NCBI RefSeq assembly: GCF_001282785.1
Contig: NZ_CVUA01000001.1
Location: 1,240,001 to 1,304,000, forward strand
From: Halolamina sediminis
GTDB lineage: Archaea; Halobacteriota; Halobacteria; Halobacteriales; Haloferacaceae
DNA length: 64,000 nucleotides
Reading direction: 5' to 3'
The position numbers were made by a program, and so were the translations under genes. Of this stretch, positions 1-64,000 are shown piece by piece. The notes under the pieces are model-generated. The model was not told the origin of the DNA. It ran no database searches and was given only the letters and a program-made list of their open reading frames with translations. Position 1 is the stretch's first letter; each line of letters starts with the position of its first letter.

Positions 1-1
1 C

Positions 2-436
2 CCGGCGTCGTCGACGTTTCACACCGCAGCACAGCTCTCCGATCTGTTCTCCTGTCTGACGATTCGCTCGACGCCGGCGTCGAAACGCCGGCAGATACTC
101 GCCGACGGGCTCGGCGATCGGTTGGCGAGCGTGCGCGTCGTCGAACAGGGGGTGCTCGACGTGGATCACGAGTCAGAGGAGATCGTCCAGAAGATGGTGC
201 GCGAGGCCGAGGCGGCAGTCGAGGCCGACGGCGCAGAGTCGGTCGTCCCCGGCTGCATGAGCCTCGCGTTCATGCAGGTCCACGATCGCGTCGCCGAGGC
301 GCTCGGCGTGCCGTTCCTCGACCCCGTCCGCATCAGCCTCGGAACGGCCGCGATGTGGGCCGAGCAGGGACTGACACAAAGTCGGGTTACCTACCCCGCG
401 TTCTCGGCGGAACGGGAAGCGAGCCTGTTCGAGTGA
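2..436 (+). CDS. Asp/Glu (hydantoin) racemase family protein, C-terminal part, cut by window start
   Basis: The reading frame is open from base 2, so the true start lies outside the window; only about 144 C-terminal residues are present. The segment VVPGCMSLAF followed by GVPFLDPVRISLGTA matches the second catalytic-cysteine region of Asp/Glu and hydantoin racemases, and the whole piece aligns with the complete paralogue at 11220-11975. These enzymes use two cysteines to epimerise an amino acid, hydantoin or related acid. It converges on the ABC transporter operon, whose last gene ends 30 nt away. The exact substrate cannot be read from sequence. Confidence 0.8.
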   Translation, partial: PASSTFHTAAQLSDLFSCLTIRSTPASKRRQILADGLGDRLASVRVVEQGVLDVDHESEEIVQKMVREAEAAVEADGAESVVPGCMSLAFMQVHDRVAEALGVPFLDPVRISLGTAAMWAEQGLTQSRVTYPAFSAEREASLFE

Positions 437-466
437 GGCCGGCACGGCCGCCGGGGCGCGGGGTGG

Positions 467-1738
467 CTACTCCCGGTGGAGGTGGCAGGCAGCGAAACGA
501 CTCCCCGTGTGGCTCGATTCGAGTTCGTACGCCGGCTCCGCCTGTGCGCAGATGCTTTCCTCGGCGAAGGACTCGGTGAGCAGGGCCGTCGCCCTCTCCC
601 ACTCCGTCGCGACGACGTGGTCGAGCGCCTCGTCGACGATGGCGCCGGGCTCGCCATCGACGGTCACCCCATCGAAGTACTCGGCCTCGACGGCTGCGCG
701 GTCCTCGGGGTCGAATGCGCGACGTCTGACCGCGCGCATGAACTCTCGGACGGCCGCCCAGGCGTCGTCGTCGAGGTCGTAGGCATCCGGCGGGATGAGT
801 TCGGGACAGCGCGTTCGGAACCGACAGCCCGACGGCGGATTGACGGGGTCGGGAACGTCGCCCTGCAGGATGGTCCGCGAGCCGGCCTGGCTGGGGTCGG
901 GAACCGGGATCGCCGACAGCAGTGATCGCGTGTAGGGGTGTTTCGGGTCCTCGAACAGCTCCTCCTTCTCGGCCAGCTCCACGATCTGGCCGAGATACAT
1001 CACCGCGACGCGGTCGGAGATGTGCCGGATCACCGAGAGGTCGTGGCTGATGAACAGGTAGGTGAGGTTGAACTCGTCCTGGAGCTCCCGCATCGTGTTG
1101 AGCACTTGGGCCTGAATCGAGGCGTCGAGCGCGCTCGTCGGCTCGTCACAGACGATGAAGTCCGGGTCGACCGAGAGCGCCCGTGCGAGGTTGATGCGCT
1201 GACGCTGCCCCCCAGAGAACTGGTGAGGGTAGCGGTTGTAGTGCTGGGGGTCGAGGCCGACGGCCTCCAGCAGCTCCCGGGCCCGCTCCTCCCGGCCCGC
1301 CCTGTCGTAGAGGTCGTGGGCCTTCATCGGCTCCTCCACGATCGGGCCGACTTTCATCCGTGGGTTGAGCGAGGACTGCGGGTCCTGGAAGATCATCTGC
1401 TGGTCCTTGCGGGTCCGCCGGAGCTGGCCCTTATCGAGGTCGGCGATGTTTCGACCCTTGAAGTAGATGGCGCCGTCGGTCGGCTTGAGCAGGCGGAGGA
1501 TCGTCCGCCCGAGCGTGGACTTCCCGCAGCCGGACTCGCCGACGAGCCCCAGCGTCTCGCCGCGCTGGATCTCGAAAGAGACGTCGTCGACGGCACGGAC
1601 GTGCTCGACGGTCCGTTTGAGCGGGAACCCCCCGCTGAAGTCGAGCTTCACGGTGTCGAACACGCCGCTGCCCGTCGAGAAGTGTTTCTCGAGGTTTTCG
1701 ACGCGGAGGATCGGCTCCCCGTCGTCGGCCTCGCTCAT
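467..1738 (-). CDS. Peptide/nickel-type ABC transporter ATP-binding protein (OppF/DppF-like)
   Basis: The protein has 423 residues. It carries Walker A (GESGCGKST), signature (FSGGQRQR) and Walker B ([12 protein letters not shown]) motifs, and the C-terminal CRFRTRCP element of the oligopeptide ATPase family. It energises import together with the adjacent ATPase. The start is the ATG at 1738, which overlaps the upstream gene stop as ATGA; a longer frame to 1843 merely runs over that gene. An unusual stretch of about 80 acidic residues separates the CRFRTRCP element from the final Cys-containing ACHLHRE tail, so the C-terminal domain is longer than usual. Last gene of the five-gene operon running leftward from 6514. 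Confidence 0.92.
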
Positions 1739-2853
1739 CGGTCGCCCTCCGTCACCTGCAGGTCTTCGCCGAACTCGTCGTTTTCGGACTGTATCGGCGG
1801 GCTGTGCTCGTAGTCGACGTCGAAGGCGTCGTGTTTCACACACGCCGCGTTGTGTCGGGTGCCGGTGTGGCTCACGTTCCGGGGCTCGGGGTTGATCTCC
1901 CGACAGGCCTCACGCGCGTCGGGACATCGCGGGTGAAACCGACAGCCCGACGGGGGGTCGATCGCTTCGGGCATGACCCCCTTGATCGGGGTGAGCGACT
2001 CGACGGTCTTGTCGGGCCGCGGGACGGAGTTCAGCAGCGCCTCGGTGTAGGGATGTTTGGTGTCGTCGAACAGGTCGTGAACCTCCGCCTGTTCGGCCAT
2101 CTGGCCGAGGTACATCACGTTCACGCGATCGCAGATGTCCGCGACGACGGCGAGGTCGTGCGTGACCCAGACGAAGCTCGTGCCGTACTCCTCCTGGAGG
2201 TCCGAGACCAGGTTCAGGATCTGCCCCTCGACGGTCACGTCGAGCGCCGTCGTCGGCTCGTCGGCCAGGATCAGCGACGGCCGGCACGCGATCGCCATCG
2301 CGATGAGCACCCGCTGGCGCATCCCGCCGGAGAACTCGTGTGGGTAGTCGTCGAACCGGTCCTCGGGTTTGGGGATGTCGACCTCCCGGAGCGTCTCGAT
2401 GGCCACGTCGCGTGCGTCCTTCGGCGGGAGCTCCCGGTTGATTTCGATGAACTCCTGGAGCTGGCTGCCGATGGAGAAGACGGGGTTGAGGCTCTCCATG
2501 GGGTCCTGGAAGATGGTCGCGATCTCCCGGCCGCGGATGCGTTCGCGGAACTGTTCGTTCGTGAGCGTCTCCGGGCTCTGCCGCCGCTCGCCGTTTGGCC
2601 CCTCCTCGAAGCTCAGCAGCGTCTCGCCGCGGAACCGAATCTCGCCGCCCACGATCTCGCCGGGCGACTCGACCAGCCGGAGGATGCTGGAGATGGCGAC
2701 GGATTTCCCGGCGCCGGACTCGCCGACGAGGCCGACGGTCTCCCCTTCGTGGACGTCGAAGGAGATGCCGTCGACGGCACGGACGGTCCCTTCGGCGGTT
2801 TCGAACTGTGTCTGGAGGTTTTCGACCGAGAGTAGTGGTGTGTCAGTTGTCAT
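1735..2853 (-). CDS. Peptide/nickel-type ABC transporter ATP-binding protein (OppD/DppD-like)
   Basis: The protein has 372 residues. Visible motifs are Walker A (GESGAGKS, about residue 42), the Q-loop region [12 protein letters not shown], signature FSGGMRQRV, Walker B ([12 protein letters not shown]) and the C-terminal GCRFHPRCP oligopeptide-transporter element. It should form the heterodimeric ATPase with the neighbouring gene. The stop overlaps the next ATG by 4 bp and the upstream permease gene ends only 4 nt away, so translation is probably coupled within one operon. Confidence 0.93.
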
Positions 2854-2857
2854 TGTG

Positions 2858-3805
2858 TTAGTCCTCCAGCCGCGGGTCCAGCGTGTCGCGGAGCCCGTCG
2901 CCGAGGATGTTGAACGCCATCACGGTGAGCAGGATGGCCAGCCCCGGCCAGACCGAGAACCACGGGGCCGGGAGCATGTAGTTACGCGCGATCGAGAGCA
3001 TCTGCCCCCACGACGGCGTGGGGGGCTGGGCGCCGAAGCCGAGGAACGACAGTCCGGCCACGATCAGGATGTTGGTCCCCATCTGCAGGGTCGTCTGGAC
3101 GACGACCGGCGCGAAGCTGTTCGGGATGACGTGGCGCAGCAGGATGTTCCGGTCCTTCACGCCCGCCGCCTGGGCGGCTTCGACGTACGTCTCCTCGCGG
3201 ATGCTGAGCACTTCCGAGCGGATCAGCCGGGCGAAGATCGGGATCGAGATGATACTCACCCCGATCATCGCGTAGATGAGCTCCCGGCCGAACGCGGCCA
3301 TGAACGCGATCACGAGCACCAAGAACGGGATGGAGTAGAGGATCTCCACAAACCGCATCAGCACGTCGTCGATCCAGCCGCCGTAGTAGCCCGAGACGGC
3401 GCCGACGGCGGTGCCGACGACTACGCCGATGGTGGTCGAGACCAGCGCGATCTGGATGGCGATACGGGAGCCGTACAGCAGTCGGACCGCGATGTCACGG
3501 CCGCGGGTGTCGGTGCCAAGCGGGTGGGCGAGCACGCCCTCGCCGAACTGGTTGCTGAGACCGACCGGCGGCAGGAGCGGCCGGGTGCCGGCGTTGTTCC
3601 GGAGCGGGTGGTAGAGGAACGTCTCCGCCAGCTGGTAGTCGAGGAACTCGGCGTCGACGAACGCGAACAGCGCCATCCCGGAGATGACCGCGATCAGTAC
3701 GAGGCTGATCCGGGCGGTGGTGTCCCCGAGCAGCCGGGAGAGCATGTAGGAGGCGCCGACGCGGGACTCGTACTCCTCGCCGTCCCCCTCGGTTTCGGCC
3801 GCCAT
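2858..3805 (-). CDS. ABC transporter permease (OppC/DppC-like)
   Basis: The protein has 315 residues, with an N-terminal helix (ARISLVLIAVISGMALFAF), an extracytoplasmic segment, and a BPD-type permease domain. The EAA loop is visible (EAAQAAGVKDRNILLRHVIPNSF), with the LGTDTRGRD segment typical of OppC/DppC before it. The ATG at 3805 overlaps the upstream stop (ATGA); a GTG one codon earlier is less likely. It pairs with the adjacent OppB-like permease to form the membrane channel. Confidence 0.92.
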   Translation of the reverse strand: MAAETEGDGEEYESRVGASYMLSRLLGDTTARISLVLIAVISGMALFAFVDAEFLDYQLAETFLYHPLRNNAGTRPLLPPVGLSNQFGEGVLAHPLGTDTRGRDIAVRLLYGSRIAIQIALVSTTIGVVVGTAVGAVSGYYGGWIDDVLMRFVEILYSIPFLVLVIAFMAAFGRELIYAMIGVSIISIPIFARLIRSEVLSIREETYVEAAQAAGVKDRNILLRHVIPNSFAPVVVQTTLQMGTNILIVAGLSFLGFGAQPPTPSWGQMLSIARNYMLPAPWFSVWPGLAILLTVMAFNILGDGLRDTLDPRLED

Positions 3806-4803
3806 CACTCCTCACCCTCGTAGGTCACGCGGGGATCGAGGTACGCGTAGGTCAGGTCCGTGAGCAGCGTACCGATCACGAACATGACGCCGAAGAACAA
3901 CGTCGTCCCCATGATGAGCGCGTAGTCCTGCGTGCGGACCGCCTGAATGATCAGTCGGCCCATCCCGTTGATATTGAACACTGTCTCGGTCAGCACGGCG
4001 CCGCCCAGCGCGGAGGTGAGCTGGAGCCCGATGATGGTCACCACCGGTAACTGCGCGTTGCGGAACGCGTGTTTCCGGGTGATCACCGACTCTTTCACGC
4101 CGAACGCGCGGGCCAAGCTGATGTAGTCCCGGCCGAGCACTTCGAGCATCGACGACCGCTCGATCCGGGAGACTGCCGCCATCTGGAGCGTGCCCAGCGC
4201 GATCGTGGGCATGATCAGGCTCCGGGCGGTCTCGACCAACACGTCGAGCCGTGAGGTGGCTCCTTCCACCTCCGATATCGGGGACAACGGCATCACCAAC
4301 CCGTTCGAGGGGAGCACCTCCAAGTGGTAGCCGAACACGATGATCAGGAGCAGCCCGATCCAGAAGTTGGGGGTGCTGACGCCGATCAGCGACACGACGC
4401 GGGAGGCGTGGTCGACCGGCTGGTTCCGGCGGCGCGCCGAGACGATGCCCAGCGGGATCGCGACGCTGAGGGCGAACGTGAAACTCGACGCCAGCAGCAG
4501 GAGCGTCACCGGCAGCCGCTCCATGATCTTGGTCGTGACCGGGACGCCGTAGTGGATACTGCGCCCCAGATCGCCGCCTATCGCCGCGAGGATGTACTTG
4601 ACGTACCGTACGTGGATGGGTTGGTCGAACCCGTAGCGTTCCTCGGCGGCGGCGATGAGCTCCTCGCTCGCAGTCGGGCCGAGCATCACCTCCACCGGCG
4701 AGCCGGGCATCGCGTTGATCAGGAAGAACGTGATCGACGAGATGCCGATGAGCACGGGGATCGCCTGTAGCAGCCGTTTGAGGGTGTATCGTAAGTGTGA
4801 CAT
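3805..4803 (-). CDS. ABC transporter permease (OppB/DppB-like)
   Basis: The protein has 332 residues. It begins with the family N-terminus (RYTLKRLLQAIPVLIGISSITFFLINAMPGSP) and ends with the ALIMGTTLFFGVMFVIGTLLTDLTYAYLDPR motif characteristic of OppB/DppB. The EAA-like loop (SLARAFGVKESVITRKHAFRN) contacts the ATPases. About six membrane helices are visible. It is the second gene of the operon, separated from the binding-protein gene by 40 nt. Confidence 0.93.
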   Translation of the reverse strand: MSHLRYTLKRLLQAIPVLIGISSITFFLINAMPGSPVEVMLGPTASEELIAAAEERYGFDQPIHVRYVKYILAAIGGDLGRSIHYGVPVTTKIMERLPVTLLLLASSFTFALSVAIPLGIVSARRRNQPVDHASRVVSLIGVSTPNFWIGLLLIIVFGYHLEVLPSNGLVMPLSPISEVEGATSRLDVLVETARSLIMPTIALGTLQMAAVSRIERSSMLEVLGRDYISLARAFGVKESVITRKHAFRNAQLPVVTIIGLQLTSALGGAVLTETVFNINGMGRLIIQAVRTQDYALIMGTTLFFGVMFVIGTLLTDLTYAYLDPRVTYEGEE

Positions 4804-4843
4804 CTATGTCGTCGTGAGTGCGAAAACGGTCGTCGGGGAGGGG

Positions 4844-6514
4844 TTACTGGTCCATCCAGACGTTCGAGCCTTCCGCCTCGCCGTTGGTGTTGTTCCGCTC
4901 GCCGTACAGGTAGGGGTTGTACGTCGAGACGGGGTGGGTTTTCAGCCCCTTGACGTAGTTCTTCACGCCCATCGAGATGGAGGTGTAGTACAGCGGAAGG
5001 TGGACGCGGTCCTCGACGAAGAGGTTGATCGCCTCGATGTACATCTCGCGGCGCTGCTCGCGGTCGGCGGTGACTCGCGCCTCGGCCAGCAGTTCGTTGA
5101 ACCGATCGTTGTCGTAGTACTGTCCCTGGAACGCGCCGTCGATGTGGAGCAGTTCGTACAGGAAGCGGTCGGGCTCGGGGGCGCGCGTCCAGCCCAGCAG
5201 GTAGATGTTCACCTGGCTGGCGTCGCCGGAGTCGAACCTATCGAGCATCGTCGCGAAGTCGAGGTACTGCACCTGCGCGTCGTAGCCGGCCTCCTGGATC
5301 CCGTTCGCGATCGAGACGGCGACCTGCCGGCGCTTCTCGGTGGAGGAGACGATGATGTTACACGTCCAGTCGTCGGGCACGCCGGCGCTCTCGAACAGCT
5401 CCTGTGCACGGTCGATATCCTTCTCGGCCCAGCTGTTCTCCCACTCCTCGAGGGGCATGTCCCACGCCTCCGCGACGGAGGCGGGCACCGGGCTGTGGAT
5501 CCGGCCCCCGCCCGGCTTGATGTACTGCTCGATGGCCTGGTCGAGGTCGACACAGTGGTCAATCGCCAGCCGGACGTCGCGCTTGGCACACTCCCCCTCG
5601 TTCTGGTTGAACGCGGCGAACTGGTAGCTCAGCGAGGGCCCCTCGATCACGTCCGCGTCGTCCATGTTCTGGACGGTGGTCCAGAACTGGGGCGGGATGC
5701 GGTTGATCACGTCCTGCTCGCCCGTCTGGAGCTGGGTCACGCGGTTGGTGGGCTCGTTGATCGGCGTGAACGTCACCTCGTCGAGGTTGGGGCTGCCGCT
5801 GCCCCAGTAGTCGTCCCAGCCCGCCATGGTGACGTGGTCGTTCTCCGCGAAATCCGTCACTTCGAACGGGCCGGAGCCGACGAACGTGCTGATCCCGAAC
5901 CCTTCGGGGTCCTCCTCACGGACGCTCTTCGGGGCGACCGGGTGCGCGATGGCGTGGAGGATCGGGACGTACGGCTCTGTCAGCGTGAAGTGGGCGGTCT
6001 GGTCGTCCTCGACGTCGATGGATTCGACGATGCTGAAGTTGGAGGCGTAGCTGGTCTGCTCCTCGACGGTCGCCTCGAACGTGTACTTCACGTCCTCCGC
6101 GGTCACGGGGTCCCCGTTGTGGAACGTCGCGTCGGGGTCGAGGTTGAGCGTGAACTCGTTGCCGTCGAGGGTAGGGATTTCTTCGGCGAGGATCGGGACG
6201 AGGTTGGTGTTCCGGTCGTAGCCGAGCACCGGGGAGTACACCAGGTTCTTCAGCATGATGGAGTAGTTCCCGCCGTTGTTGTTGACGGGGTCGAGCTCCA
6301 CCGGCGACGACGTCTGGGCGAAGTTCAGCGAGCCGCCACGCTTCGGCATCGCCGTCTGGGTGTCGGTGTCGCCGTTCCCGGACGAGCCGGAATCCGTGTC
6401 AGTCGGTGTTTCCGTGCCGTCACCGCCAGTACAGCCGGCGAGTCCGATCAGGCCAGCCGATGCCGCGGCCTGGAGGAACTTCCGCCGGTTATCTTGCCAA
6501 TCATTCTCAGGCAT
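4844..6514 (-). CDS. Extracellular solute-binding protein, family 5, Tat lipoprotein (OppA/DppA-like)
   Basis: The 556-residue protein has a twin-arginine signal (NRRKFLQAAASAGLIGLAGC) ending in a lipobox cysteine, then a Thr/Asp/Ser-rich linker and the SBP family 5 fold (LDPDATFHNGDPVTAEDVKYTFEA and FTLTEPYVPILHAIAHP are recognisable). It is exported folded and lipid-anchored, where it captures the substrate for the transporter. I chose the ATG at 6514 rather than the TTG at 6526 because a TATA-like element lies 26 nt upstream of it. Family 5 proteins bind peptides, nickel or other small solutes; the neighbouring hydrolases favour peptides or amides. First gene of the operon. Confidence 0.93.
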   Translation of the reverse strand: MPENDWQDNRRKFLQAAASAGLIGLAGCTGGDGTETPTDTDSGSSGNGDTDTQTAMPKRGGSLNFAQTSSPVELDPVNNNGGNYSIMLKNLVYSPVLGYDRNTNLVPILAEEIPTLDGNEFTLNLDPDATFHNGDPVTAEDVKYTFEATVEEQTSYASNFSIVESIDVEDDQTAHFTLTEPYVPILHAIAHPVAPKSVREEDPEGFGISTFVGSGPFEVTDFAENDHVTMAGWDDYWGSGSPNLDEVTFTPINEPTNRVTQLQTGEQDVINRIPPQFWTTVQNMDDADVIEGPSLSYQFAAFNQNEGECAKRDVRLAIDHCVDLDQAIEQYIKPGGGRIHSPVPASVAEAWDMPLEEWENSWAEKDIDRAQELFESAGVPDDWTCNIIVSSTEKRRQVAVSIANGIQEAGYDAQVQYLDFATMLDRFDSGDASQVNIYLLGWTRAPEPDRFLYELLHIDGAFQGQYYDNDRFNELLAEARVTADREQRREMYIEAINLFVEDRVHLPLYYTSISMGVKNYVKGLKTHPVSTYNPYLYGERNNTNGEAEGSNVWMDQ

Positions 6515-6534
6515 GGTTGTACCCAACCCCCAAA

Positions 6535-6544
6535 CTTATTTAAA
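6535..6544 (-). promoter_or_regulatory. TATA-like promoter element of the ABC transporter operon
   Basis: On the minus strand TTTAAATAAG is centred about 26 nt upstream of the ATG at 6514, the spacing of a leaderless haloarchaeal transcript. The surrounding 6530-6640 segment is AT-rich, unlike the neighbouring coding DNA. Confidence 0.6.
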
Positions 6545-6793
6545 TGTTTGTCATAGGGCGCCCCGCTAGTGAAATATACTTTGCCCAGTTTTTAATAGAA
6601 GTTAATAATAGCTATATTGGATGTACGTGAATCATCTAGGAAATATCTCGTGTCGAGGCCGGCGGGCCGGGGGCTCGGCTCCGGGGGCGTTCGTCTCCCC
6701 CTCGGCCACCGCCGTCGCGGTCGGGCCGGGAGGTCCTGCCGGCCCTATGTCATTTACGAGAAACTATTACCGGCCGGCTCCTGAACGTCCGGC

Positions 6794-8524
6794 ATGGGTC
6801 AGCGACTCTACGAGGAGGGGAAGCCATCGCTGTCGGGGACCGACGCCGCCATCGTCGACGACGTCTCGGCCGACGAGCCGTGGGCGCTCGTCGAACGGTT
6901 CGCCGAGCTCGAACGCGTCTCGGGCAGCGACGACGAACGGGCGGCGGCGGCGTACGTGACGGACCGACTCGAACAGTTCGGTGTCGATCACGAGCTGTTC
7001 GAGCCGTCGCTGTATCTGAGCACGCCCGGCGACGCGAGTGTCGAAACCGACGACGGCTGGACGGCGGCGTCGGCGAAGACGGTCGCGTTCTCGGCGAACG
7101 AGACCGCCGAGGGCGACCTCGTCTACGTCGAGAACGACGACGAGATGGACTCCATCGAGGCCATGCTCTCGGTCTCTCTGGCCGGCCTCCCCGCTGATCT
7201 CTCCGGCACAGTCGTGATGAGCGAGTCGATCATCCCGATCAGCGCGATCTCGGAGCTCGCCGACCGTGGCGCCGAGGCGTTCGTCGGCATCCACCCACAC
7301 GAGCGCGAGCCCCACGAGGGGATCGTCACCCCCGTCTGGGGCGGCGCGCCGCCCTACGACGAAAGTGATCGGATACCCGACCTGCTCGTGGCGAACGTCT
7401 CCGCGAGCGACGGCCGCGAGCTCCGGGAGAAAGCCGCCGCCGGTGCCGAGGTGACCGTCTCCGCCGAGACGACGACCGAGTGGCAGACCGCGCCCCTCGT
7501 CGTCGCCCGGATTCCTGGCGAGGCCGCGCCGGCCGTCGACGAGTTCGTGCTCGCCCACGGTCACATCGACTCGTGGTACGAGGGCGTCACCGACAACGCG
7601 ACCGGCGATGCAACCTTACTGGAGCTGGCCAGAGTGTTGCAGCAGCATCAGGAGGAGCTTCGCCGGGACGTGTGGGTCGCGTGGTGGCCGGGGCACTCGA
7701 CCGGGAGATACGCCGGCTCCACGTGGTTCACCGACGAGTTCGCCCAGGAGCTGGCCGAGCGCTGTGTCGCGCACGTGAACATCGACTCCCCGGGCGTCGC
7801 CGACGCGACCGAGTACGACGAGCGCGTGAAGTGGATGGCCGCGGTCAACGACGTAGCGGCCGACACCATCGACGACGTGACCGGGAAAGCGACGAGCGAG
7901 TTCCGGCCGGCGCGGGCGGGCGACTACTCGTTCAACAACCTCGGCATTCCGGGGATGTCACTGCAGTCCAGCATCCCCGAGTCAGTCCGGGAGAAACGGG
8001 CCTACCACCCCGTCGGCGGCTCGGGCGGCCACGCCGACGCGTGGCACCTCTCGACGGATACGATCGAGAAAGCCGACCCGGACGTGCTGGAGCGGGACAC
8101 GGAAGTATACACCCTCGCCACTGCCCGGCTGAGTCGCGCCGAGCGCCCCGCGAACCCGGTTCGGGTGATCGACCAGCTCGCGTCGACGGCCGCGGAGTAC
8201 GACGCCGCCAGCGGCTTCGATCTCGGCCCGGTGATCGACGAGCTCGACGCGCTCCGGGAGGCGACGACCGCGTTCCTCGACGACGCCGACGGCTACCCCG
8301 ACGCCGCCGACAGGCTGGTGAAGGGGCTGACCCGGCTCCAGTTCGTCACCGAGGGTCGGTTCGAGCAGGACCCCGCCGAGAGCCGGGCGCCGCTGCCGCA
8401 GTTGGCGCCTGTCGAGCAGCTCCCCGATCTCGACAGCGACGAGGAGCGCTTCCTCGAACTCCAGCTCCGGCGTGCCCGAAACGACGTCGTGGCGGCGCTC
8501 CGGCGGCTACGCCGGTCGCTGTAG
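6794..8524 (+). CDS. M28-family zinc hydrolase with PA-like insert, atypical active site
   Basis: The protein has 576 residues. M28 metal-site landmarks are visible: HGHIDSW (His and bridging region), TDNATG (bridging Asp), VNIDSPG and the final DAWHLSTDT histidine. A PA-like inserted domain precedes them (roughly residues 100-230). The usual Glu-Glu pair that supplies the general base and a zinc ligand is replaced: the equivalent segment reads WWPGHSTGRYAGSTW. There is no signal peptide, so the enzyme is probably cytoplasmic. It is divergent from the ABC transporter operon and paralogous to 11975-13774. A peptidase or amidohydrolase role for the imported substrate is inferred. A TATA-like ACTATTA lies about 28 nt upstream. 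Confidence 0.8.
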   Translation: MGQRLYEEGKPSLSGTDAAIVDDVSADEPWALVERFAELERVSGSDDERAAAAYVTDRLEQFGVDHELFEPSLYLSTPGDASVETDDGWTAASAKTVAFSANETAEGDLVYVENDDEMDSIEAMLSVSLAGLPADLSGTVVMSESIIPISAISELADRGAEAFVGIHPHEREPHEGIVTPVWGGAPPYDESDRIPDLLVANVSASDGRELREKAAAGAEVTVSAETTTEWQTAPLVVARIPGEAAPAVDEFVLAHGHIDSWYEGVTDNATGDATLLELARVLQQHQEELRRDVWVAWWPGHSTGRYAGSTWFTDEFAQELAERCVAHVNIDSPGVADATEYDERVKWMAAVNDVAADTIDDVTGKATSEFRPARAGDYSFNNLGIPGMSLQSSIPESVREKRAYHPVGGSGGHADAWHLSTDTIEKADPDVLERDTEVYTLATARLSRAERPANPVRVIDQLASTAAEYDAASGFDLGPVIDELDALREATTAFLDDADGYPDAADRLVKGLTRLQFVTEGRFEQDPAESRAPLPQLAPVEQLPDLDSDEERFLELQLRRARNDVVAALRRLRRSL

Positions 8525-8552
8525 ACGGTGTGCACCCATACCGGGGGTAGTT

Positions 8553-8560
8553 CTTTATCC
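8553..8560 (+). promoter_or_regulatory. TATA-like element for the LLM oxidoreductase gene
   Basis: CTTTATCC is centred about 26 nt upstream of the ATG at 8583. It supports that start over the upstream in-frame codon at 8472, which lies inside the preceding gene. Confidence 0.55.
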
Positions 8561-8582
8561 GTGGTGGGGGATAGTAGGGACG

Positions 8583-9542
8583 ATGCGGTTCGCAGCCAAC
8601 ATTCCGACTGCCGCCGGCGCGTCAGAGTACTCCACGCTGGCGTTCTGTGACTCGATCTCGTGGGAGAAACAGCGGTCGTTCGCCCGAGCGACGGAGGCCG
8701 CGGGGTTCGACGGTCTGGGCGTCCCCGACCACCTGCTCGCGGGTGACGGGGCGACCACCGAGTGCTTCACCACCCTGACGGCCCTCGCCGGTGCGACCGA
8801 GGAGGTGACTCTGTTCCCGAAAACGGTGAACAACGAGCTCCGCCACGGCCCCCTGCTGGCGAAGATGGCCGCCGAAGTCGACAACGTCAGCGACGGCCGG
8901 CTCAAGCTCGGGATGGGCGCCGGCTGGAAGGCGGACGAGGCGGTGGCCTACGGCTACGACTGGCCGGACGCGCCCGAGCGACTGCGGGCGATGGAAGAGA
9001 CGATCGAACTCACGAAACGCCTCTGGACCGAGGACGACGTCGACTACGACGGCGACTACTACCAGCTCGACGGCGCCAGCTGCCGCCCGGGGCCGCGTCA
9101 GGAGCCCCGGCCGCCGATCATGGTCGGCGGCGGCGGCGAGGAGTTCACGCTCCGGATCGCCGCTAAACACGCCGACGAGTGGAACTACTGGGGGCCGACC
9201 GAGCTCATGTCGCACAAACTCGACGTGCTGCGCTCGCACTGTGAGACGTACGACACCGAGTACGACGATATCGACGTGTCCTGGTTCGCACGGTGTATCG
9301 TCCGAGAGACGGAGGCGGAGGTCGAGGCGATCCTCGACGAGGTGCCGCGGTTCCGCGATCCGGATCCCGACGACCCGATGGCCTCGTACAACAACCTCAT
9401 CGGGACGCCCGAACAGCTGATCGAGGAGCTTGAGCCCTACGCCGAACTCGGCGTCGACGAAGCCGCCCTGGAGTTCGTCGACTTCCCGGATTCGACTGGC
9501 GTAGAGCTGTTCGCCGACGAGGTCGTCCCGGCGTTCAGCTAG
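8583..9542 (+). CDS. LLM-class (luciferase-like) flavin-dependent oxidoreductase
   Basis: The protein has 319 residues and a bacterial luciferase-like TIM-barrel pattern: EAAGFDGLGVPDHLL near the N-terminus, LGMGAGWKADEAVAYGYDWP, the PPIMVGGGGEEFTLRIAAKHADEWNYWG segment, and GTPEQLIEELEPYAELGVDEA near the C-terminus. Members use FMNH2 or F420H2; haloarchaea make F420, so either is possible. It starts 58 nt after the M28 hydrolase gene but has its own TATA-like element. Its place in an amide/peptide cluster suggests oxidation of a related compound, which is inference. Confidence 0.85.
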   Translation: MRFAANIPTAAGASEYSTLAFCDSISWEKQRSFARATEAAGFDGLGVPDHLLAGDGATTECFTTLTALAGATEEVTLFPKTVNNELRHGPLLAKMAAEVDNVSDGRLKLGMGAGWKADEAVAYGYDWPDAPERLRAMEETIELTKRLWTEDDVDYDGDYYQLDGASCRPGPRQEPRPPIMVGGGGEEFTLRIAAKHADEWNYWGPTELMSHKLDVLRSHCETYDTEYDDIDVSWFARCIVRETEAEVEAILDEVPRFRDPDPDDPMASYNNLIGTPEQLIEELEPYAELGVDEAALEFVDFPDSTGVELFADEVVPAFS

Positions 9543-9610
9543 CGCCTCCCGGCTGTCGAGACGCGTGGAATTCAGGGTGACTCACGGGGCCGGAAGTAGC
9601 CGAGTCCCGC

Positions 9611-11098
9611 CTACCCGTCGATCCGCTCCCAGATCGCCGCCGCGCGGAGGGTGGCCGCGTCGGCGCCTCGCGGCCCGACGAACTGCAGCCCAACCGGGAG
9701 TCCGTCGTTCGTCCCACAGGGCACCGAAACGGCCGGATTGCCGGTGAGGTTGAACGGCCCCGTCGTCCGAACTGCCTCGTCGAGCGTACTGTCCGCTAAG
9801 TAGCTCTCTCCCTCCCATGCGGGGGCGACCATCGGCGTCGTCGGGCCCGCGAGCACGTCCACCGCCGCGAGCGCATCGGCGACGCCGGCGGTCACCAGCT
9901 CCCGGGCGCACTGGGCTCGGGCGTAGTACTCCGGGCCGTCCGTCGCGAGCAGGTGCTGCCCGTACAGCAACACCTCAGCGGGGTAGTCGCCGAGCTCGTC
10001 GGATCGCTCCGCGAGCGCCTCGCCGACGGCCGCCGTGAACGCCGGGTCGCCGACCGAGCGCTGCCAGAGGTTGGCCCCGTTCCGCTCGACGTAGGCGGCG
10101 ACCTCGATCATCGCGATCGCCCACCAGGCCGGGACGGCGTACTCGAAGTCGGGGATCGACACCTCGCGTACGGTCGCGCCGGCGGCCGCGAGCTCGTCGA
10201 GGGCGGCCCGGACCGTCGCGTCGACCGCCGGATCGCCCCCGAACAGCTCCTTGGGGACGCCAACGGTGAGCGACTCGACCGCGGCAGCATCGACGCCGTC
10301 GACCGCGCCGACGTACCTCTCGGAGATCGCCCCGTCCGTGGCGGCGTCCCGCGGGTCCGCCCCCGCGATCGCGTCGAGCGTACGGGCGGCGTCCTCGACG
10401 CTGTCCGCGAGCACGCCGATCTCGTCGTTGAGCTTGGAGAACTGGACGAACCCCGTCGTCGGGACGAGCCCCCGGCTAGGTTTCAGCCCGACGACGCCAC
10501 AGAACGAGGCGGGGAACCGGACCGACCCCCCGGTGTCGCTCCCCAGTGCCACGTCTGCGAGCCCGTCGGCGACGGCCACCCCGCTGCCGGCCGAGGAGCC
10601 GCCGGGCTGGTGGTCGGGGTCGTTGGGGTTCCGGGCCAGCCGGAAGCGCATCGTCGCCGCGTCGCCGCCGAGTGCGAACTCGTCCATGTTTGCCTTCCCA
10701 ATGATCCGCCCGCCAGCGTCCAGTATTCGGTCGACGACGGTCGCGTCCTCTGCCGGGACGTGGTTGGCGAACAGTGGCGAGCCGGCGGTCATCGGGAGCC
10801 CCGCGACAGCGATGTTGTCCTTGACGGCGACCGTCAGCCCGGACAGCACCCCGTCGTCGGTTCGCTGGAGGTCACACCGGGAGAGAAACGCCGCGTTCGG
10901 GTCCTCGTCCTCAGTCGGCTCCCAGCACTCCCGATCGGGCGGCGTCGGCGCTTCGAGCTCGTCGAGGCGGGCGACGAGGTCGTCCTGTACCTCGATGGCG
11001 GCTGCCTGCTCCGCCGGATCGAACCGGTCCGGGTCGAGCCGTGCCCGCCGGGCGTACGCTCCGATCTCGTCAGCCGTCACGGACGGGTCGTCGTCCAT
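9611..11098 (-). CDS. Amidase-signature family amidase
   Basis: The protein has 495 residues and the complete amidase-signature catalytic triad: Lys in VAVKDNI, cis-Ser in PGGSSAGSG and nucleophile Ser in DTGGSVRFPASFCG. It hydrolyses a carboxamide to acid and ammonia. It is longer than a typical archaeal GatA, and neither gatB nor gatC is adjacent, so a catabolic amidase fits better than a tRNA amidotransferase subunit. The ATG at 11098 is preceded by a TATA-like element. It converges on the LLM oxidoreductase gene. Confidence 0.88.
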   Translation of the reverse strand: MDDDPSVTADEIGAYARRARLDPDRFDPAEQAAAIEVQDDLVARLDELEAPTPPDRECWEPTEDEDPNAAFLSRCDLQRTDDGVLSGLTVAVKDNIAVAGLPMTAGSPLFANHVPAEDATVVDRILDAGGRIIGKANMDEFALGGDAATMRFRLARNPNDPDHQPGGSSAGSGVAVADGLADVALGSDTGGSVRFPASFCGVVGLKPSRGLVPTTGFVQFSKLNDEIGVLADSVEDAARTLDAIAGADPRDAATDGAISERYVGAVDGVDAAAVESLTVGVPKELFGGDPAVDATVRAALDELAAAGATVREVSIPDFEYAVPAWWAIAMIEVAAYVERNGANLWQRSVGDPAFTAAVGEALAERSDELGDYPAEVLLYGQHLLATDGPEYYARAQCARELVTAGVADALAAVDVLAGPTTPMVAPAWEGESYLADSTLDEAVRTTGPFNLTGNPAVSVPCGTNDGLPVGLQFVGPRGADAATLRAAAIWERIDG

Positions 11099-11120
11099 GT
11101 GGGGAACTCACAAGCGGTCG

Positions 11121-11129
11121 GTCAAATAG
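11121..11129 (-). promoter_or_regulatory. TATA-like element of the amidase gene
   Basis: On the minus strand GCTATTTGAC is centred about 27 nt upstream of the amidase ATG, consistent with leaderless transcription. Confidence 0.5.
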
Positions 11130-11219
11130 CTTCGCCGGAGACCGGCCGCCGAGGACAGTGGCCGGCTGACCGTCGCGGCGATTAGTCCTCACCGAAACGC
11201 GGCTGACCGTCGCCGCGTC

Positions 11220-11975
11220 TCAGTCATCGGCCGCGGCGGGGGGCTCACCCAACAGATCGCCGAGCTTCTCGAACTTCGGCTCGGGGTACGTTTTCGCGCT
11301 CTGGGCGACGCCGTGGCGTGCCCACGCGGCCGCCTGTTCGAGCGCGATGCTCGCGGGGTCGAGGAACGGCACGCCGACGCGTTCCTCGATCTCGTCGTGC
11401 CGTTGGGCGAAGGAGAGGCTCATGCAGCCGGGGAACAGCGCCTCCGCGCCGTCCTCCTCGACTGCGGCCTTCCCCTCCCGGACCATGCGTTCGACGAGAT
11501 CATCGTCGCCGTGGTCGATCGACTCGACGGGGGCGTCGACGGAGCGGACGCTCACACAGCGGTCCGAGAGGTGGTGTTCGTGGGCCTGCTCGTAGCTCAT
11601 CGGTGCCGTCTCCTCGAGGATGGTGAGCCAGGTGAAGCGGTCGGCGACCATCGCGGCGGTGTGGATCGTCGCCTCCGCCGGCCCGACGACCGGGATCGAG
11701 AGCAGCTCCCGCAGCGCACGGATGCCCGGGTCGCCGAAGCAGCCGATCACCAGCGCGTCGAACTCCGACTGGATGCGGTGGGCGGTCTTCATCGACCCGA
11801 CGACACACCAGTACTCCTCGACGGCGCTCTCGATGCTCGTCGGGCCCGGCCCGTCGGCCTCGATCACCGTCACGTCCACGTGGCCCGGCGTGAGCTCGTT
11901 CGCGACGCGCTCGCGCCGCTCCTTCTCGTCGTTCGGGAGGCCGACGCCGGGGACGAGGTAGCAGACGTCGACCAT
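11220..11975 (-). CDS. Asp/Glu (hydantoin) racemase family protein
   Basis: The complete 251-residue protein has both catalytic-cysteine regions of the family: IGCFGDPGIRALRE and FPGCMSLSFAQ. The N-terminus (VDVCYLVPGVGLPNDEKERRERVANEL) resembles hydantoin/allantoin racemases. Its ATG overlaps the stop of the upstream M28 hydrolase gene (ATGA), so the two are translationally coupled, pairing hydrolysis with racemisation. The truncated gene at the window start is a paralogue. Substrate (hydantoin, amino acid or other) is not determined. Confidence 0.85.
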   Translation of the reverse strand: MVDVCYLVPGVGLPNDEKERRERVANELTPGHVDVTVIEADGPGPTSIESAVEEYWCVVGSMKTAHRIQSEFDALVIGCFGDPGIRALRELLSIPVVGPAEATIHTAAMVADRFTWLTILEETAPMSYEQAHEHHLSDRCVSVRSVDAPVESIDHGDDDLVERMVREGKAAVEEDGAEALFPGCMSLSFAQRHDEIEERVGVPFLDPASIALEQAAAWARHGVAQSAKTYPEPKFEKLGDLLGEPPAAADD

Positions 11976-13774
11976 CAGGCACCACCCCCCGTCGCGTCCG
12001 CGACGATGGAACGCGCCCGCTCCAGCTCGCCGACGACCGTGTTCTGCTCGCGAGTGAGCTGGGTCTCGACGAAGCCGACCTCGTCACCGTCGACGACTTC
12101 GAACTTCCGGGCGACCGAGAACCGCGGGAACGGCTCGCGGCCCGTCGCCGGATCCTGTTCGAACTGGCCGCGCTCGACGAGATAGAGCCGAGTCAGCACC
12201 CGAGAGAGCGACGTGATCGTGTCGTTGGCCGTCCTCGCGTCGATCTCGCCCGCCTCGGCGGCGTCTTGGAACGCCTCGATTTCGGCTTCCAGCGCGTCCA
12301 GCCGGTCGAGCGTCGGCGAGAAGTCGAACTGCTCGCCCGCGACCTCGTCGTACCGTTGGACGGCTTCGCGGAGCTTCGCGGCGGTCCGGGCGTGGTCGAA
12401 CGGTAGCACGCCCGCGTTCAGCACGCGGGCGACCGAGATCACGTACAGCCGGATGTCCCGAAGGAGCTCGTTCTCGCCGGCCTTCTCCAACGTGTCGGTG
12501 GAGACGTGCCAGGCGTCGGAGTTGCCGCCGCAGCCGCCCACCGGATGGTACCCCCGCTCCTCCCGGATCTCCGCTGGGATGTTCGAGGAGAGCATGAAGA
12601 AGCCGGTGATGCCGAGGTTGTCGAAGGAGTAGTCGCCCGCGCGGTACGGGAACTGCTCCTCGTACGGCGCGCCCGTTACGTCGTCGATCGCGTCGCCCAC
12701 GAGCTCGTGGGCTTCGGGCGTCCAGCAGGACATGTCCGTGTACTCGGTGGCGTCTTTCGCGCCGGGGCTGTCCATGTTGACCTGTGCGACGCAGCGCTCG
12801 GCCAGTTCCTGGGCGAACTGGTCGGCGTACCACGTCGACCCGGCGTAGCGACCTGTAGAGTGACCGGGCCACCACGCGATCCGGAGGTTTCGCTCGAGTT
12901 CGTCGCTGTGCTGTTCGAACACGCGGGCCGCCTCAAGCAGGCCGGCGTCGCCGGTCGCGTTATCGGTCACGCCGACGTACCACGAGTCGTAGTGGCCGTG
13001 CAGCAGCACGAAGTCGTCGTTGTTGGGGGCCGCCTCGCCCTCGATCTCGGCGACGACGACGGGGCACTCCATCCAATCAGTCGTGAGGTCGGTCGAGAGT
13101 TCCAGTTCCAGCCCCGCGTCGCTCTCGGCCCACTCCCGGAGCGTCTCGCCGTCCGGGCTGTTGACGTTGGCGATCGGCACATCGGGAATCTTCTCGCGCT
13201 CGTCGTACCGCGGCGCGCCGCCCCAGATAGGCGTCGCGATCCCGTTGTGTGGCTCGCGGTCGTGCTTGTGGATCGCGATCACGCCGATGGCGCCCTTCTC
13301 CGAGAGCTTCCTGACCGCGCGGATGGAGAGGCTCCCGGCCTTGGTAAGGGCGATCCGGCCCGAGAGATCACCCACATCGTGGTACGGCTCACGGGCGTCG
13401 TCCTCCTCCTCGTCTTCAAGCAGATCGCCGCCGGCGCTCCCCACGTACTCGACGGGGCCGGAGACGGTCGTCGACGCCGAGAACGAGACGGTCTTGACCG
13501 GTCCGGGCTCGAACTCCCTGTCGATCGTCTCGATGGTCGCGCTGTGGGGCTGGCTGATGTAGAGTTCGGGCTCGTGGCGCCGATACGTGATCCCGTTCGC
13601 GTCGAGTCGATCACAGATGTAGTCCGCTGCGGCGACCTCGTCGTCGCTGCCCGACACGCGGTTCAAGGTAGCGAACTCCTCGAGGAGATCCCACGGCTCG
13701 TCGATCGATACGTCGTCGTAGAGGCGCCGCTCGAACTGGTCGAGGACGTCCCTGTTAGTGGTCGGCTGGCTCAT
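11975..13774 (-). CDS. M28-family zinc hydrolase, second paralogue, atypical active site
   Basis: The protein has 599 residues and the same layout as the hydrolase at 6794-8524, including a PA-like insert, HGHYDSW, TDNATG, VNMDSPG and DAWHVSTDT. The Glu-Glu motif is again replaced by WWPGHSTGRYAGSTW, so the change is conserved and not a sequencing error. I chose the ATG at 13774: a TATA-like TTTATC (minus strand, 13811-13816) would start the RNA about 14 nt ahead of it, whereas the earlier ATG at 13819 lies upstream of that element. It forms a two-gene operon with the racemase. Confidence 0.82.
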   Translation of the reverse strand: MSQPTTNRDVLDQFERRLYDDVSIDEPWDLLEEFATLNRVSGSDDEVAAADYICDRLDANGITYRRHEPELYISQPHSATIETIDREFEPGPVKTVSFSASTTVSGPVEYVGSAGGDLLEDEEEDDAREPYHDVGDLSGRIALTKAGSLSIRAVRKLSEKGAIGVIAIHKHDREPHNGIATPIWGGAPRYDEREKIPDVPIANVNSPDGETLREWAESDAGLELELSTDLTTDWMECPVVVAEIEGEAAPNNDDFVLLHGHYDSWYVGVTDNATGDAGLLEAARVFEQHSDELERNLRIAWWPGHSTGRYAGSTWYADQFAQELAERCVAQVNMDSPGAKDATEYTDMSCWTPEAHELVGDAIDDVTGAPYEEQFPYRAGDYSFDNLGITGFFMLSSNIPAEIREERGYHPVGGCGGNSDAWHVSTDTLEKAGENELLRDIRLYVISVARVLNAGVLPFDHARTAAKLREAVQRYDEVAGEQFDFSPTLDRLDALEAEIEAFQDAAEAGEIDARTANDTITSLSRVLTRLYLVERGQFEQDPATGREPFPRFSVARKFEVVDGDEVGFVETQLTREQNTVVGELERARSIVADATGGGA

Positions 13775-14145
13775 ACGTGGCTCGCGTTCGCGCGGTAGGG
13801 GAGGGCCCGGGATAAACATTGGTAAACGTCAACACGGGATTCCCGACCGTCGGCGGCGATTGCCGGAAACGGCCTCCGTCACAGTGTGGACCAATCGGAA
13901 AAGAACTGAACCCGACCGAGCGACGGTTGCAGAGTTCTGACGGGGATACTCGACGACCGCCGTTTCGTCGCTTCAGTCGTACGCTGCCAGTCGACGTATC
14001 GATCCTGAGCGATTCGTCGAAAGACACCACCGCGGGAACTGTCACTCGGGGGCAGTTCGTCCTCAGAACCGATTCGATAGCCGTACGAAGATTCGAGGGT
14101 TGGACGCGAACGACTTACTAATGCTGTCTCAACCTTCTATCTGCG
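13775..14145 (+). other. Intergenic region, no gene recognised
   Basis: This gap separates the leftward hydrolase-racemase operon from the rightward ApbE operon. Short open frames cross it but none has a recognisable protein or a convincing start. It holds the promoters of both operons (about 13811-13816 on the minus strand and 14114-14123 on the plus strand). Confidence 0.6.
14114..14123 (+). promoter_or_regulatory. TATA-like element of the ApbE operon
   Basis: CTTACTAATG is centred about 28 nt upstream of the ATG at 14146, which would place that mini-ORF start at or next to the transcript 5' end. Confidence 0.45.
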
Positions 14146-14205
14146 ATGACAGAACGTAACGACCGACACGTCGAAGATCACGGTTCTCAATCGAGGGGGA
14201 GCTAA
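14146..14205 (+). CDS. Possible 19-residue leader ORF of the ApbE operon
   Basis: ATG to TAA encodes MTERNDRHVEDHGSQSRGS, a polar peptide with no TM segment. It begins at the expected transcript start and ends two bases before the next ATG, while the ribosome binding site of the next gene (GGGGGAG, 14195-14201) lies inside it. That layout suits a translated leader that opens or couples translation of the next gene. It is too short for homology-based support. Confidence 0.35.
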   Translation: MTERNDRHVEDHGSQSRGS

Positions 14206-14207
14206 TC

Positions 14208-14540
14208 ATGCGCGTTCCGGTCCCGAAAAACAAACTCGTCGCCCTCACGCTCGTCGGTGCACTCCTCACAGCTGGCGTCGCCGGGGCCCTTGTCTTGCCC
14301 GGTGGCGGCCTCGTGGAGGTCGGTGAGCACCCCAACTCACCAGATACGACCGCGCCAGACGCCTCACAACAGGCTGTTTCTGATGCGCCCACGCCGAATC
14401 AGGAGTTCACCCCAGCAGTCCAGACACAGTCCGGATTCGAGGAGGAAGATCAGGACGAGTATAAAGAGGACGACGAGGACGAGGAAGAACACGAAGAACA
14501 CGGAGAGGACGACGAGCACGACGAATACGAGGACGAGTGA
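14208..14540 (+). CDS. Small exported acidic protein with Asp/Glu/His-rich tail
   Basis: The 110-residue protein begins with a signal-like or anchor helix (KLVALTLVGALLTAGVAGALVL), continues with a Pro/Thr/Asp-rich linker and ends in about 33 residues that are almost all Asp, Glu, His or Tyr (from GFEEEDQDEY onward). The tail could bind divalent cations outside the cell, which is inference. The start is supported by a GGGGGAG ribosome binding site 6 nt upstream. It overlaps the apbE start (GTGA). I see no canonical flavinylation motif in it. Confidence 0.7.
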   Translation: MRVPVPKNKLVALTLVGALLTAGVAGALVLPGGGLVEVGEHPNSPDTTAPDASQQAVSDAPTPNQEFTPAVQTQSGFEEEDQDEYKEDDEDEEEHEEHGEDDEHDEYEDE

Positions 14541-15415
14541 CCAAGATGATGGGATCGCTCGCATCGGTCTACGAACGGTTCGGGGACTCACACTCCGAGT
14601 TCGAATGTTGTGATACGACGTTTCGGATTCGGGTGACGGGGGTCCGGGCCGGCGCTGCGGTGACTGCGGCTCGGGAAACGGCAGAGTCACTCGAAACGCA
14701 ATTAAACGCCTTCGATGCGGGAAGCGCCGTCAGCCAGCTCAACCGTGACGGGGGAGTCGTGAACGATCACGTCGCGCGTATCGTCCGCCGGGGGCTCGAA
14801 TACAACGACCGGACCGGCGGGGTGTTCGATATCCATCAAGGCGGCGTCGAACACGACCTCAAAGCGTTCCTGCGTGGTGACAGTGACACACCACCGACGG
14901 AGTTCGATACCGGAACTGTCCGAACCAACGAATCGCACGTCATTACCGACGCCCAACTCGATCTCAACGGCCTCGCCAAAGGGTACATCGTCGACCGGGC
15001 CGCCGAGGCACTCGGCGGGGTCGGTCGACGTGGGTTCGTCAGTGGTGGTGGGGATATGTCCCCACCGACGGGCCCGGTCGCCATCGAGAGCCCGTACGGT
15101 GACGACACGCCGCTGAAGGTTCTCGATACGGACTGGTACGTCGCAACATCCGGCGGATACCGACGGTCGCGGAACGGCACCGATCACGTCTACGATCCGA
15201 CCACCGAATCGTTCGGCTCTCGTCACGAGTCCGTTACCGTCGTGGCGCGCCGAGACTGCATGGAAGCCGACGCGTTGGCGACGACGCTTGCGGCGCTTTC
15301 ACTTTCCGAAGCACGCGAGTTAGCTTCGGAATGGGAGGGGCTGGAGGCACTCGTCGTCCACGGTGGTGTCTTTCATACGACGGAAGGGTTCGATACACAT
15401 GTCTTGGACAGATAG
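14537..15415 (+). CDS. apbE: FAD:protein FMN transferase, ApbE family
   Basis: The protein has 292 residues. ApbE hallmarks are present: LETQLNAFDAGSAVSQLNR near the N-terminus, DLNGLAKGYIVDRAAEAL, FVSGGGDM, and the C-terminal DALATTLAALS. ApbE transfers FMN from FAD to a Thr/Ser of extracytoplasmic redox proteins in a magnesium-dependent reaction. There is no obvious signal peptide, which is unusual if it acts outside the cell. GTG at 14537 overlaps the preceding stop; ATGs at 14546 and 14549 are alternatives. It overlaps the next gene by 17 bp, so the operon is tightly packed. Confidence 0.9.
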   Translation: MTKMMGSLASVYERFGDSHSEFECCDTTFRIRVTGVRAGAAVTAARETAESLETQLNAFDAGSAVSQLNRDGGVVNDHVARIVRRGLEYNDRTGGVFDIHQGGVEHDLKAFLRGDSDTPPTEFDTGTVRTNESHVITDAQLDLNGLAKGYIVDRAAEALGGVGRRGFVSGGGDMSPPTGPVAIESPYGDDTPLKVLDTDWYVATSGGYRRSRNGTDHVYDPTTESFGSRHESVTVVARRDCMEADALATTLAALSLSEARELASEWEGLEALVVHGGVFHTTEGFDTHVLDR

Positions 15416-15686
15416 GCAACGAATCACAGCCGTGGCAATCGTCGTCTTCGTGGTGGCTGTCCCTGCCCTCTTGCAGATTGGGGACGTGCGCGCCGCCCAA
15501 GCGACCGAACAAAAACGAGGCGATTTCGTCGATCAGACCGTTTCGACGAGACAGGCCCCAACTGATTACGACGGGGACGGTATCAACGACTCCGCCGACA
15601 AGTGTCCGACACGACCTGAAACGAAGAACGGGTTTCAGGACGGGGACGGCTGTCCCGATGTCGTCGAAACGACGGGGGCATCCTAA
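15399..15686 (+). CDS. Small exported TSP3-like calcium-binding protein
   Basis: The 95-residue protein has one N-terminal hydrophobic helix (ITAVAIVVFVVAVPALLQIG), then a C-terminal stretch DYDGDGINDSADKCP and FQDGDGCPD, the acidic repeat of thrombospondin type 3 and OmpA-linker proteins that binds calcium. It is likely anchored outside the membrane. The ATG at 15399 lies inside the end of apbE, and the stop overlaps the next ATG by 1 nt. The only two cysteines sit within the repeat. Confidence 0.7.
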   Translation: MSWTDRQRITAVAIVVFVVAVPALLQIGDVRAAQATEQKRGDFVDQTVSTRQAPTDYDGDGINDSADKCPTRPETKNGFQDGDGCPDVVETTGAS

Positions 15687-16228
15687 TGTCACAACTCGTC
15701 TGGCTCCTCGACCGAGGTGCCGCGCTCGTCACGTATCCGGCGTTGTATCTGGCGGTTCTTACGGGTATCCTCTACAACACGGAGTCGTTCGGAGTGCTCC
15801 ACGAGGCTGCCCGACGTGTGCATGTCGAACTGTCCGTGTTCGCGATGATCGTCACGTTGCTACACGCGGCACTCGGTGTACTCGATGCGTGGTTCGTCGT
15901 CACCGGACAGGTTGCGGCGCCGACGTACTCGATGCCGTACTTCCTCGGCGGCGTCACCGTGGGTGTGGGGGCGCTGCTCATCCTCCTCGTCGCAGTCCTA
16001 GGGTTCACCGACGCGAAACGCTTCCAGCGACCGTGGGGGCCACGCGTCGTCCACTCGTTCGCGTACGCCGGGTTCGCGTTCGGGACAATCCATGCTGCAG
16101 CGATCGGAACCGACCTGATGGGACTCGTCCGTCCCCTGCTAGGACCTTCGGTTGCGTTTCTGGTGTACGTGCTCCTGTTGCGCTTGCTGGTGCTGCACGG
16201 GATACCCTCGAATGCGACGGCGAGCTAG
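15686..16228 (+). CDS. Ferric-reductase-like / haem b membrane protein
   Basis: The 180-residue protein has about five membrane helices. Histidines lie within or at the ends of helices (VHVELSVFAMIVTLLHAALG and VVHSFAYAGFAFGTIHAAAIG), the paired spacing expected for bis-His haem b in ferric-reductase-like and cytochrome b561-like proteins. With ApbE next door, electron transfer across the membrane to a flavinylated or metal acceptor is the best inference. Its end overlaps the convergent regulator gene by 4 bp. Confidence 0.65.
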   Translation: MSQLVWLLDRGAALVTYPALYLAVLTGILYNTESFGVLHEAARRVHVELSVFAMIVTLLHAALGVLDAWFVVTGQVAAPTYSMPYFLGGVTVGVGALLILLVAVLGFTDAKRFQRPWGPRVVHSFAYAGFAFGTIHAAAIGTDLMGLVRPLLGPSVAFLVYVLLLRLLVLHGIPSNATAS

Positions 16229-16746
16229 TAGCTGTCCCAGAGGCCGAGGATACGGTCGACGACTTTGTCCGTGAACGAGCGCCGGTGAACCGTGTAGAGG
16301 TATTCGACTCGGTCGGGGTCACTGACCTCGTAGACGACACTTCGGCCGTCACGCTCTTTCGTGACGAGACCGGCCTCCGTGAGTTTCGAGAGGTGCCACG
16401 AGACCGTCGATTGGGCCTTGTCCAAGCGGCCACTGAGCTCGGTCGTTGAGAGTGGACCGTCCGTGAGAAGATGTGCGAGGACGCGGCGACTGTACTCCCG
16501 GCGCAACGCGTTCATCACTGTCCGATCGGCTTCATTGAACTCGGCAGCCGGGTAGTACCGCGTGTACTTGCCGTCGTCCGAGGCGTCGATCAGGCCTTCG
16601 TCGGCGAGCCACCTGAGCTGGTACTGGAGCGTCCCCTGTGCGTAGTCAAGCCCGTCGAGGAGCGCGCGAAAGTGAACGCCGGGAGTGTCGGCTATTCGCT
16701 GGTAGATTTCCCGCCGAGAGGTCAGTTCGAGGTCCGGATCCGACAT
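16225..16746 (-). CDS. Two-domain winged-helix transcriptional regulator
   Basis: The 173-residue protein has two winged-helix domains: an N-terminal one (residues 10-65, VHFRALLDGLDYAQGTLQYQLRWLADEGLI) and an ArsR-like one (residues 80-155, LSTTELSGRLDKAQSTVSWHLSKLTEAGLV followed by a wing). This double architecture is common in haloarchaeal regulators. It is followed 3 nt downstream of its start region by a small membrane-protein gene on the same strand, and converges on the ApbE operon, which is a plausible target. Confidence 0.8.
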   Translation of the reverse strand: MSDPDLELTSRREIYQRIADTPGVHFRALLDGLDYAQGTLQYQLRWLADEGLIDASDDGKYTRYYPAAEFNEADRTVMNALRREYSRRVLAHLLTDGPLSTTELSGRLDKAQSTVSWHLSKLTEAGLVTKERDGRSVVYEVSDPDRVEYLYTVHRRSFTDKVVDRILGLWDSY

Positions 16747-16749
16747 TGC

Positions 16750-17037
16750 TCAGTCCCGCGTCAAAGCGACGAAGAACGTCAGGAGGCCACCGAGGATCAG
16801 AATCCCACTCCCGTGTTCGAGTAACTCCAGCGTGGCGTACGGGAAATACGGGAGCAGCGGATACTCGAGAAACACGATGAGCCCGTAGACTGCGAACATC
16901 GCGTACCCGAGCGTAACGATCCACATACGACGATCACGTTCCCGCCGCCATGCGAGGAAGCTGAGTACACTCAGGCCTGCAGCGATGACGAAGATACCCA
17001 GACTGATGTACTGTTCGAGGAGTTGAGCGAGTGGCAT
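16750..17037 (-). CDS. Small three-helix membrane protein paired with winged-helix regulator
   Basis: The 95-residue protein has three hydrophobic helices (SLGIFVIAAGLSVLSFLAW, MWIVTLGYAMFAVYGLIVF, and the C-terminal GSGILILGGLLTFFVAL) with arginines after the first. It lies immediately upstream of the winged-helix gene in the same operon. A protein of the same size and layout accompanies another regulator at 21084-21359. The pairing suggests a membrane sensor or anchor for the regulator, which is inference. Confidence 0.7.
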   Translation of the reverse strand: MPLAQLLEQYISLGIFVIAAGLSVLSFLAWRRERDRRMWIVTLGYAMFAVYGLIVFLEYPLLPYFPYATLELLEHGSGILILGGLLTFFVALTRD

Positions 17038-17386
17038 ACTTGCGACCTGCGCACACGGTGTAGGTGCAACTCACTGGACGGTAGCGGACGGGAAAACGAT
17101 TGGCGTCCAACCGTCGAATCCAGATCTAGGGCCGGTCTCGCCTGCCGCCGACTCCTTGCGATAAATTGTATAATGCGATATCAATTCTACCGCGTCTGGA
17201 AGTTGAGACTACAACGGGTTTAGCGGGACTGTGATGCGTGGTGTCGGAAGAATAGATGAGCAGAAACTGATTCAGAACGCTTTCTGACCCAGGTTATTGT
17301 TCGATAGTCAACTAATTCAGAGTGTTTCCGAGGCCGTGGGTAGTGTAGCCACTCAGACGCCGTGCTACCACGGGTAGAGGGCCTCG
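17038..17386. other. Intergenic region with a hairpin
   Basis: No gene is recognised. An imperfect inverted repeat at 17334-17343 and 17365-17373 (CCGTGGGTAG against CTACCACGG, one bulge) lies just beyond the stop of the broken transposase and could be a terminator or an insertion-sequence end. Confidence 0.45.
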
Positions 17387-18040
17387 CTATCCGATTCCAG
17401 TCTCCTTCTTCAGCAGCGTCAGCGTGTTGTCGGCTGTTACGATCGGCGAATGTTCGTACTCACAAGTCAACTCAACCTGCACGAGCAGATCGACAGCTCG
17501 CCAGATCGAGTACAGGAGACACGCGAACGCGAAGTAGAAGAACCGCAGCCCGAAATTCTTCGAGGTCGTCGCCGCCATGAACCGCTTAATCGATCTGTAG
17601 CCACTTTCGATTTCCCACCGATAGCCGTACTCTGTGAGGTGGCCACTGGCCCCATTCGTCATAAACACCGAGTACTGCCTGTGATCGTCGTGCTCGGAGT
17701 CCTCTTTCCGACGGTAGATTAGCGTCGTCTCGTGCCACTCGTTCTTGCCGAGGTGGAGCTTCCGGTCGGTCTCGTATCGGTCTTGGTCGCGCTGGCGCAA
17801 TCGCTTCGCCTGTGCTTTCTCGCTGGTCTGCATTCGTTTCGGCACGACATACGACAGGCCACGCTGGCTGAGCATCTCCAAGACGTGCTGACTGTCGAAC
17901 TCCCGATCCATCAGCACGTTATCAACGTGTACTATCTCTTCAGCAGAATCCAAGAGGTCCTTGACGATTTCCAAGCGGGACTCCCCCTTCCGAACTGGCC
18001 GTGCGTCCAATACAATCGGAACGGCATTCCCGACTAACTG
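17387..18040 (-). pseudogene. DDE transposase, C-terminal part of an interrupted gene
   Basis: The fragment encodes about 217 residues: VLMDREFDSQHVLEML (second catalytic Asp) and RWEIESGYRSIKRFM (catalytic Glu) of an IS4-like haloarchaeal transposase, ending at 17387. The N-terminal part, with the first catalytic Asp, is at 24573-25602 on the same strand. The break falls at CAGTTAG (minus strand), a 7-mer repeated at the other break. Joining the two parts at that 7-mer keeps the frame and gives about 558 residues, close to the 569 residues of the intact relative at 22666. Open codons beyond 18040 belong to the inserted element. Confidence 0.85.
18034..18040 (+). repeat. Left copy of 7-bp target site duplication
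   Basis: CTAACTG directly abuts the left end of the inserted element and is repeated in the same orientation at 24573-24579. Confidence 0.75.
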
Positions 18041-18069
18041 CACAGATTCTGCGTTTATACTCCTACAAA
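18041..18069 (+). repeat. Left imperfect terminal inverted repeat
   Basis: It begins CACAGATTCTGCGT and reaches CTACAAA at 18063-18069. The complement of the right end begins CACATTCTTCGCGT and reaches CTACAAA at the matching distance plus 2 nt. The rest of 18070-18288 holds no recognised gene. Confidence 0.6.
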
Positions 18070-18288
18070 CCACCAATCTTCCAACATTTATCCTGCGGAC
18101 GGGAATCAATAGGTGCTCGCGTCAACTTCAACACAGGCACGGAGTAGATAGTTCCTCGTACATCAACCGTGGCAGATGTGCACAATCGGCTACACTTCAG
18201 ACTGGTCTCTGAACCGCAAAGTGATCAACCTGGCTGAGAAACTACATCCCGAGTGGAAAAAGAACGCGTGTGCGTCCCAAGGAGATGC

Positions 18289-20889
18289 TCAGGCCATTCG
18301 TGTGAGCACGCGCTCCCGAACCACGAGCAGACACGGAAGTACCGTCACGCACGCAATGAAAGCGTAGACGATACTCAAGCCTGTGACGATGCCAAAGCGT
18401 TGGAGCGGGGGTGACAGCGCCAGTGCGAGCACCCCAAAGCCCGCCGCAGTCGTCACCGCACTTCCGAGTAACGCACCACCAGTTCCCTCAAGTGCTGTCC
18501 CCAGCGTTTCGGCGAGCGAATCGTGGCGAGCGCGTTCATCGACGAACCGCTCACTGACGTGAATGCTGTAATCCACGCCGAGACCAATGGCTAAACTCGT
18601 GATCACGACGGTCTCGCTGTTGAATGGGATATCGAGCACGGACATGGTGCCGAGCAACCACGCGAGCGCGATTAGGACGGGTGCGAGCGTCACGATACCC
18701 AGCCCCGGTGCATGGTACCGCCACCAGTACATACTGATAAGAAGGGCAAGGATGACCCCTAAGGTGATAGCGAATCCTTCGACGAGCGTTTCGAACAGAG
18801 CACTCTGGACGACAGCAGTGATGACCGGACCACCCGTTGCAGTAGCTCGTACTGGGGCGTCCTGTTCAATGGTTGAGGAGATGTCTCGTACGTCCCTTGC
18901 GACCGACTGAGCCGAGGCGTCTCCCTGCACGCCGACAGTTAGCCGGGCAGATTCGTATGACCCGTTCTCGGCACGATAGAGAACCGACGATGCATGTTCG
19001 GGAGCAACATTGAACATCAGGTCATAGACTGCCGCGACGTCTCTGTCTGGGAGGCCATCACCATCCGTGTCACGGGCTGCGATTGCATCCGCAACCGTTT
19101 GATTCTCCGAAGCGACAGCTCGAAGGACAGATGTTGGACTTTCGATAGCTGCTCTTCCATCGGAACCGATGACGACTGTCCCGCTGCTCTTAGTATTGCG
19201 GACCACATCGTCGGTCGCGGTAAGGAGTGCTGGCGCGGTCACGTTCCCACGTATCAATATTTGACCTTCTGATCCCTCTCCACGTTGGCGGAAATTGTCG
19301 CTGAGGTATGCAAGATTCTCACTCACCTCATACTCACCGGGTGCGAACGGTTCCGGGAGGGAATCCATCCACGACGGCGCATCCTGCGGGATGAAATCGG
19401 CTTGGTTGAACTCGGTGTCGATACTGGTCGCGCCGTACGCCCCTGCGGAGGCGAGGACTAACGAAAGAACAATGACGACGATTGGGGCTCGCCGGGCAAG
19501 CGTCGCAGTACCCGAAAGAACACGGTTCAGCCGCCCCGAACCGACGCCGACGGCGGGGGTATGCCGGTTGCGGCCACGGCGGTCAAAGAACCGTTCGAGT
19601 TCGAGTTTGACGGCTGGTACAAGCGCGGCGAAAACAACGAAGATGGCGACGATTCCCACACCGCTCAGGATGGCGAAATCCTGAATCGAGCCCAGCGGAC
19701 TGACGTAGTTCGAAAGGAACCCGACAGCGGTCGAGAACGCGGCGGTAGCCAGAGCGAGAACGACTCCAGCGATTCCGAGACGCATCGCTGTCGCGGGATC
19801 TCGCCGACCGACGTTCTCATCGTCGGTGTCGAGCGCTCCCTCTCGAGCTTCGCGGTAGCGCATGACGACATGGAGCGAGTAATCGATACTCAGGCCGATA
19901 AGCAAGAACGGAACGGCGATCAGGGTCGAATTCGACGGAATCCCGAGCCACCCCTGTATGCCAGCGTACCACACCAGCACGACGGCCACGCCGAATATGC
20001 TCACGAGAACGTCAATGAGGTCCCGGTAGGCAATCGTAAGGACGGTGAGCAAGAGAACGATTGCGACGGGCGTGATGATGATGAACGTGTCGCCGATGGC
20101 CTGCGAGGATTCCGCATCGATGAGACCCTGCCCGAACACGAACGCGTCGTCGAAGCGATTCTCGACGAGAGAGCTGATGACCAGCTGTGCATCGTTCACC
20201 GATTCGGTGGTTGTAGTCGAACTGCTCGGACTCTGTTGAAAGACGAGAGTCGTTCTCGCGTCTGCACTCGTCGTCCCTGGTTCGAAATCCGTCGGTAGAA
20301 ATTGAGTTGGCTCGTTGCCGGGAACAGACGTGTCTGGGTCAAGGATTCGGCTGAGATACGTTTCCACTTCCTCGTCGGTGCTGGATTCAAGTGCTGTGAT
20401 CTGCTGGTCAAGTGTCGGTGCTGACGACTGACCCTGTCTTGCCATCGACGTATTGTTTCCAGAATCATTGCCGGTAGCTGACGAACCGCTACTCTGTTGG
20501 TGTGAGTACGCAACGTTTGCAACGATATTCTCAATGCCGACCATCCCCGTTCCGTCACGAAGTGTCGCATTGAACGATTCGTTTTCTCGGAGCTCCTGCT
20601 GAAGACGTAGACTTTTAAGTAATGATTCGCGGGTGAGAACGTTATCTCCTTCGTCCCTGATCACGACCTGTGCAACAACTGCATCGTCCGTCTCGTACGT
20701 CGCTTCGATACGGTCAAGCGCCGCCTGTTCCGGAGAATTGATTCCGGCTTGGCCAATCTGGCCTTCCGCAGTGGTGCCTACAATCGCGCCAGCACCAATG
20801 ACGGCACTGATGACGAGCAACAGTACAATAACCAACCTGCTCCGCGATGCGACGAAATCTGCGTACTCAGAAGTAAGGCTTCGCTTCAT
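18289..20889 (-). CDS. RND/MMPL-family exporter
   Basis: The protein has 866 residues in the twofold RND arrangement: TM1 near residue 20, a large extracytoplasmic loop (about 40-255, Ser/Thr/Asn-rich), five helices, then a second TM-loop-five-TM unit from about residue 470. The motifs LIGLSIDYSLHVVMRYREAREG and AIGLGVDYSIHVSERFVDERAR are the paired MMPL/SSD signatures with membrane Asp residues that conduct protons. It likely exports lipids or hydrophobic compounds. It lies downstream of the regulator and small membrane protein, 194 nt away, and is transposon cargo. Confidence 0.88.
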   Translation of the reverse strand: MKRSLTSEYADFVASRSRLVIVLLLVISAVIGAGAIVGTTAEGQIGQAGINSPEQAALDRIEATYETDDAVVAQVVIRDEGDNVLTRESLLKSLRLQQELRENESFNATLRDGTGMVGIENIVANVAYSHQQSSGSSATGNDSGNNTSMARQGQSSAPTLDQQITALESSTDEEVETYLSRILDPDTSVPGNEPTQFLPTDFEPGTTSADARTTLVFQQSPSSSTTTTESVNDAQLVISSLVENRFDDAFVFGQGLIDAESSQAIGDTFIIITPVAIVLLLTVLTIAYRDLIDVLVSIFGVAVVLVWYAGIQGWLGIPSNSTLIAVPFLLIGLSIDYSLHVVMRYREAREGALDTDDENVGRRDPATAMRLGIAGVVLALATAAFSTAVGFLSNYVSPLGSIQDFAILSGVGIVAIFVVFAALVPAVKLELERFFDRRGRNRHTPAVGVGSGRLNRVLSGTATLARRAPIVVIVLSLVLASAGAYGATSIDTEFNQADFIPQDAPSWMDSLPEPFAPGEYEVSENLAYLSDNFRQRGEGSEGQILIRGNVTAPALLTATDDVVRNTKSSGTVVIGSDGRAAIESPTSVLRAVASENQTVADAIAARDTDGDGLPDRDVAAVYDLMFNVAPEHASSVLYRAENGSYESARLTVGVQGDASAQSVARDVRDISSTIEQDAPVRATATGGPVITAVVQSALFETLVEGFAITLGVILALLISMYWWRYHAPGLGIVTLAPVLIALAWLLGTMSVLDIPFNSETVVITSLAIGLGVDYSIHVSERFVDERARHDSLAETLGTALEGTGGALLGSAVTTAAGFGVLALALSPPLQRFGIVTGLSIVYAFIACVTVLPCLLVVRERVLTRMA

Positions 20890-21083
20890 CGATTACTGAC
20901 ACCCCCAGCTATACCAGAAAATACGATGTCTAATCGAGTTCGTTCTGTATCGGACGTGTCCATATGCGTATTCCAATAGGGATTGATAAGGAGCGATGGA
21001 AGCGTCCCAAGATGTGGGAGAACCAGTCGTAGCTTCGAACGTCCCTGCTGGAGTAGCGACCGTCGGCGACGACAGATCGGATT

Positions 21084-21359
21084 CTACGTTTGCTTGAGCC
21101 CGTAGATCATCACGACGAATCCAATGCTGATGATCACACTCTCAAGAGTCATCCCGGTGATAGTGGACGCTCCACCGATGTGGTGGAAGACTCCGACGAG
21201 AAACGTTCCAAGTGTGATGACTGCTAATCCTATCGCAAAGAACTGGAGGCCCGCGATTCGCGTGCGATTGTATGCTCTGTACGCCATCAGAGACACAATT
21301 CCCCCGAGAATGAGGGCAGTGATCTTCACGACGCCGAGTAACACGATAGAGAGGTTCAT
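21084..21359 (-). CDS. Small three-helix membrane protein, regulator-associated
   Basis: The 91-residue protein has three hydrophobic helices (IVLLGVVKITALILGGIVSLMAY, LQFFAIGLAVITLGTFLVGVF, LESVIISIGFVVMIYGL). Its ATG overlaps the stop of the regulator gene (ATGA), so they are co-translated. It has the same length and gene context as 16750-17037, pointing to one family. A role in sensing or exporter assembly is inference. Confidence 0.7.
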   Translation of the reverse strand: MNLSIVLLGVVKITALILGGIVSLMAYRAYNRTRIAGLQFFAIGLAVITLGTFLVGVFHHIGGASTITGMTLESVIISIGFVVMIYGLKQT

Positions 21360-21811
21360 TTTGATTCCTCCTTCATTGCAGACCAGAACGTTGCCATGCG
21401 GTCTTCTGGGTCTTCTTTGGGTCGGGATACCTCTATCGTGAACTCGTCATCGGTGACGCTAATTGAGATGTCAGTAAAATCGCGTTCGTAGAGAGTCACG
21501 TTGGGTCCGTCACGTCGAACCTCGGTGTATTCACGGACGAGCATCGATTCACGGAGCAAGTCGAGCTTCCGATACACCGTCGAGCTTGAGAGACCGCACT
21601 CCTCACAGAGTTCACTGGCAGATTTCGGTTCGGCCAGTAGCGTGAGTATGGTTCGACATTTATCGTCGTCGAGGGATTTCAACACCGTCGGGAGGCCGGG
21701 TTCGTCGAGTTCCTCGGACGACCATCGATCCATTTCAGTAGATGAATTGCGGAATGAATTCTTCGACGGAATTAGTGATAGACGATTCGGATCAACGTTT
21801 TGTTCGGTCAT
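21356..21811 (-). CDS. Winged-helix (ArsR/HTH-like) transcriptional regulator
   Basis: The 151-residue protein has a central winged helix (residues 38-95): CRTILTLLAEPKSASELCEECGLSSSTVYRKLDLLRESMLV, then a beta-rich C-terminal part. It is the first gene of the regulator, membrane protein and RND exporter cluster and probably controls it. Cysteines in LCEECG could respond to metals or redox, but the sequence alone does not prove this. Confidence 0.75.
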   Translation of the reverse strand: MTEQNVDPNRLSLIPSKNSFRNSSTEMDRWSSEELDEPGLPTVLKSLDDDKCRTILTLLAEPKSASELCEECGLSSSTVYRKLDLLRESMLVREYTEVRRDGPNVTLYERDFTDISISVTDDEFTIEVSRPKEDPEDRMATFWSAMKEESK

Positions 21812-22157
21812 CTCAAGTGCTGAATATTGTAGAGCTGCTGTGACATTTCACGGACATCGTATTTTGTAGTGTTTAATTCATTCGGCGCGATGGCTTTAGA
21901 GTCCCCGGTTATTCCCAAGTTGCTGGAATAGCACGCTGTGGTGCGTTACTGCTGTTTCTGGTCGTTTACAGGTACTACTCCCAGACTCTGGGACACCTCC
22001 TTTGGTGTATATGGCCAGCCTCGAATAATCGACTGATGACACACGAAGCTAATAAACGAATCAACCTGCGAGACGCGGGGTGTGAAGAATCCAGCACAAA
22101 ATGCCGATCGAGCAACCCTAATTCGATTGTCACACAATTGAGCGCGGAGGTGCGACA
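21812..22157. other. Divergent intergenic region
   Basis: No gene is recognised between the leftward regulator operon and the rightward CopD-like gene. It must contain both promoters. A clear ribosome binding site, GGAGGTG at 22146-22152, precedes the ATG at 22158 by 5 nt. Confidence 0.55.
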
Positions 22158-22598
22158 ATGACAACTATGCTTGATGTGGTAATGACCATCCACACGGTCT
22201 TCGCCGCATTGTGGACGGGCGGGACACTCGTGATTGCAGGGGCCGTCATCCCGGCAGCACGCAGCGATTTGCTGAGTACAGAAGGGCTGACGCTTATCGC
22301 ACGAAGATTCTGGTATCTTACGGTGGCCTCAGTCCTGCTATTGTTGTTCAGCGGCGGCCATCTCGCAGGGACGCTCTATACTGCCGAATCGCTCCAGGCG
22401 ACGGGCCGAGGAAACCTCGTCCTGACGATGGTCGGCCTGTGGCTAGTCCTCGTAACCGTGCTGTTCTTGGGGTTCCGTCGACTGACCGGCAGCCAATCGG
22501 AGACGTCAGCGGTCGCAGCTGCAACGCGAGCGCGACCGTGGTTCCTTGGTGCGAGCGGTGTCTCGATAGCGCTGCTCGTCGTTGCCGGGCTTCTGTGA
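22158..22598 (+). CDS. CopD-like four-helix membrane protein
   Basis: The 146-residue protein has four membrane helices. The first contains IHTVFAALWTGGTLVIAGAVIP, matching the conserved His and Trp-Gly-Gly pattern of CopD and related haem or copper membrane proteins; a second His occurs in FSGGHLAG. A strong ribosome binding site decides the start. It lies inside the transposon, divergent from the exporter operon, and next to the transposase gene. Confidence 0.7.
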   Translation: MTTMLDVVMTIHTVFAALWTGGTLVIAGAVIPAARSDLLSTEGLTLIARRFWYLTVASVLLLLFSGGHLAGTLYTAESLQATGRGNLVLTMVGLWLVLVTVLFLGFRRLTGSQSETSAVAAATRARPWFLGASGVSIALLVVAGLL

Positions 22599-22665
22599 GA
22601 CGAGTCGATAGGAGTTATCAGAGCCGTTGATTAGGACTCTACTTTAGTAGGTTGACAAAAGACGA

Positions 22666-24375
22666 ATGACTGTTGCGGAGGGCATCGTTGTTCACGCAGA
22701 GACGCTCTGTGAGCGTGAAGACCACCTCTGGGACGTCATCAAAAGGCTCTCGATTCCCGTTAGCGAACTTGAGGACGCACGCGACCAGAACCGCGTCACC
22801 TACGGAACCGACGAGATGTTTCGTGCGCTGCTGTTTATGGGGGTCCGCGGCATCTCCCAGAACAAACTCGCGGCTAGATTAGGACAGAGTCCGGCCTTGA
22901 CAAAGAGTTTCCAATTCGACATTACTGATCTCTCCAACACTCCCACCCAACAAGACCTCTCGTACACGCACGGGAAGTTCAGCGAGGACACGCAAGAGGT
23001 TCTCAACAGGACGGTTGCGGGCGTGCGACAGGCTGCACTCGACCATGGCGTGATTACAGAGGGACTGGTTCCGACCGGTCCAACTGGACTCGAGAAGGAG
23101 AACTCGAAGAGCGAGAACGAGTACAAGAAGGAGAAAGCCCAGAAGACGCTGACGCTCGCTCGAAAGCACGTCCTTCCCGAGTTCGACACACACCGAGCGG
23201 CCCACAAGATCTACTCCGACGAAGTGATACTCGACATGTTCGCACGAATCTGTGCAAACAAGGGGAGTGCTCATTCTGAATCGGAGTACGGTTGGCTCAC
23301 AGACGACGACCTCATCTGCGACGACTCGACGTTCCTGCGTGCGATTAAGAAGATAGCGACACCCGACAATTCGGACAGCCAACTCACCTTCGAGGATGAC
23401 GATTCGATGCTGGAAATCGACCGGATTAGAGACTCTATCATGACGGCGTTCGACGCCGCGACGGACAACATCATCAACTCGATTCGCGGAGAGAACCCTT
23501 TCAGCGCTCGTGAGACGATTGCAGCTATCGACATCACACACGAGCAGTTCCACGTCTGGCCGTGGGAAGACAAGGAATCAGGCGTCGCCAAGCCAGATTA
23601 TCCGAAGATGGTGAGCGGGTACAAGAAAGACGGCGAGTACAAGCGAGGGTACAAGTACGCGACCATCACGCTGGTCGGAGACCATGCACCGATTGTCCTC
23701 GGTATCGAGCCGGTCAAAGAGGATTCCGAGTGGGAGCCTGACGGTTCCCCGTCGTACTCGAAAGCCGACCTGGTGAGCCGACTACTGGACCGTGCCGAGC
23801 GGTTCGTCGATTTGGACACGGTAATGTTCGACCGAGGATTCTACGTGAATCAGGTGTACGCAGACGTTCATGACCGAGACCTGACGTACCTCTCGCCAGT
23901 TCCGACGTACGAGGATGACTTGGCGGCGATTCAGGATATTCAGGAGCATCCGACGGCGGATGCAGCTGTCAAACACGATGTGCCGCTGGGAATCGACGGC
24001 GAGATTCATCACGAAGCGGAGTTCCTCTACGCGCCGAGTACGAGCGACGATGCTAATGGGAAGTACGCGGTGTTCGTGACGAACCATGACCACGTGGAAC
24101 CTGAGGAGATTTCGAGTGTTGTGAACGGGTACAGTCGGCGGTGGGACATCGAGAACCAGTACAAGTCGATCAAGAACTTCATGCCGAAGACATCGTCGAC
24201 GGACTATCGACTTCGGTTCAGTAACTTCGCGTTGTCAACGCTGATCTACAACTTGTGGCGGCTGACGGATTATCTGATCAAGGTTGCGCTCGACGAGCCG
24301 ATTCGGTCACCGCCCGTGATCACGGCGAAGACGTTCGTACGGGCGTTAGGTGACTTCCTCCGAAAGTTTGGGTAA
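22666..24375 (+). CDS. DDE transposase (IS4-like, haloarchaeal)
   Basis: The intact 569-residue transposase has the catalytic triad in its usual settings: AAIDITHEQ (first Asp), VMFDRGFYVNQVY (second Asp) and RRWDIENQYKSIKNFMPKTSS (Glu). The C-terminal half is homologous to the broken transposase it sits within. It ends 197 nt from the right end of the 6.5-kb element, so it probably mobilises it. The exact IS family was not assigned. Confidence 0.9.
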   Translation: MTVAEGIVVHAETLCEREDHLWDVIKRLSIPVSELEDARDQNRVTYGTDEMFRALLFMGVRGISQNKLAARLGQSPALTKSFQFDITDLSNTPTQQDLSYTHGKFSEDTQEVLNRTVAGVRQAALDHGVITEGLVPTGPTGLEKENSKSENEYKKEKAQKTLTLARKHVLPEFDTHRAAHKIYSDEVILDMFARICANKGSAHSESEYGWLTDDDLICDDSTFLRAIKKIATPDNSDSQLTFEDDDSMLEIDRIRDSIMTAFDAATDNIINSIRGENPFSARETIAAIDITHEQFHVWPWEDKESGVAKPDYPKMVSGYKKDGEYKRGYKYATITLVGDHAPIVLGIEPVKEDSEWEPDGSPSYSKADLVSRLLDRAERFVDLDTVMFDRGFYVNQVYADVHDRDLTYLSPVPTYEDDLAAIQDIQEHPTADAAVKHDVPLGIDGEIHHEAEFLYAPSTSDDANGKYAVFVTNHDHVEPEEISSVVNGYSRRWDIENQYKSIKNFMPKTSSTDYRLRFSNFALSTLIYNLWRLTDYLIKVALDEPIRSPPVITAKTFVRALGDFLRKFG

Positions 24376-24541
24376 CGCTTTTTTCACGCCGGGTTCATCG
24401 ATTCGGTAGCGGCTGCGCTGTTCATTTTCGCGTATTTTCGCGGTATCTGTCAGTAGTTCGAGCGATGGTCACTCGGTAAGTCGATTCTGTTCTGTGTTCG
24501 GGCGATTGTGGACTCACCAACTCCCAGAATTCCCAGTTTCA

Positions 24542-24572
24542 TTTGTAGCCTTAAAAGGACGCGAAGAATGTG
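24542..24572 (-). repeat. Right imperfect terminal inverted repeat
   Basis: Read from the outer end on the minus strand it begins CACATTCTTCGCGT and reaches CTACAAA at 24548-24542, matching the left end with a 2-nt shift. Confidence 0.6.
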
Positions 24573-25602
24573 CTAACTGGACGGTGGCCCACTGGTAGGC
24601 GTATTCGTCGGTCTTCTCTTTCGTGCCGATGATCTCGTCTTCGTGGCCCGTTCTATTGCCGGTGAACGGGTCAGCCTCGGCGATATCGATTGCGACGATC
24701 CCGCCTCGGAAAAACTCCTCTGTCTCCGCGACTTCGCTCAGGAGCCTATTGACCGCCTGTCGGTACATCTCGCGGATCTCCGCGATGGAGAGGTCACGAA
24801 TGTGGTCGCGGTGGACATGTCCGAGTGGTGTCCGCTCACGAGTCGACTCGTAGGTGAAGCTACGAGCGCTCTCGTTCGCAGCCAGTCTCTCACGGAGTCC
24901 GAGATAGGTCTGCAAGCCCCAGTAGGCGTTCTCGTGGATTTCACAGCCGTCCCCACGGTCCAACGAAAACGCCGGGAACACGATGCGGCTGACGTGGTCA
25001 GTGATCTTCTCTGCCTGCTCCAACGTAGTTTGATCATCCGGGTCTGACTCACCAGACTCGTTCCCGTGGTATCGGAGCTTTCGTGCCGGCTCATGCGGAA
25101 CCGCGACACCTGCATTCTGTGCTTTGATGAGAATCGTTCGAGCCGCTGTCTCGACAGTCTCTCGGAGGTCAGCGGAGAACCGCTGGTGCCAACTTCGCCA
25201 CAGTGTTGACTGCTCTGGGATCGTCTCGAACCCCAGTTGCTCACAGAGTACAGGACGGTTCTCTAGGTAGTCGACGAGAGCTGTTTCGTACTCCCATCCG
25301 TGGAGTTCTTTCAGTACGAACACCCGAAAGAGCGTGGCCATCTCGTATCGTGTGGGCCCGGTGTAGCGATCCTCGGCGTCAAAGACGACATAGGCCAACG
25401 GGAGCGAGCAGACGAACTGCTCGACGGAGGTATGGTCATCGTGTCTGAACCACGTTGTAGAGACGATACGAACGTCCGATTCTAGACCAGCAAGCGACGT
25501 CCGATCGTACAACGGTGCCGAATCGTACGCCGGCCAATCAGTATGCGAACGTCTTGCGATCCGTCGGAAGACCACCCGACGAGACCCCGGGATTGCCGTC
25601 AT
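24573..25602 (-). pseudogene. DDE transposase, N-terminal part of an interrupted gene
   Basis: The fragment encodes about 343 N-terminal residues, including GGIVAIDIAEADPFTGNRT with the first catalytic Asp, and stops matching the family after QWATVQL. Beyond 24573 the frame reads a short unrelated tail into the inserted element, ending near 24514. It is the upstream half of the gene whose C-terminus is at 17387-18040. The ATG at 25602 is the likely start; a GTG lies two codons earlier. The 7-mer CTAACTG at 24573-24579 is the right target duplication copy. Confidence 0.85.
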
Positions 25603-25615
25603 ATTCACTACCTCA

Positions 25616-25656
25616 GTATCTCTTATCGATGAGTTTCTCTGAAACTATAGAGATAC
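25616..25656. terminator. Nested hairpin, possible terminator or IS boundary
   Basis: GTATCTCT at 25616-25623 pairs with AGAGATAC at 25649-25656, and inside it AGTTTC-TCT-GAAACT (25632-25646) forms a second perfect 6-bp stem. It lies between the broken transposase start and the stop of the small gene to its right, so it could end the htpX operon or mark the outer insertion-sequence end. Confidence 0.4.
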
Positions 25657-25675
25657 AGATGTGTTGGCGGACCAG

Positions 25676-25918
25676 TCAGGCATACGTTTGATACGCGATA
25701 AAGAGCGCAATAGCGAGACATACGACACCGAGTCCACGAATGAGCCACGTCCACTGGTCGGAGAGCGAGTCGTGCTTGTCTGTGCCGTAGTCACCACGAC
25801 GTCGACGGGTCGGGCCAACGAATACGGACAGTCGGAGTGTTGTTTGTGGGGCGACAATCAACACAACACCGAGCAGGACGCCGAGAACGACTGCGAGAAG
25901 TTCGCGGACCCCGGGCAT
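25676..25918 (-). CDS. Small two-helix membrane protein, htpX operon
   Basis: The 80-residue protein has two hydrophobic helices (LLAVVLGVLLGVVLIVAPQ and WTWLIRGLGVVCLAIALFIAYQ) joined by an Arg-rich loop (GPTRRRRGDYG). It starts directly after the htpX stop with no gap, so it is co-transcribed and possibly a partner of the protease. No family is recognised. Confidence 0.65.
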   Translation of the reverse strand: MPGVRELLAVVLGVLLGVVLIVAPQTTLRLSVFVGPTRRRRGDYGTDKHDSLSDQWTWLIRGLGVVCLAIALFIAYQTYA

Positions 25919-26827
25919 CTACGAGCGGAGCCGCTGGATACGCTTCTCCATGGGCGGGTGCGTGGAGACGATTTGTTGGAGGAAGCCACGGTCAGAGCTG
26001 GAGATACAGAGTGCGCTCACCTGCTGATCAACGCTCGCGTCGCGGGAGCGCTGCCTCCCCCGCCCGCGGCCGCGCCGATTAGCCGACCCAGGGCTGCGCT
26101 GGGCACGTCCAGCCGACTGTTGGGCCTGCTGGTTGCCCTGGTGAATTTTCTCAAGCGCGCGAGCGAGTGGTTCGCCCTTCCCGATGACATCCCTGGCGTC
26201 GGCGTCGGCGACGTATTCGCGGTACCGGGAAATCGCGAGCACGAAGATCATCACGACGAACTGGACGATGTTCCCGACGACGACCGCGAGGAAGAAATCC
26301 GCGAGGTCGTTCTCACCAGTAAACAACACGATGTACTGCGCAACGATAGCGACGATGGATGCGATGCCTTGACCGAGTTGCATCGTGATGACGTCGCGAT
26401 TGTCGATATGGGCGAGTTCGTGGGCAATGACGCCTTCGAGCTCGCTTCGGTCAAGCAGTTGAATGAGTTCCTGAGAGATGACCACGGTTCCGTTTCCACG
26501 GCGACCGACCGCGAACGCATTCGGAACGCCCATACTGGCGATTTTCAACGACGGTTTCTTCATGCCCTTCTCTCGACAGACGCGCTCAACGAACTGATGA
26601 ATCTCTGCGTATTGGGTCTCAGGCAGGTCTTCGGCCCCGACGCTCCGTAACGCGGCCCACTTGCCCACTTTATACTGGATTCCGATCAAGAGGATGCTGC
26701 CGACGATGGCAATCGGGAGGATGCCCTCGCCGAACGCGACCATCGCTGCGGCGACGGCCACGAGGTAGAACCCCGCGAGAAGTGCACCGACGAGGGCCAT
26801 CCGTATTTTGAGTCCAAAATTTCGCAT
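25919..26827 (-). CDS. htpX: HtpX-family membrane zinc metalloprotease
   Basis: The 302-residue M48B protease has two N-terminal helices, AHELAHIDNRD with the HExxH zinc site at about residue 137, two more helices, and EYVADADA supplying the third ligand Glu. The segment after residue 230 has a Gln/Arg/Gly-rich stretch that is probably a flexible cytoplasmic loop. HtpX degrades damaged membrane proteins. It is followed without a gap by a small membrane-protein gene. Confidence 0.92.
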   Translation of the reverse strand: MRNFGLKIRMALVGALLAGFYLVAVAAAMVAFGEGILPIAIVGSILLIGIQYKVGKWAALRSVGAEDLPETQYAEIHQFVERVCREKGMKKPSLKIASMGVPNAFAVGRRGNGTVVISQELIQLLDRSELEGVIAHELAHIDNRDVITMQLGQGIASIVAIVAQYIVLFTGENDLADFFLAVVVGNIVQFVVMIFVLAISRYREYVADADARDVIGKGEPLARALEKIHQGNQQAQQSAGRAQRSPGSANRRGRGRGRQRSRDASVDQQVSALCISSSDRGFLQQIVSTHPPMEKRIQRLRS

Positions 26828-26989
26828 GTAAGTTATGTTGTAGAGGTGGTCTCGGGGGTGTACGCAGTTTCGGCGCTGGTTGGTTCATCAACCCGATTCA
26901 GTCTCCGGGTGACGATCGTTCGATTGAGTCCGGCCGTCAATCCTCTAACGGGCCTGCAGTTCGCGGTGGATCTTTGCATATGTGTGTGA

Positions 26990-27316
26990 TTAGTCAATCG
27001 CGTTACGTTCTCGATCAGTGAGGCTAACCAAGAGCTGCCCGTCGCTGTGAACCGAGACGACACACTCGGAGAGAACGAACTTGACCACTCCAGTAGATGC
27101 TGTCGACGCTCCGTCAGCATCCCCGAACAGTTGACTGAGCGCGAACGCATGCGCCCGGTCGTAGCGGGAGGCGACTGCCGAGCGGGCATCGCCGGTAACG
27201 GTTGACACTGCATCGGTGACGGCTTCGTAGAGGGGTGTCTCATTGCCCCAGCGAGCCAGGTAGCTGCCGTGCCACGATGCTGCCAGTTCGTCAGCGGGCC
27301 GAGATTCGTCGGTCAT
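26990..27316 (-). CDS. HalOD1 output domain protein
   Basis: The 108-residue protein matches the haloarchaeal HalOD1 domain: LYEAVTDAVSTVTG near residue 30 and the C-terminal TGVVKFVLSECVVSVHSDGQLLVSL. HalOD1 proteins are found alone or fused to signalling regulators; the biochemical role is unknown. The ATG at 27316 was chosen because the domain begins soon after it. A 20-bp palindrome lies 35-54 nt upstream, so this gene is probably under the same type of TetR control as its neighbours. Confidence 0.75.
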   Translation of the reverse strand: MTDESRPADELAASWHGSYLARWGNETPLYEAVTDAVSTVTGDARSAVASRYDRAHAFALSQLFGDADGASTASTGVVKFVLSECVVSVHSDGQLLVSLTDRERNAID

Positions 27317-27350
27317 TGTGTATTCGGGCGCTCCGGTTTGCGCCACGGGC

Positions 27351-27370
27351 CTTACTGAACGTTCGGTAAG
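27351..27370. promoter_or_regulatory. TetR-type palindromic operator, site 1
   Basis: CTTACTGAACGTTCGGTAAG is a 20-bp palindrome with one mismatched pair, upstream of the HalOD1 gene. It shares CnTACnGAACGTTnnGTnAG with site 2. Confidence 0.65.
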
Positions 27371-27544
27371 TATCAATCTTTCCCCCTCATCTCACGGTAG
27401 AGTAGGTCGCCTCAAACCAAGCAACTCTTCAGCCACAATTTTCCATCTGCCAACTATACGGCTTAAAACTAATTCACTCGGATATATAGTGGATCTTATT
27501 ATGCCTTTGGGAGTGGCCTTTCCAGTTAGACGAAGAGTTTAATG

Positions 27545-27564
27545 CCTACCGAACGTTTAGTCAG
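27545..27564. promoter_or_regulatory. TetR-type palindromic operator, site 2
   Basis: CCTACCGAACGTTTAGTCAG lies between the TATA-like GTTTAATG (27537-27544) and the ATG at 27569, where a bound repressor would block initiation of the zinc-ribbon and tetR operon. Confidence 0.65.
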
Positions 27565-27568
27565 TAGT

Positions 27569-28024
27569 ATGGGACAAGTCTCGCTCAGAAACAATCCACT
27601 ACTTGCTGCACTCCTGGGAACAGTAGTCACCGGACTTGGCCACTTCTACCTCCGCCGCTGGCTGAGAGCGCTTGGATGGCTAGGACTCACCGTAGCTGCT
27701 TCAGTTCTGTTCGTCCCCGAGTCAACGATATCCGCGCTTAGTTCGGGTACGCTAACCGATCCATTCTCGATTCCATTCTCGATAGTCCTGATCAGTGCCG
27801 CTAGTGCCCTTGACGCGTATCTCATCGCGAAAGTTAGAAGACAAACCGAAAGATTCCAAGCAAACAATACTGTCGGGTCAGCAGGGGCTGAAGAATCTCC
27901 AGCCTGTCCTGCCTGCGGAAAACCGGTCGATCCCGATCTCGGATTCTGTCACTGGTGTACAACCGAATTCAACGTTGTCGACGTCTCCAAACTAGAACGG
28001 ATCGACGAGAATCAATCGAACTGA
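27569..28024 (+). CDS. Membrane protein with C-terminal zinc ribbon
   Basis: The 151-residue protein has an N-terminal hydrophobic region with about three helices (LLAALLGTVVTGLGHFYLRRW onward) and a C-terminal double-CxxC ribbon, CPACGKPVDPDLGFCHWCTTEF. I chose the ATG at 27569 because the earlier in-frame ATG at 27542 lies inside the TATA-like element. It is followed 2 nt later by a tetR gene, making a probable autoregulated pair with operator site 2. Confidence 0.72.
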   Translation: MGQVSLRNNPLLAALLGTVVTGLGHFYLRRWLRALGWLGLTVAASVLFVPESTISALSSGTLTDPFSIPFSIVLISAASALDAYLIAKVRRQTERFQANNTVGSAGAEESPACPACGKPVDPDLGFCHWCTTEFNVVDVSKLERIDENQSN

Positions 28025-28026
28025 CA

Positions 28027-28635
28027 ATGACTTCTGATTCACCCAAACAGCACTGGAGCACCGGCGAAGAAGAGATTATGGAAGCCACCTATCGAGCACT
28101 ACTCAAGCACGGTTACGCCGACCTGTCGATCTCCCGAATCGCCGACGAACTCGATAAATCGAAGGCTGCTATCTACTACCATTACGACACGAAAGACGAC
28201 CTTCTGGTCGCGTTTCTCGAGTTCGCCGTCGATAGATTCGAAGAGACGATCGAGACAGAGACAGGCGAGGAACCGCCAGAAGATCTTGAACACGTCATTG
28301 AGAAGCTCCTCCCGCTTCAGCCCGACGAGGAGCAACGCCAGCTCCAAGCGGTGCTAGTCGGCCTCCGTTCCCAGGCCGTGACGAACGGGGTATTTCGTGA
28401 GCAATTCACCCAGATCGATGAACGACTGGCGGCCACCGTCCGGAGCATCGTCGAACGCGGCATCGACGACGGCACTTTCCGTGATGTCGATCCGTCGCGG
28501 GTCGCAGAGCATATCCTAGCGACGATCAACGGCGCGAGGTACGGTCGCGTGACGACAGACCGCAAAAGCGCCGTGGCGGCAGCACGCGTCTCGCTGGCCT
28601 CGTATATTGACTCGGAACTGAGGCGTCGCTCATGA
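28027..28635 (+). CDS. TetR/AcrR-family transcriptional regulator
   Basis: The 202-residue protein has the TetR N-terminal domain (residues 14-62: IMEATYRALLKHGYADLSISRIADELDKSKAAIYYHYDTKDDLLVAFL) and a helical ligand domain. It follows the zinc-ribbon gene by 2 nt; a longer frame from 27955 runs over that gene and is rejected. Candidate targets are the palindromes at 27351 and 27545. Confidence 0.88.
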   Translation: MTSDSPKQHWSTGEEEIMEATYRALLKHGYADLSISRIADELDKSKAAIYYHYDTKDDLLVAFLEFAVDRFEETIETETGEEPPEDLEHVIEKLLPLQPDEEQRQLQAVLVGLRSQAVTNGVFREQFTQIDERLAATVRSIVERGIDDGTFRDVDPSRVAEHILATINGARYGRVTTDRKSAVAAARVSLASYIDSELRRRS

Positions 28636-28639
28636 TTAG

Positions 28640-29308
28640 GCGCGATGTCAACTCGAGTACGTACTTACGCTGTGGCTCATCTCGCTTGTCTACGCGACAT
28701 CCGAGACAGTCGTACATCACTATCCACCGGATGCATTCGGACGGCCCTCGGTCGGCGTCCTCCTCAGCGCAGTCCTCGGCGGCGCCCGCTGGCGCGGCGA
28801 ACGATAGCTCGATCGCGGGCGTGAGGGAAGCGGAAGCAGCGTCATTTATTTACTACACCCACCGCGCGTCGAGCACGTACCGGTAGATACTGCTGACGAC
28901 GATGCTATCGCCGTTACCGATCAGATACGGGGTACTCTCTCACTCAACGAGGGCAAAGAGCACCGTGGCCCGACTAGGGATCGGAGTCCCCACAACGACG
29001 AATCTGTGGATTTACGGTGCGAGCGGACCGCTCGAAAGGTTAGGAAGGAAGCACCGGACTATCGGTCGATGCCCCAGCACCGACAGCTGCGCCCCCGAGA
29101 TCGTTGTTGACAAAACCAATCCCCGTTTACCCAACCGGTCTCAGAGCGTCCCAGCGTAGTCGTCGACACCGTATTTCAAGCGAGCGATTACGTGCCGTAC
29201 TTCAGGGTCGAGTTCAACTGGTTTCTCTCAGTTGTCGTCGCCCTAGTGCTAAGCAGGGCAATATCGTGGATTCGAACGGTATTCGGAAAGAGTATCCGAG
29301 TCATTTAA
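28640..29308 (+). pseudogene. Decayed gene region, probable membrane-protein remnant
   Basis: No full reading frame exists, but the plus strand holds separated stretches that look coding: TLWLISLVYATSETVVHHYPPDAFGRP near 28665-28745 and, near the end, a frame with FRVEFNWFLSVVVALVLSR that stops at 29308. The stretches are in shifted frames with stops between them. The pattern suggests a decayed membrane protein gene after tetR. The parent family was not identified. Confidence 0.35.
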
Positions 29309-29314
29309 GTACAC

Positions 29315-29334
29315 CTGACTAATTAGTTAGTAAG
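29315..29334. promoter_or_regulatory. TetR-type palindromic operator, site 3
   Basis: CTGACTAATTAGTTAGTAAG overlaps the expected core promoter position of the small gene starting at 29361 and is nearly identical to site 4 at 30858-30877. Confidence 0.65.
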
Positions 29335-29360
29335 TGCGTGCGGAACAGGCTTCATTACCC

Positions 29361-29609
29361 ATGAGTGAGTCACAAAGATCGCTGAGAAATACGGTACAGG
29401 CGTGGAACCAAGACGGTGGTCTCTATGTCGTCCTTGGCTTGATCGCGGCGATACTCTCGCTCGTGTTTATTCCCTTGTTTGGCCTCCTCGCCATGTATTG
29501 CGGGTACAAGCTATACGATACTCAACAGAAAACAGTACTGTCTATCCTGATGGCCGGGCTCGGCGGATTTGGGTTTCTGTTCTGGGTCTACTTCCTCACT
29601 ACAGTATAA
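29361..29609 (+). CDS. Small two-helix membrane protein
   Basis: The 82-residue protein has two hydrophobic helices (GLYVVLGLIAAILSLVFIPLFGLLAMYCGYKLY and VLSILMAGLGGFGFLFWVYFL). The ATG at 29361 is preferred over a GTG at 29334, which lies inside the operator. No homologue is recognised. The TetR-type operator directly upstream suggests it is part of the same stress or efflux regulon as the MATE operon. Confidence 0.6.
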   Translation: MSESQRSLRNTVQAWNQDGGLYVVLGLIAAILSLVFIPLFGLLAMYCGYKLYDTQQKTVLSILMAGLGGFGFLFWVYFLTTV

Positions 29610-30102
29610 GCTCCCGAAATGATGACCGCTCCATCTCCCGAGCCAGATATCGCGGCGGCAAGTGATTGCCGTAATGGAGACGGCTAGTACCGCTGATCGT
29701 AACGCGATTGCTGAAATCCGCGAAACTATCGCGCACAAACCGTACCTTCAAACCCTCGACTAACGACATTCATATTCTTGGATCAGTGGAAGCATTCGTG
29801 GATCTGAGTGGACAATACCGTCCGTACATCATTTTGAAATATTTTGATAGCTAACGATGTGTGCTGCCCCACCGGGATTTCGGAAACACAAATCAACGAA
29901 TCATCGACAGAGAAGTCAGAGGTACGTTGGGTAGGCGATTACGTTCCCGTTCCAATTCCCGTCTACGGCGTACTCAACGCCATGCTGTTTGCTGGGTAAT
30001 GCACAATGGCGGTGAGCGATATTCTCGTGCTGTCCTGACCTCTGCTTGAATTCAAAGACCAGAATATACCCTTCGAGTCCTGTATCTAGCTGGCTCTCCG
30101 TT
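29610..30102. other. Intergenic region, possible tiny ORF
   Basis: No established gene is seen. A 29-codon frame at 29674-29763 (METASTADRNAIAEIRETIA onward) has plausible composition but no other support. The rest is AT-richer non-coding DNA between converging genes. Confidence 0.4.
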
Positions 30103-30720
30103 CTATGGATCTCCGCTTCCGCCTGTGTCAGCTCTGAGGACGGCGTTCACGTATTCGTCCGCGGTTCGTCTGGCCGTTGCGAGGGTTTCAGTCTCGTCCA
30201 GAACGACTGCTCGAGTGCGCCCCCCGTCGACGATGGTCATAAGTGCCCGTGCTACGTGTTCGGAGTCCACGTCAGTGAATGTGTCTTCACTGATGCCGTG
30301 ATCAATCACGGTCCTGAGCAGGTACTGGACGTACTCGTCGTTCTGCTGGAATCGGTCGGCGAACGCTTCCTTGTACGGCGCTTGACTCCGCATCTCCAGC
30401 ATTGCGATCAACAAGTCGTGGTGGTCCTCCGGAGCAACGAGCAGCTTGTCGAGTAGAAGTTCCAATCGCTGTTCGGGAGCTGTTGTCTGAACCTCATGGA
30501 TCGTCTCGCCGAATTGGTCAAGGACATAGTCCAGAAACGCGACGAGGAGATCATCTTTTGTGTCGTAGTGGTAATGAACGGCAGCGGTCGATTTCCCGTA
30601 CTCCTCGGCAATACGTTTGATCGTGAGATCTGCGTATCCGTGGTCGCGAAGCGCACGATAGGTCGCACGCATAATCTCCTCGTCAGGATCTGACGAAGTC
30701 CGATCCGGCGGGTCGGCCAT
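30103..30720 (-). CDS. TetR/AcrR-family transcriptional regulator
   Basis: The 205-residue protein has a TetR N-terminal domain (IMRATYRALRDHGYADLTIKRIAEEYGKSTAAVHYHYDTKDDLLVAFL) very similar to the other two regulators here. It is divergent from the third tetR gene, 172 nt away. I see none of the 20-bp palindromes immediately upstream of it, so it may not be autoregulated by that site. Confidence 0.87.
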   Translation of the reverse strand: MADPPDRTSSDPDEEIMRATYRALRDHGYADLTIKRIAEEYGKSTAAVHYHYDTKDDLLVAFLDYVLDQFGETIHEVQTTAPEQRLELLLDKLLVAPEDHHDLLIAMLEMRSQAPYKEAFADRFQQNDEYVQYLLRTVIDHGISEDTFTDVDSEHVARALMTIVDGGRTRAVVLDETETLATARRTADEYVNAVLRADTGGSGDP

Positions 30721-30857
30721 TAGTAGAATATTCGTCCTGCTCCCAATAACAGTTTTGACACACTCGTCAGAACCGGTGGCGCGATATCCTCCCGTAGCGG
30801 TTGGGTTAGATGGAAGTATCGATAGCCCCCGGTTGGGTTTTGTACTCCCGAAGGCTT

Positions 30858-30877
30858 TTGACTAATCGGTTAGTAAG
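30858..30877. promoter_or_regulatory. TetR-type palindromic operator, site 4
   Basis: TTGACTAATCGGTTAGTAAG contains the near-perfect palindrome ACTAATCGGTTAGT. It spans the position (about 27 nt upstream) where the TATA element of the tetR-MATE operon should be, so binding would repress the operon. Confidence 0.7.
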
Positions 30878-30892
30878 TAGGATATCGACTAC

Positions 30893-31492
30893 ATGGCAGA
30901 CGACCCAGCCACCGAGATCCTGGACGCCACGTACCGTGCCCTCTGCGAGCATGGGTACGCGAATCTTACACTCCAGGATATCGCTGCCGAAGCAGACGCC
31001 AGCAAGTCGTCCATCCACTACCACTACGATTCAAAAGACCAGTTGTTCGTCACCTTCCTCGACGACCTGTACGAGCGATTTACCGACCGAGTGGACTCTC
31101 CCGAGGGAAATACGCCCAACGAACAGCTTGAAGAGCTCCTTCAGGTTCTACTGACTACCGACGCTGAGCCGCCTCTGAGAGAGTTCCGAACCGCAATGCT
31201 CGAACTGAAGGCGCAGGCCCCGTACAATTCGACTCTACAGGAACGTCTCACCGACTTCGATGAGTTCCTGATCGAACAATTGCGAGAAATACTCGCGGCT
31301 GGCATGGACGACGGTGAGTTCGACGACGACATCGAGCCAGCCCGCGACGCAGAATTCCTCGCAACGACAATCACCGGCGCACAGACTCGCCATGTCACAA
31401 TCAACCAGTCCTCTGACCAACTCTACGATACGATGACCAAATACATCGAGCGACATCTACTCGCCGACGAGCAACCGGAGGCTGGACGGTAA
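30893..31492 (+). CDS. TetR/AcrR-family regulator of the MATE operon
   Basis: The 199-residue protein has the TetR DNA-binding domain at residues 6-53 (ILDATYRALCEHGYANLTLQDIAAEADASKSSIHYHYDSKDQLFVTFL). Its stop overlaps the MATE start (TAATG), and operator site 4 covers its promoter, the classic layout of an autoregulated repressor-exporter operon. Confidence 0.88.
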   Translation: MADDPATEILDATYRALCEHGYANLTLQDIAAEADASKSSIHYHYDSKDQLFVTFLDDLYERFTDRVDSPEGNTPNEQLEELLQVLLTTDAEPPLREFRTAMLELKAQAPYNSTLQERLTDFDEFLIEQLREILAAGMDDGEFDDDIEPARDAEFLATTITGAQTRHVTINQSSDQLYDTMTKYIERHLLADEQPEAGR

Positions 31493-32991
31493 TGGGGTTG
31501 TTCAGCCGTATTGGTTCGCTGTTCAAGGGCCCAGAAGAGTTCGACCTCACATCGGGTGGCATCGCGAAACCACTGTTTTTTCTCTCGATGCCGATCGTCG
31601 TCACGAACCTCTTCCAGACCGCGTACAATCTGGCGGACACGTTTTGGCTGGGCCAGTACAGCACCGATGCACTAGCGGCGATCAGTTTTGCGTTCCCGAT
31701 GGTGTTCCTGCTTATCTCACTGGGAATGGGGATTTCAGTCGCAGGAAGCGTCCTCGTCGCCCAGTTCACGGGCGCTGACGAGGAGCGGGAAGCCGAGTAC
31801 GCGGCGTCTCAAACCGTGACCTTCGCAGTCATCGCGTCGGTGATTCTCGGCGCCATCGGATACTTCGCCATCGAAGACTTCCTCGCAGTAATGGGCGCGT
31901 CACAGGACGTCCTGCCGCTAGCGACGAGTTACATGGAGGTCATCTCACTGGGGCTGCTGTTTATGTTCGGTTTCGCGGTGTTCATCGCGTTAATGCGAGG
32001 GTACGGTGATACCATCACCCCGATGCTGGTGATGTTCGGGTCGGTCGTCCTGAATATCGTCATCGACCCATTCCTAATCTTCGGGTTCGAGAACAACCCC
32101 GTTTTCGGGATATTCGGGCTTGGTAGTCTCGAATCCACGCTATTCGCCGTAACCGGCTACACGGGTTCCGGTATTACTGGTGCGGCACTTGCAACTGTCT
32201 TTTCCCGCGGGCTCGCGCTGGTCGTCGGCCTTGCAGTCATGTTCCGAGGGACACGCGGCGTCCAGATCCACATCCGTGATATGGTTCCGAACCTCTCCTA
32301 TCTGCGACGCCTCGTCCGGATCGGGTTACCTGCTTCGATCGAGGGGATGGGCCGAGCGCTGTCGATGAACCTGCTGCTGTTCATTGTCGCGTTGTTCCCG
32401 GACGCGGTCGTCGCTGCTTACGGTATCGGCACGCGGGTCTTCTCGGTTATTTTCCTCCCCGCCATCGCGGTTGCTCGGGGAGTGGAGACAATGACCGGCC
32501 AAAATATGGGTGCGGACAAGCCGGACCGTGTCGAAAAAGCGGCGGGGCTGGCGTCGAAAGTGCTCTTCACCGTCCTCACGGTCGCGGGGGTCGTTGTCTT
32601 CTTCGTCGCGGCACCCATCGCCGACGTGTTCACGACCGACCCCGAGGTCGTCGATATCGCCGCTCAGTTCCTTCGCTACGTCGCGTTGACCTTCGGGTTC
32701 ATCGGGATTATGCGAGCCTATACGGGCAGTTTCCGCGGTGCCGGCAAGACGCTCACCGCGGCGGCGATCTCCGTGCTGATGCTCGGGATTATCCGGTTCC
32801 CGATTGCATGGATCGCCTCTGGACCACTCGGTGAGCGCGGAATCTGGCTGTCGTTCGCGATTTCGAACGTCGTTGGAGCGATCATCGCCTATGTATGGTA
32901 CCGGCGCGGCACGTGGCGCGAGAGTGACTTGACCGAATCCAAAGTCGACCTCGACGAGACCAGTGTCGAGACAGCAGCAGGTGATGACTGA
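31492..32991 (+). CDS. MATE-family multidrug/sodium (or proton) antiporter
   Basis: The 499-residue protein has twelve predicted helices in two homologous halves. The family N-terminal motif LFFLSMPIVVTNLFQTAYNLADTFWLGQ and the second-half LVRIGLPASIEGMGRALSMNLL are clear, with MTGQNMGADKPDR typical of the family. It exports drugs or metabolites. It is translationally coupled to its tetR gene and leads into three further genes with gaps of 5-16 nt. Confidence 0.92.
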   Translation: MGLFSRIGSLFKGPEEFDLTSGGIAKPLFFLSMPIVVTNLFQTAYNLADTFWLGQYSTDALAAISFAFPMVFLLISLGMGISVAGSVLVAQFTGADEEREAEYAASQTVTFAVIASVILGAIGYFAIEDFLAVMGASQDVLPLATSYMEVISLGLLFMFGFAVFIALMRGYGDTITPMLVMFGSVVLNIVIDPFLIFGFENNPVFGIFGLGSLESTLFAVTGYTGSGITGAALATVFSRGLALVVGLAVMFRGTRGVQIHIRDMVPNLSYLRRLVRIGLPASIEGMGRALSMNLLLFIVALFPDAVVAAYGIGTRVFSVIFLPAIAVARGVETMTGQNMGADKPDRVEKAAGLASKVLFTVLTVAGVVVFFVAAPIADVFTTDPEVVDIAAQFLRYVALTFGFIGIMRAYTGSFRGAGKTLTAAAISVLMLGIIRFPIAWIASGPLGERGIWLSFAISNVVGAIIAYVWYRRGTWRESDLTESKVDLDETSVETAAGDD

Positions 32992-32996
32992 AACCG

Positions 32997-33794
32997 ATGA
33001 CTGACACAGAGCCTGTCCACCCCTCACAGATCGAGCGCCACTTTGAACAGGTGCTCAGCACCGGGGACGAGGCCAATCTCCCGCTCGTTCACGATGTACT
33101 TGACGATAGCCCCGACAGATGGTACGGACAGTTGGTGGTGACCGTATACGATTCATTGTCAGACCACCAGGACCGTGAGGATGTCCTTTCTTACGCCGCC
33201 GCGGTCGAATTACTCCGGGGATACGTTCGTCTCCGAAATCGGCTACTCCTCACTCTCACTGATAAACACGCGCATTCGCTTACGCTGGATCCGACAGCAG
33301 CACTGCTGGCCGGGGATTACCTGTATACAGCGGCATTTTCGTCACTCCGTTCAAGACCCGACTCTTCGTCGAGCGACTGTTTCGAGATACTGACAACAAT
33401 CCTCGAAACCGTCACGGAGGCATTTGCGCGCACCTACACCGCGGCCGGATCCACAGATCACGACCAAGCGAAATTTCTCGATGACACTGCGGGGAGTCTC
33501 GGTGAAGGTGCGGCGGCCCTTGGAGCGGCGCTGGCTGGTGTCGACGAACCGGTTCGCCGACACTGCGAACGACTCGGTCGCGGGCTCAGTACCGCCCGAC
33601 AGATCAACTACGTGCTCGATACGAATCCAACTGAGGCGATGATTGTCCCGCCCACGTTCGACGAGTCACAATTTCGTAGGTATGCAGAACAGCGGCAAGA
33701 TGACGCTGCTCAGGCTCTCGACACCCTGTCAGAGACTGTCAACGTAACGCGTCTGCAAGCGTTCGCCGATGTGACTGTAACGGGACACGACTAA
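32997..33794 (+). CDS. Prenyl-diphosphate-synthase-like protein without Asp-rich motifs
   Basis: The 265-residue protein keeps fold markers of trans-prenyl synthases: AALLAGDYLYTAAFSSL after the position of the first Asp-rich motif, a FLDDTAGSLGEGAAALGAALAG segment, and RHCERLGRGLSTARQINYVLD where active enzymes read QI-DDxLD. The first DDxxD is absent and the second reads NYVLD, so catalysis is doubtful. A regulatory, lipid-binding or partner role is possible. It starts 5 nt after the MATE gene. Confidence 0.55.
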   Translation: MTDTEPVHPSQIERHFEQVLSTGDEANLPLVHDVLDDSPDRWYGQLVVTVYDSLSDHQDREDVLSYAAAVELLRGYVRLRNRLLLTLTDKHAHSLTLDPTAALLAGDYLYTAAFSSLRSRPDSSSSDCFEILTTILETVTEAFARTYTAAGSTDHDQAKFLDDTAGSLGEGAAALGAALAGVDEPVRRHCERLGRGLSTARQINYVLDTNPTEAMIVPPTFDESQFRRYAEQRQDDAAQALDTLSETVNVTRLQAFADVTVTGHD

Positions 33795-33810
33795 CAGAGC
33801 TCAGCCACTA

Positions 33811-34230
33811 ATGACGACGCACTCGATTAACGTCCCGGACGCCTGGCAGATTCACACTGCAAACGGACGATACGAGGAGACGATGTTCGAGTTCCAATTC
33901 GAGAGCCCTGCGTCTACTGCCCTGTCTGTACGACTCGTAGGGCAGAGTAGTACTGAGCACGATGCCATCTATACTATTACCGTCGTCATTGACGATGGAG
34001 AAGAACACTCAATGATTGCTGGCGAGTGTACGTCAGAAGCGGAGGCGATGAAGACGACCGAGGAGTTACTGCGCTCCCTCCAGCGGTCATTCCGCGCTGA
34101 GGCTCGGACTCTTGACGAACTCGACGCCGAAACGTTAGAAGCGATAGTCGGTCGATATCGGTACGGCACACTCAGATATCGAATCCGAGCGACCCTTGAT
34201 TCGTTCCAGAACTTACGGGAAAATGATTAA
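33811..34230 (+). CDS. Uncharacterised soluble protein, MATE operon
   Basis: The 139-residue protein begins with an Ig-like or beta-rich half (SINVPDAWQIHTANGRYEETMFEFQFES), then EAMKTTEELLRSLQRSF and a charged helical C-terminus. No TM segment, signal or catalytic motif is visible. It lies 16 nt after the prenyl-synthase-like gene and 9 nt before the TFIIB-like gene, so it is part of the operon. Confidence 0.6.
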   Translation: MTTHSINVPDAWQIHTANGRYEETMFEFQFESPASTALSVRLVGQSSTEHDAIYTITVVIDDGEEHSMIAGECTSEAEAMKTTEELLRSLQRSFRAEARTLDELDAETLEAIVGRYRYGTLRYRIRATLDSFQNLREND

Positions 34231-34239
34231 ACCTAGAAG

Positions 34240-35094
34240 ATGACCACGAAATTTGAAGGCGCCGTCCTCGAAAACTTAGCGTCAATCCAACAGGCCCTCA
34301 ATCTGGAAGCGAACATTCAGCAGTATGGTGAACTACTGGTTTCAGAACTCACGACACGAGAACTGCAGATCCGATTCCCAGCCCGTACTGCCGCAGCATG
34401 CTACCTCATTGCGTGCCGCTTGCAAGAGGTTCCGATTCGTGTGACCAGAATTGCTGAAACCTCTACTGCTACTAAATCAGAAATCCTCAATGAAATGCAA
34501 CGGGTCTCAGACGCATTGGATCTCGGGATCCCGAATGACGATCCAACTGTGATCCTCGAAGAGGCGTGTGAGGACCTTTCGCTCTCCGCCGACATCCAAG
34601 CTCGCGCACAACAGGTAGCACAATTGGGTGTCGAAGCCGGAGTCACCAGTGGCGTCTCCCCATATTCGTATGCAGCAGCTGTGCTCTACATCGCTAGTTC
34701 AGCTGCCGAACCCGACCTCTCTCAGGCTGACATCGCCGAACAATTCGGCGTATCTACAGCCTCCCTCCGAGAGAGACGTGACGACTTGCTCGAAGCAACC
34801 GGGAGCCACCTATTCGAACTTCAATATCCGACAGCACCGCCCGAAGCCACATGGTTGGTTGACAACCTACTCTCCTACGCACGGACTGCACAATGGGCAA
34901 AGGGCAAGCGTCATATGGGTGTTCTCGCTGGAGCGTGGTTGTACGCAGTGAACAGGCATCATGTCGATGCCAACGTGGCGGAACTCGCAGATATAACCGG
35001 TGTGAGTAAGTCGACCATTCGTGCCCGCTATCGAGATCTCATCGAGCACGTTGGAACTGCTGATACCGGCCTAGATAGTAGGGATAGTGTTTGA
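34240..35094 (+). CDS. TFIIB-like protein with three cyclin-like repeats, no zinc ribbon
   Basis: The 284-residue protein resembles the core of archaeal TFB. Cyclin-like repeats appear at about residues 20-95 (ARTAAACYLIACRLQEVPIRVTRIAE), 105-190 (SPYSYAAAVLYIASSAAEPDLSQADIAEQFGVSTASLRERRDDL) and 205-275 (GVLAGAWLYAVNRHHVDANVAELADITGVSKSTIRARYRDL). The N-terminal zinc ribbon and B-reader needed to recruit polymerase are missing. It could bind promoters or TBP without activating, as an anti-factor or regulator. It closes the tetR-MATE operon. Confidence 0.68.
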   Translation: MTTKFEGAVLENLASIQQALNLEANIQQYGELLVSELTTRELQIRFPARTAAACYLIACRLQEVPIRVTRIAETSTATKSEILNEMQRVSDALDLGIPNDDPTVILEEACEDLSLSADIQARAQQVAQLGVEAGVTSGVSPYSYAAAVLYIASSAAEPDLSQADIAEQFGVSTASLRERRDDLLEATGSHLFELQYPTAPPEATWLVDNLLSYARTAQWAKGKRHMGVLAGAWLYAVNRHHVDANVAELADITGVSKSTIRARYRDLIEHVGTADTGLDSRDSV

Positions 35095-35201
35095 GTAATC
35101 TACTGAAATGCAGAATTGATTATTCTCTTGTATGGACATAGCAGTCATTTGGATACGGACGGAAACGCATAGTTAGCTACGGGCCAACCTTGTGAGCATC
35201 C

Positions 35202-35936
35202 ATGTACACAATCGCTGACCTGCCCATCGAGAACACCCTCCAGACTGTCAAATACGACCTCGGGCTCGAATCGGCTCTCCGTCAGATGTTCGAGAACAGC
35301 TACACCCAGATCGGTGTCGAACGTGACGGTGAGTTAGTCGGGATTGTCACCTACAGGTCCGTGGTCCGGACCCTCCTTGCATTCCAGCGGCTGGAGGTCG
35401 GGCACAAAACGCTCGATAAGATCTCGGTCGGAGCGGCCGTCGAAGATGCACACACCATCAGTGAAGACGAGAACCTTCTCGCCGTATTCAATGCACTCGC
35501 AGAATACACGTACATCGTGGTCGATCGAGACGACGAGTGGCGGATTCTAACCGACTACGACCTCCTGACACGACTGAAACAGATGCTTGAGCCGTTTCTG
35601 TTGATCGAGTCCATCGAGATGCAGTTGCGCGAGATTTTCACGCGAGTGTTCGGTGATGCGCTGTCGGAGCAGCTAGCCGAAACGTTCGACGAGGAACACC
35701 CACTACCAACGCCAGCGTCGATCGAGCATTGCAGTTACGCACACTATGCCCAATTCATCTCGATTCATTGGGGGGAATTTGAGTCGCTCTTTGATGATCA
35801 ACAGGACGTGATCCGCGAGTTAGTGCTTGAAATCGGGGATATGCGAAATCAGCTCTTCCACTTTCGAGTCGACGACCCGGACGAATTTGACCGAGATTTG
35901 CTTCGCTTCGGTCAGTCGTACTTTTCCTCCGTGTAA
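35202..35936 (+). CDS. CBS-domain protein fused to a HEPN-like domain
   Basis: The 244-residue protein has two CBS motifs at about residues 1-130 (YTQIGVERDGELVGIVTYRSVVRTLL and YTYIVVDRDDEWRILTDYDLLTRL), which usually bind adenine nucleotides. The C-terminal domain (about 150-244) ends in IGDMRNQLFHFR, an RNxxxH motif (R-x4-H) typical of HEPN ribonucleases and of Swt1-like domains. A nucleotide-gated RNase or toxin-like function is inferred. A TATA-like CATAGTTAGC lies about 30 nt upstream. It is not adjacent to an obvious antitoxin. Confidence 0.65.
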   Translation: MYTIADLPIENTLQTVKYDLGLESALRQMFENSYTQIGVERDGELVGIVTYRSVVRTLLAFQRLEVGHKTLDKISVGAAVEDAHTISEDENLLAVFNALAEYTYIVVDRDDEWRILTDYDLLTRLKQMLEPFLLIESIEMQLREIFTRVFGDALSEQLAETFDEEHPLPTPASIEHCSYAHYAQFISIHWGEFESLFDDQQDVIRELVLEIGDMRNQLFHFRVDDPDEFDRDLLRFGQSYFSSV

Positions 35937-36129
35937 CTTCTGAGTTCGTGCGCTGGGGGGTCATGAGTATCATACGGCTTGACGGCAAATCGAGCAACTG
36001 GCTTGGGCTCTATGCATTGAGAGAGCCAGTCTCAACTACTGTACCGCGTCGCGTGCCGATCCAGTACGTGCTCCGAAGGGAACGATTAGCCAACCGAGAC
36101 GCTACCCGCCCCAGGGAAGGGGAACCAGG

Positions 36130-38985
36130 TCACCAGAAGTTCTTGGTCCGTGCGTACTGCCGCTCCTGCTCCAGGATATCCCGGTAGAAGTCGGCCTCGT
36201 CCTCGCGGAACTTCGCGATGATCCGCGCCGCCGTCTGCGGGCCGACTCCGCGAGCGGCCAAGGCTCGAACCGCCTTCATCCCGTGCTCCTGCACGAGGTT
36301 GGCGGACTTGAACGCCTTCCGCGTCATGCGGTCCTGCTCGCCGTCTTTCTCCTCGGCTCGGGTCGCCTTCACGACCTCGTCGGCCCACGGATTGAGTGCC
36401 GCGATCCGGGTCGAACCACACTTCGGACACTCGATCGGCTCGCGAATCTTCCCCACCTCCTGCCGGCGGTTCCAGTCCTTGCAGTGGACGCAGAACAGCA
36501 GCACGCGGTCTCCCTCCAGCCGGTCGCGGACAGTCTGGATTACGCTGGCGTCGGCGTCGTCGGGGACGAGGAACTCCCCGCCGGTCGAGCGCCCGCCAGC
36601 GCCGATGGGCGTCCGCTCGCGGGCGGTCGTCAGGTCGACGTCGCCGTCGTCGGACTGAATCGCGTCCAGCAGGTCTTTCGTCTCTTCGAGGGACAGATCC
36701 TCGTGGAACACCTGTCGGAGCGCCTCCTCGTAGATGGGCGTGTCCTCCAGCGCGGCGAGCAGCCGGTCCGCACCGAAGCGACCCTGCCCCTGATAGCGCT
36801 TGAGCGCGCCGAACTTCGCGGCGACGTGGCTGAGCGTGAACTTCAGCGCGTCGGAGTTCTTGAGCGCGAGTTCGATGATCGCCTCGACGTGGCTCGGATC
36901 AGTCTCCCGTAGCACCTCGTCGAAGGCCGCGATGCCCACGCCGCTGGGAACCTCGAACTCGACACGGTATGGGTCGACCTCCATCCCGACCGAGGAGCCC
37001 GTCCGCTGTCCGACTAGCGCCGAACAGAGCTTCCCGAGCGTCTCGTTCACCTGGTGGCCGTACGGGCTGTTGAGCACGACCGTCCGACCCTGCGACTCGA
37101 GAACCAGTCGCTCCGCGGTGGGTACCGGCGCGCCGGCGTCGACCTGTCGTTCGACCGGTTCCAGCGCAGTCTCTGCCGTCCCGGCGTCGACCGGGTAGCG
37201 GTTAGTGAACTCCGACGCGACCGCCGAGAGCCTCCCGCCAGCCTCGAACTGCTGGGCCGCCACCTCGCGGTGCTCGCCGACCTCGTTCGCGACGGCCGCG
37301 GGCACGGGGATCTCCGAGCCGACCCACGTCGGGACTTCGCCGCCGGGGTCCTGCACGGGCGAGACTTCGACGCGCTCCTCCTCGTCGTCGACGCGGTCGA
37401 CGCGCCACATCTCGCCGCGCTGAACGAACACCGATCCTGGTTCGGCGAAGTTGACGACGAACCGCTCGTCCAAGCTCCCGATCCCGCGACGGGAGGAGAC
37501 GTCGTACACTTCGTACTTCTCCTCGTCGGGGATCATCGAGAGGTTCGCGTAGTAGTACTGCCACGTCCCGCCGGAGCTCTCGATGCGGTCGTGGTCCTCC
37601 TCCAGCCAGAGCAGCCGGTTCGAGGAGAGCTCCCGGACCACCTCGCGGAACGTCGATTCGGGGAGGTCGCGGAACGGGTAGGCGCGGGTGATCCGCTCGT
37701 ACGCCTCGCGGGCGTCGATCTCCCCCTCGTCCATCAACAGGCCGACGATCTGGTTCGCGAGCACGTCGAGGCTGCCTTCGTGGATGCCAGCCGGTTCGAC
37801 TTCGCCGGCGACGGCGCGGCGGGCGATCGCCATCGCCTCGCTGGCGTCGTCGGGGTCGGCGACCACGACCGTGCCGTTCGAAACCTGGTCCCGGCGGTGG
37901 CCCGCGCGACCCACGCGCTGGAGCAGCCGTGCGACCTCTCGCGGGGAGCCGTACTGCACGACGTGATCGACCCGCCCCACGTCGATCCCCAGTTCCATCG
38001 ACGACGTACAGACGAGCCCGTCGATCTCGCCGGCCTTGAACGCCTCCTCGACCTCGATCCGGGCGTCCTTCGAGAGCGAGCCGTGGTGGATACCGATCGG
38101 CGCGTCGAGGCTCTTGAACCGCGAGCCCAGCGCCTCGGCGGTCTGACGTGTGTTGACGAACACGAGCGTCGACTCGTTCTCGGCGACCACGTCCCGGACG
38201 AACCGGACGTGGCTGGCGATCTCGGGCTCGGTCGCGAGCTCGCCTGCCAGCTTCCGGTCGGACTCGGTGATCTCCGGCCGAACGACGTCGATGTCGATCT
38301 TCGACCCGGCGTCGACCTCGACGATCCGGTAGTCCCGTTGGGTGCGGTGTTCGCCCTGTACGGCACCGGTGAGGAACTTTGCGACCTCGTCGGGGTCGCC
38401 GACGGTCGCCGAGAGGCCGATCCGCTGGAACGGCCCGGAGAGCTCCCGCACGCGCTCCATCGCGATCGTCAACTGTGCACCGCGCTTCGAGGCCGCGAGT
38501 TCGTGGACCTCGTCGACGATCAGGTGTTCGACGTCCGACAACACCTTCCGGAGCTTCTCGCCGGTCAGCATCGCCTGCACCGTCTCGGGGGTGGTGATCA
38601 GCACGTCCGGCGGGTCGTCCGCCTGCTTGCTGCGCTGGTAGTCGGTCGTGTCACCGTGGCGGACGTCGACTTCCAGGCCGAGCGTCTCGCCCCACCACTC
38701 CAGCCGGTCGAGCATGTCGCGGTTCAGCGCCCGGAGCGGGGTGATGTACAGCGCCGAGATGCCGTGGCGCTCCTCGGCGGACGCGATCCGATCGAGCACC
38801 GGGAGCATCGCGGTCTCGGTCTTGCCAGTCCCGGTAGGCGCGATCACGAGCGCGTTCTCCCCCGCGGCGAGCGGGGGGATCGCCCGCCGCTGTGGCTCCG
38901 TCGGCGTCGAGAACCCCCGTTCGGAGAGGGCCTCCCGAACCGCCGGACCGAGGCGGGTGAACGCGTCGACGCCGGCGTTCTCCAT
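36130..38985 (-). CDS. lhr: Lhr-type ATP-dependent superfamily 2 helicase
   Basis: The 951-residue helicase has Walker A (APTGTGKTET), DEVH box, SAT motif (LSATVGDP), and motif VI (LLQRVGRAGHRR), then the large Lhr-specific C-terminal region. A zinc ribbon (FCVHCKDWN to PIECPKCGSTR) and a helix-hairpin-helix (RALAARGVGPQTAARIIAKF) follow near the C-terminus. Lhr proteins unwind RNA-DNA and branched DNA and act in repair. Length fits the archaeal Lhr2-like group. A TATA-like GCTTAACC is about 30 nt upstream of the ATG. Confidence 0.93.
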   Translation of the reverse strand: MENAGVDAFTRLGPAVREALSERGFSTPTEPQRRAIPPLAAGENALVIAPTGTGKTETAMLPVLDRIASAEERHGISALYITPLRALNRDMLDRLEWWGETLGLEVDVRHGDTTDYQRSKQADDPPDVLITTPETVQAMLTGEKLRKVLSDVEHLIVDEVHELAASKRGAQLTIAMERVRELSGPFQRIGLSATVGDPDEVAKFLTGAVQGEHRTQRDYRIVEVDAGSKIDIDVVRPEITESDRKLAGELATEPEIASHVRFVRDVVAENESTLVFVNTRQTAEALGSRFKSLDAPIGIHHGSLSKDARIEVEEAFKAGEIDGLVCTSSMELGIDVGRVDHVVQYGSPREVARLLQRVGRAGHRRDQVSNGTVVVADPDDASEAMAIARRAVAGEVEPAGIHEGSLDVLANQIVGLLMDEGEIDAREAYERITRAYPFRDLPESTFREVVRELSSNRLLWLEEDHDRIESSGGTWQYYYANLSMIPDEEKYEVYDVSSRRGIGSLDERFVVNFAEPGSVFVQRGEMWRVDRVDDEEERVEVSPVQDPGGEVPTWVGSEIPVPAAVANEVGEHREVAAQQFEAGGRLSAVASEFTNRYPVDAGTAETALEPVERQVDAGAPVPTAERLVLESQGRTVVLNSPYGHQVNETLGKLCSALVGQRTGSSVGMEVDPYRVEFEVPSGVGIAAFDEVLRETDPSHVEAIIELALKNSDALKFTLSHVAAKFGALKRYQGQGRFGADRLLAALEDTPIYEEALRQVFHEDLSLEETKDLLDAIQSDDGDVDLTTARERTPIGAGGRSTGGEFLVPDDADASVIQTVRDRLEGDRVLLFCVHCKDWNRRQEVGKIREPIECPKCGSTRIAALNPWADEVVKATRAEEKDGEQDRMTRKAFKSANLVQEHGMKAVRALAARGVGPQTAARIIAKFREDEADFYRDILEQERQYARTKNFW

Positions 38986-39087
38986 TCGTTTCGAGCCAGG
39001 CGGTCGGCGGGGTTAAGCACCACGCCTCCGGTGGGCTCGTCCGCCGCGAGAGGTACTGGTAAGGCGCCTGCCCCGCCACGGTCGGGC

Positions 39088-40353
39088 ATGGAGATCGACG
39101 CCGACCGCCTGCGGAGAGATATCGAACGTAACGCGGAGCACGGGGAGATCGAGGTCGACGAGGGGCGCGGCCGGACGGTCCTCACCGGAACCGACGCCAA
39201 CCGCGCCGCTCGTGAGATGTTGGTCGATCGGATGGAAGCAGTCGGACTGGACGTGACCGTCGACGCCGTCGGAAACATCGCGGGAACGTGGACGCCCGAA
39301 TCCGCCGACCCCGACGCCGCACCCGTCGCGGCGGGGAGCCACGTCGACTCCGTTCCGGAGGGCGGCATCTTCGACGGCCCGCTGGGAGTGTACGCGGCGC
39401 TGGAGGTAGTCCGGGCGATGCAGGACGCCGGCGTCGAGCCGTCGCGGCCGCTGGTCGTGGTCTCCTTCGCCGAGGAGGAGGGCCAGCGCTTCGCCGACGG
39501 CTTACTGGGTTCGTCGGTCGCCGTCGGCGAGCGAAGCGTCGAGGAAGCGCTCGCGATCGAGGACGGAGAGGGAATCAGCCTCGAGGAGTCCCTCGAACGG
39601 ATCGGCTTCCGCGGCGAGGGTCGGCTCGATGCCAGCGACTGGGCGCCGTGGTACGAGCTCCACGTCGAACAGGACACCCAACTGGAACGCGAGAACGTCT
39701 CGGTCGGCGTGGTGACCACGATAACCGGGATCACCCACTGCGAGGCCGAGATCGTCGGGGAAGCGAACCACGCCGGCGCGACGGCCATGGACGACCGGAC
39801 CGATGCGCTCGCCGCCGCGTCGGAGGTGGTGCTGGACGTGGAAGCTGCCGCCAACGACGTGGTTGAGTCCGAAAGCGAGTCCGCGGTCGGCACCGTGGGC
39901 TCGCTCTCCGTGTCGCCGAACGCGACCAACGTCGTCCCCGGGAGCGTCGAACTCGGGATCGACGTTCGGGACGTGGAGTACCAGTCGATGCAGACGATCG
40001 TCGAGGCCACGCGATCCAGCCTCGCGATCGTCGAAGCCGACCGCGGCGTCGAGACCTCGTTCTCGCGACCGTTCGACCTCGAACCGACCCCGATGAGCGA
40101 GTCGCTCCGCGCGGCGGCTCACCGCGCGGGCGAGGCGGCCGGGATCCGGACGATGGACCTCCACTCCGGCGCCGCACACGACACGATGCACGTCGCCGAC
40201 GTGACCGACGCCGCGCTGCTGTTCGCCCCATCGCGGGGCGGCATCAGTCACAACCCGCGGGAGTGGACGGACTGGGACGACTGTGCCAGCGCAGCGCAGG
40301 TGCTGGCCGGGGCGATGGCGGAGTCGGCCGGCGCCGACGCCGCCAGGGAGTAG
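39088..40353 (+). CDS. M20-family Zn-dependent amidohydrolase (N-carbamoyl-amino-acid hydrolase / allantoate amidohydrolase type)
   Basis: The 421-residue protein has the family metal-binding stretches: [45 protein letters not shown] and [11 protein letters not shown]. It would hydrolyse a ureido or carbamoyl group from an amino acid or allantoate. I chose the ATG at 39088; a longer open frame upstream is antisense to the helicase gene. Functionally it fits the hydantoin/amide cluster at 1-13.8 kb, but is 25 kb from it. Confidence 0.88.
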
Positions 40354-40546
40354 GCGCCGTCGACGCCCAGCGCAGTCGCTGGCGGCCCGACGCGAACAGG
40401 CGGCCGAATTTCGACGCGGGACGGCTGGCCGCACAACCGCAAACCGTCCCGCGGTGAGTCTCAGATCACGCTGGGAGTGGTCCCGTCATCCTACTTCAAA
40501 AGCTGGCTCCGGTGGACTCATCCCCCCGGCAGCCACAGGGGCGGGC

Positions 40547-41866
40547 ATGAAGAAACACGTCTCACGATCCCGAGTCGCCGGCCGCTGTCGCGCGCCGCCG
40601 TCGAAAAGCTACACCCACCGTGCGATCCTCGCCGCAGGCTACGCCGACGAGGCGACCGTCGAGAACCCGCTCGTCAGCGCCGATACCCGGGCGACGATGC
40701 GCGCCGTCTCGGCGTTCGGCGGCACGGTCGACCGCTCGCGACTCGACGCCGGCACGCTCACGGTCGAGGGATTCGACGGCCGTCCCGCCGTCCCCAACGA
40801 CGTAATAAACTGCGAGAACTCCGGGACCACGACCCGATTGGTCACGGCGGCGGCTGCCCTCGCCGACGGACTGACGGTACTCACGGGCGACGACTCGCTT
40901 CGCTCCCGCCCCCACGGCCCGCTGCTCGACGCGATCGGGGACCTCGGCGCACGCGCCGAGAGCACCCGACGGAACGGGCAGGCACCGCTCGTCGTCGGTG
41001 ACTCACTCTCGGGCGGGACCGTCTCGATGCCCGGCGACGTCTCCTCACAGTTCATCACCGCGCTGCTGATGGCCGGCGCCGTCACCGACGGAGGGATCGA
41101 GATCGACCTCGAGACCGAGCTCAAGTCGGCGCCGTACGTCGAGATCACGCTCGAGGTGCTCGACGCGTTCGGGGTCGACGCCGAGCACACCGACTCAGGG
41201 TTCCACGTCCCCGGCGGACAACAGTACGCCCCTTCGGGGGGGAGCTACGCGGTGCCGGGGGACTTCTCCTCGATCTCCTACCTCGCCGCCGCGGGCGCGG
41301 TCGCCGCAGACGGGGGTGAAAGCCCGGATGGGGACGAGGGTGTCGTCGTCGATGGGGCCCAGCCGAGCGCGCAGGGCGACACCGCGATCGTCGAAATCCT
41401 CGACCGGATGGGCGCCGCGATCGACTGGGACCGCGATGCCGGCGAACTCCACGCCGCGGGCGGCGACCTCTCCGGGATCGAGGTCGACGTGGGCTACACG
41501 CCGGACCTGCTCCCCACGATCGCCGCGGTCGGCGCCGTCGCCGACGGCGAGACGCGGATCGTGAACTGCGAGCACGTCCGGCTGAAGGAGACCGACCGCG
41601 TGAGTGCGATGGCCGAGGAGCTCAGAAAACTCGGCGCCGAAGTGACCGAGGAGCAGGACACGCTCACGGTCCACGGCGGCCAGTCGGAGCTCGTCGGCAC
41701 GGAAGTCGACGGCCGCGGCGACCACCGGATCGCGATGGCGCTGGCGGTCGCCGGCCTCGTTGCCGAGGGGACAACCACGATCGCGGGCGCCGAACACGTC
41801 GACGTGTCGTTCCCCGACTTCTGGCTCGTACTCGACGAGCTCGGCGGGAACGTTACTGACGCCTGA
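40547..41866 (+). CDS. aroA: 3-phosphoshikimate 1-carboxyvinyltransferase (EPSP synthase)
   Basis: The 439-residue protein has [11 protein letters not shown] (shikimate-3-phosphate site), NSGTTTRL (PEP site), KETDR and [13 protein letters not shown] motifs of EPSP synthase. It catalyses the sixth step of the shikimate pathway. aroC follows one gene later. The ATG at 40547 begins the KSYTHRA-containing N-terminus; upstream in-frame codons are not conserved. Confidence 0.95.
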
Positions 41867-41913
41867 AGCGCCGGTATCCTCTTCGACGGCACCACTCGAT
41901 CGGTGTCGGTACC

Positions 41914-41921
41914 GATTTATC
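41914..41921 (+). promoter_or_regulatory. TATA-like element deciding a GTG start
   Basis: GATTTATC is centred 26 nt upstream of the GTG at 41943, supporting a leaderless transcript that begins at that codon. Confidence 0.6.
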
Positions 41922-41942
41922 GGTCGCTGTGGGACTCCCTCT

Positions 41943-43205
41943 GTGACAGATTTCGCACCCGACCTCCGCGGGGAGTGCGAGGAGAACGGGTACGTCTTCC
42001 CCGCGTACCGTGACCGCTGTTTCGCCGATGCTACCGAGAGCGCCCTCTCGCTGCTGTCGTCGGAGTTCGACCGGAACCTCCCCGACGACACGTTCGGTGA
42101 TTTTTCTGACGATGTCGAGAACGTCGTCCTGCTCGTCGTCGACGGGTTCGGGCTGGACCAGTGGACCCGGCTCTCGGACGATCTCCCACTCCTCGACGCC
42201 TTCGAGACGGCCGGAACCGTAACGCCGTTGACCTCCACCTACCCCTCCGAGACGGCCGCGGCGATCACGACGCTCCACACGGGACTGCTCCCGGCCGAAC
42301 ACGGCCTGCTCGGCTGGCACCAGTACCTCGACTCCGTCGGCGAGTCGGTCCAGACCCTCCCGTTCCTCCTAGAGGACGGCACCCCGGTTCGTGAGGAGTA
42401 CCCGCTCGCGGACCCGCGTGAACTGTTCGAGGGCGAGGCCATCTACGGCGACGCCGAGACGGCAGGCATCGATACCCACGTCACCCAGCCGGAGCACATC
42501 GCCGGCTCAGTCTCCTCCGAGCTCACGACCGCCGGCGCGGAGACGCACGGCTACTGGAACGTCGCCGACATGGCCGTCACGGTACGCGACGCCGTCGTCG
42601 AGGGGGGACCGACCCACGTCACGGCGTACGTCCCGAACGTCGACAGCATCTCCCACGTGACTGGGACCGAGGCCGACCGGTACGACGCCCAGGTGCGGAT
42701 GGTGACTGAGGCGTTCCGTACGGGCTTCCTCGACAAGCTGGACTCCGAAACCGCCGGGGAGACGGCCGTCCTGCTCACCGCCGACCACGGCCACACCAAC
42801 GTCGACGAAGGTCTCGCGGTCGATCTCTCCGTGTCAGAGGTGCAGGACTATTTCGTCCGAAACGACGATGGCGAGCCGATTCAACCGACGGGGGGCCCGC
42901 GAAACGTGCAGTTCCACGTCCGCGACGGGCGGGTCGAGGAGCTCCGGAGCCACGTCGAAACCGAAGCCGGCGGGGACGTGCTGACCTTGACGGAGGCCGA
43001 GTACCGCGATCGTGGCCTGTTCGGCAGCAACCACGCCGAGGCTAGCGCGACCTTCGACCGCCGCGCTCCGGATCTGCTGGCAGTCCATCGCGATCACGTG
43101 ATGTGGTACGAACCGGACGACAAGATCGGCGTTCACGGCGGGATGGCCCCCGAGGAGATGCTGGTCCCCTTCGCCGCGGCACGAGCGAGCGACCTGCAGA
43201 ACTGA
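41943..43205 (+). CDS. Alkaline phosphatase-superfamily phosphodiesterase/nucleotide pyrophosphatase
   Basis: The 420-residue protein has VLLVVDGFGLD (metal Asp), STYPSETAAAITTLHTG (nucleophile Thr/Ser region), VDSISHVTG, and LTADHGHTNV (metal His), followed by GVHGGMAPEEMLVP. The pattern is that of type I phosphodiesterases and related enzymes. No signal peptide is seen. It lies between aroA and aroC but has its own promoter. Start GTG at 41943. The substrate is unknown. Confidence 0.85.
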   Translation: MTDFAPDLRGECEENGYVFPAYRDRCFADATESALSLLSSEFDRNLPDDTFGDFSDDVENVVLLVVDGFGLDQWTRLSDDLPLLDAFETAGTVTPLTSTYPSETAAAITTLHTGLLPAEHGLLGWHQYLDSVGESVQTLPFLLEDGTPVREEYPLADPRELFEGEAIYGDAETAGIDTHVTQPEHIAGSVSSELTTAGAETHGYWNVADMAVTVRDAVVEGGPTHVTAYVPNVDSISHVTGTEADRYDAQVRMVTEAFRTGFLDKLDSETAGETAVLLTADHGHTNVDEGLAVDLSVSEVQDYFVRNDDGEPIQPTGGPRNVQFHVRDGRVEELRSHVETEAGGDVLTLTEAEYRDRGLFGSNHAEASATFDRRAPDLLAVHRDHVMWYEPDDKIGVHGGMAPEEMLVPFAAARASDLQN

Positions 43206-43262
43206 CCTCGTCGCTCGACCGACTTCGACGGCGTCGACGCCCGGGCGGCCGCTTCTGCAACG

Positions 43263-43270
43263 ACTAAATG
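43263..43270 (+). promoter_or_regulatory. TATA-like element of aroC
   Basis: ACTAAATG is centred about 26 nt upstream of the ATG at 43292. It contains the earlier in-frame ATG, so that codon is unlikely to be the start. Confidence 0.55.
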
Positions 43271-43291
43271 CACGGCTCACTACCACCACCC

Positions 43292-44455
43292 ATGAACGGC
43301 AATCGCTTCGGGCGCCTGTTCCAGGTGACCACCTACGGCGAGAGTCACGGCCCGGGGATGGGGTGTACGGTGAGTGGCGTCCCCGCCGGCGTCGAACTCG
43401 ACGAGGACGACATCCAGCGCGACCTCGACCGGCGCAAGCCCGGGCAGTCGATGATCACGACCAGTCGCGGCGAGCCCGACGAAGTGTCGATCCAGTCGGG
43501 GCTGCAGGACGGCTACACTACGGGCACCCCGATCGGGATGACGATCCAGAACAAGGACGCCCGTTCGGGCAAGTACGAGCCGTTCGTCACTGCGCCCCGG
43601 CCGAGCCACGGGGACTTCACCTACTCTGCGAAGTTCGGTACGCGGAACTGGGGCGGTGGCGGCCGCTCTAGCGCGCGCGAGACGGTGAACTGGGTCGCCG
43701 CGGGCGCGATCGCCAAACAGGTGCTCGAACAGAGCGATTACGACGTACAGATCAAGGCGCACGTCAACCAGATCGGTGACATCGAGGCGCCGGACGTGAG
43801 CTTCGAGCAGCTGCTCGAACACAGCGAAGAGAACGAGGTCCGCTGTGCGGACCCCGAGACCGCCGAGGAGATGCGGGAACTGATCGACGAGTACCAGGAA
43901 GCCGGTGACTCCATCGGCGGCAGCGTCGCGTTCGAGGCCCGCGGCGTCCCCCGAGGCCTCGGTGCGCCGCGGTTCGATAGCTTCCCGGCCCGGCTCGGGC
44001 AGGCACTACTCGCTGTCCCGGCGTCGACGGGCTTCGAGTACGGACTTGGCCGCGACGCGCGTGAAGTCACCGGCAAGGAGCGAAACGAGGACTGGGAGTT
44101 CCCCGACGAGGCGGATCCGGACCCGACGCCGGTCGGCAACGACCACGGCGGGCTTCAAGGCGGGATCACGACGGGACAGCCGATCTACGGCGAACTCACG
44201 CTTCACGCCCCGACCTCGATCCCGAAGACCCAGCGAACCGCGGACTGGGAGACCGGCGAGGAGAAGGAGATTCAGGTCGTCGGCCGACACGATCCGGTAC
44301 TTCCGCCGCGAGCGGTCCCGGTGGTGGAGTCGATGCTCTACCTGACGGTGCTCGACTTCATGCTCCTCGGCGGCCGGATCAATCCGGACCGACTGGACGA
44401 TAACCCGGGCGAGTACGACACGCCGTACCACCCGAGTAGCCCGCGGAACGACTAA
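43292..44455 (+). CDS. aroC: Chorismate synthase
   Basis: The 387-residue enzyme shows the signatures GESHGPGMGCTVSGVPAG, RRKPGQSMITT, WGGGGRSSARETVNWVAAGAIAKQ and GNDHGGLQGGITTGQPI. It converts EPSP to chorismate using reduced FMN. Its end overlaps the convergent CAP-domain gene by 4 bp. With aroA nearby this forms a partial shikimate cluster. Confidence 0.96.
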   Translation: MNGNRFGRLFQVTTYGESHGPGMGCTVSGVPAGVELDEDDIQRDLDRRKPGQSMITTSRGEPDEVSIQSGLQDGYTTGTPIGMTIQNKDARSGKYEPFVTAPRPSHGDFTYSAKFGTRNWGGGGRSSARETVNWVAAGAIAKQVLEQSDYDVQIKAHVNQIGDIEAPDVSFEQLLEHSEENEVRCADPETAEEMRELIDEYQEAGDSIGGSVAFEARGVPRGLGAPRFDSFPARLGQALLAVPASTGFEYGLGRDAREVTGKERNEDWEFPDEADPDPTPVGNDHGGLQGGITTGQPIYGELTLHAPTSIPKTQRTADWETGEEKEIQVVGRHDPVLPPRAVPVVESMLYLTVLDFMLLGGRINPDRLDDNPGEYDTPYHPSSPRND

Positions 44456-45048
44456 CCGCAGAGCTCCTGCGTTACGAAGACGGTCCCGTTCTCGTCGACG
44501 AAGACGCCGATCCCCTGGCTGTCGTAGTTCGAAGAGAGGGCGTTTTGGCGGTGAGAGGGGGAATTAAGTAGGAAATCGACAGCCGATTTAGAGGCTTTTT
44601 CGCTATTAGTTAGGAATTTATGAGTGTTCTCGACTATCTGTTGAGTCTTATGCTTGTAGATGTTCTGTCCTGAACGACCGCACTCCAACTCGTACTGTGC
44701 ACGAAGTTCGGGATGCGTAGTCCCGTTAGGCCCGGTATGCGCAAAGTAGTCCCGCTTTGCCATGTCCCACGACTTGTACCGAGCAACGGCGTCCAGCGTT
44801 TCGTTCCGTTCGAGTGGCTCGACCCCGTTTTGGACCCGCCGTTCGTTCATCTTCTCGTGGATGAGGTCCTCTATCTGTTTCACGTCGACGTCGTACCGTG
44901 CCGACGATGGTGTCGTCGGCTGTCGCGGTGTCGGCTCCGTATCGGCCGTCGTATGTTCGGCCCCGTCGATAGCGTCAGGGACAGTTCCAACCCCTACGCA
45001 ACCGCCGAGAACTACTAACACGCAAACCGTGATAATCCGAACCTTCAT
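44452..45048 (-). CDS. CAP/SCP-domain secreted lipoprotein
   Basis: The 198-residue protein has a lipoprotein signal (VCVLVVLGGC), a Thr/Pro-rich linker and a CAP domain (residues 60-198) with SWDMAKRDYFAHTGPNGTTHP, GRSGQNIYK, and SPSHRQNALSSNYDSQGIGV, the four typical CAP motifs including the His and Glu positions. It follows the PKD protein with no gap and is presumably cell-surface anchored with it. CAP proteins bind lipids or process substrates; here the role is open. Confidence 0.85.
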   Translation of the reverse strand: MKVRIITVCVLVVLGGCVGVGTVPDAIDGAEHTTADTEPTPRQPTTPSSARYDVDVKQIEDLIHEKMNERRVQNGVEPLERNETLDAVARYKSWDMAKRDYFAHTGPNGTTHPELRAQYELECGRSGQNIYKHKTQQIVENTHKFLTNSEKASKSAVDFLLNSPSHRQNALSSNYDSQGIGVFVDENGTVFVTQELCG

Positions 45049-47802
45049 TCAGGCTTCCCCCTCACAGATGCTCGGCTCGTCTGCGTTCGGATCCGCGTCA
45101 CACTCCTTCACGATCTTGGTCACGTTGCGTACGTTCCCAATCGGTTCACTGAACGCACGGGTTTGTTCCCACTTGTTGGCAGTTCGTTTCCATCGGTACA
45201 CCTCCGTCTCCTCAAACACCGGGCGTTCCCATCGGACGTACTCGGTGCCGACCCGTACTTGCTTCTCGTACTCGTGGACCGCCACCTCGTCGTACGTCGC
45301 GCGGCGGTACCGATGGGAGTACTCCGTCTCCTCGACCGTTCGTTCCCACTCGTACACCGCATCGTACTCCGGAACGCGGTACTCGTACCGGTAGTCGTAC
45401 TCCGGCTCACTCTCGGTTTCCCATTCGATGCAAACCGGTGGATCGAACCGATACGAGCGCTCGACACAGTACCGCGTCTCGTCGTACCCACTGACGTATC
45501 TATCGGACCGGCGGTACTCCCAGTGCTCGGGTGCACGGTAATGGGAGTAGACCCATTGCGTGTGGAAGCCGGTCAGCGTTCGACCGACTCGGTCCCCTCG
45601 CTCCCAGCCACTCCCGGCGGGTCGGCCCGCGGACCGCTCCGTTTCGGTCCGCTCGACGGTTCGGGGAACGGGTTCGACGTACTCCCAGTCGTCACCGAAA
45701 GCGTCACGCTGTGGCATTGTAGTATACTCCCAGCCGGCGAACACCCGCCGCTGGTCGACGTTCCGCTTTGCGACCTCCCACTCGCCACCAGGGTGATCCG
45801 TACTCCTCGTCGTTCGCCGTTCGGTGTCGAACTCGGTCGTTGTTCCGACACGCCGCCACTCCTGACCGGGACTGAGAGTTCCGCGCCCGTCGTCTGCTGG
45901 TGTTCGCATCGTCCTGGTGTCGGTCTGTTCACGGTCGATCCGGGCGACAGTCTCCCGTGTCCAATCATCGCCGGGGCTCTCGACAGCCTCGGTTCTGTAC
46001 ACTTCGGTTGTATTCCGCTCGTACTTCCAGACAGTGTACGTCGTTTGCGATACCCTCACGGGAACCGACGCTTTGTCCGGTGACCACGCGGGGTTTATCG
46101 AGAGATGATAATCACCGCCGGACGCGTACCGATGCTGAAAGTAGTGATAGTTCGTCTCCTCGATCGTGTCGGTGACGACCTCACCGTCGCCGAAGCTGAT
46201 CACGATCCGTTTCCCGGTATGCGTGCCGTCGATCTGGTACTTCCCGTGGACGGTTCGCCCATCTATCTTCGTGATCTCGATCGGGTTGCCCAAGCCAGAG
46301 ACACTTTCCCCCGAGGTTCTCCGTTGTACATCGAACGTCTTCGTGAGCGACTGTTCGTGCCCGTTCTGATCGGTGACGGTGAGCTGCACTTCGATCGTTC
46401 CGTCGTCGAACTCCATGTTCTCGAGCCCGTGGGAGACAGTCGCTCGTGCGGGGCTCCCGCTCGAACTGGTGCTAAGCAGGAACGTATCGTCAATCTGGTA
46501 CTCAAACTGCAAGCGATCTGAATCAGTATCGTTTGCGACCCCGGTCAACATAGCTTGTCTTCCGTTTATCCCGCTAGGTGTGTCCCGCATTGTGAGATCC
46601 AAATCAAGGACTTCGGGAGCCCGTTGAGAGACTGGATTGGCCATTTCCGACCTTGAAGTCTCCTCGACCACCGTCACCTCCTTCTCCACCTTCGTCACCC
46701 CACCGTGCTCGTCGTGAACCGTCGCCTCGATCGTCACCGTGCCGTCGCGCTCTGGAATTCCGTCGAAACGGAACGACCGTGCCCACTCGCCGCTACCCGA
46801 CGATAGCGTTCCGACCGGTTCCACGGCGCCAGCGTCGTCGGTCAAGCTCACCGAGGTGATCTGTCCGTCGGGATCGCTCGCCACGACTCGGTACTCCTTC
46901 GTCGAGTTCACGACCGCGACGTCGTCGCCCTCGATCCGGGCAGTCGGCGGCGTGTTCTGCACCTCGACGGTCTTCTGCAGTGTCGACGTCGCCCCGTTGT
47001 CGTCGACGACGATCGCGGTCACCGTCGCGGTCGTGCCCGGCGTACCGTCGACGGTCAGGGTTCGTGTCCCGCTCCGAAGCTCAGCCTGGCTTGGGGGCGA
47101 AGACGCGATCGACGTGGGGAGCCACCAACGGTCCACGATCTCGCCATCGGGGTCCGTCGCGTCGATACTGTAGCTGACCGCCGATCCCGATGTCACGTGC
47201 GACGGACCATCGATGTCGCCCGATGGCGGTTGGTTCGGGTCACCGCTCGTGCTGTCCGACTGCTGTGATGTCGACGACTCTTCCGGAGTTGGCGTCGGCT
47301 CGGCGGGGTCCGTCGGTCCCGGGGGGTCTGTCAGTTCTGGAGTTGGTGTCGGCTCGGAGGGGTCCGTCGGTCCCGGGGAGTCTGTCGATTCCGGCATCGA
47401 CGTCGGCGATTCGGTTGCTGTTTCCGTCGGTGGCGGCCCCGACGCTTCCTCGACGTCGACGTACATCGTGTCCGCGTGGGTCTGCCCGTCGTCACCGGTG
47501 ACCGTCAGTCGAACTTCGTACTGCCCGGGCTCGTCGGGGACGAACTGTGTGGTCATTGCGTCCGGGTCCGCGGGCGTCACCGTCTCGCCGCCGGGCGTCC
47601 GGATCAACCAGTCGTAGTCGACGATCTCGCCGTCGGGGTCGACGCTCCCGCCGCCATCGAGGTAGACGGTACTCCCGACCGTCGCCGATTGATCGAGCCC
47701 CGCGTCCGCGAGCGGGCGTCCATCGTCAACCGCCGCCACCGCGGGCGTCGGCAGGCAAGCGACCACGAGCAGGACTGCGAGCATGAGGGAGAGTCGTTTC
47801 AT
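45049..47802 (-). CDS. Large secreted PKD/Ig-like protein with aromatic-charged C-terminus
   Basis: The 917-residue protein has a Sec signal (LSLMLAVLLVVACLPTPAVAA), a PKD domain (about 28-118), a Pro/Thr linker with an 18-residue tandem repeat, then two to four more PKD/Ig-like domains to about residue 575. Residues 590-880 are exceptionally rich in Trp, Tyr, Arg and Glu in beta-like alternation (for example EYDYRYEYRVPEYDAVYEWE). No transmembrane helix or PGF-CTERM is visible at the C-terminus. It is likely extracellular or surface-associated. A TATA-like element is at 47834-47843. Confidence 0.82.
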   Translation of the reverse strand: MKRLSLMLAVLLVVACLPTPAVAAVDDGRPLADAGLDQSATVGSTVYLDGGGSVDPDGEIVDYDWLIRTPGGETVTPADPDAMTTQFVPDEPGQYEVRLTVTGDDGQTHADTMYVDVEEASGPPPTETATESPTSMPESTDSPGPTDPSEPTPTPELTDPPGPTDPAEPTPTPEESSTSQQSDSTSGDPNQPPSGDIDGPSHVTSGSAVSYSIDATDPDGEIVDRWWLPTSIASSPPSQAELRSGTRTLTVDGTPGTTATVTAIVVDDNGATSTLQKTVEVQNTPPTARIEGDDVAVVNSTKEYRVVASDPDGQITSVSLTDDAGAVEPVGTLSSGSGEWARSFRFDGIPERDGTVTIEATVHDEHGGVTKVEKEVTVVEETSRSEMANPVSQRAPEVLDLDLTMRDTPSGINGRQAMLTGVANDTDSDRLQFEYQIDDTFLLSTSSSGSPARATVSHGLENMEFDDGTIEVQLTVTDQNGHEQSLTKTFDVQRRTSGESVSGLGNPIEITKIDGRTVHGKYQIDGTHTGKRIVISFGDGEVVTDTIEETNYHYFQHRYASGGDYHLSINPAWSPDKASVPVRVSQTTYTVWKYERNTTEVYRTEAVESPGDDWTRETVARIDREQTDTRTMRTPADDGRGTLSPGQEWRRVGTTTEFDTERRTTRSTDHPGGEWEVAKRNVDQRRVFAGWEYTTMPQRDAFGDDWEYVEPVPRTVERTETERSAGRPAGSGWERGDRVGRTLTGFHTQWVYSHYRAPEHWEYRRSDRYVSGYDETRYCVERSYRFDPPVCIEWETESEPEYDYRYEYRVPEYDAVYEWERTVEETEYSHRYRRATYDEVAVHEYEKQVRVGTEYVRWERPVFEETEVYRWKRTANKWEQTRAFSEPIGNVRNVTKIVKECDADPNADEPSICEGEA
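47285..47392 (-). repeat. Two copies of a 54-bp tandem repeat inside the PKD gene
   Basis: The unit GGAGTTGG...TCTGTC runs 47285-47338 and again 47339-47392 with a few substitutions, encoding an 18-residue Pro/Thr linker with PGPTDPxEPTPTPE. It can vary in copy number. Confidence 0.7.
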
Positions 47803-47910
47803 CTGACAGTGGGATCTTTCATCTCGTATCAGTACTTAAATTTCAGGAACGGATTTGCAGATTTGATAGACGGCGGGTTCGAAGAAGCTCCCGACGACGT
47901 GTCCGTGCGT

Positions 47911-47919
47911 TATTTATCA
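47911..47919 (+). promoter_or_regulatory. TATA-like element of the small membrane protein gene
   Basis: TATTTATCA starts 30 nt upstream of the ATG at 47941, at leaderless spacing. Confidence 0.5.
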
Positions 47920-47940
47920 CTCCACACCCGGAGTACGGGT

Positions 47941-48168
47941 ATGCTCGAGAACGAGTCCTCGATGCCCTATCTGCTCGGGGGCACGATGACCGTCGGGACG
48001 GCTGTGCTACTCGTTGGGGTCGCACTGGGATCCGAGTTGGTGCACAGCGAACAGCTCACGCAGTTCGGTCAGCCGCTGCAGTTGGCAGGCGGCGCCGTGC
48101 TCGTTCTCGGCGTGCTCCTGTTCGCGCGCTACCTCGACGGACTCGCTGATCAGGAAGGCGGTCACTGA
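47941..48168 (+). CDS. Small two-helix membrane protein
   Basis: The 75-residue protein has two hydrophobic helices (YLLGGTMTVGTAVLLVGVAL and LQLAGGAVLVLGVLLFARYL). An in-frame extension back to 47476 is antisense to the PKD gene and rejected. It lies 132 nt before korA. No family is recognised. Confidence 0.6.
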   Translation: MLENESSMPYLLGGTMTVGTAVLLVGVALGSELVHSEQLTQFGQPLQLAGGAVLVLGVLLFARYLDGLADQEGGH

Positions 48169-48300
48169 GCTGTCGGCCGCGATCGATCCCGCCGGCGGCA
48201 GTCTGTCACGGTCTTTTCTTGACAACTGATAGCAAGTGCTTTGGGCTCGGCGCGGGAATGTCCACGAAGACGCGACCGACCGTCGGTCGCCGTACCACTC

Positions 48301-50190
48301 ATGACTGACGACGAACTCATCTGGCGGATCGCAGGAGGTTCCGGCGACGGGATCGCTTCGACCAGCCAGAACTTCGCGAAAGCGTTGATGCGGTCGGGAC
48401 TGGACGTCTTCACCCACCGACACTACCCGTCTCGGATCCGTGGCGGTCACACGTACACCGAGGTTCGGGCCGCCCCCGAGGACGTGACATCGCGGGGCGA
48501 CGGGTACGACTTCCTCCTCGCGCTCGGGGACTCCTTCGCGCGCAACCCACAGGAGGAGGCGTACTACGGGAAAGAGGAGATCAAACCGCTCTCGGAGAAC
48601 CTCGACGATCTCCGGGAGGGTGGCGTGATCGTCTACGACTCCGGCCTCATCGACGCCGACGAGGTACCGAACTTCGACCAGCGCGTCGAGGAGAACAACT
48701 GGCACGTGTTCCCGCTGGACCTCCGCGGGCTGGCCCGCGAGAAGGGCCGCGAGGTGATGCGCAACACCGCCGGCGTCGGCGCTACCTGCGCGATCGCCGA
48801 CATTCCCGTCGAGGCGATCGAGGAACTGATGACGGACGCGATGCCGGAGAAGATCCTCGAACCCAACCTCGAGATCCTCAACGAGGCGTACGAGGCGGTG
48901 CTTGACGACTACGACCTCTCCGGGATCGAAGTCTCCTGTCCGGAGGGCGAACACGAGGAGGAGCAGGTGCTCGTCAACGGCTCCGACGGGATCGCCTACG
49001 GTGCGTTCGACGAGGGCTGCCGGTTCATCGCCGGCTACCCGATGACGCCGTGGACGGAGGTGTTCACCATCCTCTCGAAGAACCTCCCCGAAGTCGGGGG
49101 GATCTCCGAACAGGTGGAGGACGAGATCGCCGCGGCGTCGCTGGCGATCGGTGCCGCCCACACCGGTGTGAAGGCGATGTCGGGCTCCTCCGGCGGCGGC
49201 TTCGCGCTGATGTCCGAGCCGCTCGGACTGGCGGAGATGTCGGAGACGCCGATCGTGCTGCTGGAAGCGGCACGAGCGGGCCCGTCGACGGGGATGCCGA
49301 CGAAGCCCGAGCAGGCCGACCTGGAGCACGTCCTGTACACCTCACAGGGCGACTCCAACCGCGTCGTGTTCGCGCCCGCGGACCCTGCGGAGGCGTACGA
49401 CCACGCGCGGAAAGCGTTCCAGATCGCCTACCAGTACCAGATCCCGTCGATCATCCTCTACGACCAGAAGCTCTCCGGGGAGTACCGCAACGTCCCGGCG
49501 AGCCACTTCGATCGGGACCCCAACCCGGACATCGGCAAGACGCTCACCGAGGACCAGATCGCCGAGGCACCGCACGAGCCCGGCGGGAAGCTCAAGCGCT
49601 TCCGGCACAATCCCGAGGACGGCGTCTCGCCGCGCTCGGTGCCGGGACAGAAGGGCGGGCGCTTCCTCGCGTCCGGCAACGAGCACAACGAGGCCGGCCA
49701 CATCAGCGAGGACCCCGACAACCGCGTCGCGCAGGTCCACCGGCGGAGCCGCAAGCTGGAGTCGATCCGCGAGGAGTTGAACGAGGACGGCCTGAACGAG
49801 ACGTACGGCCCCGAGGACGCCGATTACGGCATCCTGGCGTTCGGCAGCATGGTCGGCACCGTCGAGGAGGCGGTCGACCGACTCAACGCAGACGGCGAGT
49901 CCGTGAAGGCGCTCGCGGTCGGCGAACTGGCGCCGTACCCGGAGACAGAGGTTCGGGCGTTCATCGAGAGCGTCGACCAAGCGATGGTCGTCGAGATGAA
50001 CTCCTCGGCGCAGTTCCGCGGCCTGACCCAGAAGCACCTGGGCGAGTACGGGCCCAAGCTGTCGAGCCTCCTGAAGTACAACGGCAACCCCTTCGAGCCT
50101 GCGGAAGTGGTCGAGGGGTTCCACAACACCGTCGACGGTGAGGAAGCGACCGATCACCAGACGACGTTCGTACCCGCGGCAGGTGACTGA
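48301..50190 (+). CDS. korA: 2-oxoacid:ferredoxin oxidoreductase alpha subunit (KorA type)
   Basis: The 629-residue protein is a fusion of the gamma domain (residues 1-190: IAGGSGDGIASTSQNFAKALMRSGLDVFTHRHYPSRIRGGH) and the alpha, pyrimidine-binding domain (FIAGYPMTPWTEVFTIL, EQVEDEIAAASLAIGAAHTGVKAMSGSSGGGFALMSE). It oxidatively decarboxylates 2-oxoacyl substrates, probably 2-oxoglutarate, with transfer to ferredoxin. korB follows 3 nt later. Confidence 0.92.
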   Translation: MTDDELIWRIAGGSGDGIASTSQNFAKALMRSGLDVFTHRHYPSRIRGGHTYTEVRAAPEDVTSRGDGYDFLLALGDSFARNPQEEAYYGKEEIKPLSENLDDLREGGVIVYDSGLIDADEVPNFDQRVEENNWHVFPLDLRGLAREKGREVMRNTAGVGATCAIADIPVEAIEELMTDAMPEKILEPNLEILNEAYEAVLDDYDLSGIEVSCPEGEHEEEQVLVNGSDGIAYGAFDEGCRFIAGYPMTPWTEVFTILSKNLPEVGGISEQVEDEIAAASLAIGAAHTGVKAMSGSSGGGFALMSEPLGLAEMSETPIVLLEAARAGPSTGMPTKPEQADLEHVLYTSQGDSNRVVFAPADPAEAYDHARKAFQIAYQYQIPSIILYDQKLSGEYRNVPASHFDRDPNPDIGKTLTEDQIAEAPHEPGGKLKRFRHNPEDGVSPRSVPGQKGGRFLASGNEHNEAGHISEDPDNRVAQVHRRSRKLESIREELNEDGLNETYGPEDADYGILAFGSMVGTVEEAVDRLNADGESVKALAVGELAPYPETEVRAFIESVDQAMVVEMNSSAQFRGLTQKHLGEYGPKLSSLLKYNGNPFEPAEVVEGFHNTVDGEEATDHQTTFVPAAGD

Positions 50191-50193
50191 CCA

Positions 50194-51132
50194 ATGAGTG
50201 CATTCAGCGCAATCGGCGACGAACGCGAGATCGAACAGGACGAGTACACGCCGGGGATCGAGCCCCAGCCGACGTGGTGTCCGGGCTGCGGTGACTTCGG
50301 CGTCCTGAAGGCACTGAAGGGCGCCCTGCCCGAGGCCGGGCGCACGCCCGACGAGACCCTGACGGTGACGGGGATCGGCTGCTCGGGCAAGCTGAACTCC
50401 TACTTCAACAGCTACGGGTTCCACACGATCCACGGGCGCGCACTGCCCGTCGCGCGGGCCGCGAAGCTCGCGAACCCCGGGCTGGAAGTGATCGCCGCCG
50501 GCGGCGACGGCGACGGCTACGGCATCGGCGGGAACCACTTCATGCACACCGCCCGGGAGAACCACGACTTCACCTACATCGTGTTCAACAACGAGATCTT
50601 CGGCCTCACCAAGGGCCAGACCTCGCCCACCTCCCCGAAGGGTCACAAGTCGAAGACCCAGCCCCACGGCTCGGCGAAGGAGCCGATCCGGCCGCTCTCG
50701 CTCTCGCTCACGTCGGGGGCGTCGTTCGTGGCCCGCACCGCGGCGGTCAACCCCAACCAGGCCAAGGAGCTGATCAAGGAGGCCATCGAGCACGACGGGT
50801 TCGCCCACATCGACTTCCTGACCCAGTGTCCGACCTGGAACAAGGACGCAAAGCAGTACGTCCCCTACATCGACGTCAACGAGAACGACGACTACGAGTT
50901 CGACCCGACGAACCGCGAGGAGGCCGCGGAGATGATGCGTGAGACCGAGGAAGCCCTCCACGAGGGCGAGGTGCTCACCGGGAAGTTCTACGTCGACGAG
51001 GACCGCCCCTCCTACCAGCAGGAGAAGCAGAACATCGGCGAGATGCCCGAGGAGCCGCTGGCCGAGCGCTACTTCGACGACGACTACGAGTGGGAGCGCT
51101 CCGCGGACATGTTCCTCGACGACCACAAGTGA
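50194..51132 (+). CDS. korB: 2-oxoacid:ferredoxin oxidoreductase beta subunit (KorB type)
   Basis: The 312-residue protein has WCPGCGDFGVLKALK, the TPP/Mg site GGDGDGYGIGGNHFMHTARENHDFTYIVFNNEIFGLTKGQTSPTSP and EHDGFAHIDFLTQCPTWN. With KorA it forms the haloarchaeal two-subunit enzyme, which carries TPP and a single iron-sulphur cluster. The gene pair is translationally adjacent. Confidence 0.93.
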   Translation: MSAFSAIGDEREIEQDEYTPGIEPQPTWCPGCGDFGVLKALKGALPEAGRTPDETLTVTGIGCSGKLNSYFNSYGFHTIHGRALPVARAAKLANPGLEVIAAGGDGDGYGIGGNHFMHTARENHDFTYIVFNNEIFGLTKGQTSPTSPKGHKSKTQPHGSAKEPIRPLSLSLTSGASFVARTAAVNPNQAKELIKEAIEHDGFAHIDFLTQCPTWNKDAKQYVPYIDVNENDDYEFDPTNREEAAEMMRETEEALHEGEVLTGKFYVDEDRPSYQQEKQNIGEMPEEPLAERYFDDDYEWERSADMFLDDHK

Positions 51133-51203
51133 GCGCTGGCGGCCGGTAGCGGCCCCCCGCCCGGGCGTTTGGGTCCACCGAGACTCGCTTTCCGCTTCGC
51201 AAG

Positions 51204-51213
51204 GCATTTTTCC
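51204..51213 (+). promoter_or_regulatory. TATA-like element of the Lrp-like regulator gene
   Basis: GCATTTTTCC is centred about 27 nt upstream of the ATG at 51235. Confidence 0.5.
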
Positions 51214-51234
51214 TCGCACCGCGAAGTACGGTCC

Positions 51235-51663
51235 ATGACTACGTCGGCCACCGAGGACCGAATCCTGCAGATCTTGGAGGAGGACGCGCAGGCGTCGGTC
51301 TCCGAGATCGCCGAGCGCGCCGACGTCTCCAAGCCGACGGTTCGGAAGTACGTCCGCCAGCTCGAGGAAGAGGGCGTGATCGTCGGCTACTCCGCCGAGG
51401 TCGACCCCAAGAAGCTCACGGGCCAGTCGATCGCGCTGGTGGGGATGGACGTCGACAGCGAGCAGTACGTCGACGCCACGAACGCGCTCAAACAGCTGGA
51501 CGCGGTCGAGTCGTTGTACAGTTCGTCGGGCGACCACATGCTGATGGCGGAGATCCGAGCCGAGAACGGTGACGCGCTCGGCGACGTGATCAACGACGAG
51601 GTGCTGGAGATCGACGGGCTGACCGCAGCCCACCCCACTTTCCTGCAGGAGCGTCTGAAGTAG
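51235..51663 (+). CDS. Lrp/AsnC-family transcriptional regulator
   Basis: The 142-residue protein has an N-terminal HTH (TEDRILQILEEDAQASVSEIAERADVSKPTVRKYVRQLEEEGVIVGYSAEVDPKKL) and a RAM effector domain (IALVGMDVDSEQYVDATNALKQLDAVESLYSSSGDHMLMAEI). It follows korB with its own promoter. A metabolic role linked to amino acids or 2-oxoacids is plausible but not shown. Confidence 0.88.
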   Translation: MTTSATEDRILQILEEDAQASVSEIAERADVSKPTVRKYVRQLEEEGVIVGYSAEVDPKKLTGQSIALVGMDVDSEQYVDATNALKQLDAVESLYSSSGDHMLMAEIRAENGDALGDVINDEVLEIDGLTAAHPTFLQERLK

Positions 51664-51730
51664 CTCCCGCTCGGTGCGGCTCCGGTGTTCACCTTCGCTC
51701 TCGACGACGGGTAGCGTCGCGTCGGCGCCG

Positions 51731-52978
51731 TTACGGCTCGCCGGCGTTGGGCGACGGCTCGGTCGACTCCACCGGGCTCGGGCTGGCCGTCGTGGGCTCG
51801 TCCCGGACCGGCGACGTGAGCAGCCAGAGCACGGCCGCAGCGACGGAGACAGCGACGCCGGTCGCCGCGAGGAAGCTGACGGGGCCGATCCCTTCCGCGA
51901 CCCGGCCGCCGAGCACGTTCGCGGCCCCGGAGGCCAGCGAGAGCACCATCGAGACGCCGGAGAGCACCGTCGCCCGGCCCACGTCGTCGAGCCGGTCGTT
52001 GAGGTACTCGTTGCGGACGGGGCGGACCAGCTGTGAGACGGCCCGACGGGCGAACACCGCGGGGACGAGTAGGAGCGGGACGACCGCGAAGCTCGCGTAG
52101 AGAACCCCGAAAATCGGGATCAGGGACAGCATGACGCCGCGGGTCCCCAGCCGATCCTGCACCGCTCCGGCGGCGCCCGTCGCGGCCGCCGAGACGAGCT
52201 TGAACCCCGCGTAGACGACGCCCAGTCCGGCCACCGGGACGCCGACCTCGCGTAATGCCGGCTGTTCGAACACTCGCGTCACCGAGAAGACGACGTTGAA
52301 CAGGGCGGCGTAGACGACCAGCCAGCCGATCGAGGGGCGGGTGAACTGCGAGCGCAGCAGCGAGACGGCACGACGGACCGTCATCGTCGGCTCGTCGTCG
52401 CGTATCTCCCCGGTCCGGGGCAGCGTGAACAGGATCGGCAGCCCCAGCGCGGCGACGGCGGCGTTCGCCACGAACGGTAGCGCCGGGTCGACGGTGTACA
52501 GCACGCCAGCGGTCAGGGCTGCGCCCGCGGAGACAACTAACAGCACGGACTCGGCCCTGCCGCTGAGCCGGGCGAACTCGTCGTCGAGACCCGCCTTCGC
52601 GAGCAGTTCGTACAGCCACGCGTCGCTGGTGCCGCTCCGGAGCGTCCACGCCACCGCCCACAGCAGGAACAGCGCGGTGAACGCCGCCGTCGACGACGCG
52701 AACACGAACCCGGCCATCACCGTCGCGGTGACGGCGTTGCCGAGCGCGAGCGTCCGCCGACGGCCTAGGTAGTCCGCCAGATAGCCCGTCGGGAGCTCGC
52801 CGGCGACCATCCCGAACAGGAACACGCCCTGGACGAACCCGATCTCGGCCAGCCCCAGCCCCTGTGCCTCCATGTAGATCACCGAGACGGGGAGGTAGAA
52901 CCCGTTGGTGAGCGTCGCGCGGTACGCGTAGTACCGCCTGACGACCGAGATCATACCCGATTGTCGGTTCCCCGGCAT
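51731..52978 (-). CDS. MFS transporter
   Basis: The protein has 415 residues and about twelve helices. Family markers include GFVQGVFLFGMVAGELPTGYLADYLGRRRTLALG in the loop between helices 2 and 3. I take the ATG at 52978 because a TATA-like CTAAAAAT (minus, near 52999-53007) is 25 nt upstream; the ATG at 52954 gives a conventional MFS start (ISVVRRYYAYRAT) and remains possible. Substrate unknown. Confidence 0.82.
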   Translation of the reverse strand: MPGNRQSGMISVVRRYYAYRATLTNGFYLPVSVIYMEAQGLGLAEIGFVQGVFLFGMVAGELPTGYLADYLGRRRTLALGNAVTATVMAGFVFASSTAAFTALFLLWAVAWTLRSGTSDAWLYELLAKAGLDDEFARLSGRAESVLLVVSAGAALTAGVLYTVDPALPFVANAAVAALGLPILFTLPRTGEIRDDEPTMTVRRAVSLLRSQFTRPSIGWLVVYAALFNVVFSVTRVFEQPALREVGVPVAGLGVVYAGFKLVSAAATGAAGAVQDRLGTRGVMLSLIPIFGVLYASFAVVPLLLVPAVFARRAVSQLVRPVRNEYLNDRLDDVGRATVLSGVSMVLSLASGAANVLGGRVAEGIGPVSFLAATGVAVSVAAAVLWLLTSPVRDEPTTASPSPVESTEPSPNAGEP

Positions 52979-53148
52979 CAAGTGTATTCCCGGCAATCAT
53001 TTTTAGTAGGGGAGTTGATACGTGTTTGGCCGTGCGTGGAACCAGTCGGTGGGGGCGGTTTTGGGTCTGCTAAGTGGGGGTAGGACCCCCGCTCCACTTT
53101 CACCCCGTCCGGGAAACCCTCTTCTCCGTCCCGGCCCGAACGCCACGT

Positions 53149-54519
53149 ATGAGCGGGAGCACCCTTCCCGGGACTGGCGACGACGAGTCGCCCGACAGAG
53201 TGGTGCTCCACGTCGACATGGACTGCTTCTACGCCTCCTGTGAGCGCCTGCGGGAGCCCGAACTCCGCGGCGAGCCGGTCGTCGTCGGCATGGGGTACGA
53301 GGCGGGTGAGACGATCGGCGCCGTCGCGACCGCCTCCTACGAGGCCCGGGAGCACGGCGTCGACTCCGCCCAGCCCATCTCGCAGGCGGTCGAGCGACTG
53401 CCGCCCGTCGAGCGCCCGGATCTGGGCGACGAAGACGCCGCGGACCGAGCAGGCGCGGCGGGCGAGGGCGACGACCGCGGCCACTACCGCCCGGTAGCCA
53501 TGGAGTTCTACCAGTCTGTCGCGAGCGAGGTGAAGACGATCCTGCACGACTGCGCCGACACGGTGCGGGAGGTGAGCATCGACGAGGCGTATCTCGACGT
53601 GACCGATCGCACGTCGTGGGAGCGCGTCGACGCGCCTGCGCGGGCCTCCGGCGCGGCCGAGCAGCGCACGCTCGCCGAGGGGTTCGCGCGCCACGTCCGG
53701 GAGCGCATCGCCCACGAGGTGGGGGTCCCCGCGAGCGTCGGCGTCGCGCCGAACATGGCGACCGCGAAGATCGCCAGCGACCACGACAAGCCCGACGGGC
53801 TGACGGTCGTGCCGCCGGGGACGGTCGCGGCGTTTCTCGCGCCGCTGCCCATCGAAGAGATCCACGGCGTCGGCCCGGTCCGTGCGGGCGAGCTTCACGA
53901 CATGGAGATCGAGACCGCCGGCGACCTCGCAGATGCGGACCCCGGCCACCTGCAGGACCGCTTCGGCGACCGGGGCGTCGAGCTCTACGAGCGCGCCCGC
54001 GGCGACGACGACCGCGAGGTTACGCCGACGGGGCTGCCAAAGAGCCTCTCCCGGGAGTCGTCGTTCTCGGAAGCGACGACCGACGCCGAGGCGATGCGGG
54101 AGAAGGTCCGCGCGCTCGCGGCCGCGGTCGCGGAGCGTGCCCGCTCGAAGGACGCGCTCTACCGGACGATCGGGATCAAGGCCGTCACGACGCCGTACGA
54201 CGTGAACACCCGCGCCGAGTCGCTCTCCGGCCCCGTCGACGACCCCGATCTGGTGGAGGAGACCGCCCTCTCGCTGCTCGGCGAGTTCGAGGACGAGTCG
54301 GTCCGCAAGCTCGGGGTGCGGGTGTCGAAGCTGAGCTTCACCGCGGGCGAGCAGGCGAGCCTCGACGGGTTCGACGCACACGAAGCCGGTGACGGCGCGG
54401 TCGGGAGTCGGAACGCACAGCGGTCCGGCGACGCGGTCGCGGACGGCAGCGGCGACGACCGCGACCCTGCCGCCGGCGAGGACCGGTCGGGGCAGTTCTC
54501 GCTGGAGGAGTTCGAGTAG
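53149..54519 (+). CDS. dinB: DNA polymerase IV (Y-family)
   Basis: The 456-residue protein has VLHVDMDCFYASCERLREPEL, YEAREHGVDSAQPI, REVSIDEAYLDVTD (catalytic Asp-Glu), and the HhH segment IEEIHGVGPVRAGEL. It is a translesion polymerase. The segment around residue 90-120 (GDEDAADRAGAAGEGDDRG) is an acidic insertion typical of halophiles. The C-terminus GQFSLEEFE fits a QxxLxxF PCNA-binding motif. The ATG at 53149 precedes the catalytic core; an in-frame start at 53074 is less likely. Confidence 0.92.
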   Translation: MSGSTLPGTGDDESPDRVVLHVDMDCFYASCERLREPELRGEPVVVGMGYEAGETIGAVATASYEAREHGVDSAQPISQAVERLPPVERPDLGDEDAADRAGAAGEGDDRGHYRPVAMEFYQSVASEVKTILHDCADTVREVSIDEAYLDVTDRTSWERVDAPARASGAAEQRTLAEGFARHVRERIAHEVGVPASVGVAPNMATAKIASDHDKPDGLTVVPPGTVAAFLAPLPIEEIHGVGPVRAGELHDMEIETAGDLADADPGHLQDRFGDRGVELYERARGDDDREVTPTGLPKSLSRESSFSEATTDAEAMREKVRALAAAVAERARSKDALYRTIGIKAVTTPYDVNTRAESLSGPVDDPDLVEETALSLLGEFEDESVRKLGVRVSKLSFTAGEQASLDGFDAHEAGDGAVGSRNAQRSGDAVADGSGDDRDPAAGEDRSGQFSLEEFE

Positions 54520-54633
54520 CCCCGTCGGAAACCCTATGTGGGCCCAGTGGGTCTGTTACGACGATCACGGCGACCCCTCCGGTCGCCCACCGAGCCGCCC
54601 GACCGGCGTCGGGACGGCGGCGACGCCCCCACC

Positions 54634-55623
54634 ATGACCGACGACACCGACACCGAGGAAGACGAGGACGAGCGCGCCGTCTCGCTCCCGCTCATCGACA
54701 CGTTCGCCGTGCTGACGGCCGAACTCGACGCGAAGACCGACCGGATCGAGCGACTGGAGAGCGAACTCGACCGGCGCTACCTCGACCCTGCCGACGGCGA
54801 TCCCCAGACCGCTGCCTCGGCGGGCGAGACGGCCGACGACACGGAAACGAGAACGCACGAGGACTGGGACCCGGCGACCGACCCGCTGGAGGACACCGGC
54901 GTGGCGACCGCCGACGGCGACCACGAGGGCGTGCGACCGACCGTCGACGCGGCGGCCGAATCGTCCCAGCGCGAGGCGCCGACGGCCGACACCGAGCGCG
55001 GGCAGTCGACCCACGCCGGCGACACTGCGCGGGAGTCCGGCCTCTCGCCCGTGAAGACAGCATCCGCCAGTGATGGCGGGAGGACCGCGGAGTCGAGCCG
55101 AGAAACCGCGGACGAGGAGTTCGGCGTCACGATGGAGTCCTCGTCGGACCTCACCGGCGGCTCGCTCGGCAGTTCGGCACCGGTCGAGCGCTCGGCACCG
55201 GAACGCGAGGACTCGGCGGACGGCGACGAGCAGCCTCCCGACCCGACTGCCGACCGCGGTGAGCGCCTCAGCCGGCTCGTTCGCCGTGCCGAACTCCGAG
55301 AGGAGGACGCGGTGGTCGAGGCGTTCGTCGAGGGGATCGATGCGCTGGACGAGGTGACCCGGGAGATGCTAGCGCACTATCGCGAGGTCGGCGACGCCAC
55401 CCCTCTCGACGCCCACGTCGCCGCCGGCGGCTCCGGCGAGCGCCAGTACGCCTACGCGCGCAACCGGACGCTGCGGAAAGCTGGCGTGATCGAACACGAC
55501 GGCGCCGGCCGGTACCGCTATGCGCTGCCCGATCTCGTCGGCGAGGCGTTCGACGGCAACGCCGCCGCGGGGACAGTGGCCGACGCGGTCGACGCGATCG
55601 AGACCGCGACGGATCTCGACTGA
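54634..55623 (+). CDS. Acidic protein with predicted coiled/disordered region and C-terminal winged-helix-like domain
   Basis: The 329-residue protein has a coiled-coil-like start (FAVLTAELDAKTDRIERLESELDRR), about 150 residues of Ser/Thr/Glu/Asp-rich disorder and a folded C-terminal part (about 215-310: LVRRAELREEDAVVEAFVEGIDALDEV, ARNRTLRKAGVIEHDGAGRYRYALPDL) that resembles a winged helix. It overlaps the next ATG by 1 nt. Function unknown; DNA binding is only a suggestion. Confidence 0.65.
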   Translation: MTDDTDTEEDEDERAVSLPLIDTFAVLTAELDAKTDRIERLESELDRRYLDPADGDPQTAASAGETADDTETRTHEDWDPATDPLEDTGVATADGDHEGVRPTVDAAAESSQREAPTADTERGQSTHAGDTARESGLSPVKTASASDGGRTAESSRETADEEFGVTMESSSDLTGGSLGSSAPVERSAPEREDSADGDEQPPDPTADRGERLSRLVRRAELREEDAVVEAFVEGIDALDEVTREMLAHYREVGDATPLDAHVAAGGSGERQYAYARNRTLRKAGVIEHDGAGRYRYALPDLVGEAFDGNAAAGTVADAVDAIETATDLD

Positions 55624-55904
55624 TGCGGGCGCTCCCGGAAACCGGCGACGGTCGTTGGCACCTCGAGCGCCACGCCCGGCTGGTGGTGTACGAGGCCGAC
55701 GCCGGCGACGAACTCGTCACCGTCTACGACTGCGGCGCTGCACAGAAACCGCCCTCGGCGCAGTTCATCGGCAACCTCGTCCGGGTGCGCGCGCCCCACG
55801 AGGCCGAGCGCTCGCCGACGGGGTACGTCGTCACGCTGAAAGAGGGCGGCACGCTGGTGGAGCAGGGCGAGGACCACTACGTGATCGAGGAGCGCGAGGG
55901 CTGA
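55623..55904 (+). CDS. Uncharacterised small haloarchaeal protein
   Basis: The 93-residue protein has a beta-rich pattern (WHLERHARLVVYEADAGDELVTVYDCG, GYVVTLKEGGTLVEQGEDHYVI) without membrane segments or catalytic motifs. It is translationally coupled to the preceding gene (TGATG). No family is recognised. Confidence 0.65.
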   Translation: MRALPETGDGRWHLERHARLVVYEADAGDELVTVYDCGAAQKPPSAQFIGNLVRVRAPHEAERSPTGYVVTLKEGGTLVEQGEDHYVIEEREG

Positions 55905-56008
55905 ACACCAACCTCTTTTGTCGGGATCCGCCCTCGCTTCGAGCGCGGATGCGACGTTCGAGATTCACCGCGACCTGTTGAGAACTGCGAGCACTCGTGG
56001 AGCGGCGG

Positions 56009-56167
56009 CTACAGCGCTTGCCACACTTTCTTGGCGAGATAGACGACGACGTTGACGAACACCACCAGACCGACTGTCAGGACGATTCCAACAGGATCGC
56101 TTGCCCCGATTTTGAGTGGCCAAGCGGGAGAGTAACCAACCGGATTGAACCACGGCATCGGTACCAT
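56009..56167 (-). CDS. Small membrane protein, 52 residues
   Basis: This minus-strand ORF reads MVPMPWFNPVGYSPAWPLKI and then one long hydrophobic helix (PVGIVLTVGLVVFVNVVVYLAKK) ending WQAL. The composition, a Trp-Pro-rich start followed by a single TM helix, looks like a real haloarchaeal small protein. The open frame extends 13 codons upstream of the ATG without another start codon. Nothing else is seen in 55905-56306. Confidence 0.55.
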   Translation of the reverse strand: MVPMPWFNPVGYSPAWPLKIGASDPVGIVLTVGLVVFVNVVVYLAKKVWQAL

Positions 56168-56306
56168 CGTGTTGAACGGTAGGGAAAACGTCTGTTGGTT
56201 TGTACTTTACCTCCGGTTTCACCCGACCGACCGAGTGGGACGATCTCTCCCCGGTTATTGCGGGTCGACTTTCCGACGGCGAAGTACCACTCCACGCGAC
56301 CGGTAC

Positions 56307-56951
56307 TCAAAGCGGCGAGACCAGATCGCGCAGCACTGCCTCCGGATCGTCTGCGAGCGCCACCCCGGAAGCCAGCAAGACGCCGTCGGCGCCGAGATCG
56401 TGCGCGGCTGCCACGTCCTCGCCGGTCGCGATGCCGGCGCCACAGAACACGTCCACGTCGTCGTTCACGTCCTCCGCGGCGTCGACCGCGTCGCGGACGA
56501 TGTCCGGGTCGGCGGTCGCGACGGACTCGTCGCCGCCGATGAGTTCGGGCGGCTCGACCGCGACGGCGTCGGGGCCGAGCGCCGTGGCGGCGGCGATCTG
56601 GTCGGGATTGTTCGCACAGACCACCGTCTCGAGCCCGGCCGCGTCTGCGGCGTCGAGCCCGTCGTCGATATCCGCGAGTTTCAGGCGCTTCTCCGAGTGG
56701 TTCAGCAGCGTACCCACCGCGCCGGTCGTTGCGACGGCGTCGGCGTGGGTGCTGCCGGTGTGGCTACCGTGGGAAACGGGACTGACGTGCTGGGCCCACG
56801 TCTCGACGCCGGTGGCGGCGACGGCGCCGAGGCGTGCGGCCTGCGGGGCGACCGCGATGCGGGCGCCGGTCTCCTCGGCCACGTCGGCCGCGGTCGCGGC
56901 CACGGCGACGGGGTCACAGTCGTATGCTTTGAGGTTGACGAGGACGAACAC
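56307..56951 (-). CDS. tpiA: Triose-phosphate isomerase, archaeal type
   Basis: The 214-residue protein (archaeal length, shorter than the ~250-residue bacterial form) has [10 protein letters not shown], the catalytic NHSEKR His, AVEPPELIG with the catalytic Glu, [10 protein letters not shown] and [11 protein letters not shown]. It interconverts glyceraldehyde-3-phosphate and dihydroxyacetone phosphate. A TATA-like ACCTATTTGCC is about 28 nt upstream. Confidence 0.94.
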
Positions 56952-56999
56952 GTCGGGAGGCGGGTCCCGACCGGCAAATAGGTAGGCGGTTCGGCGGCG

Positions 57000-57527
57000 T
57001 TACTCGCCCTTGCGCTCGACCACGTCGCCGAGGGTCTGGGTCATCGAGGAGTCGGTCTCCCAGTCGGAGCCGTCGTCGCCGGAGCCCTCCGCCAGCGAGA
57101 TCCCGAGTCGCTTCTCGAGCTTCGTGCGCACGTCGTCGCTGGGGAGCACGTCGCCGCGCTCGAGCTTGCTGATCAGCGAGGCCTTCTCGTTGAGCTCCTT
57201 CGCGAGGTCCTCCCGGCTCAACCCCTCGTCCTCGCGGGCCGCCCGGATCTGCTCGTCGTAGTCGCTCGCGATCTCGTCCATCTGATCGAACATGTCGCGG
57301 CGGCGCCCGCCGCCACCGCCGCCCCCGGTGCTCCCCCCACCCGTCGAGGACGAGGAGGAGCCGTCGGAGGAGGACGTCGAGTACTTCGTCGACGTGGTCG
57401 ACGTCGACTCGGTCTCGACGGTCGTGCCGAAGTCCGTGCAGTCGTCGCAGAGTTCGAGCTCCGCGCCCTCGACTTTCGTCGTGGTGAGCGAGGACTTCTC
57501 CGCGCCGCACATCTCACACTGGGCCAT
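57000..57527 (-). CDS. mbf1: Multiprotein bridging factor 1-type transcription factor
   Basis: The 175-residue protein has an N-terminal zinc ribbon (QCEMCGAEK ... LELCDDC), a long Ser/Thr/Gly linker, and a C-terminal Xre-type HTH (IRAAREDEGLSREDLAKELNEKASLISKLERGDVLPSDDVRTKLEKRLGI). That architecture is the archaeal MBF1. The ATG at 57527 is supported by a TATA-like element 26 nt upstream. It converges with no gene on its right and lies 48 nt from tpiA. Confidence 0.92.
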   Translation of the reverse strand: MAQCEMCGAEKSSLTTTKVEGAELELCDDCTDFGTTVETESTSTTSTKYSTSSSDGSSSSSTGGGSTGGGGGGGRRRDMFDQMDEIASDYDEQIRAAREDEGLSREDLAKELNEKASLISKLERGDVLPSDDVRTKLEKRLGISLAEGSGDDGSDWETDSSMTQTLGDVVERKGE

Positions 57528-57547
57528 ACCCGACCTAGCGGATGGGG

Positions 57548-57557
57548 TAGTAAAAAG
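57548..57557 (-). promoter_or_regulatory. TATA-like element of mbf1
   Basis: CTTTTTACTA on the minus strand is centred about 26 nt upstream of the ATG at 57527. Confidence 0.55.
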
Positions 57558-57589
57558 GAACCGGCGGGGCGCCGATGGTTCGGACGGAC

Positions 57590-58204
57590 TCACTCGGCGC
57601 CGAGCCGGCACCGCAGGAACGGCCAGTCGATGTCGTCCAACTCGCTGTGGACGCCGTAGCGCTCCGTGATCGTGAACCCCGCCTCGGCCAACAGCCGCTC
57701 GGTCTCCGCCATCGGCGGGAACGACCACGCCATGCGCTCGCCGGCGTCGAGCCAGTCGTCGTTCTCGCCTGCCCAGTCGTCGCCGATGCTGAACAGGAAC
57801 TCCCCGCCCGGTTCGAGCACCCGTGCGACCTCGGCGTAGCAGTCGCCGTGGTCCGCGACCGGGAGGTGGATCACCGAGTAGAAGGCGGTGACGGCGTCGA
57901 AGCCGTCGGCCGCGAACGGGAGCGCGGTCATGTCGCCGGCGACGAGGCCGGCGTCGACGCGCTTGCGGGCGAGCTGGAGCTGTGCCGTCGAGATGTCCAG
58001 CCCGACCGCGCGCTCGGCAGGGAGGAACCCGAGCGGCCCCTCGCCGGCGCCACAGCCGAGATCGAGCACCCGCGGCGCCGCCGGGAGCGACTCCTTCAGC
58101 GCGACGAGCGCGTCGTTGTCAGCTGGGTCCCCCCCTCGCTGCTCGTCGTAGGCGTCCGCCATCGCGTCGTAGCCGTCCCGAACCGTCGCCCGCTGATCGT
58201 CCAT
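57590..58204 (-). CDS. Class I SAM-dependent methyltransferase
   Basis: The 204-residue protein has the Rossmann motif I VLDLGCGAGEGPLGFL, the acidic VGLDIST, GDMTALPFAADGFDAVTAFYSVIHL and LEPGGEFLFSIG of class I methyltransferases (UbiE/type 11-like). The ATG at 58204 is preferred; an ATG at 58264 would add 20 residues. Substrate unknown. Confidence 0.85.
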   Translation of the reverse strand: MDDQRATVRDGYDAMADAYDEQRGGDPADNDALVALKESLPAAPRVLDLGCGAGEGPLGFLPAERAVGLDISTAQLQLARKRVDAGLVAGDMTALPFAADGFDAVTAFYSVIHLPVADHGDCYAEVARVLEPGGEFLFSIGDDWAGENDDWLDAGERMAWSFPPMAETERLLAEAGFTITERYGVHSELDDIDWPFLRCRLGAE

Positions 58205-58327
58205 GGGCGGCGTTCCGACCCCCGAGTGAAACGCGTTCCGGATGCCTGTCAACGCATCGCACACATCTCCTATCAGATCTCGTAACTAGAGCGTGCGATT
58301 ATTGTGGGCGGCTCACGAACGACGGGT

Positions 58328-59323
58328 GTGACGCCGGCTCTGGAGTCGCCGTTCGCCCGCCGTCGCGTTCTCGTTGTTGGGAACGACGACAGAGCCACAG
58401 CACTCGAGAGCAGCCTCGCCGCCGACGGGATCGAGACGACGCGGGTGTCGTCGGCGCCCGAGGCGCTCGCGACGCTCGACGCGATAGAGGTAACGCTGCT
58501 CGTCGTGATCGACGGGATCGAGAGCCGCCCCGCCGACGTGTTTGGCGCCGCCGCCCGTCGGGGCCACCAGCTCCCGGGCGTGTTCGTCGGGTCGAAGGCG
58601 CGACAGCTCCCGCCGGGGGTCGAACAGGCGCCCGCGGGCGCCGACGCGGCCGCGTCGGTGATCCGCCAACGCCTGCTGGCCGCGAGCGCGGCCGAGGCCG
58701 AGCCCGCAGTCGAGCACGACCCGCTCGCGGCGTTCGGCGACACCGTCTCCCACGAGCTCCGGAACCACCTGAGTGCGGCCCGGCTCGCCGTCGACTCGCT
58801 GGAGGGGCCGACGCTCGAGCAGGCGCGGGACGCGCTGGACCGGCTGGAGGGGCTCGCCCACGAGGCGGAGGCGATCGCCGCCGGCGAGGTGAGCGACACC
58901 GAATCCGTTTCGCTCGCGTCCGCCGCCACGGATGCGGCCGACCGCGTTCGCGCGCCCGAGGCCTCGATCCACATCGACGCCGAGGGGACGGTACAGGCGG
59001 ATCCGGCACTGTTGACGCTGTTACTCGAGAATCTCGTTCGCAACGCCGTCGAGCATGGCTCGACTGGCAACCAGACGCAGTCTGGTGACGCCGTGGAGCA
59101 CGGCGGTGACGACGTGACCGTCCGCGTGACCGACACCGACGCTGGCTTCGTGGTCGCCGACGACGGCCCGGGGTTCGGTGACGGGAGTCCGTTCGCGTGG
59201 GGGTACTCCGGCGACGGCGGGCAGGGTGCCGGGCTGGGGATCGTCCGACGCATCGCCGAGGCTCACGGGTGGGAGATCGTCGCCGAGAACGACGGCGGCG
59301 CGCGGGTCGAGATCGGGACTTAG
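58328..59323 (+). CDS. Histidine kinase with N-terminal receiver-like domain
   Basis: The 331-residue protein has a receiver-like N-terminal region (RRVLVVGNDDRATALESSLAADGIETTRVSSAPEALATL), then HATPase motifs: H-box (SHELRNHLSAARLAVDSL), N-box (LLLENLVRNAVEHGS), and G-boxes DDGPGFG and GQGAGLGIV. No TM helix is seen, so it is a soluble sensor. The GTG at 58328 has a TATA-like GATTATTG about 30 nt upstream. No response regulator is next to it. Confidence 0.88.
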   Translation: MTPALESPFARRRVLVVGNDDRATALESSLAADGIETTRVSSAPEALATLDAIEVTLLVVIDGIESRPADVFGAAARRGHQLPGVFVGSKARQLPPGVEQAPAGADAAASVIRQRLLAASAAEAEPAVEHDPLAAFGDTVSHELRNHLSAARLAVDSLEGPTLEQARDALDRLEGLAHEAEAIAAGEVSDTESVSLASAATDAADRVRAPEASIHIDAEGTVQADPALLTLLLENLVRNAVEHGSTGNQTQSGDAVEHGGDDVTVRVTDTDAGFVVADDGPGFGDGSPFAWGYSGDGGQGAGLGIVRRIAEAHGWEIVAENDGGARVEIGT

Positions 59324-59706
59324 TCGTCGGCCGTGCCCGCCTGACAGCTCTCCATCCACTCGTTGGCCCAGGACTCGATCTCGTCGAACACGGGCGCCAG
59401 CGACTCGCCTTTCCCGGTGAGCGAGTAGTACGTCGCGACGGGGGCGTCTTCCTCCAGTCGCCGTTCGACGAACCCGGACTCCTGCAGGTCGTCGAGCACG
59501 CGCGAGAGCGTGCGGGCGTTGGCCTCCGTCGACCGCTTGAGCTCGTTGAACCGCTTCTCCCCCTCGGTCAGGTCGTGGAGCACTACGAGCCGCCACTGGG
59601 AGCCGATCTGTTCGACGGCGTCGACGACCGGGCAGACCTCCGTCGCTTGTCCCTCGCTCACCTGCTCCTCCGCGCTCACGCCGGCGTCCTCGATATCGGT
59701 AGACAT
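59320..59706 (-). CDS. HxlR-family winged-helix transcriptional regulator
   Basis: The 128-residue protein has the HxlR pattern CPVVDAVEQIGSQWRLVVLHDLTEGEKRFNELKRSTEANARTLSRVLDDLQESGFVERR with a DAPVATYYSLTGKG wing. The Cys in CPVV is the redox-sensing residue in some relatives. It converges with the histidine kinase with a 4-bp overlap. Confidence 0.87.
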   Translation of the reverse strand: MSTDIEDAGVSAEEQVSEGQATEVCPVVDAVEQIGSQWRLVVLHDLTEGEKRFNELKRSTEANARTLSRVLDDLQESGFVERRLEEDAPVATYYSLTGKGESLAPVFDEIESWANEWMESCQAGTADD

Positions 59707-59807
59707 CTGTTACCCGGTTCGCTCCGGATACCTATAACCGCTTCCCCTCCACCGCCGGCGCCGCTCCGGAGCACTACTGTGGCATGGGGAGACACAACAC
59801 GAAAAGG

Positions 59808-59815
59808 CATATATC
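59808..59815 (+). promoter_or_regulatory. TATA box of the GTPBP1-like GTPase gene
   Basis: CATATATC, one of the strongest TATA-like elements in the window, is centred 27 nt upstream of the ATG at 59839. Confidence 0.65.
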
Positions 59816-59838
59816 GGCCGCGGCGCCTACCTCGCTCC

Positions 59839-61455
59839 ATGAGCGCAGACCGGGCCCCGCTGCAGCGGGCCCTGGAGCGCGGCGAGGAGGAGGGCGGCCC
59901 CGTCGAGTTCAAAACCCGGCTCACCCGCGACACCCACCTCGCGGACGGTCGGATGGAGTCGCTGGCTGCCCAACTCCGCCACCGCGTGCTCTCTGGCGAC
60001 GGTGAGGCGACGTACGTCGTCGGCGTCGACGACGACGGTGCGATCGCGGGCATCTCCCCCGACGCCTTCTCGGAGTCGATGGACGTGCTCTCGCTGTTGG
60101 CCGACGAGGCCGACGCCCACATCGAGGACGTGGAGACGTGGGGAATCGACGGTGGCGACGGGGCCGAGGGGCTCGTCGGCGTCGCGACGGTTCGCGAGGG
60201 GGCGATGCTCGAACGCGAGGACGACGAACACGTCGTCGTCGGCACCGCGGGCCACGTCGACCACGGGAAGTCGACGCTCGTGGGCACACTCGTCACCGGC
60301 GAGCGCGACGACGGGCAGGGGAACACCCGTTCGTTCCTCGACGTGCAGCCCCACGAGGTCGAACGCGGGCTCTCGGCGGATCTCTCCTACGCGGTGTACG
60401 GGTTCGACGAGGATGGCGACACTGTCCGGATGGACAACCCCCACCGCAAGAGCGACCGGGCCCGGGTCGTACAGGAGGCCGACCGCCTCGTCAGCTTCGT
60501 CGACACCGTGGGCCACGAGCCCTGGCTTCGCACGACGATCCGGGGGCTGGTGGGTCAGAAGCTCGACTACGGCCTGCTCGCGGTCGCGGCCGACGACGGG
60601 CCGACCAAGACCACCCGCGAACACCTCGGCATCCTGCTCGCGACCGAACTGCCGACGATGGTCGCGATCACCAAGACCGACGCCGTCAGCGACGAGCGCG
60701 TCGAAGCCGTGGAGGACGAGGTGGAGGCGATGCTCCGGGAGGTGGGCGAGACACCCCTACCCGTCGATCGCCACGGCGTCGACGCCGCGATCGAGGAGAT
60801 CGGCACCGTAGTTCCGATCCTCCGGACCAGCGCGGTCGCGGGCGACGGGCTCGACGAGCTGGACACGCTGTTCGAGGCGCTGCCCAAGCGCGACTCCGAC
60901 GCCGACGCGCCGTTCCGGATGTACGTCGACCGCTCCTACAGCGTCACCGGCGTCGGCGCCGTCGCCTCGGGGACGATCAACGCCGGCACGGTCGAGGCCG
61001 GCGACGAGCTCTTGCTCGGCCCGATGGCCGACGGGAGCTTCCGGGAGGTGGAGGTCCGGTCGATCGAGATGCACTACCACCGCGTCGATCAGGCCCGCGC
61101 GGGCCGGATCGTCGGGATCGCCCTCAAGGGCGTCGAGGAAGCGGAGATCGAGCGCGGGATGGCGCTGCTCCCCCGCGACGCTGACCCCGATCCCGTCCGA
61201 GAGTTCGAGGCCGAGGTCGTCGTGTTGAACCACCCGACCAAGATCGGCGAGGGGTACGAGCCGGTCGTCCACCTCGAAACCGTGAGCGAAGCCGGGATCT
61301 TCACGCCCGAGGGCGGGCGGCTGCTCCCGGGCGACAACGGCCGGACGACGGTCCGGTTCAAGTTCCGCCCCTACCTCGTCGAGGAGGGCCAGCGGTTCGT
61401 GTTCCGCGAGGGCCAGAGCAAGGGCGTGGGCACGGTCCGCTCGATAGACACGTAG
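59839..61455 (+). CDS. GTPBP1-like translational GTPase (EF-Tu superfamily)
   Basis: The 538-residue protein has an N-terminal domain (1-130), then G1 (GTAGHVDHGKSTLVG), G3 (FVDTVGHE), G4 (AITKTDAV) and EF-Tu-like beta-barrel domains (VTGVGAVASGTINAG). The layout is that of the GTPBP1/2 family of EF-1alpha-like GTPases. It probably acts on tRNA, mRNA or ribosome-associated quality control. The strong TATA box upstream supports this start. Confidence 0.9.
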   Translation: MSADRAPLQRALERGEEEGGPVEFKTRLTRDTHLADGRMESLAAQLRHRVLSGDGEATYVVGVDDDGAIAGISPDAFSESMDVLSLLADEADAHIEDVETWGIDGGDGAEGLVGVATVREGAMLEREDDEHVVVGTAGHVDHGKSTLVGTLVTGERDDGQGNTRSFLDVQPHEVERGLSADLSYAVYGFDEDGDTVRMDNPHRKSDRARVVQEADRLVSFVDTVGHEPWLRTTIRGLVGQKLDYGLLAVAADDGPTKTTREHLGILLATELPTMVAITKTDAVSDERVEAVEDEVEAMLREVGETPLPVDRHGVDAAIEEIGTVVPILRTSAVAGDGLDELDTLFEALPKRDSDADAPFRMYVDRSYSVTGVGAVASGTINAGTVEAGDELLLGPMADGSFREVEVRSIEMHYHRVDQARAGRIVGIALKGVEEAEIERGMALLPRDADPDPVREFEAEVVVLNHPTKIGEGYEPVVHLETVSEAGIFTPEGGRLLPGDNGRTTVRFKFRPYLVEEGQRFVFREGQSKGVGTVRSIDT

Positions 61456-61494
61456 CCCGAACGCTTTTCGCGACCCACGGCGACCCACGAAGGG

Positions 61495-61890
61495 ATGGAT
61501 GACGGCACGAAGCGGCGGCTGACGCTGCTCGTGACCGGCGTGTTGCTGGCCGCCGTGGCGACGACGCTCGCGCAGTTCCCGCTCGTCGCCGGGGGCGTCG
61601 CCGACGCGAGCCCCTACGCCGTCGCGGTCGGACTCGGCGTCGCGATGCCGCTGCTGCTCGCCGGCGCGTACCCGCGGACGGAGACCACCGATACGCGATG
61701 GCACGCGATACTCGTCTTGGTGGAAGCTGTTGCCGGCGTCGGCGCCGGCGTCGGCGCCGTCGCGCTGCTGGTGACAACCGATCTGCCGGACATGCTCGCA
61801 GTCGGCGCCGCCGCGGCCGCGACGTACGTCGGCGCTACCGCGGCGCGAGCGGTCGTGTTGGGGCGACCGACCGGCGAGGGGGAGCCGTAG
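61495..61890 (+). CDS. Four-helix membrane protein
   Basis: The 131-residue protein has four hydrophobic segments (TLLVTGVLLAAVATTLAQFPLVAGG, AVAVGLGVAMPLLLAGAY, ILVLVEAVAGVGAGVGAVALLV, MLAVGAAAAATYVGATAARAVVL). It follows the GTPase gene by 39 nt on the same strand. No family is recognised. Confidence 0.65.
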   Translation: MDDGTKRRLTLLVTGVLLAAVATTLAQFPLVAGGVADASPYAVAVGLGVAMPLLLAGAYPRTETTDTRWHAILVLVEAVAGVGAGVGAVALLVTTDLPDMLAVGAAAAATYVGATAARAVVLGRPTGEGEP

Positions 61891-61891
61891 C

Positions 61892-62380
61892 TCAGTTCCC
61901 GACGACGTAGCTGCCGTCGACGCGCGTGGCCAAATCCAACAGCACCAGCCAGTCGAGCAGTCGCTCGGTGCGGTCGGTCCAGTGCTCGACCCACTGCCGG
62001 CGCCGCTCGCGCTCCCAGCCCGGAACGGTGTCGCGCAGACGCTCGAACACTCTCTCCGCGGACAGCGGCTCGTCGGCGTCCTGCAGCACTGAAAGCGTCT
62101 CGCTCGCGCCGAAGACGCGCTCGCGGAACGACCCACGGATATTCTCGGCTGTCGGTTCGCGCTGGGTGCGCTTGAACCCCGAATCGGTCTCCGCGGCCAA
62201 CTCCAGCGCGCGGAGGAACGTCAACCACGTCCGCGCCACGTCCCGGCTCTCGTGGCCCTCGCGGCGCATCAGCCGGGCACAGCAGTCGTTCTCCGAGCCG
62301 GGGACCAGCGGCACCGCCGACTGGGCGTCCGCCACCGCGTCGAGGTCGTTCGGCGCCTCGGGCAGCGGTTTGAGTCGCAC
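61892..62380 (-). CDS. Uncharacterised helical protein downstream of mch
   Basis: The 162-residue protein has several amphipathic helices and a C-terminal winged-helix-like segment (ETLSVLQDADEPLSAERVFERLRDTVPGW to LLDWLVLLDLATRVDGSYVVGN). The start is GTG at 62380, 3 nt after the mch stop, so it is in the mch operon. No function is assigned. Confidence 0.6.
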   Translation of the reverse strand: MRLKPLPEAPNDLDAVADAQSAVPLVPGSENDCCARLMRREGHESRDVARTWLTFLRALELAAETDSGFKRTQREPTAENIRGSFRERVFGASETLSVLQDADEPLSAERVFERLRDTVPGWERERRRQWVEHWTDRTERLLDWLVLLDLATRVDGSYVVGN

Positions 62381-62383
62381 GGC

Positions 62384-63319
62384 CTAGAAGCCGAAGCTCT
62401 CCGCCAGCAGTTCCTCGTTGCGCTCGCCGAAGCGGTACGTCGGGCCGTCGGCCACGTCGACGGTGGCCGCTGCGGGGCCGAACACTGACTCCGGCAGCGC
62501 CTCGAAGTCCCAGTCGTGGGCCCCGAAGATGTCCGCGAACGGCTCGCCGAACTCCTCGCCGGCGGCGGAGGTGACCGACTCGAACGCGTCGGCGTCGTCG
62601 CTGGCGACGGTGAGGTGGACCTCGCCCCCGTAGGCCAGCGCGTCGTTCGTCCGGGCCATCGCCTCGCTCTCGTCGTAGCCGACGGGCGCGACGGGCGCAC
62701 TGCCCGAGACCGAGAGCACGTCGTTCGGGTCGTACCCCGCCTCGAACAGCTGCCAGACCGCCATCTCCGGGGCGCGGGCGCCGGCGGCGACGCTGCCGGC
62801 GATCGAGCCCAGTGCGAACGTCGGCAGGAACACGCCGCTCTCCTCGACGCCCGCGAGGTCGGCGACGTGGGCCGCGATCTGGTCGTCCGGCAGTTCGATG
62901 CTCTCGACGGCCAGCACGGTCAGGTCGAACTCGTCGTAGTAGCCGACGGCCTCGAACTCGCTCTCGCGGCCGACCAGCGCCCGGGCCGGGCCGGAGCCGA
63001 GCCCGTCGAACACGTCGAAGTCGAGCTCCCAGCCCGCCTTCTGCGAGCACAGCAGCGCGATCCCGGGGTGGTCCGTCGACAGTTCGACGTGGGGGACGGG
63101 CGCGCCGTCGACACGGCCCATCCGGGTCGTGATCGTCGACAGCCCGGCCGTCTGGATCTCCGCGAGCAGCACGCCCGCCTCGACCCCACCGTCGACGTCG
63201 ACGCCGAAGTCCAGCACGGTCGCGCCCGAGTCGAGTTCGTAGGGCGCGACGTTGAGCTCGTCGGCGAAGTCGAGCGCCTCGTCGACCAGCTCGACCGCCA
63301 TCCGGTTGATGCTCTCCAT
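62384..63319 (-). CDS. mch: Methenyltetrahydromethanopterin cyclohydrolase
   Basis: The 311-residue protein begins ESINRMAVELVDEALDFADELNV, the conserved Mch N-terminus, and has LPTFALGSIAGSVAAGARAPEMAVWQLFEAGYDPNDVLSVSGSAPVAPVGYDESEAMARTNDALAYGGEVHL. It hydrolyses methenyl-H4MPT or, in haloarchaea, the folate analogue, in one-carbon metabolism. The ATG at 63319 has a TATA-like CTTTACG 26 nt upstream (63342-63349). Confidence 0.93.
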   Translation of the reverse strand: MESINRMAVELVDEALDFADELNVAPYELDSGATVLDFGVDVDGGVEAGVLLAEIQTAGLSTITTRMGRVDGAPVPHVELSTDHPGIALLCSQKAGWELDFDVFDGLGSGPARALVGRESEFEAVGYYDEFDLTVLAVESIELPDDQIAAHVADLAGVEESGVFLPTFALGSIAGSVAAGARAPEMAVWQLFEAGYDPNDVLSVSGSAPVAPVGYDESEAMARTNDALAYGGEVHLTVASDDADAFESVTSAAGEEFGEPFADIFGAHDWDFEALPESVFGPAAATVDVADGPTYRFGERNEELLAESFGF

Positions 63320-63405
63320 ACGCCTTACTCCCGCCGCCCCGCGTAAAGGGGTTTTCAGTCCGTCCACGGCTCGCGGTGCCGCCGACGGTTCTGTCACCCT
63401 CAGAA

Positions 63406-63414
63406 GGTTTATCC
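63406..63414 (+). promoter_or_regulatory. TATA-like element of the terminal lipoprotein gene
   Basis: GGTTTATCC is centred about 27 nt upstream of the ATG at 63437, at leaderless spacing. Confidence 0.6.
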
Positions 63415-63436
63415 CGAGAGTGTGCTATCTCATGTC

Positions 63437-64000
63437 ATGGATCGGCGGACGCTCCTGCGGAACTGTGCCGTGCTGGGGGCGGCAGGCCTGAGCGGCTGCA
63501 GCGGGCTGGCGGGTCGATCGGCCGCCCCCGACACCGACTCACCGACGCGTTCCCCGACTGCGACTGCCTCACCAACGTCGACGCGGACGGAGACGGCGAC
63601 GCCGGAACCGATGGCCGAGTTCTTGGACGAACTCGTCGGCGCGATCGACCGCGAGACCGAGGACTGGGACGAGGGCGTCAGTGTGGACGACGTCTCGGAG
63701 AGCTTCGTCGCGACGCTCCGTGACGACGACGGCTACACCGACAACGGGCTCGCCTTCCTCGATCGGTTAGAGACCGTCTCGGAGTCGTTGGAGATGCGGA
63801 ACGCTGCCCGGACCGCGGCCTCGGTCGCCGCGTTCGATTCGATCTCGGACGGCGATCTCGCGACGGTGGACCGATGGCTGGCTTTGCCGACCGGCTTTCA
63901 GAGGGGAGCGTTCATGGCGACGTCGTACCCCCCGACCGGCGCGATCGCGGGCGCCCTCGTCGACTCGTCGGGGGACGGAATGCGGGACGGGTTCCTGCTC
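63437..64000 (+). CDS. Tat-exported lipoprotein of unknown function, cut by window end
   Basis: At least 188 residues are present and the frame runs off the window. It starts MDRRTLLRNCAVLGAAGLSGC, a twin-arginine signal with lipobox, and continues with the usual Thr/Ser/Pro linker and an acidic helical domain (FLDELVGAIDRETEDWDEG). It is lipid-anchored outside the membrane. No enzyme motif is visible in the visible part. Confidence 0.75.
   Translation, partial: MDRRTLLRNCAVLGAAGLSGCSGLAGRSAAPDTDSPTRSPTATASPTSTRTETATPEPMAEFLDELVGAIDRETEDWDEGVSVDDVSESFVATLRDDDGYTDNGLAFLDRLETVSESLEMRNAARTAASVAAFDSISDGDLATVDRWLALPTGFQRGAFMATSYPPTGAIAGALVDSSGDGMRDGFLL

Follow-up and report, generated by a model that had tools for sequence, protein, structure and literature searches.

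A haloarchaeal TetR–MATE efflux module with a putative prenyl-synthase-fold pseudoenzyme and, rarely, a ribbonless TFB-like protein

It is a classic arrangement for a TetR gene to adjoin an efflux gene and for the promoter to carry a palindromic operator. The expansion of TFBs in haloarchaea is well known. Dye export from E. coli has been shown for two haloarchaeal MATE pumps, MATE-996 and MATE-2898 of Halorubrum amylolyticum (PMC11721430). In plants, the small subunit SSU I of GPPS/GGPPS lacks both FARM and SARM, binds the large subunit and modifies product specificity; two CxxxC motifs are the interaction motifs of such small subunits (PMC9863795). In the truncated, UV-induced TFB3 of Sulfolobus the ribbon is kept, and both B-finger and DNA-binding HTH are missing (PMC2246294).

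The window analysed here, 64,000 nucleotides of Halolamina sediminis (contig NZ_CVUA01000001.1, positions 1,240,001 to 1,304,000), contains a locus that resembles TetR-regulated MATE efflux operons in the placement of TetR beside the efflux gene and in the palindromic operator at the promoter. It differs from them in that two TetR genes share the control region with an apparent pseudoenzyme of prenyl-synthase fold and, in rare cases, with a TFB-like protein (Table 1). As a preliminary description of the locus had it, five tightly packed genes run rightward with gaps of at most 16 nt: the MATE start overlaps the P1 stop by 1 nt, and gaps of 5, 16 and 9 nt separate MATE from P3, P3 from P4 and P4 from P5. 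Values of dN/dS between the window, Halorubrum, Halopenitus and Natrinema are about 0.2–0.35 for P3, P4 and P5; because this is the mark of purifying selection, the three are genes and not chance frames. The locus forms a low-GC island (0.52–0.61, against 0.65–0.71 in the flanks); a search of the window for an island-end tRNA found none. The divergent TetR-B, the common operator and the wider regulon were absent from the preliminary description.

Table 1. Features of the locus, in window coordinates
Feature	Position	Strand	Evidence or remark
Z, DUF7575 zinc-ribbon membrane protein	27542..28024	+	PF24460 7e-14
Second operator copy, TGACTAATTAGTTAGTAAG	29316..29334	+	
S, small hydrophobic protein, probably 2-TM, downstream of second operator	29361..29609	+	operator-bearing homologs in Halorubrum and elsewhere
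TetR-B, divergent TetR regulator	30103..30720	-	PF13977 6e-19; PF00440 1e-9; position conserved in most modules (synteny)
Operator, TGACTAATCGGTTAGTAAG, beside TTTTGA box	30859..30877	+	ends 15 nt before P1 ATG
P1, TetR-family regulator, first gene of the operon	30893..31492	+	PF00440 6.4e-14; BetI-type C-terminal domain PF13977 5e-11
P2, MATE-family efflux transporter, 499 aa	31492..32991	+	PF01554 1e-61; TIGR00797 248 bits, cut-off 147
P3, trans-prenyl-diphosphate-synthase fold without FARM/SARM (putative pseudoenzyme), 265 aa	32997..33794	+	
P4, 139 aa, without known family	33811..34230	+	eroded or deleted repeatedly in relatives
P5, TFB-core-like, three TFIIB/cyclin repeats, without zinc ribbon/B-reader, 284 aa	34240..35094	+	

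A divergent TetR pair, a MATE exporter and P3 make up a recurrent haloarchaeal module, whose gene order and tight spacing are the same across many genera. About 50 of 391 genomes carry a clear match to P3, and MATE lies directly upstream of P3 in 29 of the 37 P3 loci read. The earlier view that the combination of genes is unfamiliar must therefore be divided. It stands for the P4–P5 extension, a rare accessory cassette in a few lineages (P5 is found in 9 of the 391 genomes); it does not stand for the TetR–MATE–P3 core, which is not unique to the window and is already recurrent in haloarchaea. Many genomes with the same TetR–MATE pair have no P3, so MATE does not need P3, and the MATE tree reveals gene exchange inside the module. 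The locus is best explained as a mobile copy of an efflux regulon that is conserved in haloarchaea and controlled by TetR. The usual annotation of the module is a 'polyprenyl synthetase' beside a 'MATE family efflux transporter'.

The exporter, P2, matches PF01554 at 207.7 bits (cut-off 24.9) in two MatE stretches and TIGR00797 at 247.9 (cut-off 147.4). Like MATE-996 and MATE-2898 (PMC11721430), it is haloarchaeal and belongs to the MATE family. Equating P2 with MATE-2898 by residue numbers was dropped: docking residues 72, 75, 76 and 79 agree, but 300, 304 and 308 differ.

A palindromic operator, TGACTRAYNRGTYAGTAAG, lies at the promoter in all 28 divergent intergenic regions with at most two mismatches; the match is perfect in 24 of them, and dinucleotide shuffles yielded none. 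With a TetR HTH (PF00440) and a palindrome at the promoter, the features of a TetR repressor system are present. The operator is new here and is a predicted site for one or both of the TetR proteins. It also precedes S, DUF7575 genes (Z), a stand-alone P3 (by 21 bp, in L090) and the P4 relative of G189; because it recurs before them, these genes look like members of one putative TetR regulon. Thanks to the common operator, the regulon as a whole could be tested in a haloarchaeon amenable to genetics. Homologs of Z flank TetR-B in most modules; the Z of the window adjoins another TetR (27955–28635). A match at genome position 1861041, with three mismatches, was not counted, as its downstream gene is unconvincing.

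P3 matches the Pfam polyprenyl_synt family (PF00348) at 4e-5 and 23.3 bits, below the gathering cut-off of 27, and its AlphaFold2 model adopts the prenyl-synthase fold (pTM 0.89). Among the Foldseek matches, with E down to 3e-7 and TM up to 0.77, are non-catalytic small subunits of GPPS (3qkc, TMt 0.71; 3oab_C, TMt 0.76). The loss of both Asp-rich motifs, first noticed in the window protein, extends to the whole family. Residues 81 and 82 correspond to the DD of the first motif (DDxxD/DDxxxxD) in the alignment to 1wy0, and none of the 34 aligned members has Asp at either position. At the second motif the window protein reads NYVLD (residues 204–208), as described earlier, and DDxxD occurs there in 0 of 34. 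Conserved LLAGD-type segments are kept, and E71, R80, L103, L104 and D107 are invariant in the 34 sequences. Judged by its sequences, P3 appears to be a conserved and catalytically dead pseudoenzyme family, which current annotation, by the label 'polyprenyl synthetase', would wrongly count as a lipid enzyme.

The closest parallels are plant GPPS/GGPPS SSU I (3qkc, 3oab) and OsGRP (5xn6), which are among the best Foldseek matches and likewise combine the prenyl-synthase fold with loss of both Asp-rich motifs. The plant small subunits have CxxxC motifs, whereas a search of the window P3 found none, only two isolated cysteines; further differences are the archaeal origin of P3, its sequence identity of at most about 20%, and its place in an efflux operon. 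Two other PF00348 loci of the host score above cut-off (218 and 190 bits) and are possible partners of P3. The two host prenyl synthases lie at genome positions 204594–205250 and 2052290–2053009.

P5 matches the TFIIB-repeat Pfam family at 4e-27 in three stretches, and each third of the protein, taken alone, matches PF00382 above cut-off (27.4, 47.8 and 28.4 bits), in agreement with the three cyclin-like repeats proposed earlier. Its two N-terminal cyclin repeats align with the archaeal TFB/eukaryotic TFIIB core (1d3u, 1ais) over residues 9–186 (5e-21); the third repeat spans residues ~200–272. Matches of canonical TFBs from 97 genomes are confined to residues ~9–200, with ends mostly near 190. 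The AF2 model has 14 helices and the TFIIB/cyclin fold; its Foldseek matches are to the TFIIB core, with TM-scores that are low (0.3–0.5), since the repeats are placed differently relative to one another or their placement is uncertain. P5 departs from archaeal TFB and TFIIB in lacking the zinc ribbon, the B-reader and the linker and in carrying an extra third repeat; against the NCBIfam TFB model it reaches 92 bits (cut-off 384). The absence of the ribbon, also part of the preliminary description, holds in all 10 family members searched. Nine of these start at cyclin repeat 1, and the tenth (L140) has a short cysteine-free N-terminal extension; no cysteines were found in the extension upstream of the L068 P5.

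This ribbonless three-repeat architecture is seen in no other TFB of the 97 genomes scanned. A literature search for a three-repeat TFB-like protein lacking the ribbon found none, and P5 appears undescribed. Like P5, Sulfolobus TFB3 is a TFB paralogue from which functional domains are missing, thought to modulate initiation; P5 represents the opposite half, with an extra repeat. With P5 one can ask directly if core-only TFBs serve archaea as repressors or selectors. That P5 came from a virus or phage was considered and dropped, as no match turned up in phages or in viral contigs.

P4 has no Pfam, NCBIfam or PADLOC match, and its only PHROG match is a weak one to a function-unknown entry. P4 and P5 have been lost repeatedly among relatives. 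Relatives show apparent P4 remnants after P3, but the similarity is in part the 3' end of a longer P3 frame. Only the Halobacterium remnant is therefore significant by itself (score 46, shuffle maximum 27), while for L008, L009, L014 and L012 it is the position that is suggestive. The idea that P3–P5 form a defence system was also set aside: no PADLOC match was worth keeping, and the match of P5 to mad1 covers only 21 residues of HTH.

The joint reading that we tentatively favour, at slightly less than even confidence, is a TetR-controlled efflux regulon in which P3 is a non-catalytic prenyl-synthase partner and P5 a DNA-binding regulator unable to recruit polymerase; for P3 and P5 the mechanisms are what we infer. 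One or both TetR proteins would occupy the operator and come off when the presence of a toxic hydrophobic compound is sensed; this release would induce MATE, and the compound would be pumped out. P3, produced at the same time, could act as a non-catalytic subunit that pairs with or titrates the active prenyl-diphosphate synthases of the cell; either might alter how much GGPP-derived membrane lipid or carotenoid is supplied, in the manner of the dead plant GPPS/GGPPS small subunits. P5 may bind promoter DNA, perhaps together with TBP; during the response it would block or re-select initiation that depends on TFB at its target promoters. P4 would be a partner, with no role assigned. The arrangement suggests that drug export is coupled to control of membrane lipids and of promoters. 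A full scheme has a low probability. In it, one TetR operator would coordinate MATE export with a diversion of isoprenoid membrane synthesis brought about by P3; in some lineages P5 would add promoter reprogramming, acting on the general transcription machinery as a natural dominant-negative or as a selector.

It is conceivable, if doubtful, that P3 is instead a ligand-binding or sensing protein, whose emptied prenyl pocket holds a hydrophobic substrate or isoprenoid signal and delivers it to MATE or makes its presence known to TetR, leaving lipid synthesis untouched. The trans-prenyl-synthase fold has a long hydrophobic cavity, and P3 is strictly coupled to the efflux operon and, even when alone, to the operator. 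However, 8 of the 37 loci have P3 but no MATE, and members of the same MATE subfamily are often found without P3.

For P5, the alternative to a blocking or selecting role is an activator-type TFB variant that would obtain its ribbon in trans from a full-length TFB and direct polymerase to dedicated promoters, including that of its own operon, with no blocking. Split TFB variants exist (Sulfolobus TFB3, PMC2246294), of which P5 would be the complementary half, and the HTH helices of repeats 2 and 3 are conserved, with R177 and R261 invariant. Such an activator seems unlikely, as the cassette encodes no ribbon-only protein and the operon promoter already has the conserved TetR operator, which is equally present in modules without P5.

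That P4 and P5, and perhaps P3, are merely hitch-hiking and decaying passengers of a mobile island is very unlikely. The low GC of the island would fit, as would the deletion or erosion of P4 in several relatives, the interruption of P3 by an insertion in G122 and its truncation in L124. Against this stand the purifying selection on all three genes, the conservation of the P3 family in dozens of chromosomes, and the occurrence of P5 beside P3 in two independent arrangements: downstream of the module in the window, L055, L056, L060 and L064, and tail-to-tail (convergent) with P3 on plasmids of Natrinema zhouii and Natrinema SYSU A 869. Least probable of all is an active P3 with different chemistry, for example a metal-independent transferase or lyase: the invariant E71, R80 and D107 could form a new active site, but the replaced first-motif sites are not uniform (S/G/E/N at 81, R/E at 82), and we know of no chemistry of this fold that works without the Asp-rich motifs.

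In four loci P5 occurs alone, without the operator. On the two Natrinema plasmids lonB stands before P5. In Haloferax the turnover of phytoene synthase is under the control of LonB (PMC9263693), which makes this neighbour a weak pointer to isoprenoid metabolism.

The five genes form the tight row set out in the preliminary description, with a 1-nt overlap followed by gaps of 5, 16 and 9 nt. They encode a TetR regulator (P1), a MATE transporter, a polyprenyl synthetase homolog scoring below threshold (P3), a protein without an assigned family (P4) and a protein with three TFIIB repeats (P5). P3, P4 and P5 are under purifying selection. A P3 profile searched at 1e-10 against 391 Halobacteria genomes found matches in 72, about 50 of them clear family members; the remaining weak matches are probably ordinary prenyl synthases. 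The gene order recurs, MATE lying immediately upstream of P3 in 29 of the 37 P3 loci read, most of which also carry a divergent TetR pair and an adjoining gene for a DUF7575 zinc-ribbon membrane protein. MATE is absent from the other eight, four of which retain TetR-B, the TetR gene divergent from the operon. The MATE subfamily is far commoner than P3 (257 of 382 genomes at 1e-150), and copies lacking P3 retain the TetR pair or one member of it; the system is thus layered, with TetR-TetR-MATE followed by P3, P4 and P5. The module is real and conserved and includes two unusual proteins; its core is ordinary efflux. In Halorubrum sp. GN11_10-6_MGM it occurs twice (L008, L010), once with P4-P5 and once without. 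A second Haloarchaeobius copy has P3 cut after 50 codons, with a duplicated fragment of the MATE C-terminus after it.

A shared control region links several of these genes. In 28 modules the intergenic region between the divergent genes contains the common sequence CTTTTGACTAACNNGTTAGTAAGT, a short distance 5' of the P1 start. The pattern TGACTRAYNRGTYAGTAAG matches 24 of these perfectly and all 28 within 2 mismatches, and is not found in dinucleotide shuffles. Because the pattern was derived from the same 28 regions in which it was counted, only its occurrences at other sites give a fair, independent test. The pattern lies upstream of S, a small hydrophobic protein gene at 29361, of DUF7575 genes, of the stand-alone P3 of locus L090, and of a P4 relative in genome G189 that is divergent from a TetR gene. 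For a longer operator pattern the host genome holds only five sites within 3 mismatches (control 0). Two of these lie in the window; two others occupy a single place, one on each strand, ahead of a paralogous TetR-MATE pair. The MATE of that chromosomal pair, which has the same operator, is 66% identical. Recurrence of the operator therefore ties P3, P4, S, the DUF7575 protein and MATE together independently of gene order. No operator was found at unlinked P5 copies. At the level of sequence, the anatomy of the module, its conservation, its operator and the motif loss in P3 are established.

From a 34-sequence family alignment and a PDB profile alignment, the two Asp-rich motif sites of P3 fall at residues 81-85 and 204-208. 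The suggested loss of the first motif is borne out, as none of the 34 members has Asp at 81 or 82; E71, R80, L103, L104, D107, G166, G169 and G194 are invariant. AlphaFold2 on this alignment predicts a prenyl-synthase fold (pTM 0.89), and the best Foldseek matches include both active synthases and non-catalytic GPPS small subunits. Because the motif is lost in all members and the predicted fold is kept, P3 is, as judged from its residues, a pseudoenzyme family that is linked to efflux despite its annotation as an enzyme. The host has two further PF00348 loci above cut-off. In L092, a P3 locus, a frame about 1.6 kb from P3 resembles squalene/phytoene synthase by eye, a possible isoprenoid link, and frames adjoining P3 in the MATE-less loci L084 and L085 look like LLM oxidoreductases.

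Each third of P5 matches the TFIIB repeat on its own. Its AlphaFold2 model (mean pLDDT 86.6, 14 helices) is read as three cyclin repeats, and Foldseek retrieves TFIIB cores. The folds of P3 and P5 are both predicted. A P5 profile was scanned against 97 genomes and the best ~150 matches listed. Among these, alignments of other TFBs are confined to residues ~9-200 and in most cases stop near 190, with E ~1e-20 to 1e-25; P5 relatives score 1e-160, and full-length matches occur only in the window genome and G122. A zinc ribbon was found in none of the P5 family members. After the HTH turn, repeats 2 and 3 each have an invariant Arg (R177, R261), which may be the counterpart of the BRE-contacting Arg of TFIIB. 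TFBs with three repeats and no ribbon are rare, and none is described in the literature searched.

Both accessory genes are rare: 9 of 391 genomes carry P5, and 9 of 382 carry P4. The window shares the complete order with Halorubrum sp. GN11 and Halopenitus malekzadehii. Most of P4 is gone in Natrinema hispanicum, and in G122 an insert of ~1.1 kb with a 283-aa frame splits P3, leaving MATE, P4 and P5. Natrinema versiforme and two relatives have P5 beside an eroded P4 and no module, which shows that P5 derives from a P4-P5 arrangement. Plasmids of Natrinema zhouii and Natrinema SYSU A 869 (L138, L139) carry P5 tail-to-tail with the P3 of a complete or nearly complete module; lonB precedes P5, and an LLM-class flavin oxidoreductase gene also adjoins P5/P3. 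G169 has a similar order beside TetR genes, the 717-aa frame before P5 being likely lonB. Overall, P5 adjoins the module at 8 of 12 loci and does so in two orientations. The lonB neighbor is only a lead: in Haloferax, the turnover of phytoene synthase is under LonB control (PMC9263693).

In the proposed mechanism, TetR would repress the operon and then allow induction, as is ordinary for its family. MATE may export a compound; transport of Hoechst dye in E. coli is known for two haloarchaeal MATEs (PMC11721430). By analogy with the plant non-catalytic small subunit (PMC9863795), P3 could pair with a prenyl synthase without itself being catalytic, and P5 may act as a polymerase-blind TFB core.

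Positions of features in the window and at related loci
Feature	Sequence	Positions	Strand	Remark
Low-GC island	window	14000-36040		
ApbE protein	window	14537-15415		within low-GC island
MMPL exporter	window	18289-20889		within low-GC island
DDE transposase	window	22666-24375		within low-GC island
CBS-domain protein	window	35202-35936	+	directly 3' of P5
P3 split by insert	L064 (G122)	9176-11094		
Second module copy	L124 (G235, Haloarchaeobius)	6512-8413		
Squalene/phytoene synthase-like frame	L092	4918-5985		
Paralogous TetR-MATE pair	G000 (host)	1726412-1728515		

The host genome is haloarchaeal, 2.84 Mb in one contig, and the operon lies towards the right-hand end of a low-GC island (~14-36 kb; GC 0.52-0.61 vs 0.65-0.71 outside). 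DNA homology with the copies in Halorubrum extends as far as 36041-36042, the point at which GC rises. Identity with Halorubrum contigs is 97% from TetR-B to P3 despite the difference in genus recorded in the search table, so this block has moved between genera. Several island blocks are common to the window and Haloarchaeobius sp. FL176. The CBS-domain protein, which has a weak HEPN-like C-terminus, matches NCBIfam DS11 'CBS domain-containing anti-phage protein' below cut-off (1.9e-22) and accompanies the module in Halorubrum and Haloarchaeobius.
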